Assembly: GCA_028284525.1 (NCBI GenBank)
Contig: JANQRO010000195.1
Location: 1 to 45,903 of the forward strand
From: Myxococcota bacterium
GTDB taxonomy: Bacteria; Myxococcota_A; UBA9160; PR03
Reading direction: 5' to 3'
Length of the DNA stretch: 45,903 nt
A program made the translations under genes and the position numbers. The notes below the pieces were generated by a model, which was not told where the DNA came from, searched no databases, and was given only the letters and a program-made list of their open reading frames with translations. Below, one piece after another: positions 1 through 45,903 of this stretch. Positions within the stretch are counted from its first letter, which is position 1; every line of letters begins with the position of its first letter.

Positions 1-1
1 C

Positions 2-1573
2 GTGGCGGGCGCCGGCTTCGGCGGAATGTACGCGCTGCACAAGCTGCGCGGGCTCGGGTTCTCGGTGCGGGTGCTCGAGGCCGGCGGCGGCGTCGGCGGC
101 ACCTGGTACTGGAATCGGTACCCCGGGGCGCGCTGCGACGTCCAGAGCATGGACTACTGCTTCTCCTTCGACGAAGAGCTCCAGCGCGAGTGGAACTGGA
201 GCGAGAAGTACGCGCCCCAGCCCGAGATCCTGCGCTACGCGAACCACGTGGCCGACCGTTTCGACCTGCGCCGCGACATCCAGTTCGACACGCGGATCTC
301 CGTGGCGCGCTACGACGAGACGGCCGGCATCTGGCAGATCGAGACCGAGGCGGGCGAGCGGTTCGAGGCCCGCTACTACGTGATCGCCACCGGCTGTCTC
401 TCGGTGCCCAAGGAGGTCGACATCCCCGGCCAGGCCGACTTCGAGGGCCCGACCTACCACACCGCCCGCTGGCCCGAAGAGGGCGTCGACTTCAGCGGGA
501 TGCGGGTCGGGGTGATCGGCACCGGCTCTTCGGCGATCCAATCGATCCCGATGATCGCGGACCAGGCGGCCCAGCTCACCGTCTTCCAGCGCACCGCCGC
601 CTTCAGCTTGCCCGCCTACAACCGAGCGCTCGGCGAGGAGGAACGCGAGGCCTGGAAGGCGCGCTATCCCGAGCACCGTCGGCTCTCGCGTCATTCGGGC
701 TTTGGCGTTCCCGACGCCCCCCTCGACAAGGGTGCCTTCGACGTCGACGACGCCGAACGCGATCGGCTCTACGAGGCCGCCTGGCAACGCGGCGAGATCG
801 TCGCGGTGATGCAGCAGTTCAACGATCTCCTGGTCGACCCCGCCGCCAACGACACGGCCGCGGAGTTCGTGCGGAACAAGATCCGCGGCATCGTGGACGA
901 CCCCGATACCGCCGAGCTGCTCTGCCCGGACAGCTTCCCGATCGGCACCAAGCGGATCTGTCTCGACACCGACTACTACGCCACCTTCAACCGCGACCAC
1001 GTCGAGCTGGTGGATCTGCGCAAGACGCCGATCGAAGCGATCACCGCCGAAGGCGTGCGCACCTCCGAGACCCAGCACGAGTTCGACGCGTTGGTCCTCG
1101 CCACGGGCTTCGACGCCATGACCGGCGCGATCGTGAGCGTCGACGTGCGCGGGCGCGGTGGCGTGACGCTCGCCGATCGCTGGGAGGCGGGGCCGCGGAC
1201 CTATCTGGGGATCGGCGTCGCGGAGTTCCCGAACCTCTTCATGATCACCGGGCCCGGGAGCCCTTCGGTGATGAGCAACATGATCCTCTCGATCGAGCAG
1301 CACGTGGAGTGGATCGCCGACTGTCTGGTGCACCTGCGCGACGCGGGCGCTACCCAGATCGAGCCCGAGCCCGGGGCCGAGCAGGAGTGGGTCGACCACG
1401 TGAACGAGGTCGCCAACGCCACGCTCTTCCCCCAGGCGAACTCGTGGTACGTCGGTGCCAACGTCCCCGGCAAGCCGCGGCTCTTCATGCCCTACATCGG
1501 GGGCATGGGGGTCTACCGCGACAAGTGCGACGCGGTGGCGGCGGCGGGCTACGAGGGCTTTCGGATCGACTAG
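2..1573 (+). CDS. Flavin-containing monooxygenase, Baeyer-Villiger type (5' truncated)
   Basis: GAGFGGMYAL Rossmann motif, GGTWYWNRYPGARCD, BVMO fingerprint FEGPTYHTARWP, second Rossmann GVIGTGSSAIQ; runs off the window start. Confidence 0.93.
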   Translation: MAGAGFGGMYALHKLRGLGFSVRVLEAGGGVGGTWYWNRYPGARCDVQSMDYCFSFDEELQREWNWSEKYAPQPEILRYANHVADRFDLRRDIQFDTRISVARYDETAGIWQIETEAGERFEARYYVIATGCLSVPKEVDIPGQADFEGPTYHTARWPEEGVDFSGMRVGVIGTGSSAIQSIPMIADQAAQLTVFQRTAAFSLPAYNRALGEEEREAWKARYPEHRRLSRHSGFGVPDAPLDKGAFDVDDAERDRLYEAAWQRGEIVAVMQQFNDLLVDPAANDTAAEFVRNKIRGIVDDPDTAELLCPDSFPIGTKRICLDTDYYATFNRDHVELVDLRKTPIEAITAEGVRTSETQHEFDALVLATGFDAMTGAIVSVDVRGRGGVTLADRWEAGPRTYLGIGVAEFPNLFMITGPGSPSVMSNMILSIEQHVEWIADCLVHLRDAGATQIEPEPGAEQEWVDHVNEVANATLFPQANSWYVGANVPGKPRLFMPYIGGMGVYRDKCDAVAAAGYEGFRID

Positions 1574-2766
1574 GCGTCGCCGCCCGCGCTCGCGCGGTGC
1601 GCCCGGGGGCCGGTCTCGCGGAGCGTCAGAAAGAGCAGCCCCGCGCTCGCGATGCAGGCGCCCCAGAAGGCGAAGCCCAGCAGGGGGGACTGCGCGGCCA
1701 GACGCAGACCGAGCAGCGGCATCGCGAAGCCGCCCAGAAAGCCCGCCGTGAGGGCCATCCCCACGGCGGCGCCGCCGAGCGCCGGCCCCACTCGGGGCAT
1801 CTCGAAGGGCACGACGAAGAGCAGCGGCACGACCCCCGCCGACAGTCCCCAGACGAGGAGGGGCGCGGCCAGCAGCGCGCCCGTCGGCAGCGCGGCGAGG
1901 AACACCATCGAGCCGGTGATCACCATCCCCGGGGCGAACACGGTGCGGCGCAGCCCGATGCGGTCGGACGCCGCGGGGACCAGCAGGGCGCCGGCGACGA
2001 AGGCCCAGAGCACCAGCGAGATCATCCAGCCCGCGCGTTCCGGGGAGAGCCCCTGCTCCTGGACGAAGTAGGTCGGCGCGTAGCCGTAGGCTCCGAGGTA
2101 GCCGCCGAGGAAGAGCAGGTAGCAGGTGTTGAGGATCCAGATGTCCCGCACCCGCGCCACCCGCCGCACACCCGCGGCCAGCGACGCGCCCCCGTCGAGC
2201 TGGCGGTCGCGCATCCCGATCAGCCAGATCACCGAGAGCAGCGCGACGATCACGGCGAGGGTCGCGGTCATCGGCCGCCACCCGCCCGCCGACGCCACCC
2301 AGTAGGGGGTGAGCACCGCCCCCAGCGCGACGCCGGCACCGTTGCCGCCGAGGGCCACGCCGTTCGCGAGCCCCAGCTCCTCGGGGGGGAACCACATGCC
2401 CACCGCCTTCGAGAGATTGGGGGCGAGGCTCCCCAGGCAGAGCCCGAAGGCCCCCATCGCAGCGAGGAGCGCCGGGTAGCTCTCGGCCTCGCTGCGCGCG
2501 AAGAGCGCGACCGCCATCGCGAGCCCGGCGACCCCGACCACCCGGCGCACGCCAAAGCGGTCGCCCAGCGCCCCGCCGATCAGCGCGAACATCGCCCCGA
2601 GCGAGATCGCCGACCAGAGCGGTCCCCAGGCCTCGAAGCCGCGCCCGAAGTCCTCCACGAGGGGCGCCGCCACCAGGGCGACGTGGGTCCACGCCATCCC
2701 GGCCGGAACCGATTGCATGGCGACGGCGAGGGCCAGCACCACCCAGCGATAGGGGCTTCGTTCCAC
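1570..2766 (-). CDS. MFS transporter
   Basis: About 12 hydrophobic segments; GGALGDRFGVRRVVG loop motif; stop overlaps the BVMO stop through CTAG. Confidence 0.88.
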   Translation of the reverse strand: MERSPYRWVVLALAVAMQSVPAGMAWTHVALVAAPLVEDFGRGFEAWGPLWSAISLGAMFALIGGALGDRFGVRRVVGVAGLAMAVALFARSEAESYPALLAAMGAFGLCLGSLAPNLSKAVGMWFPPEELGLANGVALGGNGAGVALGAVLTPYWVASAGGWRPMTATLAVIVALLSVIWLIGMRDRQLDGGASLAAGVRRVARVRDIWILNTCYLLFLGGYLGAYGYAPTYFVQEQGLSPERAGWMISLVLWAFVAGALLVPAASDRIGLRRTVFAPGMVITGSMVFLAALPTGALLAAPLLVWGLSAGVVPLLFVVPFEMPRVGPALGGAAVGMALTAGFLGGFAMPLLGLRLAAQSPLLGFAFWGACIASAGLLFLTLRETGPRAHRASAGGDA

Positions 2767-2788
2767 AGCGGCTCCTCGGCGGGGCGGG

Positions 2789-3529
2789 TCAGGTCAGGTA
2801 GGACCCGCCGTTCACGTGGATGGTCTGGCCGGTGATGTATCCGGCTCCGTCGGAGAGCAGAAAGGCCACGGTCTCGGCGATTTCGCGGGGCTCGCCGTGG
2901 CGCTTCATCGGGGTCCGCTTGGTCCACCCCTCGCGCTCGCGTTCGGAGACCGTGGGCGCCAGGCGTTCGTGCCAGATCAGGCCCGGGGCGATGGTGTTCA
3001 CGGTGACCCCCGAGGCCGCGAGGTCGAGGGCGAGGGAATGGGTGTACCCGACGATGCCCGCCTTGGCGGCGGCGTAGGGGGCCTGGCCCGGGCCCGGGGC
3101 GTAGGCGAAGAGCGACGCGAAGTTCACGATGCGCCCAAAGCCCGCTTCGCGCATCGCGTTGCAGAAGGTGCGGGTGAGGTGGTAGGTCCCGTAGAGATTC
3201 ACCTGGAGGACGCGGTCGAAGACGCGGGGCTCCATCTCCCAGGGCGGGGCGGCCGCGGTCATCCCGGCGTTGTTCACCAGGTAGGCGATGTGGGTGCCGT
3301 CCATCTCGAGGTGGCGGCGCAGCCCGTCGACGGCGTCGAGGTCGCGCACGTCGAAGGTGTGATAGGCGATCCGCGCCCGCTCCGCGTCGGGGAAGGCGGC
3401 GAGCCAGGGCTCGGCGTCGTCCCCGCGACGGTCGCAGGCGACGACGTCGTAGCCCTGGTCGAGGAGCGTCGTGACGATGGCCGTGCCGAGACCGCCCAGG
3501 GCTCCGGTGACGAGTGCGTGGCCGCGCAT
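2789..3529 (-). CDS. SDR family oxidoreductase
   Basis: TGALGGLGTAI, NNAGMTA, YAAAKAG, C-terminal GQTIHVNGG. Confidence 0.93.
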   Translation of the reverse strand: MRGHALVTGALGGLGTAIVTTLLDQGYDVVACDRRGDDAEPWLAAFPDAERARIAYHTFDVRDLDAVDGLRRHLEMDGTHIAYLVNNAGMTAAAPPWEMEPRVFDRVLQVNLYGTYHLTRTFCNAMREAGFGRIVNFASLFAYAPGPGQAPYAAAKAGIVGYTHSLALDLAASGVTVNTIAPGLIWHERLAPTVSEREREGWTKRTPMKRHGEPREIAETVAFLLSDGAGYITGQTIHVNGGSYLT

Positions 3530-3647
3530 CGGGGTCTCCTTCGCCCGTTGGGCTCGATCCGCCCGCCCGGGTGGCCGATGGGACCCCCGAGCGGGAGGGC
3601 CACGCTACCACGCTATGCTCGGCCCCGAATCGGAGGAGGAGAGCACC

Positions 3648-4160
3648 ATGGGACAGATCTACCACGGCTTCGAAGGCGCCGAGATCCAGGACGAGATTCT
3701 CACCGGCACCGACCTGGGCGAGCTCGGCATCGCGCCGGTCTGTGTCGCCCCCGGCGTCACCTGCGTCGAGCACAGCCACAACCTCGTCGAAGAGGTGATG
3801 ATCGTGAAGGCGGGTCAGGGTCAGATCGAGATCGAGGACCAGTGCCACGAGGTCTGCGCCGGGTCGGTCGCGGTGGTGAAGGCCGGCGAGTTCCACGCCA
3901 TCCGCAACACCGGCGACGAGAACCTCGAGATGGTGATCGTCTTCAACTCCAACGTCGATCTGTCGGCGATCCAGTTGAAGACCCGCGAAGAGCACTTCGG
4001 GACGGCCGCGGGTCTCACCGGCGCCGACCGCGCTGCGTTGGCCGAGCTCAAGAGCGCCGCGGCCTCGATGAACTCGCTTCTCGAAGAGGTGCGCGACGAG
4101 CTCGCCGCGCTCCGCAAGGAGGCCGCGCCCAAGCGACGCGCGCGTGGAAAGGCCGCCTAG
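3648..4160 (+). CDS. Cupin domain protein with C-terminal coiled/basic tail
   Basis: Cupin-like EHSHN...EVMIVKAGQGQIEI...AGEFHAIRNTG; ATG preceded by ggaggagga. Confidence 0.85.
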   Translation: MGQIYHGFEGAEIQDEILTGTDLGELGIAPVCVAPGVTCVEHSHNLVEEVMIVKAGQGQIEIEDQCHEVCAGSVAVVKAGEFHAIRNTGDENLEMVIVFNSNVDLSAIQLKTREEHFGTAAGLTGADRAALAELKSAAASMNSLLEEVRDELAALRKEAAPKRRARGKAA

Positions 4161-4780
4161 GGCGTACTCGCCTCGTCCCACCCCTTCAGCACCGCGTCGG
4201 TGCTGACCACCCAGCCGAAACGGGTGCCCAGGGTCTCGAGGGCCCAGTGGTGGCGCTCGGGCGCGATCTCGCCGGTGGCGTCGCCCACGACCACCGTCCG
4301 GTAGTCGCGCTGCGAGGCGTCCCGAGCGGTCGTCTCGACGCAGATGTTGGTGGTGACCCCGCAGATCACGAGGTTGCGGACGTCCTGGGCCGTCAGGATC
4401 GACGCGAGCGGCGTGCCGTAGAACGCGCTGTAGCGGTTCTTGTCGATCACGAAGTCCTCGGGCCGGGGCACGAGCTCTGGGATCAGCTCCATGTCCGGGG
4501 TGCCCGCCGCGCAGCACTGGGCCTCGACCAGCCCCGGCAGGATCTCGTCGGTGACGACGCCGCCGTCGCGGTAGTCGGCTCGGTAGACGAGACGGGTGAA
4601 GACGATCGGGATCTCGTGACGGCGCGCCCCGTCGACGAGCCGCCGGCAGGGCTCGATGGCGGCCCGACACATCGCCACGTCGAAGCCCGCCCGGGCCGCC
4701 GAGCCCGCGGGGTCGCAGAAGCCGTTCTGCATGTCGATCACGATGAGCGCGCTGCGTTCGACCTGGATCGGTGCGTCCAT
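4157..4780 (-). CDS. Isochorismatase-family cysteine hydrolase (amidohydrolase-like)
   Basis: Putative D-K-C triad: VIDMQNGF, DKNRYSAFYGT, ICGVTTNICVETTARDA. Confidence 0.92.
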   Translation of the reverse strand: MDAPIQVERSALIVIDMQNGFCDPAGSAARAGFDVAMCRAAIEPCRRLVDGARRHEIPIVFTRLVYRADYRDGGVVTDEILPGLVEAQCCAAGTPDMELIPELVPRPEDFVIDKNRYSAFYGTPLASILTAQDVRNLVICGVTTNICVETTARDASQRDYRTVVVGDATGEIAPERHHWALETLGTRFGWVVSTDAVLKGWDEASTP

Positions 4781-4781
4781 G

Positions 4782-5204
4782 TCACCTCCTCTGCAGCGGA
4801 GAGGGTACCGAAGCCGAGGCGTGTCTCCGGATCACCTCGGCACCCGCCGGGGCCACGACCACCGCGTCTCCCACGAGCACGCGCTGCTCGATCTCGATGA
4901 GGTCGCCGTCGACCCCGGTGACCACGGCCTCGCAACGGATCGTGCTCCCGGGATAGACCGGCGCGCGGTTGCGGTAGTAGAGCCGTGCCAGGCGGTCCCC
5001 CGGCCCCAGCCAGCGGAGCACCTGTTCGGCCAGCAGGGCGCCGAGCATCTGGCCGTCGACGACCGCGTCCTCCATCCCGGCGCGTCGGGCGTGGTCCGCG
5101 TCGTAGTGGAGCCGGTGCCAGTCCCAGGTGGCGGCGCCGTAGGCCACCATGTCGGGCAGCGCGATGTGACGCGCGAGGACGGGGAGGGTGTCGCCCGGCT
5201 TCAC
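4782..5204 (-). CDS. MaoC-like hotdog dehydratase (second half of pair)
   Basis: DMVAYGAATWDWHRLHYDADHARRAGMEDAVVDGQMLGALL; GTG start overlaps upstream TGA (GTGA). Confidence 0.85.
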   Translation of the reverse strand: MKPGDTLPVLARHIALPDMVAYGAATWDWHRLHYDADHARRAGMEDAVVDGQMLGALLAEQVLRWLGPGDRLARLYYRNRAPVYPGSTIRCEAVVTGVDGDLIEIEQRVLVGDAVVVAPAGAEVIRRHASASVPSPLQRR

Positions 5205-5671
5205 GACACCCTCCGTTCGCGAAAGAGCAGCGTCTCCGTGTTGGTGGCGAGCCAGCTGCCGTCGCCGGCGTGGTAGGTGGCGCGGGAGGTCACGACGAGG
5301 AGCGGGGTGTCGTCCGACGCGCGGCGCTCGACGGCGTCCACCAGCTCGACGGTGGTGGTCACGACGTCGTCGTAGCGGGCCGGGCGACCGAACTCGTAGT
5401 CGTTGCCCCCGCGGATCATCTCGCAGTCGACGGGGAGCGCAAGCGCCCACATGTGCCCGAGAAAGGAGTTGGCGTCGGTCTCCATCTTGCCCGTGATCTG
5501 GTTGGTCTCGCAGATCAGCGTCGGTGGGGCGTCGTCGACCCAGCGCTCCGGATCCGCCCCGATCGCCAGGACGAAGAAGCGGATCGCGGCGCGCCCCAGC
5601 GCCTCGGGCGCGACGTAGGTGACGCGCTGGCCGATCTGGGCGTGCACCGCGTCGGTGAGCAGCGCCGTCAC
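5201..5671 (-). CDS. MaoC N-terminal-type hotdog dehydratase (first half of pair)
   Basis: FAS1-DH/MaoC-N-like YVAPEALGRAAIRFFVLAIG...TNQITGKMETDANSFLGHMWALALP; GTG start overlaps the RidA-like stop. Confidence 0.75.
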   Translation of the reverse strand: MTALLTDAVHAQIGQRVTYVAPEALGRAAIRFFVLAIGADPERWVDDAPPTLICETNQITGKMETDANSFLGHMWALALPVDCEMIRGGNDYEFGRPARYDDVVTTTVELVDAVERRASDDTPLLVVTSRATYHAGDGSWLATNTETLLFRERRVS

Positions 5672-6777
5672 GGCACCAGCGCCAACGCCTCGATCTCGAT
5701 CCACCAGGAGGAGGCGAGGAGTCCCCCCACGACCACCCCGGTCGAGGCGGGAAAGGGTCGGCCGAGGAGGCGTCGGCGCAGCGCCCCGACCTCGCGGTAG
5801 CCCGCCGCGCCGGCGGGGCTCACGTACTCGACGGTCTTCACCAGGTGCTCGAGGGAGCTCCCTGCCGCCTCGCACACCGCGGCGATCTGTGCGTAGACGT
5901 ACTCGGCCTGGGCGGCGATGTCGCCGCGGGCCACGGTCTCGCCGGTCGTCGCATCCCAGGCCGTGGTCCCCGACACGAAGAGAAGGTCCCCCGCCACGAC
6001 GCCCGGGCTGAAGCTGAGGCGATCGAAGGCGGGCCAGCCCGGGTTGATCACGCGCTTCTCGTGTCGCGAGGCCCAGACTTCCAGCGCGATCAACGCGTCC
6101 GGGTGGGGGAGGGCGGGAGAGAGCACCCCCGTGGACGCGGGGTACGCCGGGCCCAGGAGACGCTTGCGCGCCTCGCCCGTCTCCCGGTACCGGTCGCGGG
6201 TCGCGGCGGTGGTCTGCTCGACCGTGCGGACGACGTCGCCCAGCCCGAGGCCGTGGGGCTCGAGCCGTCGCGCGGCCTCCTCGAGCACGAACTCGGCCTG
6301 GCCCACGAGGTCGCCCGGGGCTACGACCTCGCCGTTCGCGTCGAGGGGGAGGAGCTGGGGGAGACGCACGAGGCCCTCTGCGGCACCCGCGACCACCTCG
6401 ATCTCCACCAGGGCGTCGGGCCGCAACAGCGACTCCACGACGAGGGTGGAGCCCTCGAGCGAGAGGCCCGAGGGCCGCGCTGCGCGTACCGCCTCACGCT
6501 CGGCGAGCCCGTCGACGGTCAGGTACTCGACGAGCTCGCGACACGAGGAGGGGGGGCAGCCCGCGGCGTCGAGCACGGCCCCGACCTTCTTCCAGCAGAG
6601 CGCGGCCTGCGCTCCCGCGTTGCCGTCCACCACGACGCGGGACCGCTCCGCGTCGTAGACCGAGGCGGTCTGGCCCGAGAGCCAGTGCGCGCCGCCCGCG
6701 GAGATCGCCGGGGAGAAGGTGTACTTCGAGGTGTCGACCCAGGGAAAGTGGGCGGGGGCTACGGCTCGCAGGGTCAT
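5668..6777 (-). CDS. Three-domain Rid (YjgF/YER057c/UK114)-family protein
   Basis: Three successive Rid-like units ending VEIEVVAG, ALEVWAS and IEIEALALV; FVSGTTAWDATTGE...AAQAEYVYAQIAAVCEAAGSSLEHLVKTVEYVS in domain 3. Confidence 0.85.
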   Translation of the reverse strand: MTLRAVAPAHFPWVDTSKYTFSPAISAGGAHWLSGQTASVYDAERSRVVVDGNAGAQAALCWKKVGAVLDAAGCPPSSCRELVEYLTVDGLAEREAVRAARPSGLSLEGSTLVVESLLRPDALVEIEVVAGAAEGLVRLPQLLPLDANGEVVAPGDLVGQAEFVLEEAARRLEPHGLGLGDVVRTVEQTTAATRDRYRETGEARKRLLGPAYPASTGVLSPALPHPDALIALEVWASRHEKRVINPGWPAFDRLSFSPGVVAGDLLFVSGTTAWDATTGETVARGDIAAQAEYVYAQIAAVCEAAGSSLEHLVKTVEYVSPAGAAGYREVGALRRRLLGRPFPASTGVVVGGLLASSWWIEIEALALVP

Positions 6778-6800
6778 CCGGTCCTCCCGCCGGCGGGTCT

Positions 6801-7631
6801 TCAGTCCTTCCGGCCTTCGATCTCGGCGACAAAGGCGCGGAAGCGCGCGATACACGCGTCGGCGCAGTCGATGTAGACCTCGTGTCCCGGGCCTTCCATC
6901 ACCGCGAGCTGCGCGTCGGGAATCCTCTCGCGCATCGCGAGCTGGTCGGAGAGCGGCGTGATCGGGCTGCGTGCAGGGGCCAGGACGAGGGTGGGCACCT
7001 TCACGTCCGGGAGCAGCGGCGCCGTGTCGGCGCCGTCGAGGGTCTTGGTGATGCCCTGGAGCACGTGGGTCGGCGTCTTGGCCCACTCGCGCTTCACCCA
7101 CTCGGCGTGGGCAGGGCTGGTCGCGCTGATGATCTTGCGCTCGATCATGAGCCGCACCCAGCCGACCGCGCCTTCCTCGGCGAGCACCCGTTGCAGGTCG
7201 CCGGCGTCGTCGGCGAGGGCGCGGGCGGCGTCGCTGCGGATCGTCGTCGGCGAGTTGCAGATCGTGAGGCTGGCGAAGCGCTCGGGCCAGCGCGTCGCAA
7301 ACAGGATGCCGAGGATCCCGCTGATCGACTCCCCCAGATAGTGGACGCGCCCGATCCCGAGGGCGTCGAGGAAGTCGCGCATGTCGGTGATCAGCTCGTC
7401 GAGGCTCCACTTGTGGTCGGGCCCGGGGTCCTGGGAGCGCCCGTGTCCCCGCATGTCGCGACGCAGCACCCGGTAGTCGCCCGCGAGGGGCGGCACCCAG
7501 TGGTGCCAGTAGCGGGTGCTGCGGCCGACGCCGTGTTGCAGCCACACGGTGGGCGTGTCGGCGGCCCACGGATCGCTGAAGTCGTCCAGCTCGTAGTACA
7601 TCTCGCAGCCGTTCGCCGAGACCGTCGCCAT
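6801..7631 (-). CDS. Alpha/beta hydrolase
   Basis: LQHGVGRSTRYW, DMRGHGRS, nucleophile elbow GESISG, C-terminal GPGHEVYID. Confidence 0.92.
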   Translation of the reverse strand: MATVSANGCEMYYELDDFSDPWAADTPTVWLQHGVGRSTRYWHHWVPPLAGDYRVLRRDMRGHGRSQDPGPDHKWSLDELITDMRDFLDALGIGRVHYLGESISGILGILFATRWPERFASLTICNSPTTIRSDAARALADDAGDLQRVLAEEGAVGWVRLMIERKIISATSPAHAEWVKREWAKTPTHVLQGITKTLDGADTAPLLPDVKVPTLVLAPARSPITPLSDQLAMRERIPDAQLAVMEGPGHEVYIDCADACIARFRAFVAEIEGRKD

Positions 7632-7649
7632 ACCGGGAGGATAGGCGAA

Positions 7650-7685
7650 GGCCGCAGCCGGCGGCCGGATCCCACCGGTGTGGGA
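7650..7685. repeat. Two tandem short hairpins between the GST-like and hydrolase genes
   Basis: ggccgc-agccg-gcggcc (7650-7666) and tcccac-cggt-gtggga (7670-7685). Confidence 0.45.
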
Positions 7686-7734
7686 CCGGATCCGCGCCCG
7701 GCTGGAGACCTGGGCGCCCGCCCACCGCGTCGAC

Positions 7735-8607
7735 TCAGTCGACCGAGACCGGCAGCCCGACGTGTTCCCGTAGCACGCGCTCGCGGTGCTCCATCAGCCG
7801 CGGGCTGGCGGCGTCCCGCAACGCTCCGTTCAACGCCGGATACATGGCGCGGTTGAAACGCATGATCGGGAGCTCCTCGCGGTCGAGGATCTCGACGAAG
7901 TTCGATGCGAAGGCCCAGTAGAGGTCGAGGGCCGAGAGCCGCTCGCCCACGAAGAAGACGCCGCCCCGCGTCTGGTTGGCCGCGAGCTCGGCGTCGAGCA
8001 GCGCCAGCGTGTCGGGGATGTTGCGGAGGGGCGCCGAGGCCTTGGCGTTGTGGGAGTACTTGCCGCCCAGGGGCTCGCCGGGGGTGAAGAAATCGCGCTG
8101 CTTGGCGCTCATCTTCGCCGGGTCGGCGGCGTCTCCCAGCTCGGCGAGGGCGAGACGCCCGTTCCAGAGCATGCCCTGGGGCGAGAGGATCTCGTGGGCG
8201 AGCCCGAACATCCGCACCCGCTCCTCGCCGCGCTGTGGCACGAGGGCCGGCTCGGGCTCGATCTGCTCGGCGAGGAGGAGCTGGTTCAGCCAGTCGCTCT
8301 TCACGATCTCGCCCCGCTTCGGGTCGCTGTAGACGAGCACCGGCGCCGAGGTCTGTGCCGTCCACGCGAAGAGCTCTTGCTGGGCATCGGGGTTCTGGTC
8401 GCTGAAGGGTGGGTGGAGCACCTTCTGGAAGGGAATCCCCTTGAGGTCGAGGACGGCGCGCAAGCTGAGCGCCCACCAGTTGGCCCAGTGCGGGTTGTCG
8501 GTGACGCGCACGCCGCCCGCCTCGCGCGCCTGGGCCACGGTCATCCAGCCGCTGCCCTCGAAGGGTCGCGACGCCGGCCAGCCCGGCGGCACCGCGGCCG
8601 CGCTCAC
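7735..8607 (-). CDS. Glutathione S-transferase-like protein
   Basis: Thioredoxin-like N-terminus with APVLVYSDPKRGEIVKSDWLNQLLLAEQ; C-terminal helical FFVGERLSALDLYWAF; GTG start overlaps upstream TGA. Confidence 0.75.
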   Translation of the reverse strand: MSAAAVPPGWPASRPFEGSGWMTVAQAREAGGVRVTDNPHWANWWALSLRAVLDLKGIPFQKVLHPPFSDQNPDAQQELFAWTAQTSAPVLVYSDPKRGEIVKSDWLNQLLLAEQIEPEPALVPQRGEERVRMFGLAHEILSPQGMLWNGRLALAELGDAADPAKMSAKQRDFFTPGEPLGGKYSHNAKASAPLRNIPDTLALLDAELAANQTRGGVFFVGERLSALDLYWAFASNFVEILDREELPIMRFNRAMYPALNGALRDAASPRLMEHRERVLREHVGLPVSVD

Positions 8608-9089
8608 GACGCGCGCTGCTCCTTGGCGCGTGCCGCCGCGACCTCCCAGACCCCGTGGTTCCCGGTCGCCCAGGTGACGGTGAGGCTGTACTTCTTGATC
8701 TTCCACCCCTGCTCGGTGCGCACCATGTCGTACTGGTAGTAGCCGGCCAGCACGTTCTCGTCGTTGCCCATCGGCGTCCGCACCACGTGTTGGGCGTGCA
8801 GATACGAGGTGCTCTTGGCGGTGTCGCCGCGGATGTCGTGGGTGTGGTTGGTGATGATGTGCTGGGTCGCGTCGAAGCCCTCGATCAGGTTCTCGGCGCG
8901 TCGCACCCACTCGTCGGCTCCCTTCACCACGACGCCGGGCCAGATCGAGGTGAAGTCCGCCTCGACGTCGTCGGTAAAGCAGCTCCGGAAGAGCTTCCAG
9001 TCACGCATATCGACGCCCAGGGCGTAGCGGTGGAAGACATCGCTGATCTCGGCGCGGTCGAGAAGGGTCTGGGTGGTGAGCTCGGTCAT
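8604..9089 (-). CDS. SnoaL/NTF2-like nuclear transport factor 2 family protein
   Basis: DRAEISDVFHRYALGVDMRDWKLFRSCFTDDVEADF...HIITNHTHDIRGDTAKSTSYLHAQH. Confidence 0.88.
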   Translation of the reverse strand: MTELTTQTLLDRAEISDVFHRYALGVDMRDWKLFRSCFTDDVEADFTSIWPGVVVKGADEWVRRAENLIEGFDATQHIITNHTHDIRGDTAKSTSYLHAQHVVRTPMGNDENVLAGYYQYDMVRTEQGWKIKKYSLTVTWATGNHGVWEVAAARAKEQRAS

Positions 9090-9118
9090 CGTTGCACTCC
9101 TGTGCGCGACGCGGCGCG

Positions 9119-10015
9119 CTATGCCCCGTAGGGCTTGATCGGGGTCCACGCGCCGGCGAGGGACGCGTCGAGCTGGTCGATGTCGTGGCCGCCCTCGAGG
9201 GTCACGTTGCCCGAGGGCCGCGGCTGGCTCATCAGCGCGATGCCCTCGCTGCTCACCAGGAAGTCCTGCCCGGTGATGTCGACGGCGGCGTCGGTGCACA
9301 GCCAGGTGACGAAGGAGGCCACGACGTCGGGGGTCCAGGACTCGAGACGCGAGAGGTCGACATGGGGCTCGCCGGCCTTCTCGGCGCGCTCGACGGCCTC
9401 GCGGAGCTGGTCGGACAGCGTCATCCGCGTCGCGGCCCGCGGCCGGATGCAGTTGACCCGCACGCCGTAGCGGCCGAGGTCGAGGGCCGCGGTGCGCGTG
9501 AACCCGGTGATTCCCTCTTTCGCCGCCGAGTAGTTCGACTGCCCCATGTTGCCGAGGCCCGACTCGCTGCTGGTGTTCACGATCACGCCGGAACGCTGGT
9601 CGCGGAACACCTCGGCGGCGGCCCGGGTACACGCGAAGGTGCCCTTCAGGTGCACGGCGATCACGAGATCCCACTCTTCCTCGCTCATCTTGTGGAGCAT
9701 ACGGTCGCGCAGGATGCCGGCGTTGTTGATCAGGATGTCGAGACGACCGAACTCGCCGAGGGCGGTCTGCACCAGGTCACGACCCGTCTCCATCTTGGAG
9801 ACGTCGCCGTAGTGGGGGATCGCCTTGCCGCCGGCCGCGACGATCGCGTCGGCGACCTCGTCGGCGGGCCCGTGGGCCCCGCCGGTGCCGTCGGCGCCAC
9901 CGCCGAAATCGTTCACCACCACGGCGGCGCCTGCCTTCGCAAGCTGTTCGCACTCCTGCTGGCCGATGCCTCGGCCACCACCGGTCACGATCGCGACACG
10001 TCCTTCAAGCCGCAT
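9119..10015 (-). CDS. SDR family oxidoreductase
   Basis: VTGGGRGIGQQE, INNAGILRDRM, SSESGLGNMGQSNYSAAKEG. Confidence 0.94.
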   Translation of the reverse strand: MRLEGRVAIVTGGGRGIGQQECEQLAKAGAAVVVNDFGGGADGTGGAHGPADEVADAIVAAGGKAIPHYGDVSKMETGRDLVQTALGEFGRLDILINNAGILRDRMLHKMSEEEWDLVIAVHLKGTFACTRAAAEVFRDQRSGVIVNTSSESGLGNMGQSNYSAAKEGITGFTRTAALDLGRYGVRVNCIRPRAATRMTLSDQLREAVERAEKAGEPHVDLSRLESWTPDVVASFVTWLCTDAAVDITGQDFLVSSEGIALMSQPRPSGNVTLEGGHDIDQLDASLAGAWTPIKPYGA

Positions 10016-10060
10016 ACTTTGCCCTCTTGGAGTTGGGAGTGGGGGTCGCGTCCCCCGTCT

Positions 10061-10516
10061 CTAGGTCGTGGGATTCTTGAGGACCAGCTGCTGCATCTGG
10101 TAGTGCATCACCACCTCGCCGCGCTGGTTTACGATCTCGAAACGCGAGTTCAACACGCCTTTGTCGCCCTTGCTGGTCTCCCGCGCCGAGAGGACGGTGA
10201 CCCGGACCTGGAGAGTGTCGCCCACCAGGATCGGCTTGGGGATCCGCATCTCGTCGACCCCGAGGATCGCGACAAAGGTCTTCTCGTAGAGCCCGGTCCG
10301 GGTCGTGAGGCCCTGCGCCATCCCCCACACCATGGCGGCGGGGGCGAAGCGCCCGCCCCGGATCGGGCTCTCGTTCTCGATGTACTCGAGGTTGCAGAAG
10401 AGGTCCTCGTAGAGTCCCGAGAGCGCCACGAAGTTCACGATGTCGGTCTCGAAGACCGTGCGTTTCGGGGTCTCGTAGACGAAGCCCTCGGGAAAGTCCT
10501 CGAAGTAGTAGGGCAC
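10061..10516 (-). CDS. MaoC family dehydratase
   Basis: YYFEDFPEGFVYETPKRTVFETDIVNFVALSG...GVDEMRIPKPILVGDTLQVRVTVLSARETSKGDKGVL. Confidence 0.9.
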   Translation of the reverse strand: MPYYFEDFPEGFVYETPKRTVFETDIVNFVALSGLYEDLFCNLEYIENESPIRGGRFAPAAMVWGMAQGLTTRTGLYEKTFVAILGVDEMRIPKPILVGDTLQVRVTVLSARETSKGDKGVLNSRFEIVNQRGEVVMHYQMQQLVLKNPTT

Positions 10517-10598
10517 GCGGTGCCTCCTGCGGGGCCGACGCTCCGGCCGTCAGCGTGGTCCCGCGCTCGGGTCCACGACGAACGAGTCCCGGGCTCGT

Positions 10599-11387
10599 CT
10601 AGCGTCCCTTCCACTCGGGTTTGCGTTTCTCCACAAAGGCGGCGATGCCCTCGCGGCCGTCCTCGGTGCCCATCGCCGCGGCGATCGTCACGCCCTCGAG
10701 CTCGCCCGCCTGCTCGAGGGGGCTGTCGAGGCCGGCGTAGACGATGTTCTTGGCCCGCCCCAGGGCCCAGGCGGGGCCGTTCGCGAGGGACTGGGCCAGT
10801 TCGGCGGTAGCCTGGTCGACCTGGTCGTCGGGCACCACCCGGTTCACCAGCCCCCAGGCTTCGGCTTCCTCCGCCGAGAGCACGCGGTTGGTCAGGGTGA
10901 GGTCGAGCATCCGGCGCAACCCGATGTGACGCGCGACGAAGTAGGTCGAGGTGCCGTCGGGGGTCACACCGGCCCTGGTGTAGGCCATCGTGAACTTGGC
11001 CGACTCGCCACACACCACCAGGTCGAAGGCGCTCACGATCGAGAGCCCGGCGCCTCCCGCCGCGCCGTTCACGCCCGCCACCACGGGCTTGGACACGCGG
11101 TTCATCTTGTAGATGGCGCCGTGGAAGTCGGTGAGCATGTCGCTGGCGAGCTTGGGCAAGCCGTCTCCCGCGGCGTGGAACTCCTTCAGGTCGCCGCCCG
11201 CGCAGAACACCTTGCCTTCGGCGGTGATCGACACGGCCTTCACCGCGTCGTCCCACTCCACCTCGAGCATCGCGGAGCGCAGGTCGCGGGAGAAGGCGGG
11301 GTTCACCGCGTTGGCGCCCTCGGGACGGGTGAAGCGGATGTGGGCCACGCCGTCGCGGGCTTCGTAGTCGAGGGTGTCGAGCTTCAT
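10599..11387 (-). CDS. Enoyl-CoA hydratase/isomerase family (PaaG-like)
   Basis: FCAGGDLKEF, NGAAGGAGLSI, FTMAYTRAGVTPDGTSTYF (Asp in the PDG motif). Confidence 0.92.
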   Translation of the reverse strand: MKLDTLDYEARDGVAHIRFTRPEGANAVNPAFSRDLRSAMLEVEWDDAVKAVSITAEGKVFCAGGDLKEFHAAGDGLPKLASDMLTDFHGAIYKMNRVSKPVVAGVNGAAGGAGLSIVSAFDLVVCGESAKFTMAYTRAGVTPDGTSTYFVARHIGLRRMLDLTLTNRVLSAEEAEAWGLVNRVVPDDQVDQATAELAQSLANGPAWALGRAKNIVYAGLDSPLEQAGELEGVTIAAAMGTEDGREGIAAFVEKRKPEWKGR

Positions 11388-11436
11388 GGGGGGTGGGTCC
11401 GGTCCTTTGTCCTGGTTCGTGGGAGGGGCGCGACTT

Positions 11437-12354
11437 CTACAGCGCCTCGACCATCGGGTAGTCGCCCACCTCGAGCCCGAAGCTCTCGGCCTGTTCCAGC
11501 AGGTCGAGGGCGTTTCGCACGTGGGCGTAGTCGATCATCATGCCGTCGTAGGTGACCGCCGCGATGCCGGCGCGCTCGGCGTCGGCCATCGCCTGCATCA
11601 CGCCCTTGTTCCACTCGATCTCGTCGGGGGACGGGGCGAAGACCTCGTTGGCGATGGGGATCGCCGTGGGGTGGATCGCGAGGGCGCAGCGATAGCCGAT
11701 CTCGCGGGCGCGCTGGAGCTGCTCGCGCACCAGCGCGGTGTCCCCGACTTCGAGCGAGCCGATCGAGAGCGGGTACTCGATGCCGGCGGCGCGGGCGGCC
11801 AGGAGGACGTGGGAGGAGAGCGCCAGGGTCTCGAGGTTGCTCCGCGTCCACTTGTATCCGATCGCCTTGGTGATGTCGCCGGAGCGCGCGCTGGCGCCAC
11901 CCGCGATGTTGCCGACCCGGGGACACGCCGTCGCGAGTTCGTAGGCGTCCTGGATGCCGCGGGCCGTCTCGGGCAGCGCCACGATCTCCACGCTCCCCGC
12001 AGCGAGCCCGGCCTTGCGTTCGAAGAGCTCGATCCAGGCGTCGACCTTGAGCACCTCCTCGACGCGTTCGAGCTTGGGGACCGCCACCGCCACCAGGCCT
12101 TCGGTGACGATCGCCTCGATGTCCTCACCGGTGAGACCCGTGTCGACGCCGTTCACCCGCACCACCACCGGAACCTCGCGCTCGCGCAGACGCTCGATGC
12201 CGGCGCGCACGATGCCCCGGGCCTCGGTCTTCTCGTCGTTGGGCACCGCGTCCTCGAGGTCGAGGATCAGCGCGTCGGAGCCGTACTTGGGGGCTTTGTC
12301 GATCCACTCCGGGCGGTTGCCCGGGACGAAGAGAATCGATCGGTAGAGCTTCAT
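11437..12354 (-). CDS. CitE/HpcH/HpaI-type CoA ester lyase
   Basis: RSILFVPGNRPEWIDKAPKYGSDALILDLEDAVPNDEK, VRVNGVDTGLTGED, ALPETARGIQDAYELA. Confidence 0.92.
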   Translation of the reverse strand: MKLYRSILFVPGNRPEWIDKAPKYGSDALILDLEDAVPNDEKTEARGIVRAGIERLREREVPVVVRVNGVDTGLTGEDIEAIVTEGLVAVAVPKLERVEEVLKVDAWIELFERKAGLAAGSVEIVALPETARGIQDAYELATACPRVGNIAGGASARSGDITKAIGYKWTRSNLETLALSSHVLLAARAAGIEYPLSIGSLEVGDTALVREQLQRAREIGYRCALAIHPTAIPIANEVFAPSPDEIEWNKGVMQAMADAERAGIAAVTYDGMMIDYAHVRNALDLLEQAESFGLEVGDYPMVEAL

Positions 12355-12514
12355 GGGGGTCTCGGGGTGGGGGAGGAGGAGACGTGCGAGCGTACCCCAC
12401 CGGCGCGGGGGGCGGCAGCGCGCGACGCGGGCTTCGCCCGGGCCGATGGAAGGCCCCGAGCGCGCGGTGTAGCGTTGCCCCGTTCCCGATTCCGCGACCC
12501 GAGGAGGCCGACCC

Positions 12515-13480
12515 ATGGCTGGCATCGATGTGATGGCGCGTCTGGACGCCGACCACCAGGCAGTGCTCAACGCGATCCCCGAGGATTTTCTGGATCTCGC
12601 GAACCTCGAGAAGACCCGCATCCAGTTCGACGAGACCCGGCGCAACATGGCCTCCGGCGAGCGCCCCGAGGGCATGACGATCGAGGACGTCTTCGCCCCG
12701 GGTCCGGAGGGCGCGCCCGAGGTGATGGTGCGGCTCTATCGCCCGGCGGGTCTCGAGACCCCCGCGCCGCTCTTCTACTGGATCCACGGCGGGGGCATGG
12801 TGCTCGGGAAGGTCGAGCACGACGACGATCTGTGTATGGCGCGGGCCGAGCGGCTCGGCGTGCTAGTGGCCTCGGTGGAATACCGCCTCGCGCCGGAGCA
12901 CCCCTTCCCGGCCCCGGTCGAGGATTGTCACGCCGGTCTCGCGTTTCTCGACGCCAACGCGGACCGCTTTGGCATCCGACGCGACCGGATCGCCATCGGC
13001 GGCGCCAGCGCCGGGGGCGGGATCGCCGCGGGGCTCGCGCTCCTGGCCCGCGACCGCGGCGAGGTGGACATCGCCTTCCAGTTCCTCGTCTACCCGATGC
13101 TCGATGACCGGAACATCACCGAGAGCAGCCACGCGATCCAGGATCCGCGGTTGTGGAATCGCACCGCAAACGGGCAGGGTTGGAACGCCTACCTCGCGGG
13201 CCGCGCCGGGGCCGACGACGTCTCGCCCTACGCCGCGCCGGCCCGGGCCACCGACCTCGCCGGGTTGCCCCCGGCCTACATCAACGTGGGCGACCTCGAC
13301 CTCTTCGTCGACGAGGACGTGGCCTACGCCCAGGCGTTGATGCGCGCCGGCGTCCCCGCCGAGCTCCACGTCTATCCGGGAGCCTTCCACGGCTCCAACA
13401 TGTTCGTCTCGCGCTCGCCGCTCTCGAAGCGCTGGCGCGACGACGAGTGGGGTGCGCTCGAACGCGCGCTCCGGGCCTAG
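12515..13480 (+). CDS. Alpha/beta hydrolase, HSL-type esterase
   Basis: HGGGMVLG oxyanion motif, GGASAGGGIAAG nucleophile elbow, EYRLAPEHPFPAPVED. Confidence 0.94.
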   Translation: MAGIDVMARLDADHQAVLNAIPEDFLDLANLEKTRIQFDETRRNMASGERPEGMTIEDVFAPGPEGAPEVMVRLYRPAGLETPAPLFYWIHGGGMVLGKVEHDDDLCMARAERLGVLVASVEYRLAPEHPFPAPVEDCHAGLAFLDANADRFGIRRDRIAIGGASAGGGIAAGLALLARDRGEVDIAFQFLVYPMLDDRNITESSHAIQDPRLWNRTANGQGWNAYLAGRAGADDVSPYAAPARATDLAGLPPAYINVGDLDLFVDEDVAYAQALMRAGVPAELHVYPGAFHGSNMFVSRSPLSKRWRDDEWGALERALRA

Positions 13481-13493
13481 AGGAGGGCCGACG

Positions 13494-13943
13494 ATGTTGC
13501 AGCGTCTCTTTCACGTGAACATCTGCGTCCGCGACATGGAGCGCTCGATCGCGTTCTACGAGCGGCTCGGCTTCAAGAAGGTCAACGACTTCGTCCTCGA
13601 AGGGGGCGACGTCGGCGAAGCCCTGGGGCTGGCCGACGTGAAGAAGCTGCGCGGTGTGTTCATGCGTCTGGGCGACGACGAGACCGCGCCGGTGATCGAC
13701 CTCGTGCAGTTCCTCGAGCCGGCACCCCGCGGCGAGCCCTACCCGACCCTCAACAACATCGGGATCTGTCGCATCGCCTTCAGCGTCGAAGACATCGACA
13801 AGGCCACCGCGACCCTCGAAGAGATGGGGGTCGAGTTCGTCGCGCCGATGAAGAAGGTGACCGGGGTGGGCGACGCCGAGATCGGCGTCGTGTGCTTCAA
13901 GGACCCCGACGGCACCGTCCTCGAGCTGCTCTCGGGCATGTAG
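13494..13943 (+). CDS. VOC (glyoxalase/bleomycin resistance) family protein
   Basis: FHVNICVRDMERSIAFYERLGFKKV...CFKDPDGTVLELL. Confidence 0.93.
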   Translation: MLQRLFHVNICVRDMERSIAFYERLGFKKVNDFVLEGGDVGEALGLADVKKLRGVFMRLGDDETAPVIDLVQFLEPAPRGEPYPTLNNIGICRIAFSVEDIDKATATLEEMGVEFVAPMKKVTGVGDAEIGVVCFKDPDGTVLELLSGM

Positions 13944-13958
13944 CCGGCCGGGTCGGCT

Positions 13959-14351
13959 TCAGCGACTCCAGTCGGCGACCGCGTAGTCGTCGGGGACCTG
14001 GACGAAGAGCACCCGCGCCGGGCCCGCGGTGACCCGGGTGAGGTGACCCTGGCCGCCGACGTCCTCGGCCGCGAAGAGTCCGCCCGGGCCCCACTGTCGG
14101 ACCTCGCGGTCGGTGGTCTCGACCTCGACCTGGCCCTCGAGCACCAGGACGAGCTGACGCTGGGGCGCGTTGTGCCAGCCCTGGTCGAGGCCGTCGGGGA
14201 GCTCGACCAGCACGGCCTCGGATCCCGGCACCGACGAGGTGAGGCGGAGGGTGTGGCCGAAGGCGTCGTCCCGCGTGTTCGGGAACGCGACCTCGAGGTC
14301 CTCGAAGCGGGAGCCGCCGTCCTCGGTTTCGTAGAAACGGGTGATGCGCAT
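13959..14351 (-). CDS. Cupin-like protein
   Basis: LVELPDGLDQGWHNAPQRQLVLVLEGQVEVETTDREVRQWGPGGLFAAEDVGGQGHLTRV. Confidence 0.82.
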   Translation of the reverse strand: MRITRFYETEDGGSRFEDLEVAFPNTRDDAFGHTLRLTSSVPGSEAVLVELPDGLDQGWHNAPQRQLVLVLEGQVEVETTDREVRQWGPGGLFAAEDVGGQGHLTRVTAGPARVLFVQVPDDYAVADWSR

Positions 14352-14501
14352 CGCGGGGTGCCTCCGGATCCGATGCTACGCCGGGCCGGCGAGCGCCGCC
14401 GCGGTGTGGGCGGTGGGCCCCCCGGAGCCGCGCCGGACCCCGGTGATTCGGGTAGGCTGTGGGCCGCCCGCGCCGGCGGGCCGAACGAGGAGACCAGGGG
14501 T

Positions 14502-15710
14502 ATGAGCTCACCGGTGCCGGTTCTGAACGGCTTGCGTGTGGTGGAGATGACGGTGTGGGTCGCCGGCCCCTCGGCGGGCGGCATCATGGCCGATTGGGGC
14601 GCCGACGTGATCAAGGTCGAGCCGCCGGTCGGCGACCCCCAGCGCAACCTCTTCAAGGCGATCGGCTACCGCGAAGACATGCCGAACCCGGCCTTCGCCA
14701 TCGACAACCGGGGGAAGCGCAGCGTCGTCCTCGACCTGCGCAGCGACGAGGGCAAGGCCGCCATGGAGCGGCTCCTCGAGGGCGCCGACGTCTTCCTCAC
14801 GAACATGCGCCCGGCCGCGATGGAGCGTCTCGGGCTTCACCCCGACCAGGTGAGCGCCCGGCACCCCGAGCTCATCTACGCCACGGTGACGGGCTACGGC
14901 CTCGACGGCCCCGAGGCCCACCGCCCGGGCTACGACATCGGCGCCTTCTGGGCGCGGGGTGGCATCGCCCGACACCTGGTCGCGAAGGACGCGGCGCCGG
15001 TGGGCGTCCGCGCAGGGCTCGGCGATCACGTCACCGGAATCAGCACGGTCTCCGGCATCCTGGGCGCCCTCTACGAGCGTCAGCGCACCGGGAAGGGTCG
15101 GGTGGTCGAGACCTCGCTCCTCCGCGCGGGTGCCTACACGATCGGCGGGGACATCGGCATCCAGCTCGAGTTCGGTCGGATCGAGTCGACCAAGGATCGC
15201 GACAAACAGCCCCTCGCCCTGGTGAACAGCTACGAGGCGGGAGACGGCAAGTGGCTGTGGCTGATCGGTCTCGAGGCCGACCGCCACTTCCCGGGCGTGC
15301 TGCGCGCCCTCGACCGCGAAGAGCTCGCCGACGACCCGCGCTTCAAGGACGCCAAGGCACGCAAGCGCAACTGCGAGGCGTTGATCGCCGAGTTCGACGT
15401 CACCTTCAAGTCGAAGCCCCGCGAGTACTGGGCCGAGCGCTTCGACGAGAACGACGTGTGGTGGGCGCCGGCCCAGAGCCTGGCCGAGGTGGTGGAGGAC
15501 GAACAGCTCCACGCCGCCGGAGGCTTCCTCGAGATCCCGGCGGGCGAGGTCGAGGACACGATGACCGCCGTGGCGTCGCCGGTGACCTTCCGCGGCGACC
15601 CGCTCACCCACACCGGACCGATCCCGGCCCTCGGCCAGCACACCCGCGAGGTGCTCGAGGAGATCGGTCTCGGCGCCGACGAGATCGACCGCGTCACCAA
15701 GGACGTCTGA
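14502..15710 (+). CDS. CaiB/BaiF CoA-transferase family protein
   Basis: LNGLRVVEMTVWVAGPSAGGIMADWGADVIKVEPPVGDP; NRGKRSVVLDLRSDEG; GYGLDGPEAHRPGYDIGAFWARGG. Confidence 0.95.
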   Translation: MSSPVPVLNGLRVVEMTVWVAGPSAGGIMADWGADVIKVEPPVGDPQRNLFKAIGYREDMPNPAFAIDNRGKRSVVLDLRSDEGKAAMERLLEGADVFLTNMRPAAMERLGLHPDQVSARHPELIYATVTGYGLDGPEAHRPGYDIGAFWARGGIARHLVAKDAAPVGVRAGLGDHVTGISTVSGILGALYERQRTGKGRVVETSLLRAGAYTIGGDIGIQLEFGRIESTKDRDKQPLALVNSYEAGDGKWLWLIGLEADRHFPGVLRALDREELADDPRFKDAKARKRNCEALIAEFDVTFKSKPREYWAERFDENDVWWAPAQSLAEVVEDEQLHAAGGFLEIPAGEVEDTMTAVASPVTFRGDPLTHTGPIPALGQHTREVLEEIGLGADEIDRVTKDV

Positions 15711-15753
15711 ATCACCGCGTGCCGACCGCCCGTTCATTGCGAGAGGACCCACG

Positions 15754-17847
15754 ATGTCGACCCGACCCTTTCTCCTCCTGGCGGCGCTGCTGGTTGCGGC
15801 CCCGACCGCCCCCGTCCTGGGACAGACCGTCGTCGACGACGCTGCGCTGAGCACGACCGGCGACGGGTCGAACTGGCTGGCCTACGGCCGCAACTACAGC
15901 GAGAACCGCTTCAGCCCCCTCACGGAGGTGAACACCGAGACCGTGAAGCGCCTGGGGGTCGAGTGGGTGCTCGACCTCCCGAACGACCGCACCTTGACCT
16001 CGACCCCGATCGTCGTCGACGGCGTCATGTACTTCACCGGGAGCTACAGCAAGACCCGCGCCGTCGACGTGAAGACGGGGAAGGTGCTCTGGGAGTACGA
16101 CCCCGAGTCGATCCGGCACGCCGGCGACAAGCTCCGCATCATGTGGGACACGAGTCGGGGCCTGGCCTTCTGGAAGGGCAAGGTGATCATCGCGACGATC
16201 GACGGTCGGCTGGTCGCGATCGACGCGAAGACCGGGACACGTGTGTGGGAGACGAACACGATCGTCCCGGACAAGTACTACTACATCACCGGCGCGCCGC
16301 GGGTCTTCCGGGGGAAGGTGCTGATCGGCAACGGCGGCACCGAGCAGAACGCGGCGCGGGGCTATGTCACCGCCTACGACGCCGAGACCGGCGAGCAGGC
16401 CTGGCGCTGGTGGATCGTGCCGGGGAACCCCGCCGACGGCTTCGAGAACGAGGCCATGGAGATGGCCGCCAAGACCTGGACCGGCGAGTGGTGGAAGTAC
16501 GGGGGCGGGGGCAACGCCTGGAACGGCGTCACCTACGACCCCGAGTACAACCAGGTGCTGATCGGCACGGGCAACGGCTCGCCCTGGAACCGCAAGATCC
16601 GCAGCCCCGGCGGCGGCGACAACCTCTTTCTGTGCTCGATCGTCGCGCTGGACGCCGACACCGGTGAGTACAAGTGGCACTACCAGACCGTCCCCGGTGA
16701 GACCTGGGACTACAACTCGAACATGGACATCGTGCTGGCCGACCTCGAGATCGGCGGCGAGACGGTGAAGGCGCTGATGCACGCGCCCAAGAACGGCTTC
16801 TTCTACGTGATCGACCGCAGGGACGGCAAGGTCCTCTCGGCGGACAAATTCGGCAAGGTCACCTGGGCCTCCCACGTGGACCTCGAGACCGGCCGCCCGG
16901 TGGAGATGCCCGGGGCGCGTTACGAGGACGGCGAGGAGGAGATCTGGCCGGGGCCCTTTGGCACGCACAGCTGGCACGCCATGTCGTACAACCCGGAGCT
17001 CGGTGTCGTCTTCATCCCGACCATCGAGATGCCGGCGCTCTACAGCGACAAGAAGATCGACCTCAAGGCGTGGCGCTCGCCGGAAGCGGGGCGTCTCAGC
17101 GCCGGGGTGGAGTTCGGGACGGGCGACGTCCCGACGGACTACGGGCTGTCCTACCTGATCGCCTGGGACCCGGTGGAGAAGAAGGAGCTCTGGCGCAACC
17201 GGCTCCCCAACAACTGGAACCCCGGGACGCTCAGCACCGCGGGCGGGCTGGTGTTCCAGGGGCGCGCCTCCGGGATCTTCGCGGCGTACGACGCCCAGAC
17301 CGGGGGCGAGCTCTGGACGATCGATCTCGGCCTCGGGATCTCGGCGCCGCCGGTGACCTACTCCGTCGACGGCAAGCAGTACGTCTCGCTCCTGGTCGGC
17401 TGGGGCGGCGGCGGGATCAACCTGGGCTCGCTGGCGGCCCAACACGGCTGGGCGTACAGAAAACACACCCGGCGTCTCTACACCTTTGCTCTCGACGCGA
17501 CGGGCGCGGTCCCGGACTCGGCGCCGCCCTTCTTCCCCGAGCCGATCGACGTCGCCGGATTCGAGGTCGACGAGACCCTCGCCGCCGAGGGCAGCGAGCG
17601 CTACGTCGAACACTGCTTCTGGTGTCACGGGTCGGCGGCGATCTCCGGAGGGAACGGCCCCGACCTGCGCGCCTCTCCGGTGTCGACCACCTACGACGGC
17701 TTTCGCCAGGTGGTGGTGGAAGGGCGACAGCCCCTCGGCATGCCGCGCTTCCGCGACTACGACGAGCGCACCCTCCAGGCCCTCTACCACTACGTCCGCC
17801 AGCAGGCGCGGATGGCGGTGCAGGCCAAGACGGCGGCCACGCCCTAG
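15754..17847 (+). CDS. PQQ-dependent quinohemoprotein alcohol dehydrogenase with C-terminal c-type heme
   Basis: Signal peptide; repeated beta-propeller motifs (VKTGKVLWEYDP, DAETGEQAWRWW, DADTGEYKWHYQTVPGETWDYN); C-terminal CFWCH heme site. Confidence 0.94.
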   Translation: MSTRPFLLLAALLVAAPTAPVLGQTVVDDAALSTTGDGSNWLAYGRNYSENRFSPLTEVNTETVKRLGVEWVLDLPNDRTLTSTPIVVDGVMYFTGSYSKTRAVDVKTGKVLWEYDPESIRHAGDKLRIMWDTSRGLAFWKGKVIIATIDGRLVAIDAKTGTRVWETNTIVPDKYYYITGAPRVFRGKVLIGNGGTEQNAARGYVTAYDAETGEQAWRWWIVPGNPADGFENEAMEMAAKTWTGEWWKYGGGGNAWNGVTYDPEYNQVLIGTGNGSPWNRKIRSPGGGDNLFLCSIVALDADTGEYKWHYQTVPGETWDYNSNMDIVLADLEIGGETVKALMHAPKNGFFYVIDRRDGKVLSADKFGKVTWASHVDLETGRPVEMPGARYEDGEEEIWPGPFGTHSWHAMSYNPELGVVFIPTIEMPALYSDKKIDLKAWRSPEAGRLSAGVEFGTGDVPTDYGLSYLIAWDPVEKKELWRNRLPNNWNPGTLSTAGGLVFQGRASGIFAAYDAQTGGELWTIDLGLGISAPPVTYSVDGKQYVSLLVGWGGGGINLGSLAAQHGWAYRKHTRRLYTFALDATGAVPDSAPPFFPEPIDVAGFEVDETLAAEGSERYVEHCFWCHGSAAISGGNGPDLRASPVSTTYDGFRQVVVEGRQPLGMPRFRDYDERTLQALYHYVRQQARMAVQAKTAATP

Positions 17848-17854
17848 GCGAGCC

Positions 17855-19153
17855 GTGGAGATCCCGCGCTACCGGGGCCCGCTGCCGCCCGTGCGGCGTG
17901 GCCGCGCGGCGCGTCGTCTCGAGGCGAAGCAGGCAATCGAGGAGGTGGGCGACGGGGCCCGGCTCCACGTCGCGACGGGGTGCGCGCCGCCCACCCACCT
18001 GCTCGAGGCCCTCGCGGCCCAGCGCGATCGCTTCACCCGTCTCGACGTCGTGCTCCCCTACACCCTGGAACCGCTCGCGTTCTTCGACGGCGTCGGCGAT
18101 CCCTTCTTCCTGACGGCGCTCCACCCGGCTGGAGCGTTGCGCGGCTTCATCGACCACCCCGGGATGGAGGTGTTGCCCACCAGCGTCACCCAGTGGGATC
18201 GCGCGGTGTCCGCCGGTGGTCCGCGCCCCGTCGACGTCTGCCTGGTGCAGGTGACACCGCGGGGGCCCGAAGGCCGGCACAGCCTCGGGGTGAACGGCGG
18301 CGAGACGGCCCAGGTCGTGCGCCGCGCCCCGGTCGTGATCGCCCAGGTGAATCCCCGGATGCCCTACACCTTCGGCGCCACCGAGCTCGAGGCCGACGAG
18401 ATCGACATCTTGGTCGACGGGGAAGAGGCGCTCCTCGAGCACCCCCCCGCGTCACCGGGGGAGCTCGAGCTGCGAATCGCCGACACCGCCGCCGGCGAGA
18501 TCGAGGACGGCGCGATCATCCAGTTCGGGATCGGCGCCCTCCCCGAGACGATCCTTCACAAGCTGCGCCACCACCGCGACCTGGGCGTCCACGGCGGCAT
18601 GATCGGCGATCCGATCGTCGACCTCGTCGAGGCCGGCGCCGTCACCGGGGCGAGCAACCGCCTCGACCCGGGGCTCCTGGTGAGCGCCGGCGCCCTCGGG
18701 AGCCAGCGTCTCTTCGACTGGATGGACCGCAACGAGCGCGTGCTGATCGCGCCGGCGGCGTACTCGCACCATCCCATGGTGCTCGGACGGCACGCGCGCT
18801 TCACCTCGATCAACTCGGCCATCGAGGTGGCCCTCGACGGCTCGACCAACTCGGAGGTGGTCGCTGGCCGCACCGTCTCCGGGCCCGGCGGTCAGCCCGA
18901 CTTCGCGATGGGCGCGAACTACTCGGAGGGGGGGCGTAGCCTGATCGCGCTGCCCTCGACCGCCGCCCGCGGCAAGTTCTCGCGCATCGTTCGCGCGCTC
19001 CCCGCCGGGGCCCCGTCGACGCTCCCGCGCTACCTGGCCGACCGCGTGATCACCGAGCACGGCGTCGCGCGGCTCAAGAGCCTGCCCCTCGCCGTGCGCG
19101 CCGGCCGGCTGCGCGCGATCGCCGACCCGGCCTTCGCGGACGCGCTCGCCTAG
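17855..19153 (+). CDS. Acetyl-CoA hydrolase/transferase family protein
   Basis: GTG start; IIQFGIGALPETILHKLRHHRDLGVHGGMIGD, FTSINSAIEVALDGSTNSEVV. Confidence 0.87.
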   Translation: MEIPRYRGPLPPVRRGRAARRLEAKQAIEEVGDGARLHVATGCAPPTHLLEALAAQRDRFTRLDVVLPYTLEPLAFFDGVGDPFFLTALHPAGALRGFIDHPGMEVLPTSVTQWDRAVSAGGPRPVDVCLVQVTPRGPEGRHSLGVNGGETAQVVRRAPVVIAQVNPRMPYTFGATELEADEIDILVDGEEALLEHPPASPGELELRIADTAAGEIEDGAIIQFGIGALPETILHKLRHHRDLGVHGGMIGDPIVDLVEAGAVTGASNRLDPGLLVSAGALGSQRLFDWMDRNERVLIAPAAYSHHPMVLGRHARFTSINSAIEVALDGSTNSEVVAGRTVSGPGGQPDFAMGANYSEGGRSLIALPSTAARGKFSRIVRALPAGAPSTLPRYLADRVITEHGVARLKSLPLAVRAGRLRAIADPAFADALA

Positions 19154-20199
19154 ACGCCCTGGAACTCGGGCATCACGTCTTTGGCGAAGAGCTCGATCCC
19201 ACGGCGGGCGCGCTTCGGGTCGCGGCCCCCCGCCATGAAGTAGAAGCCCACCTGGTCGAGGCCCCCGAACTCGTCGTCGAGCTCGTGGAGCCGCCGGCGG
19301 CACTCGGCCGGGGTGCCGACCACCGCGCGTTCCTCGACGGCGCCGGGCATCGACTGGACGAACTCGATGTAGGTGCGCACCGGGTCGTCCTCCCCGAACT
19401 CCTTCTCGAGCCGCCCTTTCGGGACGAAGGACGTGATGTGCTCGGTGTAGGCGGTGGTGGTCTCGACGGCATCGCGCATCGCCTCGTCGTGGTCGTCGTG
19501 GACGAAGAGAAAGAAGATGAAGGTCGTCCGGGTCTTGGGGTGGCCGTGCTCCGCGAGGAGCTCGCGGTAGCGAGACACCCGGCGGTTCACCTCGGCGTGG
19601 GGGGCGGAGAGCCAGGGCACGATCAGCGAATGGTCGCCGACTTCGGCCGCCCGCTCGAAGGACTGCAGGCTGAGCGTGCCCCGGTAGATCGGCGGGTGGG
19701 GGGCCTGCACGGGCTTGGGCCCCACCGAGAGACGGGGAATCTCCCAGAACTGCCCCTTGTACTCGAACTCGTCCTCGGTCCAGGCTCGGCGGATGATCTC
19801 GAGGGCCTCTTCGTAGCGCGGTCGGCTCTCGTGGGGGTCGACCCGGAAGCCGTGGAAGTGCTCGGGAATGATCCCCCGGCCCGCGCCGAAATCGAGACGT
19901 CCGCCGGAGAGGATGTCGAGGAGCGCGAAGTCCTCGGCCTTGCGCAGCGGGTTCTCGAAGGGGAGCAGGCTGATCGCGGTGCCGAGGCGGAGCCGGGAGG
20001 TCTCGCGGGCCACGGCGGTCAGGAAGATCTGGGGGCTCGGGCAGACGCCGAAGGAGTAGAAGTGCTCCTCGCCGAGCCACACCGAGTCGTAGCCGAGCTC
20101 TTCGGAGAGGACGCAGAGCTCGAGGATGTCGTCGAGGTACTTCACCTCGTCCTGCCGGCCGCGGACGAAATCGAAGAGCGAGAAGAGACCGAATTGCAT
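19150..20199 (-). CDS. LLM-class (luciferase-like) flavin-dependent oxidoreductase
   Basis: LSEELGYDSVWLGEEHFYSFGVCPSPQIFL, LRLGTAISLLPFENPLRKAEDFALLDILSGGRLDFGAGRG. Confidence 0.93.
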   Translation of the reverse strand: MQFGLFSLFDFVRGRQDEVKYLDDILELCVLSEELGYDSVWLGEEHFYSFGVCPSPQIFLTAVARETSRLRLGTAISLLPFENPLRKAEDFALLDILSGGRLDFGAGRGIIPEHFHGFRVDPHESRPRYEEALEIIRRAWTEDEFEYKGQFWEIPRLSVGPKPVQAPHPPIYRGTLSLQSFERAAEVGDHSLIVPWLSAPHAEVNRRVSRYRELLAEHGHPKTRTTFIFFLFVHDDHDEAMRDAVETTTAYTEHITSFVPKGRLEKEFGEDDPVRTYIEFVQSMPGAVEERAVVGTPAECRRRLHELDDEFGGLDQVGFYFMAGGRDPKRARRGIELFAKDVMPEFQGV

Positions 20200-20309
20200 G
20201 GTGGGCTCCCGGGTGAGTCGGCATGGTGCGTCAGTGCGACGTCCGCGGCAAAGCCCGGCGGGACCCCCGGCAATCCGTCTAGACTAGTGCGCGGAAGGAG
20301 GGGAGCGCC

Positions 20310-21458
20310 GTGCCCCGGTTCACCGCCGCCGAAGAGCGCCTCGTCGAGGGCGCCCGCCAGTTCGCCGCCGAAGCACTCGCGCCCCGCGCCGAAGAGTGGG
20401 AGCGCAGGGCCGTGGTGCCCGACGCCGAGCTCCACCGCGCCGCGGCCAAGGCCGGGCTCACCCTCTTGATGAACGACCCGCCCTACGGCCCCGGACGGGT
20501 GCGCTTCCCCGTGGTGGGGCGCGTCGGCGAAGTGCTGTCCGAAGCGTGTATGCCCTTCGCCCTGCTGGTCCTCGCGCACAACTACGTGGCGTGGGCCCTC
20601 CGCGACGCCCCGAGCGACGCGATCCGCGAGAAATACCTCCCCGGGATGTTCGCCGGGGAGCTCTCCGGTGTGTTCTGTCTCACCGAGCCCCAGGGCGGTT
20701 CCGACGCCCAGCAGATCCGCACGACGGCGCGCAAGGTCGACGGCGGGTGGGTGCTCGACGGCGAGAAGGCGTGGATCATGCAGGCCGCCGCCGCCGACTT
20801 CTACGGGGTGTACGCCCAGACCGAGCCGGGGAGCGGGGGCCGCGGGATGGCGATGTTCGCCGTCGACCGGGACGCCCCCGGCGTCGAGTCGTTCACCTTC
20901 GACGTGTTCGCCGGACGCGCCTTCGGGATGGGTGGGTTCCGTCTCGACGGGGTGCGTGTGGCGGACGACGCGCTGCTGGTGCCGCCGGGCGAGGGGCTGC
21001 GCTCGGCGCTCGGGGCGATCGACGTGGCCCGCGCCACCGTCGCCGCGATGTGTTGCGGGCTCCTGCGCCGCGGGATCGAGGAGGCCGTGGCCTACACCCA
21101 GGAGCGACACGCCTTCGGCCAGACGATCGCCGACTTCCAGGGCATCCAGTGGATGATGGCCGACGCCGCCACCGACCTCGAGGCGGCCCGGGGTCTGGCC
21201 GACCGCTCCCTCGAGGCCCTCGAGGCGAAGGAGCAGGGGAGCGTCCTCGCCGCCCACGCCAAGAAGTTCGCGTCGCGGGTGGCGCTCGCGCGGCTCGGGG
21301 ACTGTATGCAGGTGATGGGCGCCAACGGCGCCAAGAGCGAGACGGTGTCGAGCCGTCACCTGGGCTACGCCAAGCTCGCCCAGTACCTCGACGGCGCCAA
21401 CGAGATCCAGAACGTCGTGATCAGCCGCGATCTGTTCCGACCGCGAGGTGCCCCTTGA
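20310..21458 (+). CDS. Acyl-CoA dehydrogenase
   Basis: GTG start; GVFCLTEPQGGSDAQQI, WVLDGEKAWIMQA, TQERHAFGQTIADFQGIQWMMAD, YLDGANEIQN. Confidence 0.94.
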   Translation: MPRFTAAEERLVEGARQFAAEALAPRAEEWERRAVVPDAELHRAAAKAGLTLLMNDPPYGPGRVRFPVVGRVGEVLSEACMPFALLVLAHNYVAWALRDAPSDAIREKYLPGMFAGELSGVFCLTEPQGGSDAQQIRTTARKVDGGWVLDGEKAWIMQAAAADFYGVYAQTEPGSGGRGMAMFAVDRDAPGVESFTFDVFAGRAFGMGGFRLDGVRVADDALLVPPGEGLRSALGAIDVARATVAAMCCGLLRRGIEEAVAYTQERHAFGQTIADFQGIQWMMADAATDLEAARGLADRSLEALEAKEQGSVLAAHAKKFASRVALARLGDCMQVMGANGAKSETVSSRHLGYAKLAQYLDGANEIQNVVISRDLFRPRGAP

Positions 21459-21466
21459 CCTACGCG

Positions 21467-22618
21467 ATGGGGCGCGTCACCCGAGACGCCGACAGCCACC
21501 TGATGGAGCTCCCGGATTTCTTGCGGCGCGGCGCTGCCGCCCGCGACCGCGACCGGCTGCCCTCGCTGGTGGACGTCGGCCTCGACATCGAGGGCATCCG
21601 CTCGGCGGAGCTCGACGGCGCGACCGGGCACCCCGCCGCGGTCGTCGAGGCACGGGTCGCGTTGGGTGACGCACTCCTCAAGGGACCCAAGTGGCACGAC
21701 GCCCTGGGCTCCTTCAGTGGCGCCGAGCGCTCCCGGGTGCTCGACCTCCTGGGCTTCGAGCGCCAGGTGATCTTCTCGTCCTTCTGCGCCACGGCGCTCT
21801 TCCCGATGCGCGACCGCGCGCTCTGCGACATCGGCTGCCGCGCCCACAACCGCTCGATGGCCGCGTTCTGCGACGCCGACCCACGGCTCCTCGGGGTGGG
21901 GCTCCTCACCCTGGACGACCCCGCCGCCGCCCTCGCGACGCTGGAGGAGGGGATCGAGCTCGGGCTCGGCGCCTTCTGGCTGCCCAACGACGCCCCCGGC
22001 GGGCGCTCGCCGGGGCACCCCGACCACGACCCGATCTGGCGCCGGCTCGCCGAGGCGCGGGTCCCCTTTCTGCTCCACGTGGGCAGCAGCTCGCTCTCGA
22101 TCGACGACGCGTGGATGAACGACGGCCGCCCCGATACGCGGAGCGCGCGCGGGGGCGCAGAGGTCATCGGGTCGAAGGACCTGATGGTGATCTTCCAGCC
22201 CTACGCCCGCTTTCTCTCGGTGCTGATCCTCGACGGCGTCCTCGAGCGCTTCCCGACGCTGCGGGGTGGCGCCATCGAGGTGGGCGCGGGCTGGGTCCCC
22301 GACATGCTCCGCCGCCTCGACCACGCGGTGCAGATCTGGGCGCGCAGCGAGCCCCAGCTCGCCGCGATGGAGCGGCTCCCCTCGGAGCAGGTGACGGCGC
22401 AGCTGCGCTTCACCCCCTATCCCTTCGAGGACGTCGGGCGCTTGATCCGCGAGTCGCGCCCCGAGCTCTACCTCTTCTCGACGGACTATCCTCACGCCGA
22501 GGGCGGGCGAGACCCCTTGGGTCGTTTTGGCAAGAGCCTCGAGGGACTCGACGCCGAGATCCAGCACCGGTTCTTCGCCCGGAATTTCGACGACCTCTAC
22601 CCAGGAGACACCCCATGA
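21467..22618 (+). CDS. Amidohydrolase family protein (ACMSD-like TIM barrel); alternative TTG start at 21455
   Basis: DADSHLMELPDFL; LGLGAFWLPNDAPGGRSPGHPDHDPIWRRL; YLFSTDYPHAEGGRDPLGRF. Confidence 0.88.
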   Translation: MGRVTRDADSHLMELPDFLRRGAAARDRDRLPSLVDVGLDIEGIRSAELDGATGHPAAVVEARVALGDALLKGPKWHDALGSFSGAERSRVLDLLGFERQVIFSSFCATALFPMRDRALCDIGCRAHNRSMAAFCDADPRLLGVGLLTLDDPAAALATLEEGIELGLGAFWLPNDAPGGRSPGHPDHDPIWRRLAEARVPFLLHVGSSSLSIDDAWMNDGRPDTRSARGGAEVIGSKDLMVIFQPYARFLSVLILDGVLERFPTLRGGAIEVGAGWVPDMLRRLDHAVQIWARSEPQLAAMERLPSEQVTAQLRFTPYPFEDVGRLIRESRPELYLFSTDYPHAEGGRDPLGRFGKSLEGLDAEIQHRFFARNFDDLYPGDTP

Positions 22619-23022
22619 GCCACGCCGGCCACTGCTACTGCGGAGCACTCCGCTACGAGTTCGACGGCGACGCGTTGATGAAGGCCCAGTGCCACTGTCG
22701 GGAGTGCCAGTACATCACGGGGGGCGGGGTGTTGAACTTCATGGTCGTCCCGAGCGCCGGGTTCCGGTGGACGCAGGGCTCCCCCAAGACCTTCACCCGC
22801 AGCGACCTCGAGAGCCCGGTGACCCGCGGCTTCTGCGAGAACTGCGGCACCCACATCACCACCGAGGTCCCCGCCCTCGACGGGGCGATCGTGCTCAAGG
22901 TGGGGACCCTGGACGATCCCAGCATCTACGGTGGTCCGGACATGGCGATCTTCACCTGCGACAAGCAGGACTATCACCTGGTCCCGGACGGGATCCCCAC
23001 CTTCGACAAGGGCCCCGCGTAG
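22615..23022 (+). CDS. GFA (glutathione-dependent formaldehyde-activating/CENP-V) family protein
   Basis: CYCGALRYEF, CHCRECQYITGGGVLNFM, GFCENCGTHI Zn-binding Cys pattern; ATGA overlap with upstream gene. Confidence 0.93.
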   Translation: MSHAGHCYCGALRYEFDGDALMKAQCHCRECQYITGGGVLNFMVVPSAGFRWTQGSPKTFTRSDLESPVTRGFCENCGTHITTEVPALDGAIVLKVGTLDDPSIYGGPDMAIFTCDKQDYHLVPDGIPTFDKGPA

Positions 23023-23025
23023 CGA

Positions 23026-24006
23026 CTAGGAGTGCCCGACGATCTGGTTGGGCTCGTAGAGCGTTTCGAGCTTCTCGACGTCGCCCTCGCCGAGCCGGAC
23101 CTCGAGGGCGCCGACGGCGTCGTCGAGCTGGTCGAGCTTGGAGGCCCCGATGATCGGGGCCACCACCCCCGGCTTGCCCAGGATCCAGGCGAGGGCGGTG
23201 TGGACCGGGCGCACGCCGAGCTCGGCCGCCACCTGGGCGTTGCGCTCGACGATCTCGAAGTCCGACTCCCGGGTGTAGAGCTTCTGGGCGAACTCGTCGG
23301 TCTTGGCGCGCAGGGTGTCCTGCATCGACTTGCGGTCGCGGGCCAGATAGCCGCGGGCGATCGGGCTCCAGGGGATGAGCCCCACGCCCTGGTCGACACA
23401 GAGCGGGTTCATCTCCCGCTCCTCCTCGCGGTAGAGCAGGTTGTAGTGGTTCTGCATGGTGACGAAGCGCGCGGCGCCCCGCGCGTCCTGGGTGAAGAGG
23501 TACTTCGCCATCTGCCAGGCGAACATGCTCGACGCCCCCAGGTAGCGGACCTTCCCCGCGCGGACCAGGTCGCCCAGGGCGTCGATCGTCTCCTCGATCG
23601 GGGTGGTCGGATCGAAGCGGTGGATCTGGTAGAGGTCGATGTAGTCGGTGCCGAGACGTCGGAGCGACGCCTCGCAGGCCTCGAGGATGTGCTTGCGCGA
23701 GAGCCCGCGGCGGTTGCGGCGTCCCTGGTGGGTGCCGCCAAAACACTTGGTGGCGATCACCACGTCCTCGCGCTCGACGTCGAGCTCGCGGACCCAGCGG
23801 CCGAGGATCCGCTCGGATTCGCCGTTCGAGTAGACGTCGGCGGTGTCGAAGAAGTTGATCCCCGCCTCGAGGGCGCGCTCGACAAAGGGTCCGGCCTCGT
23901 CCCCCTCGAGACACCAGTCCCGCCAGCTCTTCGACCCGTAGGTCATCATGCCCAGACAAAGGCGAGAGACCCGCAGGCCGGTGTTTCCGAGGTTGGCGTA
24001 CTCCAT
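23026..24006 (-). CDS. Aldo/keto reductase
   Basis: MEYANLGNTGLRVSRLCLGMMTYG, FFDTADVYSNGESE, VVIATKCFGG, IDLYQIHRFDP. Confidence 0.95.
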   Translation of the reverse strand: MEYANLGNTGLRVSRLCLGMMTYGSKSWRDWCLEGDEAGPFVERALEAGINFFDTADVYSNGESERILGRWVRELDVEREDVVIATKCFGGTHQGRRNRRGLSRKHILEACEASLRRLGTDYIDLYQIHRFDPTTPIEETIDALGDLVRAGKVRYLGASSMFAWQMAKYLFTQDARGAARFVTMQNHYNLLYREEEREMNPLCVDQGVGLIPWSPIARGYLARDRKSMQDTLRAKTDEFAQKLYTRESDFEIVERNAQVAAELGVRPVHTALAWILGKPGVVAPIIGASKLDQLDDAVGALEVRLGEGDVEKLETLYEPNQIVGHS

Positions 24007-24102
24007 GGATCGCTGGCTCCTTCGGCTCGGTAACGACGCATCGCCGCGACGCAGCCCCGCGAAGTCTACAGCGCTCCGTGCGGCCTCGGCGACTCTCGCG
24101 TG

Positions 24103-25596
24103 TCAAGCGCGGCTGAAGTCGTAGTGGTCGAGCCGGAACCAGCGGCTGGCGAGTCGCGAACGCGCCCAGCTCACCGGGCGTAGCAGCGGGGTGTCGCCGT
24201 GCTCGTCGAAGTAGTAGCTGCGCGCGCTGGCGCAGTTCCCCGCGAAGAGCACCGAACTCTCCCGGAGTCGGAGCATCGCGGCGAAGTCGGCCTCGTAGGA
24301 CTCCTCCTTCACCTCCACCCGCGTGGCGCCCCGACGCCGCGCCGCCTCGAGACAGCGCAGCAGATGGGTGCTCTGGGTCTCGATCACGTCGAACCAGGAG
24401 GGACTCGTGGTGCCGTAGGGGCCGAACATCATGAAGAAGTTCGGGTAGCCGGGGACGCTCACCCCGTGGAAGGCGCGGTAGCGGGTGCGCGCCCAGAGCT
24501 CGCCGAGCTCGACACCGTCCCGGCCGTAGACCGGACAGCTCGGCATCGCGCCGCGCTCGGCGACCGCGTAGCCGGTGGCGCAGATCAGGGTGTCGATCTC
24601 CCGGCGTTTGCCGTCCTCGGTGACCACGGCGTGCTCGGTGATCTCGCGGATCGGGTCGGTCACGAGCTCGACCTCGTCGCGGTTGAACACCGGGTAGTAG
24701 TCGTTGGAGATCCCCGGTCGTTTGCAGAAGAAGCTGTAGTCGGGGGTGAGCTTCTCGCGCAGCACCGGGTCTTCGATCTGCTCGTGCAGGTGACGCAGAC
24801 ACTGTCGCTCGATCCAGCGAAAGAGCCCCGGCACCTGTTTGTAGTGGAGCAGGCCGATCCCGAAGAGCAGGGTGTTGTTCGCGCTGGCGACGCCGCGCAG
24901 GGCGCGTTGCACCAGGGGGACGCGTCGGAAGATCCGCTTCCAGCGCTCGGAGATCTCGCCGTCGACCTTGGGAAGCAGCCAGATCGGGGTGCGCTGGTAG
25001 ACGTCGAGGCGGGCCACGTGGTCGACGATCGCCGGGACGAGCTGCACCGCGGTGGCGCCGGTGCCGACGACGGCGACCCGCTCGCCCCCCAGGTCGTGCC
25101 CGGCGTCCCAACGCGCCGCGTGGATCAGCTTGCCCTCGAAGCTCTCGATCCCCGGGATCTCCGGGAGCTTCGGGTCGGCGAAGATCCCGGTCGCGCTCAC
25201 GAGATAGCGGCAGCGCAGCGGGTCCCGGCCGGCGATCTCGAGACGCCAGCAGGTGTCCGCCTCCTCGTAGACACAGCGCTCGACCCGGTGGCCGAAGCGG
25301 ATCCGCGGCCGCAGCCCGTACTTGTCGGCACAGTGCACGGCGTAGGCCTGGAGCTCCGCGCCCGGGGCATAGAGCCGCGACCAGTCCGGGTTGGGCTCGA
25401 AGCGGTACGAGTACTTGGGCGACGGGATGTCGACGCAGAGCCCGGGGTAGGTGTTGTCCCGCCAGGTGCCCCCCACCTCGTCGGCGCGCTCGAGCAGCGC
25501 CAGGTCGCGGAAGCCCCGCTTGCGCAGCTCGATGGCGGCACCCATTCCCGAGAAGCCCGCGCCCAGGATCCCGATCTCGAAGTCGATCGCCGTCAC
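24103..25596 (-). CDS. Flavin-containing monooxygenase, Baeyer-Villiger type
   Basis: GTG start; ILGAGFSGMGAAIEL, EVGGTWRDNTYPGLCVDIPSPKYSYRF, FEGKLIHAARWD fingerprint, VVGTGATAVQLVP. Confidence 0.93.
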   Translation of the reverse strand: MTAIDFEIGILGAGFSGMGAAIELRKRGFRDLALLERADEVGGTWRDNTYPGLCVDIPSPKYSYRFEPNPDWSRLYAPGAELQAYAVHCADKYGLRPRIRFGHRVERCVYEEADTCWRLEIAGRDPLRCRYLVSATGIFADPKLPEIPGIESFEGKLIHAARWDAGHDLGGERVAVVGTGATAVQLVPAIVDHVARLDVYQRTPIWLLPKVDGEISERWKRIFRRVPLVQRALRGVASANNTLLFGIGLLHYKQVPGLFRWIERQCLRHLHEQIEDPVLREKLTPDYSFFCKRPGISNDYYPVFNRDEVELVTDPIREITEHAVVTEDGKRREIDTLICATGYAVAERGAMPSCPVYGRDGVELGELWARTRYRAFHGVSVPGYPNFFMMFGPYGTTSPSWFDVIETQSTHLLRCLEAARRRGATRVEVKEESYEADFAAMLRLRESSVLFAGNCASARSYYFDEHGDTPLLRPVSWARSRLASRWFRLDHYDFSRA

Positions 25597-25617
25597 GGGG
25601 GCAGCGTGCAGGACGGA

Positions 25618-25639
25618 GGCGCCGCTGACAAGCGGCGCC
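25618..25639. repeat. Inverted repeat/hairpin in divergent intergenic region
   Basis: ggcgccgct-gaca-agcggcgcc, 9-bp perfect arms. Confidence 0.75.
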
Positions 25640-25662
25640 CCGTTGGCCCCGGGCCAGCGCCT

Positions 25663-25689
25663 GTGGAACCTTTGCGCCCGCCGTTCCAC
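25663..25689. promoter_or_regulatory. Candidate operator dyad
   Basis: GTGGAAC-N13-GTTCCAC, 7-bp perfect arms upstream of the thiolase-like gene. Confidence 0.5.
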
Positions 25690-25717
25690 GGACACGAGAA
25701 ACGGAGGCGGGACGCGA

Positions 25718-26887
25718 ATGAGTGTGCGCAACAAGGCCTGGATCGCCGGGGTCTACGAGCATCCGGGCCGCGAGCTCCCGGGCCGCACCCTGGCCCAGAT
25801 CCACGCGGAGGTCGCCGAGGGCGCCCTCTCCGACGCGGGGCTCGGCTTCGACGATGTCGACGCCTATTACTCCGCCGGCGACGCGCCGGGCTTCGGCGGG
25901 CTGTCGATGGCCGACTACCTGGGCCTTTCCTGCCGCAACATCGACGACACCGAGACGGGCGGCTCCTCCTACCTGGTGCACGTCCAGCACGCCGCCGCTG
26001 CGATCGCGGCGGGGCACATCCAGGTCGCCCTCATCACACTGGCCGGCAACCCCCGTACCGGCGGCGCCTCGCCGGGGGGGAGCGCCGGGGTCGGCGGCGC
26101 GCCGGAAGCCGGCTTTGACAGCCTCTACGGGATGGGCGTGCCCGGGGGCTACGCCCTCGCCGCCCAGCGTCACATGTACGAGTTCGGGACCACGAGCGAA
26201 CAGCTCGCGGCGATCAAGGTCGCGGCGTCGACCCACGCCCAGCACAACCCCGACGCGTTTCTGAAGGACGTCGTGAGCATCGAGGAGGTGCTCGCATCGC
26301 CGATGATCTCCGACCCGCTCCACCGCCTCGACTGTTGTGTCATCACCGATGGCGGAGGCGCCCTCGTGGTGGTGAGCCCCGAGGTCGCCCGCGATCTCGA
26401 CCGCCACTGTGTCGCGGTGCTCGGCACCGGCAACGCGGTGAAGCACACCGACGCCGGCCGCATCGATCTCACCCACACCGGCGCGGTCTGGTCGGGGCCC
26501 GCTGCGTTCGAGGAAGCCGGGCTCACCCCCGCCGACATCGACTACACGTCGATCTACGACAGCTTCACCATCACCGTACTCATCACCCTCGAGGATCTGG
26601 GCTTCTGCGAGAAAGGGAAGGGCGGAGCCTTCGTCGAATCCGGTGCGCTTCAGTCGCCCCACGGCGCGCTTCCTTTCAACACAGACGGTGGGGGGCTGTG
26701 CAACAACCACCCCGGCAACCGCGGGGGGATGACCAAGGTGATCGAGGCCGTGCGACAGCTGCGCGGCGAAGCGCACCCCGCGGTGCAGGTGCCCGACTGC
26801 AACCTGGCCCTGGCCCACGGCACCGGGGGCAGCCTGGCGCTGCGTATGGGCAGCGCCACCCTCATCCTCGGACGGGAGGCCCGATGA
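25718..26887 (+). CDS. Thiolase-fold protein lacking catalytic Cys (lipid-transfer/Ltp2 retro-aldolase-like)
   Basis: Thiolase fold with DTETGGSSYLVHVQHAAAAIAAG, CNNHPGNRGGMTKVIEA (His kept), LALAHGTGG (no Cys). Confidence 0.88.
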   Translation: MSVRNKAWIAGVYEHPGRELPGRTLAQIHAEVAEGALSDAGLGFDDVDAYYSAGDAPGFGGLSMADYLGLSCRNIDDTETGGSSYLVHVQHAAAAIAAGHIQVALITLAGNPRTGGASPGGSAGVGGAPEAGFDSLYGMGVPGGYALAAQRHMYEFGTTSEQLAAIKVAASTHAQHNPDAFLKDVVSIEEVLASPMISDPLHRLDCCVITDGGGALVVVSPEVARDLDRHCVAVLGTGNAVKHTDAGRIDLTHTGAVWSGPAAFEEAGLTPADIDYTSIYDSFTITVLITLEDLGFCEKGKGGAFVESGALQSPHGALPFNTDGGGLCNNHPGNRGGMTKVIEAVRQLRGEAHPAVQVPDCNLALAHGTGGSLALRMGSATLILGREAR

Positions 26888-27291
26888 GCGACCTGCCCAC
26901 CTCGGCTCCGCCGGTGAACGCGGAGACCAAGCCCTACTGGGACGGCACCGCCGAGGGCGTGCTCCGCATGCCCCGCTGCGACGACTGCGGTCTCGTGATC
27001 TTCTACCCGCGCAGCATCTGCCCGGGCTGTCGCTCGCGCAACACGACCTGGGTGGAGCTCTCGGGGCGCGGCAGCGTCTACAGCTACACCGTGACCCGTC
27101 GCATCGGCGGCCGCTGGCAGAAACATACCCCGCTGGTGATCGCCTACGTCGAACTCGACGAGGGCCCGCGGATGCTCACCAACCTGGTCGACTGCGACCC
27201 GGAGAGCGTCGCCATCGGGATGCCCGTCGAGGTACGCTTCGACCCCACCGGGGAAGAGAGCGCCGTCCCGCGCTTCGCCCCCCGCCCCTGA
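26884..27291 (+). CDS. DUF35 Zn-ribbon/OB-fold protein
   Basis: MPRCDDCGLVIFYPRSICPGCRSRNTTWVELSGRGSVYSYTV; ATGA overlap with upstream thiolase-like gene. Confidence 0.93.
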   Translation: MSDLPTSAPPVNAETKPYWDGTAEGVLRMPRCDDCGLVIFYPRSICPGCRSRNTTWVELSGRGSVYSYTVTRRIGGRWQKHTPLVIAYVELDEGPRMLTNLVDCDPESVAIGMPVEVRFDPTGEESAVPRFAPRP

Positions 27292-27301
27292 GGAGACCGC
27301 C

Positions 27302-27676
27302 ATGAGTAGTGTCCAGGATCAGAACATCGCGCTCACCGAGAAGTGGGAGCAGCTCTACAACGAAGACGCCGACCAGATGGTGTTGCAGTGCTACGCCGAG
27401 GACTGCAAGGTCACCCCGATGGGTAGCAAGACCCTCGAGGGTCACGCTGTGCTGCGCAAGGTCGAGGAGGTGGTGCTCGAGGCCGCTCCCAAACGCAAGC
27501 TCCGCGTCGACCACCGCCACGCCGTCGGCGACACCGTGATCGTCGAGGCCGTGCTCTTCGACCCCGACCAGGGCGCCGACTGGCAGCTCCCGATGGTGGC
27601 GGTGCTCACCTGCAAGGACGGTCGTATCACCCACGATCGCACCTACACCGACTGGAGCCGCTGGCCGGGCCTCTAG
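27302..27676 (+). CDS. SnoaL/NTF2-like protein
   Basis: ALTEKWEQLYNEDADQMVLQCYAEDCKVTPMGSKTLEGHAVLRKVEE. Confidence 0.85.
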   Translation: MSSVQDQNIALTEKWEQLYNEDADQMVLQCYAEDCKVTPMGSKTLEGHAVLRKVEEVVLEAAPKRKLRVDHRHAVGDTVIVEAVLFDPDQGADWQLPMVAVLTCKDGRITHDRTYTDWSRWPGL

Positions 27677-27704
27677 GCGCCGACCATCGAGACGAGGGGA
27701 CACC

Positions 27705-29003
27705 ATGGGTCAGACGCTCGACCAGACCGACATCCACCACGCGACCCGCTATGCGGAGGAGGGCTATCCCTGGGAGGATTGGGATCTCCTGCGACGCGAG
27801 GCCCCGGTGTACTGGTACGAGCGCGACGACGTCGAGCCCTTCTGGGCGATCACGCGTCACGAGGACATCCTCGCGGTGTCGCGGCGACCGGATGTGTTCA
27901 TCAATGGCGGGCCCCGTCTGCGGCTCTCCCTGCGTGGCGAGACCGAGCTCTTGCGTGGGGGCCTCGACGCGTTCGGCGAGACGCGCGGCTGGGACCCGGC
28001 GGAGCCGCCGGACTTCGTCTTCATGGACGATCCCCGCCACCGAAACTTCCGGCTCCCCTCGAGCCGCTCCTTCACGCCCGGCCGGATGCGCGGGCTCGCC
28101 GGGCATTTCGACGAGCTCGCGCAGCAGTTCACGGCCGAGTTCGTCGACGCCCTGGACACCCAGAGTCGCGACGGCGGACACTGCGACTTCGTCACCGAGC
28201 TCGCCGCGAAGCTCCCGATCGCTGCGATCGGCGAGATGATGGGGCTTCCGCCCGCGGACTGGAAGAAGATCTTCAAGTGGACCAACGCGATCGTCGGCGA
28301 GGTGCTCCCCGAAGACCGGGTGCAAGGTGAGAGCGAAGCGGACGCGGCTTTGCGGGGGATGAACGAGTTCCGCCAGTACCTCGAGAACCGGGTGCACGAG
28401 CGCCGCGAGGCGGGCTGCGACCGGGCCGACCTCTTCGACACGATCGTCGGCGGCCAAGTCGAAGGCAAGCCGATGAACGATCAGCAGCTGATCGGCTACC
28501 TGCTGCTGATCATCGCCGCGGGGAACGAGACGACCCGCAACGCGACCTCGGGGGGCGTGATCGCGTTGATCGAGCACCCCGAGCAGCGCGACCTCCTGTG
28601 CGCACGCCCCGAACTCCTAGACAGCGCGATCGAGGAGATCCTCCGCTGGACCTCGCCGGTGATCCAGTTCCTCCGGACGGCGACCGCGGACTTCGAGCTC
28701 CGCGGCACGACGATCCGGGCGGGCGACACGATCGGCGTCTGGTATCCCTCGGCCAACCGCGACGAGCGCGTCTTCGACGATCCCTACCGCTTCGACATCA
28801 CCCGGCAGCCGAACCCGCACCTGGCCTTTGGCCACGGCGCCCACTTCTGCCTGGGCGCCAACCTCGCCCGGGCCGAGCTGCGCGCGGCCTTGCGGGCGCT
28901 GCTACCGGTGTTGCCGCGCCTCGAGATCGCGGGGACGCCCCGGCGCATCCCGAACCTGCACGTCTCGGGCTACGCGACGCTGCCGGTGCGCGCCGCGGCC
29001 TAG
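27705..29003 (+). CDS. Cytochrome P450
   Basis: AAGNETTRNATSGG I-helix, EEILRWTSPV ExxR, heme ligand motif FGHGAHFCLGANLARAE. Confidence 0.97.
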   Translation: MGQTLDQTDIHHATRYAEEGYPWEDWDLLRREAPVYWYERDDVEPFWAITRHEDILAVSRRPDVFINGGPRLRLSLRGETELLRGGLDAFGETRGWDPAEPPDFVFMDDPRHRNFRLPSSRSFTPGRMRGLAGHFDELAQQFTAEFVDALDTQSRDGGHCDFVTELAAKLPIAAIGEMMGLPPADWKKIFKWTNAIVGEVLPEDRVQGESEADAALRGMNEFRQYLENRVHERREAGCDRADLFDTIVGGQVEGKPMNDQQLIGYLLLIIAAGNETTRNATSGGVIALIEHPEQRDLLCARPELLDSAIEEILRWTSPVIQFLRTATADFELRGTTIRAGDTIGVWYPSANRDERVFDDPYRFDITRQPNPHLAFGHGAHFCLGANLARAELRAALRALLPVLPRLEIAGTPRRIPNLHVSGYATLPVRAAA

Positions 29004-29007
29004 TCGA

Positions 29008-29038
29008 CCCGCGCACGCCCTCGATACCCACGCGCGGG
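29008..29038. repeat. Inverted repeat between convergent P450 and SDR genes (terminator-like, no U tract)
   Basis: cccgcgc-N17-gcgcggg. Confidence 0.4.
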
Positions 29039-29043
29039 ACGCG

Positions 29044-29793
29044 TCAGCCGCCGCCCGTGACGTCGAGGATCGAGCCGGTGCAGTAGCGCGCGGCATCGGA
29101 GAGCAGCCAGAGCACGGCGTCGGCCACCTCGTCGACGGTGCCCGCGCGTCCCATCGGCAGGGTCGGGGCCACGCGTTCCACCCAGTTCTCGATGCCAAAG
29201 CCGTCGTGGATGTCGGTGTCGATCAGCCCCGGCCGCACCGCGTTCACCCGCACCCCGTCGGCGGCCACCTCGCCCCCCAGGCCCTTGGTGAGCACGTCGA
29301 TCGCGCCCTTCGACGACGCGTAGTCGACGAAGAAGCCCGCGCCTCCCGCCTTCGAGCCCACCGAAGAGACGTTGACGATGGCGCCGCCGGAGCCCCCAGA
29401 ACGGGTCGACATCCGCCGCACCGCCTCGCGACAGCACAGAAAGGTGCCGGTCACGTTCACCCGGTAGAGCTCGGTGAGTCGCGCGGCGTCGACGTCGACG
29501 ACCCGAGAGCGGGGGAAGAGGATGCCGGCGTTGTTCACCAGGGCGTCGAGACGGCCGAGCTCGCGATCGATCGTCTCGAACATCCCCACCACCTCGGCCT
29601 CGTCGCCCACGTCGGCGCGCACCAGGAGGCCGCCGGGGCCCGCGGCATCGAGATCGCGCAGGACCGACCGGGCGGCCGTCTCGTCGCGGCGGTAGTTGAG
29701 CGCGACGGTGTAGCCGGCCGCGACGGCGCGGCGGGCCACGGCGGCGCCGATGCCGCGACTCGCCCCGGTGACGAGGGCCACCTTCTCCACCAC
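29044..29793 (-). CDS. SDR family oxidoreductase
   Basis: VTGASRGIGAAVAR, VNNAGILFPRS, YASSKGAIDVLTKGL. Confidence 0.95.
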   Translation of the reverse strand: MVEKVALVTGASRGIGAAVARRAVAAGYTVALNYRRDETAARSVLRDLDAAGPGGLLVRADVGDEAEVVGMFETIDRELGRLDALVNNAGILFPRSRVVDVDAARLTELYRVNVTGTFLCCREAVRRMSTRSGGSGGAIVNVSSVGSKAGGAGFFVDYASSKGAIDVLTKGLGGEVAADGVRVNAVRPGLIDTDIHDGFGIENWVERVAPTLPMGRAGTVDEVADAVLWLLSDAARYCTGSILDVTGGG

Positions 29794-29881
29794 GCCGTGT
29801 CCTCCCTCGCTCGGCTCGTGCCCGCGGCCCCGGCGACGGGGCGGGCGCCATATACTAGGGGCTCACCCGAGGAGACGTGTC

Positions 29882-30973
29882 ATGCAGGTCAAAGGGGCAG
29901 TGTGTCGCGAGATCGGAAAGCCGCTCTCGATCGAGGACGTGGAGATCGCGGATCCGGGGCCCGACGAGGTCCTGGTGCGCACCGTCGCCTGCGGCGTGTG
30001 TCACAGCGACCTGCACTTCGTCCAGGGCTCGATCAAGGGACCGATCCCGACGGTGCCGGGTCACGAGCCGGCGGGGATCGTCGAGGCCGTGGGCGAGCGG
30101 GTGCGCTCGGTGGCGCCCGGCGACCACGTGATCGCCTGCACCTCGATGTATTGCGGTCACTGTCGCCAGTGTCTCCAGGGGTTCCCGCACCTGTGTAGCG
30201 ACCGCGGCGCCCTGCGTCGTCAGCAGGGCGAGACCCCGCGGCTCAGCCAGGGCGGCGAGGAGCTCTACCAGTTCGCCGATCTCTCGGGCTTCGCCGAGGC
30301 GATGCTGCTCCACGAGAACGCCGTCGTGAAGATCGACCCCGAGGTTCCCCTCGACCGCGCCGCCCTGGTGGGCTGTGCCGTCACCACCGGCGTGGGCGCC
30401 GCCCTCAACACCGCCCAGGTCGCCCCGGGCTCGTCGGTGGCGGTCTTCGGGGCGGGCGGGGTCGGCATCTCGATCATCCAGGGCGCCCGGATCGCCGGCG
30501 CGCGCCAGATCATCGCCGTCGACCTCCTCGACTCGAAGCTCGAGACCGCCAAGGCCTTCGGCGCGACCGATACCCTCAACCCCTCCGAGGGCGACCCGGT
30601 CCGCGCCATCAAGAAGATGAGCGCCGGCGGGGTCGACTACGCCTTCGAGGCGGTGGGCCACGTCGACCTCGTGGCCCAGTGCTTCTACTGCACGGCGGCC
30701 CACGGCCTCACCGTGGTGGTCGGTGCGATCCCGCCGGATCAGACGCTGTCGATCATCCCCGGCCACTTCTTTCTCGAGAAGCGCATCGTCGGCTGCATGA
30801 TGGGGTCGAACCGGTTCCACCTCCACGCGCCCCAGTATCTCGAGCTGTACCGCCAGGGGCGTCTCGATCTGGACGCGATGGTGAGCCGCACGGCGCCCCT
30901 CGACGCGGTCGAGGACGCCTTCCGCGCCATGGAGGCCGGTGAGGTGACCCGCACCGTCCTGACCTTCGACTAG
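29882..30973 (+). CDS. Zn-dependent alcohol dehydrogenase (MDR)
   Basis: CGVCHSDLHFV, GHEPAGIVEAVGE, structural Zn CGHCRQCLQGFPHLC, GAGGVGISII. Confidence 0.95.
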   Translation: MQVKGAVCREIGKPLSIEDVEIADPGPDEVLVRTVACGVCHSDLHFVQGSIKGPIPTVPGHEPAGIVEAVGERVRSVAPGDHVIACTSMYCGHCRQCLQGFPHLCSDRGALRRQQGETPRLSQGGEELYQFADLSGFAEAMLLHENAVVKIDPEVPLDRAALVGCAVTTGVGAALNTAQVAPGSSVAVFGAGGVGISIIQGARIAGARQIIAVDLLDSKLETAKAFGATDTLNPSEGDPVRAIKKMSAGGVDYAFEAVGHVDLVAQCFYCTAAHGLTVVVGAIPPDQTLSIIPGHFFLEKRIVGCMMGSNRFHLHAPQYLELYRQGRLDLDAMVSRTAPLDAVEDAFRAMEAGEVTRTVLTFD

Positions 30974-31015
30974 CCCGCCGGGCGTCGCGCCCGCACCCGA
31001 GAGGAGGGAGCCGTC

Positions 31016-31801
31016 ATGAGCCTCGACCAGGCGAACTATCAGACGATGTTGATCGAGAAACGCGAGAACGGCGTCGCCGTCGTCTCGCTGAACCGCCCCG
31101 ACCGGCTGAACGCCGTGAACGGGCGGCTCCACCACGAGCTCAGCACCTTCGCCCGAGACGCCGAACGCGACCGCGACGTGAAGGTGGTGGTGCTCGCCGG
31201 CGAGGGGAGGGCCTTTTGCGCCGGGGGCGATTTCAGCGACGACGCCGACGCCGAGGCGCTCTCGATGGAGGAGGCGCGCCAGATCGTCGACCACCTCCTC
31301 GAGCTCCGAAAGCCGATCGTCTCGGCCGTGCAGGGCTACGCGATGGGGCTCGGCGCGACGATCTCGCTGCTCTGCGACGTCGTGGTGGCGGGCAAGAGCA
31401 CGGTCTTTGCCGACACCCACGTAAAGCTCGGGATCGGCGCGGGGGACGGCGGTCAGGTGATCTGGCCGCTGCTCATGGGAGTGAACCGCGCCAAGTGGTT
31501 CCTGATGACCGGCGAGCGGGTCACCGGGGAGGCGCTCCAGGAGATGGGTCTGGTGAACTTCCTGGTGGAGGACGACCAGATCCGCAAGAAGGCCCTCGAG
31601 TGTGCCGACCAGCTCGCCGCCGGCCCGAGCAAGGCGATCAGCGCCTCCAAGGTGCCCGTCAACCACTACATCAAGATGATCTCGAACCTCGTGCTGCCGC
31701 TCTCGCTGAGCCTCGAGGGCGAGACCTTCCGCTCGAAGGACGCCAAGGAGGCGGCTCGCGCCTTCGTCGAGAAACGCGAGCCCCACTTCACGGGGCACTA
31801 G
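31016..31801 (+). CDS. Enoyl-CoA hydratase/isomerase family
   Basis: VVSLNRPDRLNAVN, FCAGGDFSDD, GYAMGLGATISLLCDVVVAGKSTVFADTHVKLGIGAGDGG. Confidence 0.94.
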   Translation: MSLDQANYQTMLIEKRENGVAVVSLNRPDRLNAVNGRLHHELSTFARDAERDRDVKVVVLAGEGRAFCAGGDFSDDADAEALSMEEARQIVDHLLELRKPIVSAVQGYAMGLGATISLLCDVVVAGKSTVFADTHVKLGIGAGDGGQVIWPLLMGVNRAKWFLMTGERVTGEALQEMGLVNFLVEDDQIRKKALECADQLAAGPSKAISASKVPVNHYIKMISNLVLPLSLSLEGETFRSKDAKEAARAFVEKREPHFTGH

Positions 31802-33072
31802 CCCGCGCCGGGGGTGTGCTCCCGGCGCGGGCCCTCGACGGGTTCGAGGGGCGGCCGCCCCAACGCCTCGCGGAAGGTGTTGTGGTAGTGGTGGAGCGCG
31901 GGCTCGTTGCGCCCGAAGACCAGGTAGTCAAGGGCGCCGCTCTCGGCGGCGCGTTGGGTCGACTCGCCCATCCGGTAGTCCTCGTGCTCGACGGTGCTGT
32001 CGAAGACCTCCATCGCGGCCTCGACCGAGAAGACCGCGTTGCCGTCCCGCGCCGTCGGGTCGTAGACGTTGTTCGAGTCGATCACGGTCCGACTCGTATC
32101 GCGCTCGGCGTCGAGAGCGGCTTCGCTGGCGTAGTGGCTCACCCGGGTGAGCGAGCGGCTCGGATCGCAGGGGTCGGCCGGGTCGGGGTAGATCCGCACG
32201 AGGGTGGCGCTGTTGCGCTTCACGGCGAACTGGATGTTCGGGAAGATGTAATAGAGCACGGTGGTCGTGTTCTCGACGTCCCACTCGTCTTCGGGTTTGC
32301 CCCGCAGCGAGTCGATCCCCCGGGAGGGGAAGACAAAGCGGTGGTTGCGGCCGAAGGTCTGGTAGTCGAGGGCGTCGCCGTAGAAGATACGCCCCAGGGT
32401 GTCCTTGTGGAGCCGCGCGAAGTGGTAGGTCTCGCCAAAGGTGTCGTTGGCGAGCTTCCAGTTCAGACGTTTGGCCAGCACCGTCTCGTCGAGGTAGCGC
32501 TGCTGACCCACCTCCCAGCTCGCGAACTCGGGGGCGAGGTCGCCGAGCTGGGTGTCGACGTCGAGCCGTCCCCCCGGCTGGGGATGCACCCAGAGCTGGC
32601 CGTAGCGCTCCTCGGCCGGCAGCTCGATCAGCCCGAGGCTCGCGCGGTCGACGCTTCCGAAGTCGCGCTCCCGGGAGACGCCCCGGAGCGCGCCCGTGTT
32701 GCTGTAGCTCCAGTTGTGAAAGGGGCAGACGAAGTGCTCGGCGCGGCCCCGGGGCTCCGAGGCGATCCGGGTGCCGCGGTGTCGGCACGAGTTCACAAAG
32801 GCGCGGAAACGGCCCTCGGGGTCGCGGGTGGCGAGCACCGGGACCCCGAAGTCGTCGATACACAGGTAGCTCCCGGTCTCGGGGAGGTCGCCCGAGAGCC
32901 CGACGAAGTGCGGGTGCTCCTGGAAGAAGCGCTGCCACTCCTCGGTCGCGAGGGCGCGGTCGGTGTAGTCGTCGACGGGGTTCTTGAGCTGCACGCCGGC
33001 GTCGACGTTCACCTTCTCGTCGAGCTGGCGGAGGAGCTCCTTCAGGATCCGGATCTGGTCTCGCTTCTGCAC
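31798..33072 (-). CDS. Rieske [2Fe-2S] aromatic ring-hydroxylating oxygenase, alpha subunit-like
   Basis: CRHRGTRI-X13-CPFHNWSY Rieske motif; NDTFGETYHFARLHKDTLG iron-site region. Confidence 0.93.
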   Translation of the reverse strand: MQKRDQIRILKELLRQLDEKVNVDAGVQLKNPVDDYTDRALATEEWQRFFQEHPHFVGLSGDLPETGSYLCIDDFGVPVLATRDPEGRFRAFVNSCRHRGTRIASEPRGRAEHFVCPFHNWSYSNTGALRGVSRERDFGSVDRASLGLIELPAEERYGQLWVHPQPGGRLDVDTQLGDLAPEFASWEVGQQRYLDETVLAKRLNWKLANDTFGETYHFARLHKDTLGRIFYGDALDYQTFGRNHRFVFPSRGIDSLRGKPEDEWDVENTTTVLYYIFPNIQFAVKRNSATLVRIYPDPADPCDPSRSLTRVSHYASEAALDAERDTSRTVIDSNNVYDPTARDGNAVFSVEAAMEVFDSTVEHEDYRMGESTQRAAESGALDYLVFGRNEPALHHYHNTFREALGRPPLEPVEGPRREHTPGAG

Positions 33073-33244
33073 CGTCGCGCCCTTCTCGTGGAGTGCCGTC
33101 GGAGCGTAGCGGACGGCCCTCGTGCTCCGGCGCCGCGGGCGGGGGCGTTCGGGCTACCGTGGTCGGGTCGACGAACCCGGTGGGCTCCGACCCCCGACAG
33201 GTCGGCCCGTCGGCCCGGCGCCCGCATCACCCGGAGGAGGTTCC

Positions 33245-34021
33245 GTGAAGCTCGAGACCGTCACCGTCGAAGGCGAAGGCCCGATTCGCCATGTCGTGCT
33301 CAACCGGCCCGCCGTACACAACGCGGTCAATGCCCAGGTCCTGGCCGATCTCACCGAGGCCTGTATGGCCCTCGATCGCCTCGCCGAGGTGCGGGTCGTC
33401 ATCCTGCGGGGCGCGGGCAAGAGCTTCTGCTCGGGCGCCGACCTGAAGTCGCCGCGGCGCACCACGACCCAGCAGATCGACCACTCGAAGGCCGGGGCGC
33501 GGATGGCCGACGTGCTCACCCACCTGAGCCCGATCACGATCGCCGCGATCCACGGCTACTGCATCGGCGGCGGCGCGGTGCTCCCCGCGTGTTGCGATTT
33601 TCGCATCGCGGCGCGCAGCACCTCGCTGACGCTCAACGAGGTGAGCATCGGCTTCAACCTGACCTGGCACACGATCCCGGCGGTCGTCCAGCTCGTGGGC
33701 CCCGCGCGCGCCAAGGAGATGATCATCCTCGGCCACAGCTACGACGCCGAGACCCTCCTCGACTACGGCTACGTGAACGAGGTGGTCGACGACGAGGCGC
33801 TGCTGGGGCGCGCCACGGTCCTGGCCGAAGAGGTGTGCAACCAGCCCGCGTGGCCCGTCTTCAGCACCAAGGCGTCGATCAACGCGTACGCCAAGGCCCT
33901 GGACCGCTCGGTACACCACCTCGACCACCTCTCGTCGGCGCTGATGGGACGCAGCGAGAACAGCCGCATCGCCCAGGAGACCTATTTCTCGAAGGCGCCG
34001 CGTCACTACATCGAGGAGTAG
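33245..34021 (+). CDS. Enoyl-CoA hydratase/isomerase family
   Basis: GTG start after gaggaggttcc; VVLNRPAVHNAVN, FCSGADLKSPR, GYCIGGGAVLPACCDFRIAA. Confidence 0.93.
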   Translation: MKLETVTVEGEGPIRHVVLNRPAVHNAVNAQVLADLTEACMALDRLAEVRVVILRGAGKSFCSGADLKSPRRTTTQQIDHSKAGARMADVLTHLSPITIAAIHGYCIGGGAVLPACCDFRIAARSTSLTLNEVSIGFNLTWHTIPAVVQLVGPARAKEMIILGHSYDAETLLDYGYVNEVVDDEALLGRATVLAEEVCNQPAWPVFSTKASINAYAKALDRSVHHLDHLSSALMGRSENSRIAQETYFSKAPRHYIEE

Positions 34022-34030
34022 CGGCCGGGC

Positions 34031-35032
34031 TCAGGACACGGTGAGCACCGCGGCGCCGTCGATGCGGTCGGCCGCGAGGTCGGCGAGGGCGTCGTTGGCC
34101 GCTTCGAGGGGGTAGGGGTGCACCGTCGTGCGGAGCGGGATCGCCGTCGCGAGCTCCAGCAGAGCGCGTCCGTCGTCCCTCGTATTGGCCGTCACGCTGC
34201 ACAGATTGCGCTCCTGGAACAGGTGGCGCTGATAGTCGAGGGGAGGGATCTCGCTCAGGTGGATCCCGGCGATGGCGACGGTGCCACCGCGGTCGGTGGC
34301 GGCGAGGGCGGCGGGCACCAGCTCGCCGGCCGGGGCGAAGAGGATGGCGGCGTCGAGGGGGCGCGGCGGCGGGTCGAAGCTCCCGCCGACCCACGACGCA
34401 CCCATTGCCTCCGCGTGCTCGCGGTGGAGCCCGCCGCGGCTGAACACCGAGACCTCGCACCCGAAGTGACGGGCGATCTGGATCACGAGGTGGGCCGACC
34501 CGCCAAAGCCCCACAGACCCAGGTGGCCGCCGGGTTGGATCGCCGAGCGGAGGTAGGCGCGGTAGCCGGTGACCCCGGCGCAGAGCAGGGGCGCCAGCTC
34601 GACCGCCGGTGGGTCCTCGGGAATCCGGTAGACGAAGTCGGCGGGGGCACAGACGGCCTCGGCGTAGCCCCCGTCCACCTGCCAGCCGGTGAAGGTGGGG
34701 TCGAGACACAGGTTCTCGCGCCCGCCGTCACAGAAGCGGCAGGAAGCGCAGGCCCGGTGGAGCCACGCGACCCCCACCCGGGCACCGATCGCCACGTCGC
34801 GGGCCCCCGGACCCAGCGCGTCGACCCGTCCGATCACCTGGTGCCCCGGCACGATCTCGTCGCCCTGGGGCGCCAGGTCGCCTTCCACCACGTGGAGGTC
34901 GGTGCGACACACCCCGCACACCTCGACCGCCACACGCACCTCGCCCCGGCCGGGCTCGGGACGCGGGCGCTCGCACGCCACGAGTGGCCGCTCCGCCACC
35001 GGCGCCGGCCGCGAGAGCACCATCGCCCGCAC
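34031..35032 (-). CDS. Zn-dependent alcohol dehydrogenase (MDR)
   Basis: GVCRTDLHVVEGDLAPQGDEIVPGHQVIGRV, CASCRFCDGGRENLC; alternative ATG at 35023. Confidence 0.92.
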   Translation of the reverse strand: MRAMVLSRPAPVAERPLVACERPRPEPGRGEVRVAVEVCGVCRTDLHVVEGDLAPQGDEIVPGHQVIGRVDALGPGARDVAIGARVGVAWLHRACASCRFCDGGRENLCLDPTFTGWQVDGGYAEAVCAPADFVYRIPEDPPAVELAPLLCAGVTGYRAYLRSAIQPGGHLGLWGFGGSAHLVIQIARHFGCEVSVFSRGGLHREHAEAMGASWVGGSFDPPPRPLDAAILFAPAGELVPAALAATDRGGTVAIAGIHLSEIPPLDYQRHLFQERNLCSVTANTRDDGRALLELATAIPLRTTVHPYPLEAANDALADLAADRIDGAAVLTVS

Positions 35033-35164
35033 GCCGCGTCTCTCCCCCTTTTGGTCGCGCTCGTCGCCGCTTGCGCCGAAAGCATAGGAGATCCGCCACG
35101 CGGGAGGTGGACACGGGGCGCGAGGGAGCACGCGCCCTGCGTCCGGGTCGGGCGCGCGGCTTCG

Positions 35165-35707
35165 TCAGTAGGGAGCGAAATAGATCCGGAGCCGGTTGCC
35201 GTCCGGGGAGAGCGGTGTCACGCGGGCCACACGGCCGGTGCGCAGCCAGCCCGTCTTGCCGACGACGGCGTGGGAGAACTTCGAGCCACCCTTCACGACG
35301 CCTTGGGTCTCGATCGTTCCCTTGCCCTCGATCGCGAAGTGCCAATCGGCGTAGGCGGCGTCGAATCCCTGTGCGGTCATCTGAAGCAGGAAGCGCCCTT
35401 TCGCGTAGAAGGTGCCAAGCGGCTGCGCGCCGACCGCCTCCGGTGCACAGTTGAACACGCCGTCGACCACGCCATCCGGCAGCGTTCCGTAGGGGTACAC
35501 GTAGCCAAAGGCCGTGAACCCGTCGCCGGGCTCAAACCCGCCGTCCGGCTCTCGAAAGGTGGGACGGCCTTCGGGGACGTCGTGCACCATACGGTCGAGG
35601 TCCGTACACACGTCGACCTTTCGCACCCATCGGCTCCCGTAGGCCTCCGCGGACACCGCCATCCCGATCAGCATCACTCCAGTCACGAATGCCAGCACTC
35701 GCTGCAT
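35165..35707 (-). CDS. Secreted hypothetical protein
   Basis: Signal peptide MQRVLAFVTGVMLIGMAVSAEA; no family recognised. Confidence 0.7.
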   Translation of the reverse strand: MQRVLAFVTGVMLIGMAVSAEAYGSRWVRKVDVCTDLDRMVHDVPEGRPTFREPDGGFEPGDGFTAFGYVYPYGTLPDGVVDGVFNCAPEAVGAQPLGTFYAKGRFLLQMTAQGFDAAYADWHFAIEGKGTIETQGVVKGGSKFSHAVVGKTGWLRTGRVARVTPLSPDGNRLRIYFAPY

Positions 35708-35797
35708 CGTTGCGTCTCCCATTGGCGGCCCGAGTCGAACTGGGGCCGGCGAAGTTCCATCTCGCCCGACACCCTAGATCCGCCCAACAGGGCTCCT

Positions 35798-35813
35798 TGT
35801 GACCCACATCACA
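35798..35813. promoter_or_regulatory. CRP/FNR-superfamily-like binding site
   Basis: TGTGA-CCCACA-TCACA, perfect 5-bp dyad matching the CRP half-sites, in the divergent region 35708-35841. Confidence 0.6.
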
Positions 35814-35841
35814 GGCCCCGTCGGCGCGATATTCTGTCGGG

Positions 35842-36609
35842 ATGGCGAGCGACGCACCGACTCCGCAGCCCGGCCCCTGGGCCCTCGACTGGCGGCTCTT
35901 CTTCAGCCTCGGGGTGACCTTTGTCTGGGTGATGCTGGGCATCATCTACATCACCTCGGTGGTGGGGTGGATCGACTTCGCGACCCTCAACGCCTCGTCG
36001 TTGGGGAGCTTTCTGGAGGGCGCCTTCGCCCCGCTGGCCTTTCTGTGGCTCGTGGTCGGCTTCTTCATGCAGCAGACCCAGCTGAGCCAGAACACCAAGG
36101 TGGTGGAGCAACAGCTCGAGGCGCTGCGTCAGACCGCGGAGCAGGCCAAGGTGCAGTCGCAGGCGATCGCCGCCGACGAGCTCCACTCGCGACAGGACAC
36201 CTATCTCAAGGTCGCCGCCATCGTGGCGGAGCAGCTCGGCACGACCGCCGGCTTTCTCGTGAACTCCTGGGAGGCGGAGGCGTTGCCCCAGGAGGAGTGG
36301 AAGTCGATCGAGCTCTGGGACCGATTCGGCGCGGGAGACAGCAACGCCTTCGGACTCCGCATCATGGCGCTTTGCTTCACCAACGCCGTGGAACCGACGG
36401 AGCTCTTCTACGGCACGCCGATCCGACGTCAGCACACCGAGAACTTCACGAACGCCTTCGAGAACCTGCTCGAGCGCGCCCGCAGCTGCGATCCCGACGA
36501 CATGATCGGCGCGGCCCTGCGCGGTAGCCAGAACGGCCGGGTCTACCGCTTCATGCTCGAGTCGAAGCCCGGGCACGACCAGGACGACGGCGCCGAGCCG
36601 GGCGACTGA
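35842..36609 (+). CDS. Hypothetical membrane protein with two N-terminal TM segments, coiled coil and cytoplasmic domain
   Basis: Hydrophobic FFSLGVTFVWVMLGIIYITSVV and AFAPLAFLWLVVGFFM, then QLSQNTKVVEQQLEALRQTAEQAKVQSQ. Confidence 0.78.
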   Translation: MASDAPTPQPGPWALDWRLFFSLGVTFVWVMLGIIYITSVVGWIDFATLNASSLGSFLEGAFAPLAFLWLVVGFFMQQTQLSQNTKVVEQQLEALRQTAEQAKVQSQAIAADELHSRQDTYLKVAAIVAEQLGTTAGFLVNSWEAEALPQEEWKSIELWDRFGAGDSNAFGLRIMALCFTNAVEPTELFYGTPIRRQHTENFTNAFENLLERARSCDPDDMIGAALRGSQNGRVYRFMLESKPGHDQDDGAEPGD

Positions 36610-36638
36610 CGCGCGGGATCGGCGCGGCGCTTCGGCGT

Positions 36639-37205
36639 CTAGCCGCGGCCCCCGAGACCGAGCTCGTCGGCGTGGGGCTTGAGCGCCTCGATGACGAAGG
36701 CGATGTGCTCACCGAGGTCGACCCCCAGGAGCTCGGCGCCGGCATTCACCTCGCTGCGCTCCACCTTGGCGGCGAAGCTCTTGTCCTTGAGCTTCTTCTT
36801 CACGCTCTTGGGCGCGAGGGTGGCGATCCCTTCCGGGCGCACCAGACAGCAGGCACCGATGAAGCCGGTGAGCTCGTCGCAGGCCAGCAGCGCCTTGTCG
36901 AGGGGGCTGTCGTAGGGCACCTCCCACTTGGTGTAGTGGGCGGAGATCGCGTGGGCGATGAGCGCTTCGTCGCGCGCGCGCAGCCAGGCCACGATCTTGT
37001 GGGGGTGCTCCTCGGGCCACTTCTCGTAGTCGGCGTCGTGGAGCATGCCGGCCACCCCCCAGGCCTCTTCGTCCTCGGCGCCGGCGCCGTAGCGGTGCGC
37101 CGCCGCGCGCATCACGACTTCGACGGCGCGGGCGTGCTTGCGCAGCGCCTCGGTCTCGGTCCATTCGCAGAGCTGGGTCCAGGCCTCGTCGCGGGTGATC
37201 GGCAT
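36639..37205 (-). CDS. HD-domain phosphohydrolase-like protein
   Basis: EALRKHARAVEVVMRAAAHRYG...GVAGMLHDADYEKWPEEHPHKI...AISAHYTKWEVPYDSPLDKALLACDEL. Confidence 0.9.
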   Translation of the reverse strand: MPITRDEAWTQLCEWTETEALRKHARAVEVVMRAAAHRYGAGAEDEEAWGVAGMLHDADYEKWPEEHPHKIVAWLRARDEALIAHAISAHYTKWEVPYDSPLDKALLACDELTGFIGACCLVRPEGIATLAPKSVKKKLKDKSFAAKVERSEVNAGAELLGVDLGEHIAFVIEALKPHADELGLGGRG

Positions 37206-37238
37206 GCCGCGATCATGCCCGATCTGCCGGGCCCCTGG

Positions 37239-39527
37239 CTAGGGCAGCTCCCAACGCAACCCCACCCAGATCCGCCGCGGGTCGCCGGGAGCCAGGAAAC
37301 GCTCCTCCTCGACCTCGGGCTGGGCGAAGGCGTTGAAGTTGCGCGCGCCCCCCGACTCGTACTGCTTGTCGAAGAGATTCACCGCCCGGGCCCAGAGGGT
37401 GAGGCCCCAGGGCAGGGTCACGTTGGTGCGCAGGTCGACCGTCGCGTAGCTCGCGGTCTTCTTGTCGCGGTTCCAGTCGTCGCCGCGGATGTACTGGCCC
37501 GAGCGGTAACGGGTGTCGACCCCCAACGTCCACCAGGGGAACACGTCGACCTCGAGGCTTCCCGAGAGGTTGTGCTCGGGGATCCCCGGGATCTGGTCGC
37601 CCGGCGAGATGTTCACCCCGGCCGGCTCCACCGGTGACGCCAACGTGGCGAAGGACTCGTAGGTGGCGTCGGTCCAGGCGTAGTTGAAGAGCCAGCGCGT
37701 CGGGCCCCGGGCGCCCACGAGCTGGGCCTCGACCCCCATCCGCCGGGTCTTGTCGACGTTGCGGAAGAAGCCGCCGCCCCCGACCTCGGCCTGCACGAAG
37801 AGCAGGTCGTCGCGGATCGTCGAGCGGTAGAAGGCCAGGCTCCACCGCGCGGGAAGCTCGCGGAGCTCGCCGCGGGCCCCGACCTCGAAGCTCCCGGTCT
37901 TCACCTCGTCGAGGGGCGGGTCGGCGACGAAGGCGTTGGGCAGGTTGCAGGGGTCGTCGGGATCGGCGCAGGTGAGCTCCGAGGGGGTGGGGGCCCGCCA
38001 GCCCTCGCGGTAGCTCGTGTAGAGCACCAGGTTCGGCCGCGGTCGGTAGCTCAGCCCCACGCCACCGGTGAAGCGGTCGAAGTCGTGGCTGGCGTTGAGG
38101 TCGTCGTTCTCGGGGAGACCGGTCTGATCGCGCAGCCGGATGCGGGTGTAGTCGAAGCGAGCGCCCAGGGTGAGCGACAGGGTGGAGGTGAGGTCGGCGA
38201 CGTCGCGGGCGAAGACGCCGACCGCACGCTGTCGCGTGTCGACGTCGGTGTCGAGCTCGAAGGGCTCGGTGGGCTCTACGCCAAAGGCGCGGCCCTCGGG
38301 CTGGAACACCCCCTCGGCCTCGCTCTGCTCGAACTCGGTCCAGCTCGACTCGTAGCTGGTGCCCAGGGTCCAGCGATGGGGGATCGAGAGCCATTCGGTC
38401 TCGCCGCCGAGCTCCGCCCGGGCACCCCAGGTGAGACTCTCGGTGGTCGTGGTGCGCGATTCGGCCTCGGCCTCGAGCTCTCCACCCGAGGCCTCGCAGA
38501 GCGAGGGCGCCACATCGATCGGGTCGCCCAGGGCGTCTTCGCACTCGAGCTCGGCATCGCCGTTCTCGGTGTCGCGGTCGTAGTCGCGGAAGTAGGCGAG
38601 CCCTCGCAGCGTCAGCCCCTCGCGGAGCGGGTGGGTCGCATTGACGGCGAAGTGGTGGAGCGTGTTGTCCGTGTCGTCGGGGAAGGTGTAGACCTCGGTG
38701 TAGTCGAGCCCCAGGGTGCTGCGCGGCACCAGCCCGTTGCCGGTGAACTCGTTGTGGGCGTAGCGGTAGCTGGCGTCGATCTCGGTGTCGCCCTGCCGGA
38801 AGCTCGCCTTCCCAAAGATCCGCCGCATCGTGCTCTCGGTGCGACGTCGCCAGCCGTCCTCGTCGAGCCAGTCCATGTTGAGGTACCAGCCGAGCTCCTC
38901 GAAGTTGCCGCCGTGCTCCCCCGAGATCGCGTAGCGATCCTCGGTCCCCGTCTGCGCCTCGAGACGCGTTCCCTGATACGAGAAGCCGCTCTTGGTGCGC
39001 AGAAAGAGGCTGCCGCCCAGGCTGTTGCGGCCAAAGAGGGCATCGGGGCCGGCCACGACCTCGGTGGCCTCGAGGGCGCTCTCGGGGATCAGATCCCAGT
39101 TGAGGGCGTCGCCAAAGGCCTCGTTGATCCGCGCCCCGTCGAGGTACGCGCTGAGGCCGATCGAGGAGCCGAGCAGCGGCGAGGCGAGGAAGCCGCGAAA
39201 GAAGAGCTCGTCTTGAAAGGGGTTGCCCTGGATGGGATTGCGCACCACCCCGGGGACCCGCAGCTCGAGGGCCTCGCTGAGCTCCGGGGTGTGGAGCGCA
39301 TCGATGTCGTCGGAGTCGACGCCGTAGACGGCGCCCGGCACCCGGTACAGCGGGAGGTCGAGGGCGATCGACTCGAGGTCGGGCGGTGCGGGCTGTCGGG
39401 CGGGCAGCGCAGGGGTCGGCGCGGGGTCGGTCGGGGGAGCGGCCTCCGCGTCTTGGGCCCAGGCCGTCGGCGGGCCGGCGAGCAGCACGAGGATCGAAAG
39501 CAATGTGGCGAGGCGCACGGGCAGCAA
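37239..39527 (-). CDS. TonB-dependent outer-membrane receptor (TTG start)
   Basis: Signal peptide to AWAQ; plug domain VPGVVRNPIQGNPFQDELFFRGFLASPLLGSSIGLSAYLDGARINEAFGDALNWDLIPESALEATEVVAGPDALFGRNSLGGSLFLRTK; beta-barrel alternation. Confidence 0.93.
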   Translation of the reverse strand: MLPVRLATLLSILVLLAGPPTAWAQDAEAAPPTDPAPTPALPARQPAPPDLESIALDLPLYRVPGAVYGVDSDDIDALHTPELSEALELRVPGVVRNPIQGNPFQDELFFRGFLASPLLGSSIGLSAYLDGARINEAFGDALNWDLIPESALEATEVVAGPDALFGRNSLGGSLFLRTKSGFSYQGTRLEAQTGTEDRYAISGEHGGNFEELGWYLNMDWLDEDGWRRRTESTMRRIFGKASFRQGDTEIDASYRYAHNEFTGNGLVPRSTLGLDYTEVYTFPDDTDNTLHHFAVNATHPLREGLTLRGLAYFRDYDRDTENGDAELECEDALGDPIDVAPSLCEASGGELEAEAESRTTTTESLTWGARAELGGETEWLSIPHRWTLGTSYESSWTEFEQSEAEGVFQPEGRAFGVEPTEPFELDTDVDTRQRAVGVFARDVADLTSTLSLTLGARFDYTRIRLRDQTGLPENDDLNASHDFDRFTGGVGLSYRPRPNLVLYTSYREGWRAPTPSELTCADPDDPCNLPNAFVADPPLDEVKTGSFEVGARGELRELPARWSLAFYRSTIRDDLLFVQAEVGGGGFFRNVDKTRRMGVEAQLVGARGPTRWLFNYAWTDATYESFATLASPVEPAGVNISPGDQIPGIPEHNLSGSLEVDVFPWWTLGVDTRYRSGQYIRGDDWNRDKKTASYATVDLRTNVTLPWGLTLWARAVNLFDKQYESGGARNFNAFAQPEVEEERFLAPGDPRRIWVGLRWELP

Positions 39528-39528
39528 C

Positions 39529-39563
39529 CGGGTCGAGGGTCAGGGGAGCGACCCTCGCACCCG
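39529..39563 (-). repeat. Strong hairpin directly upstream of the TonB receptor start
   Basis: Minus strand: cgggt-g-cgagggtc-gctcccct-gaccctcg-acccg (8 bp + 1-nt bulge + 5 bp). Confidence 0.7.
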
Positions 39564-39588
39564 CCGCGCATGTCGTCACTCGCGCAAA

Positions 39589-40527
39589 CTACGTAGTCGC
39601 CGCGCGGAAGACGACGTCGAAGCTCGCCCCGGCGCCGGGTTCGCTCTCCACCTCGATCGAGGCGCCGAGCTGCCCGGCGAGGACGCGGGAGAGGGCGAGG
39701 CCGAGCCCCGACCCCTGGCCGGCGGGCTTGGTGGTGAAGAAGGGGTCGAAGAGCCGGGCCTGCTGCTCGGCGTCGATCCCGACCCCGAAGTCGCGCACCC
39801 GCAGCCGCACCCGTCCGCCCGGCGCGTTGGCGGTCGACACCACGATGACGTCCCCGGGGCGGCTCGCGTCGCGGGCGTTGGCCACCAGGTTGAGCAGGAT
39901 CTGGGTCACCGAAGTGGGGTTCGCCCAGGCGCGAGCGACGGCGTGGCCCGGCGCGCAGCGCAACGCGTCCGGGTCCGGGAGGAGCGAGCCCAGCAGCGCC
40001 TCGTGCTCGGCGAGCAGGGTGTTCAGGTCCACCGCCTCGAGGGTGGCTGGCTTCGGGTCGGCGAGGTCCTTGAGCTTGGCGATGACGGCGCGTCCCTGGG
40101 ACGCCGCCGCGCGGATGCCGTCGAGGGACGCCCCGCGCACCGCCGGGTCGGCGCTGTCGCCCCGGGCGGCGAAGCTGTCGACGGCGAAGAGCAGGTACGA
40201 GAAGTCGTGGGCCGTGCCACTGGCGAACACCGCGAGGGATTCGGCCTTCTGCTGCTCGAGAGCGGCCTCGCGCCGCTGGCTCTCGACGAGCGCGCGGCGC
40301 GACCGACGCAGCTCGCGCCAACCGAGCCAGCCGAAGCCCACGGCCAGGGTCAGCAGCATCCACGGGATCTCGTCGGCCTCGAGGGTTTCGAAACGGCCCG
40401 CGAGCCGTTGCCAGCGTTCGGCCAGGTCGAAGGACGAGGCCGTCAGAAACGCAAAGATCGCCCCGAGCACGACGAGCGCCCAGCCACGCCAGCGGCCGTC
40501 GCCAGCGCGCGGGCTAGGGCTCGACAT
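39589..40527 (-). CDS. Membrane sensor histidine kinase
   Basis: Two TM segments; ASGTAHDFSYLLFAV (phospho-His), NLVANARDA N-box, RDFGVGI, DPFFTTKPAGQGSGLGLAL. Confidence 0.92.
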   Translation of the reverse strand: MSSPSPRAGDGRWRGWALVVLGAIFAFLTASSFDLAERWQRLAGRFETLEADEIPWMLLTLAVGFGWLGWRELRRSRRALVESQRREAALEQQKAESLAVFASGTAHDFSYLLFAVDSFAARGDSADPAVRGASLDGIRAAASQGRAVIAKLKDLADPKPATLEAVDLNTLLAEHEALLGSLLPDPDALRCAPGHAVARAWANPTSVTQILLNLVANARDASRPGDVIVVSTANAPGGRVRLRVRDFGVGIDAEQQARLFDPFFTTKPAGQGSGLGLALSRVLAGQLGASIEVESEPGAGASFDVVFRAATT

Positions 40528-41140
40528 AGCCCTCTCGAATCGCGTAGCGCGCGAGCTCGACGCGGTCGTTGACCCCGACCTTCTCCATCAGGTTGCGCAC
40601 GTGGGTCTCGACGGTGCGCACGCTGATCTCCAGCCGGTTGGCGACGTCGCGCTTCGCGAGCCCACGGGCGATGTGACAGAGCACCTCCTCCTCGCGTCGG
40701 GTGAGACCGGCCCCCGCCGAGCGAAGACGCGCCGCGTCCCGGGGGAGCCGCGCCGCGACCGAGGCGGAGTAGGTGGGGCGGCCCTCCGCCGCCGCGCGAA
40801 TCGCCCCCGCGAGGGTCTCGAAGCTGTCGTCCTTGCAGACGAAGCCGGCGCCCATCGCGGCGACGCTCGCCAGGTGACGGTCGGTGGGGAACGCGCTCAG
40901 GAAGAGCACCGCCACGGCTTCGTTGCCCAGCGCTCGCGCGGCGTCGAAGGGCAGCCCGCCCGGCATCGCGACGTCGAGCACCGCGACGTCGGCCCGCGCG
41001 CGCCGCGCGGTCTCCACCAGCTCCGCCGCAGCGTCGAGGCTCGCCACCACCTCGAAGTCGGGCTGGTCGCCGAGCTGGGCGGCCAGGGCCTGACGGACGA
41101 GGTCGTGGTCGTCGACGAGAACGAGGCGGATCGCGGACAT
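40514..41140 (-). CDS. NarL/FixJ (LuxR)-type response regulator
   Basis: LVLVDDHDLVRQALAAQL, VAVLDVAMPGG phospho-Asp, LTRREEEVLCHIARGLAKRDVANRLEISVRTVETHVRNLMEKVG HTH. Confidence 0.96.
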   Translation of the reverse strand: MSAIRLVLVDDHDLVRQALAAQLGDQPDFEVVASLDAAAELVETARRARADVAVLDVAMPGGLPFDAARALGNEAVAVLFLSAFPTDRHLASVAAMGAGFVCKDDSFETLAGAIRAAAEGRPTYSASVAARLPRDAARLRSAGAGLTRREEEVLCHIARGLAKRDVANRLEISVRTVETHVRNLMEKVGVNDRVELARYAIREGYVEP

Positions 41141-41218
41141 CCGGCAGAGCAGGGTAGGTCCGCCGCCGCGCTTCTGCCGGCGGACGTCTCGGGGTACCGT
41201 GTGTGTGGAGGAGACGCC

Positions 41219-41983
41219 GTGTCCGACGCCATCGCGTTCGAAGCCGGGGGCTTTCGCTACGCACCCGGCCCCTTTCAATACTCTGCCGGGGTCGCCGCCG
41301 AGCCGGGTTTCACGATCGAGCGGGTACGCTTCCACGGCCACGCGCCGCTCGAGGACGGCTTTCGCGCGATCGAGGCCTATCTGCGCGCCCTGGGTCGGCC
41401 GACCACGGCGTTCTGCGCCTGCGAGCTGCGCTCGCCGGCGCCCTTCACCGAGGAGGGCTTCATCGCCTTCAACCGGGTGTACGTGGGCACCCTCGAGCGC
41501 TGGGGCCTCTTCCGCGACGACGACAACCCGGTGGCGCGCTCGAACGTGTGCCCGGCCTACGACCCGCCTCCGGAGCCCAGCTTCCACGCCTTCTCGTACA
41601 CGGTGCCCCAACGACCGGGGAGCGACGACACGAGCCCCCGCACCTTCGTCGTCTCCGGCGCCGCCGAGGCCACCGAGGGGCCGGGGAGCTACAGCGAGCG
41701 CATCATCTGCCCCGGTGACACCACGCCCGACGCGATGCGCGAGAAGGCGCAACACGTGCTCGGCACCCTCGAGACGCGGATGGACACCCTGGGTGTGCGC
41801 TGGCGCGACGCGACCGCGACCCAGGCCTATACCGTGCACGACCTCCACCCCGTCCTCGAGGGGGAGCTCGCGAAACGCGGGGCGATCGCCCACGGCCTCG
41901 ACTGGTCCTACGCGCGCCCTCCCGTCGAAGGGCTCGACTACGAGATGGACGTGCGCGGCGTGCGCGTCGAGCGGGTGATCTAG
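41219..41983 (+). CDS. Rid-superfamily protein resembling 2-amino-5-chloromuconate deaminase (CnbZ)-like proteins
   Basis: GTG start; PGPFQYSAGVAAEPGF...AFCACELRSPAPFTEEGF...TATQAYTVHDLHPVLEGEL...ARPPVEGLDYEMDVRGVR; assigned from remembered family pattern only. Confidence 0.6.
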   Translation: MSDAIAFEAGGFRYAPGPFQYSAGVAAEPGFTIERVRFHGHAPLEDGFRAIEAYLRALGRPTTAFCACELRSPAPFTEEGFIAFNRVYVGTLERWGLFRDDDNPVARSNVCPAYDPPPEPSFHAFSYTVPQRPGSDDTSPRTFVVSGAAEATEGPGSYSERIICPGDTTPDAMREKAQHVLGTLETRMDTLGVRWRDATATQAYTVHDLHPVLEGELAKRGAIAHGLDWSYARPPVEGLDYEMDVRGVRVERVI

Positions 41984-41990
41984 ACGCCGG

Positions 41991-42006
41991 GCGCCGTCTA
42001 CGGCGC
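41991..42006. repeat. Hairpin between convergent genes (terminator-like, no U tract)
   Basis: gcgccg-tcta-cggcgc, 6-bp perfect stem. Confidence 0.4.
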
Positions 42007-42079
42007 GAGCGCTTCGAGCGCCTCCCAGCCGGGCTTCGCGGGCGTGGTGGGCTCGTCGAGTTCGTGGAGTCCGGGCCCA

Positions 42080-42817
42080 CTATATGGCACCGGGTGCCTC
42101 GGAGGGATCGGCGCCCTCGTCGCGGATCACGAGGGTGAGGAAGGTGGCGGCGGCGAGCCCCGAGGCCCCGAAGAGCATGCACATCACCATGATCTGGTAG
42201 CGGGTGGCGATGAGCGGCGAGACCCCTGCGAGAATCTGGCCCGTCATCATGCCGGGAAGGGCCACCAGCCCGACGGCAAACATCGAGTTGACCACGGGGA
42301 TGAGGGAGGTGCGCAACGCGATGCCGCGGGCCTCCCGGGTGGGACGACCCGCGTCGAGCTCGGCGTAGAAACGCTCGGCGGCCAGACTCACCCGGTTCAT
42401 CGACGTCGAGAAGCACATCCCCGCGAGCGGGATCACGAAACGCGGCTCGTACCACGGCTCCACGCGCAGCACGCCGAAGGTGATGAGGGCGAGGGTGCAG
42501 CCCCCGCCCAGCGCGATCGCCAGGTAGGCGCGGCGCAGCAGGGCGCCGCGCCGCGCGCGGACCGGGCCGAGGGAGATCCAGCCCGCCGCGACGAACATCA
42601 CCGTCAGCACGGAGAGCACCGGCAGGCTCGCCTCCGCCGTGAAGAGGTAGACGAGGAAGTAGCCGATGACGAGGAGCTGGACGCCCATCCGCGCCAACGC
42701 GTAGAGCGCGTTGCGCGCGTCGAGGGACCAGCGCCACAGGATCGCCACCACCGCGAGGGCGGGGAGGAAAGCGAGGGCCAGTTGATCCAGAGGGATCGCG
42801 AGGGTGTGGTCGTTCAC
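42080..42817 (-). CDS. FetB/UPF0014-type ABC transporter permease
   Basis: LPGMMTGQILAGVSPLIATRYQIMVMCMLFGASGLAA; multiple TM segments. Confidence 0.92.
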   Translation of the reverse strand: MNDHTLAIPLDQLALAFLPALAVVAILWRWSLDARNALYALARMGVQLLVIGYFLVYLFTAEASLPVLSVLTVMFVAAGWISLGPVRARRGALLRRAYLAIALGGGCTLALITFGVLRVEPWYEPRFVIPLAGMCFSTSMNRVSLAAERFYAELDAGRPTREARGIALRTSLIPVVNSMFAVGLVALPGMMTGQILAGVSPLIATRYQIMVMCMLFGASGLAAATFLTLVIRDEGADPSEAPGAI

Positions 42818-42876
42818 GCGGGCGAGTGTCGGGGTCTCGCGGTGATCGCGCTATCGGGCTCCGCGACCGCGTCCTG

Positions 42877-43551
42877 CTACGCGGCAAGATCCGACAACAG
42901 GTCCGCCACCAGGTCGGGGCGCGAGACGAAGGGGGAGTGGGAGGTGTCCCAGGTCACCACCTGTCCGGTCTTCGCGGCGAGCTCGCGTTGGAGCCCCACG
43001 TGGATCGCCCGATCCTCGGTGCACACGACGTAGGTCGAGTCGATGTCGCGCCAGGCCTCGCCGCTCACCGGGGTGGTCATGCAGCGGGTGCCCAGGGGAC
43101 GCAGCTTGGCCACCGCCTCGCGCACCGCCTCCGGAGAGCAGTCGGCGTAGAAGGCTTCGGGGGCCACCGCCGGGTCGATGGTGAGGGTGTGGTTGTCGTG
43201 GCGTCGCATGCCGTCGGCCAGCCGCACCTTTTCGCCGCGGGGGTAGATGTCGTTGATGCACTCGCCGGCGTCGGGGCAGAAGGCGCAGAGGTAGACCAGG
43301 TGCGCCACGTCGCTCCGGCCCAGCGCCGCTTCGGTGATCACCATCCCGCCGTAGGAGTGACCGACGAGGACGGCGTCGTCCCCGGTCGCGTCCAGGGCCT
43401 GTCGCACCGCGGCGGCGTCGTCCCGCAGGTCGGTGAGGGGGAGCTCCAGCGCCTGCACCGAGCAGCCCCGCGCCTCCAGGGCCTCGACGCTGGGGGCCCA
43501 GCACCAGGCGCCGTGCCACGCGCCGTGCACCAAGACGATCGACTTGCTCAT
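42877..43551 (-). CDS. Alpha/beta hydrolase (plant-methylesterase/salicylate-esterase-like subfamily)
   Basis: IVLVHGAWHGAWCWAPSVEALEARGCSVQALELP; nucleophile GHSYGGMV. Confidence 0.93.
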   Translation of the reverse strand: MSKSIVLVHGAWHGAWCWAPSVEALEARGCSVQALELPLTDLRDDAAAVRQALDATGDDAVLVGHSYGGMVITEAALGRSDVAHLVYLCAFCPDAGECINDIYPRGEKVRLADGMRRHDNHTLTIDPAVAPEAFYADCSPEAVREAVAKLRPLGTRCMTTPVSGEAWRDIDSTYVVCTEDRAIHVGLQRELAAKTGQVVTWDTSHSPFVSRPDLVADLLSDLAA

Positions 43552-43624
43552 CCACCATGCCTCCCGGACCCAATGCTACGCTCCCGGCCGGCGTAAATCC
43601 CGCAACGAGCGAAGGGGAATCCCG

Positions 43625-45313
43625 ATGGCCTACGACGTCCTCATCCAGAACGGCACCGTGATCGACGGCACCGGCGCGGCCCCCCGCACCGCAGACGTGG
43701 CGGTCGTGGGCGACCGGGTGGCCCGCATCGCCGAGCCCGGCACCCTGGGTAACGACGCGGGCCGTGTCATCGACGCCACCGGCTGCACCGTCACGCCGGG
43801 CTTCGTCGACATCCACACCCACCTCGACGCGCAGATCTGGTGGGACCCGGCGGCGACGTCGTCGTGCTGGCACGGGGTCACCTCGGTGGTGATGGGCAAC
43901 TGCGGGGTCACCTTCGCCCCCTGCCGCGAAGAAGATCGCGACTACCTGGCGCGCATGATGGAGTCGGTGGAGGACGTCCCGGCCCAGTCGATCGCCCAGG
44001 GCATGCCCTGGCAGTGGGAGACCTTTGGCGAGTACCTCGGCGCCCTCGACGCCCTGCCCAAGGGCGTCAACGTGGGCGGCATGGTGGGTCACTGCGCCGT
44101 CCGCTACTGGGCGATGGGGCAGGAGTCGTTGCGGAACGAGCCCGCCGACGCCTCGGCCATCGACCGCATGCGGGAGATCGTCGACGAGGCGATCGCCGGC
44201 GGCGCGCTGGGCTTCTCGACCTCGCGCACCATCCTCCACCGCACCCCCGACGGCGAGCCCGTCCCCGGCACCTTCGCGACGCTGGACGAGTTGATGGGGA
44301 TCACGAGCGCTCTGGGCGAGCGTGGTCGCGGCGTCGTCGAGGCCGCCCCCGGGATCGACCGCGGGCGCGCCGAAGACCTCGACCGCGAGGCGAACTGGAT
44401 GGAGCAGGTGAGTCTCGCCACCGGCCGCCCGGTGACCTTCGGGCTGGCCCAGAGCCGCACCCACCCCGACGCCTTCGCCGGCATGCTCGAGCGCATCGCC
44501 GCGAGCAACGGTCGCGGCGCCACGGTGCGCGCCCAGTCGACGACGCGGGGCATCGGCGTGCTCTTCGGCTTCGCCAACCGCACCCCCTTCGACCGCGGGC
44601 CCTCGTGGCGGGCGCTCCGCGCGCTGCCCCTCGAGGAGAAGCTCGAGAAGCTGCGCGACGACGCGTACCGCGCCCAGATGGTGGAGGAGTCGCTGGCGGA
44701 TCCGCCGCCCATCGCCTTCGACCAGATCTTCCTGCTCCCGGTGGGCGAGGCGCGCTACGACGGCCCGCCGGACACGAGCCTCGCCGCCCACGCCGAGCGG
44801 CTCGGGGTGAGCGCCCCCGAGGCCTTCATCCTCGCCTCCCTCGAGCGCGACGGGCAGGCCTTCTGGAACTACCCCTTCCTGAACCCCAGCTTCGACGCCG
44901 TCGAGCGGCTGCTCGACGACCCGAACGTGGTGATCGGGCTGGGCGACTCGGGGGCCCACTGCGGGCAGATCATGGACGCGAGCCTGCCCACCTACTTCCT
45001 GCGCTACTGGGTGCAGGAGCGCGGGCACTTCGGGCTCGAGGAGGCGATCCACATGTTGACCCAGGAGCCGGCCGAGCTCTTCGGGATCGCCGACCGGGGC
45101 GTGCTCCGCGAAGGCGCCTACGCCGACCTCAACGTGATCGACCTCGACGCCCTCGAGCTCCCGCCGCCGCGCTTCGTGACCGACCTGCCCGGGGGCAGCG
45201 GCCGCTACATCCAGCAGTCGAAGGGCTACCGGAACACCCTCGTGAACGGGCAGGTGTTCATGGAAGGGCTCGAGGAGACGGGGGCGCGGGCCGGGGTGGT
45301 GCTCCGGAGCTAG
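43625..45313 (+). CDS. Amidohydrolase family, N-acyl-D-amino-acid deacylase-like
   Basis: DVLIQNGTVIDGTGAAPRTADVAVVGDRVARI, TPGFVDIHTHLDAQIWWDP, GVTSVVMGNCGVTFAPCR, GDSGAHCGQI. Confidence 0.93.
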   Translation: MAYDVLIQNGTVIDGTGAAPRTADVAVVGDRVARIAEPGTLGNDAGRVIDATGCTVTPGFVDIHTHLDAQIWWDPAATSSCWHGVTSVVMGNCGVTFAPCREEDRDYLARMMESVEDVPAQSIAQGMPWQWETFGEYLGALDALPKGVNVGGMVGHCAVRYWAMGQESLRNEPADASAIDRMREIVDEAIAGGALGFSTSRTILHRTPDGEPVPGTFATLDELMGITSALGERGRGVVEAAPGIDRGRAEDLDREANWMEQVSLATGRPVTFGLAQSRTHPDAFAGMLERIAASNGRGATVRAQSTTRGIGVLFGFANRTPFDRGPSWRALRALPLEEKLEKLRDDAYRAQMVEESLADPPPIAFDQIFLLPVGEARYDGPPDTSLAAHAERLGVSAPEAFILASLERDGQAFWNYPFLNPSFDAVERLLDDPNVVIGLGDSGAHCGQIMDASLPTYFLRYWVQERGHFGLEEAIHMLTQEPAELFGIADRGVLREGAYADLNVIDLDALELPPPRFVTDLPGGSGRYIQQSKGYRNTLVNGQVFMEGLEETGARAGVVLRS

Positions 45314-45345
45314 CCCGCGCTCCCGGGCTCGGCGCCGGGCGCCAC

Positions 45346-45377
45346 GAAAAAAGGCCACCGCGGCGCGCTCGCCGCGG
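45346..45377 (-). terminator. Minus-strand-oriented intrinsic-terminator-like hairpin
   Basis: ccgcggcg-cgct-cgccgcgg (8-bp perfect stem); on the minus strand followed by tggcc then TTTTTT. Confidence 0.4.
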
Positions 45378-45380
45378 AGT

Positions 45381-45413
45381 ATGGTGCACACCACCCCCCA
45401 GGAGATGCACCAT
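45381..45413. repeat. Inverted repeat spanning the amidase start
   Basis: ATGGTGCA-N17-TGCACCAT; SD-like ggaga in the loop, start codon in the right arm. Confidence 0.65.
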
Positions 45414-45903
45414 GACCGACCTGGCCCACCTCGACTGCACCGCCCAGGCCGAGCTCGTCCGCAACGGCGACGCCAGCCCCGCCGAGCTCGTCGACGCCGC
45501 CATCGAGCGGCTCGAGAAGGTGAACGGCGAGCTCAACGCCGCGATCCACCCGCTCTACGAGCGCGCCCGCGAGCGTGCCCGCGGCGCCCTCGAGGACGGC
45601 CCCTTCCGGGGCGTGCCCTTCGTGATGAAGGATCTGGTGAGCGCCCAGGCCGGCGACCCGATCCACAGCGGCATGCGGCTGATGAAGGAGATCGGGTTCT
45701 GTGCCGACGCCGACAGCTACCTCGCCGCGCGCTTCCGCCAGGCGGGGCTCGTGACGATCGCCAAGACCAACACCCCGGAGTGGGGACTGGCGGCCACCAC
45801 CGAGCCCGAGATCTACGGCGCCACCCGCAACCCCTGGAACCCGGCCCACTCGAGCGGTGGCTCGAGCGGCGGGAGCGCCGCGGCGGTCGCGGCGCGGGTC
45901 GTG
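45412..45903 (+). CDS. Amidase signature family protein (3' truncated; absent from the ORF track because no stop is in the window)
   Basis: Translation MTDLAHLDCTAQAELVRNGDASPAELVDAAIERLEKVN...GVPFVMKDL...TIAKTNTPEWGLAATTEP...GATRNPWNPAHSSGGSSGGSAAAVAA (amidase signature). Confidence 0.95.
   Translation, partial: MTDLAHLDCTAQAELVRNGDASPAELVDAAIERLEKVNGELNAAIHPLYERARERARGALEDGPFRGVPFVMKDLVSAQAGDPIHSGMRLMKEIGFCADADSYLAARFRQAGLVTIAKTNTPEWGLAATTEPEIYGATRNPWNPAHSSGGSSGGSAAAVAARVV

Follow-up and report, generated by a model that had tools for sequence, protein, structure and literature searches.

A triple-Rid protein and a MaoC pair form a gene core recurring in several phyla: a possible CoA-dependent catabolic module in a Myxococcota contig

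RutC, the Rid protein of the E. coli rut pathway, consists of a single domain and requires Arg104 for its activity (PMC8113886). None of the Rid4-7 members tested so far had deaminase activity (PMC8113886). A subset of RidA proteins, 3x-RidA, carries three Rid domains in tandem (PMC4433059). Members of the isochorismatase family with an Asp-Lys-Cys triad cleave amides (PMC5806882). The locus described here brings a triple-Rid protein and an isochorismatase-family hydrolase together with acyl-CoA enzymes. It lies in the 45,903-nucleotide stretch of DNA that was analysed (the window), contig JANQRO010000195.1 of a Myxococcota bacterium. Literature searches for this gene combination returned nothing relevant, and the papers searched contain no description of it, in agreement with a preliminary description of the locus in which the combination was not recognised as a characterised pathway.

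Gene coordinates and Pfam assignments agree with that description in placing eleven genes head to tail on the minus strand from 12354 to 4157. The first gene encodes an HpcH/HpaI-CitE family lyase (11437..12354; PF03328) that scores 168 bits with the citE model and 124 with RipC, both below the cut-offs. It is followed by an enoyl-CoA hydratase/isomerase family protein (10599..11387; PF00378), for which the earlier label PaaG-like was too specific (176 with the PaaG model against a cut-off of 345). Pfam and curated-model scores identify the next two products as a MaoC-like protein with a weak likeness to RipB/PaaZ and no D-x4-H motif (10061..10516) and a short-chain dehydrogenase (SDR) of the 3-oxoacyl/hydroxyacyl type (9119..10015). 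A SnoaL/NTF2-like protein (8604..9089; PF13577) and a GST-like protein (7735..8607) complete this half. The GST assignment is weak, with no family below 0.001 and GST_C at 0.0074; paralogues at 30-40% identity are widespread in the window's order. The second half encodes an alpha/beta hydrolase (6801..7631), the triple-Rid protein (5668..6777), a MaoC-N or FAS1-type dehydratase-like subunit (5201..5671; PF13452), a MaoC-C hydratase subunit (4782..5204; PF01575) and an isochorismatase-family cysteine amidohydrolase (4157..4780; PF00857).

From the CitE gene to the isochorismatase gene, the gaps are 49, 82, 45, 29, -4, 103, 23, -4, -4 and 1 bp. The short junctions and GTGA overlaps reported earlier are thus present: the three overlaps (SnoaL/GST, triple Rid/MaoC-N and MaoC-N/MaoC-C) each read GTGA, and the other junctions span 1-103 bp. 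The widest gap, between the GST and hydrolase genes (7631-7735), could divide two transcription units. Consensus scans identified no promoter and no terminator in the gene run, a result that is little informative at 70% GC. Such a division would suit the view that the CitE-to-GST and hydrolase-to-isochorismatase stretches are separate units of different pathways, juxtaposed by chance or acquisition. The two halves also have different relatives, and in related loci the GST, SnoaL and SDR genes fall outside the shared module. On the other hand, all eleven genes share one strand, short spacing and similar codon usage, and a CitE gene and a hydratase gene accompany the core in Actinomycetes as well. 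We consider two separate units plausible but somewhat improbable.

The order of the 3' half recurs elsewhere. In 17 of 18 loci of other phyla (Actinomycetes, Alpha- and Gammaproteobacteria), the triple-Rid, MaoC-N and MaoC-C genes follow one another directly in the order seen here, mostly with 4-bp overlaps, and because of this recurrence the arrangement is more than chance. With few exceptions, the MaoC-N gene is the neighbour of the triple-Rid gene. The genes that recur around this core vary by lineage and encode AMP-ligase, acyl-CoA dehydrogenase, hydratase, CitE, thiolase-DUF35, CaiB and PrpD proteins. The window's CitE protein is 30-34% identical to that of the module in Actinomycetes, where a thiolase-DUF35 pair follows the core. 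A thiolase and DUF35 pair on the plus strand of the window (25718..27291), with 46% and 33% identity to the genes of one related locus (L073), is possibly a distant counterpart of that pair. By comparison of the loci, the shared core includes neither the alpha/beta hydrolase of the window nor most of its CitE-to-GST half.

A close isochorismatase (46-67% identity) is encoded in 10 of the 16 triple-Rid genomes. It lies within about 14 kb of the core in seven and is adjacent to it in two, both Gammaproteobacteria. Linkage to the core is seen in four lineages, the window included. Six triple-Rid genomes have no close isochorismatase; amide cleavage is therefore not obligatory for the core. The expectation that the neighbourhood would be conserved thus had a mixed outcome: the window's own order and phylum offered no counterpart of the module, but the triple Rid followed by the MaoC pair is retained in distant lineages. 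The earlier grouping of isochorismatase, triple Rid and MaoC pair with acyl-CoA enzymes holds, as these genes travel together in unrelated genomes.

Two absences point to horizontal acquisition of the window's module: none of 378 other genomes of the phylum has the triple Rid, and close relatives of the isochorismatase are missing from the window's order. The window's isochorismatase is 66-67% identical to copies in the gammaproteobacterial modules, and its triple Rid clusters with proteobacterial copies in the family tree. A plasmid search gave no full-length triple Rid, and a contig search with the triple Rid as query gave no match; the related loci were found by a contig search with the isochorismatase.

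Individual loci carry further genes. Kynureninase and tryptophan dioxygenase genes lie beside the module in one locus (L153); a link to tryptophan breakdown was not adopted, as they are absent from the other loci examined. A gene of the Asp/Glu-racemase family adjoins the isochorismatase gene in Nocardioides L072 and L092. A nicotinate-type lower pathway, with a maleamate amidase and a protein of that family, was likewise set aside because no racemase gene lies beside the window's module.

The triple-Rid protein (369 aa) contains three tandem fused Rid domains, according to both Pfam (PF01042 in three stretches) and AlphaFold, and is modelled confidently as a pseudo-trimer (pLDDT 90.5, pTM 0.90). 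Domain 3 scores 70 bits with the Rid family model, against a cut-off of 106. None of the 20 family members in the alignment has, in any of its three domains, an equivalent of the carboxylate-binding Arg104/105 of RutC/RidA. The same arginine is present in 16 single-domain Rids of the window's order, those readable at the site. The Glu120 equivalent is kept in domain 1 (18 of 20 members) and domain 3 (19 of 20), and domain 2 lacks it. About 10% of RidA proteins have a serine at the arginine site (PMC4433059), so the absence of the arginine is not in itself enough to define a new reaction. The branch of the window's copy is long (1.49), and residues that the others keep, such as Y188, R250 and C350, are changed in it; for these reasons it may have drifted in function.

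The isochorismatase-family hydrolase has the motifs DMQNGF, KNRYSAFYGT and GVTTNICVETT. Its catalytic Asp, Lys and Cys are present, as are Gln38, Phe41, Phe148, Thr151, Gly169 and Thr179, the conserved family residues listed in BiuH numbering in PMC5806882. RutB is its closest solved structure and best NCBIfam model, and a Tyr occupies the site of biuret-hydrolase Lys145, as in RutB. These features, with the identity of the three protein families, favour a true Rut-like route in which the isochorismatase, Rid and hydrolase take the roles of RutB, RutC and RutD, with a different oxygenase supplying a ureido- or carbamoyl-enoate as their substrate. Yet all three score far below the cut-offs (RutB 136 against 378 bits, RutC 60 against 169, RutD 78 against 238), and the arginine on which RutC depends is missing from every Rid domain. 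The window's hydrolase is closer to PcaD (98 bits) than to RutD and is not conserved across the related loci, where a different alpha/beta-hydrolase subfamily recurs. As stated earlier, no RutA is nearby: the window has none, and the highest-scoring RutA-like gene in the genome (362 of 498 bits) is on another contig among unrelated genes. The LLM genes in the Actinomycete clusters match F420-dependent LLM families, and a RutA-type role for them was rejected on that ground. The likeness to the Rut trio noted in the preliminary description therefore stands for the protein families but not for function, and we regard a Rut-like route as very improbable.

We give equal credence and doubt to the reading that the genes from 6777 to 4157 constitute a copy of a CoA-dependent catabolic module shared by horizontal transfer, with the triple Rid, MaoC-N and MaoC-C as its core and a nitrogen-containing acid as its probable substrate. 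The substrate would be a carboxylic acid with an amide, carbamoyl or ring nitrogen, and the isochorismatase would hydrolyse its amide bond through the Asp-Lys-Cys triad. C-N cleavage, as proposed earlier, is a reasonable inference from this protein family, but it is not a demonstrated step. The MaoC pair is predicted to be a heterodimeric enoyl-CoA hydratase in which MaoC-C, with its D-x4-H motif (DWHRLH), is catalytic and MaoC-N, which has no such motif, is the presumed non-catalytic partner. The fused Rid pseudo-trimer may hydrate an intermediate of the enamine, imine or enol type that has no free carboxylate, such as a CoA thioester. A substrate of this kind would explain why domains 1 and 3 keep their Glu120 equivalents although the arginine is lost. 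Lyase or thiolase steps would then yield central metabolites, and the CitE-to-GST half would be a local companion of the core.

Alternatively, the module could degrade a nitrogen-free branched or cyclic acid of the steroid, terpenoid or C5-diacid type. Deaminase chemistry would then have been lost from the triple Rid, which would act as another hydrolase, as a tautomerase or as a structural partner for the MaoC subunits; the isochorismatase would serve a separate step or pathway. The missing arginine, required for deaminase activity, and the six genomes without a close isochorismatase favour this alternative. Moreover, the thiolase-DUF35 genes beside the MaoC pair and its ChsH1/ChsH2 relatives in the PDB recall steroid side-chain enzymes, and the CaiB, RipB-like MaoC and CitE genes recall itaconate/mesaconate breakdown. 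Against it stand the amide-cleaving activity of family members with the same triad (PMC5806882) and the linkage of isochorismatase to the core in four lineages, with adjacency in two Gammaproteobacteria. A nitrogen-free substrate is possible but rather unlikely.

In a bolder form of the nitrogen-containing-acid reading, which we regard as unlikely, the triple Rid would found a Rid function other than free amino-acid deamination. The fused trimer would have one or two functional clefts, hydrolyse a CoA thioester of the enamine, imine or enol type and pass the product to the MaoC pair, within an undescribed pathway transferred among three or more phyla. No deaminase reaction is known for Rid proteins that lack the arginine. 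A fused Rid family tied to a hydratase pair across phyla offers a concrete pathway setting of few genes in which to find such a reaction, and cultured hosts of the module exist (Actinomadura, Pseudooceanicola, Puniceibacterium and Albimonas). Such work would name a catabolic route whose genes are at present annotated piecemeal as 'RidA family', 'MaoC' and 'isochorismatase'.

The module shares single features with several known systems. The isochorismatase has the catalytic triad and conserved family residues of RutB, BiuH and NicF, but its scores with RutB and BiuH, its best models, are below the cut-offs, and its gene neighbours differ. The ChsH1/ChsH2-Ltp2 system of cholesterol side-chain degradation and HadAB/HadBC have two-subunit MaoC hydratases with one catalytic subunit, as predicted here. 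The ChsH1/ChsH2-Ltp2 likeness extends to the thiolase-DUF35 pair after the MaoC pair in Actinomycetes, but the sequence relation is distant (ChsH1/ChsH2 and HadB chains are among the PDB relatives of MaoC-C at E about 1e-5 to 1e-4). We know of no Rid or isochorismatase gene counterparts in these systems. The CaiB, RipB-like MaoC and CitE families of RipABC itaconate degradation also occur beside the core in Actinomycetes, although all the RipABC-like genes scanned score below the curated cut-offs. The best full-length fold matches of the triple Rid are chorismatases of the FkbO and Hyg5 type (4bps, 5a3k and 5ag3; Foldseek E 4e-13, TM-score 0.54-0.61, 17-20% identity, chains of about 330 residues). 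PDB and NCBIfam searches gave no chorismatase match by sequence; the likeness is one of overall fold, and the neighbours of the triple Rid are catabolic. RutC shares the Rid fold (3v4d is the single-domain match) and the proximity to a RutB-family hydrolase, but it has one domain with the arginine, and the triple Rid has three without it. The 3x-RidA proteins (PMC4433059), such as EF_0115 of Enterococcus faecalis, are alike in their three tandem domains, which presumably form a covalent trimer. In its published description 3x-RidA is a subset of RidA, whereas the triple Rid has the RidA arginine in none of its domains. Unlike 3x-RidA as described, it is encoded beside a MaoC pair and among genes for acyl-CoA enzymes.

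A rare triple-Rid family that has lost the catalytic arginine, and that is closely tied to a MaoC pair across phyla, is what emerges as new from this locus. The eleven minus-strand genes at 12354-4157 lie where the preliminary description placed them, and their families agree with Pfam, the GST-like one weakly. The junctions from CitE onward measure 49, 82, 45, 29, -4, 103, 23, -4, -4 and 1 bp. GTGA overlaps occur at three of them, the only wide junction is the 103 bp between the GST-like and alpha/beta hydrolase genes, and the isochorismatase stop shares a 4-bp overlap with a convergent cupin gene. Upstream of the core formed by the triple Rid (5668-6777), MaoC-N (5201-5671) and MaoC-C (4782-5204) are CitE and a hydratase. 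At a distance of 2-15 kb are a CaiB gene, an acyl-CoA dehydrogenase gene and a thiolase-DUF35 pair, which may be candidate members of the same set. The source assembly comprises 4.7 Mb in 601 contigs, with 87% completeness. Elsewhere in the window, oxidative catabolic genes are abundant: a PQQ-type dehydrogenase with a cytochrome c domain (15754-17847) and flavin monooxygenase-like (24103-25596), P450-like (27705-29003) and Rieske-type (31798-33072) genes.

Loci elsewhere were found by an isochorismatase scan and by tblastn with all window genes. In two gammaproteobacterial loci, L064 and L067, the isochorismatase, triple Rid, MaoC-N and MaoC-C are consecutive, MaoC-C of L067 being detected by tblastn only. 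Parts of the set lie within about 10 kb in Nocardioides, five Actinomadura and two Rhodobacterales loci. The same-strand order triple Rid, MaoC-N, MaoC-C holds in 17 of 18 loci, with independent support below this raw count since five are close Actinomadura relatives. In these 17, the triple Rid to MaoC-N spacing is -14 to 26 bp and that from MaoC-N to MaoC-C is mostly -4; the exception, L159, has all three genes within about 6 kb. The isochorismatase (4157-4780 in the window) is a frequent, not fixed, partner of this core. A close homolog (46-67%) is found in 10 of 16 triple-Rid genomes and missing from the other 6; in 7 of the 10 its distance from the core is at most about 14 kb, and in 3 it is far away or on other contigs. 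Two open frames near core genes, named from sequence only, are TnpB-like (L149, Actinomadura sp. 6K520, 1902-2657, between the triple Rid and PrpD) and an IS256-like transposase (L064, 14337-15563, about 1.6 kb past the MaoC pair).

When whole genomes were searched with a triple-Rid alignment, the protein was recovered in 7/297 Actinomycetes genomes and in 2/289 genomes of an Alphaproteobacteria sample, each count including the centre genome; the family is therefore rare and scattered. The copy at L072 2000-3300 (Nocardioides sp. TF02-7) lies in two frames, as if frameshifted. Conservation of the set in relatives, on which the preliminary description had staked its proposal, does not hold in the window's own lineage. 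No full triple Rid occurs in the 60 nearest other genomes or in 378 others sampled from the phylum; the matches there are single domains and distant tandem Rids only. Within the order, 2 of 79 other genomes carry an isochorismatase relative (E 1e-20 or better; 30-35% identity), a single 78% relative of CitE lies in different surroundings, and the GST-like family is common at 30-40% identity. The triple-Rid tree splits the Actinomycete copies from those of the window and the proteobacteria (98/97). The window copy has a long branch of 1.49 changes per column, and its protein lacks residues that nearly all other members keep. Any acquisition was probably not recent, because the codon usage of the eleven genes resembles that of the rest of the window.

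The wider clusters differ by lineage; gene names given without a family search are our reading of the sequences. The Actinomycete order is RipB-like MaoC, F420-type LLM oxidoreductase, CaiB, PrpD, triple Rid, MaoC-N, MaoC-C, thiolase, DUF35, acyl-CoA dehydrogenase and CitE, with AMP-ligase, further hydratases and alpha/beta hydrolase as frequent additions. Rhodobacterales clusters hold AMP-ligase, acyl-CoA dehydrogenase, hydratase, a metallo-beta-lactamase-fold gene, an IclR-like regulator and a dipeptide-type ABC transporter, and gammaproteobacterial ones hold AMP-ligase and a Rieske-type oxygenase. The common thread of all clusters is predicted CoA-dependent breakdown. In an Actinobacteria MAG (L153, 11988-14044), kynureninase- and tryptophan 2,3-dioxygenase-family genes follow the module, scoring under the curated cut-offs (238/246 and 254/391 bits, respectively). 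A different isochorismatase-centred cluster, without the triple Rid, lies around 4-15 kb in three marine Alphaproteobacteria loci (L069, L074, L088); it contains Asp/Glu-racemase-family genes, a UbiD-like gene, an amidohydrolase_2-like gene, 1-3 tandem isochorismatases, AMP-ligase and a Rieske-like gene.

Triple Rid fusions are already known, as 3x-RidA (PMC4433059). The AlphaFold model of the window protein is confident (pLDDT 90.5, pTM 0.90); its top full-length Foldseek matches are chorismatases (TM-score 0.54-0.61), and RidA and RutC match it one domain at a time. Among 20 members examined, arginine at the RidA Arg105 site is absent from all three domains. At that site, 16/16 readable single-domain Rids of the window's order carry PAR with S, A or T as the next residue. 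The Glu120 equivalent is present in domain 1 (18/20) and domain 3 (19/20), and domain 2 is without it. RutC is inactive without its arginine, and none of the Rid4-7 members tested showed deamination (PMC8113886). The likening of the isochorismatase, Rid and hydrolase trio to RutB, RutC and RutD does not hold beyond the family level; the arginine that RutC needs is missing throughout. A RutA-like gene on another contig of the same genome (L170, G000:C154:871-2004; 362 vs the 498-bit RutA cut-off) has unrelated neighbours. For the 3' half of the run, there is good reason to suspect an uncharacterised pathway. Since the arginine holds the substrate carboxylate, its loss beside CoA enzymes would fit, as a hypothesis, a substrate with its carboxylate masked in a thioester.

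The isochorismatase, likely an amidase, retains the residues given as conserved for BiuH and its relatives (PMC5806882); it shares with RutB a Tyr at the position of BiuH Lys145. MaoC-C has a D-x4-H motif and distant PDB relatives in ChsH1/ChsH2 and HadB, whereas MaoC-N has no such motif and no match in the PDB search. A motif in one subunit and none in the other is the same pattern as in two-subunit hydratases.
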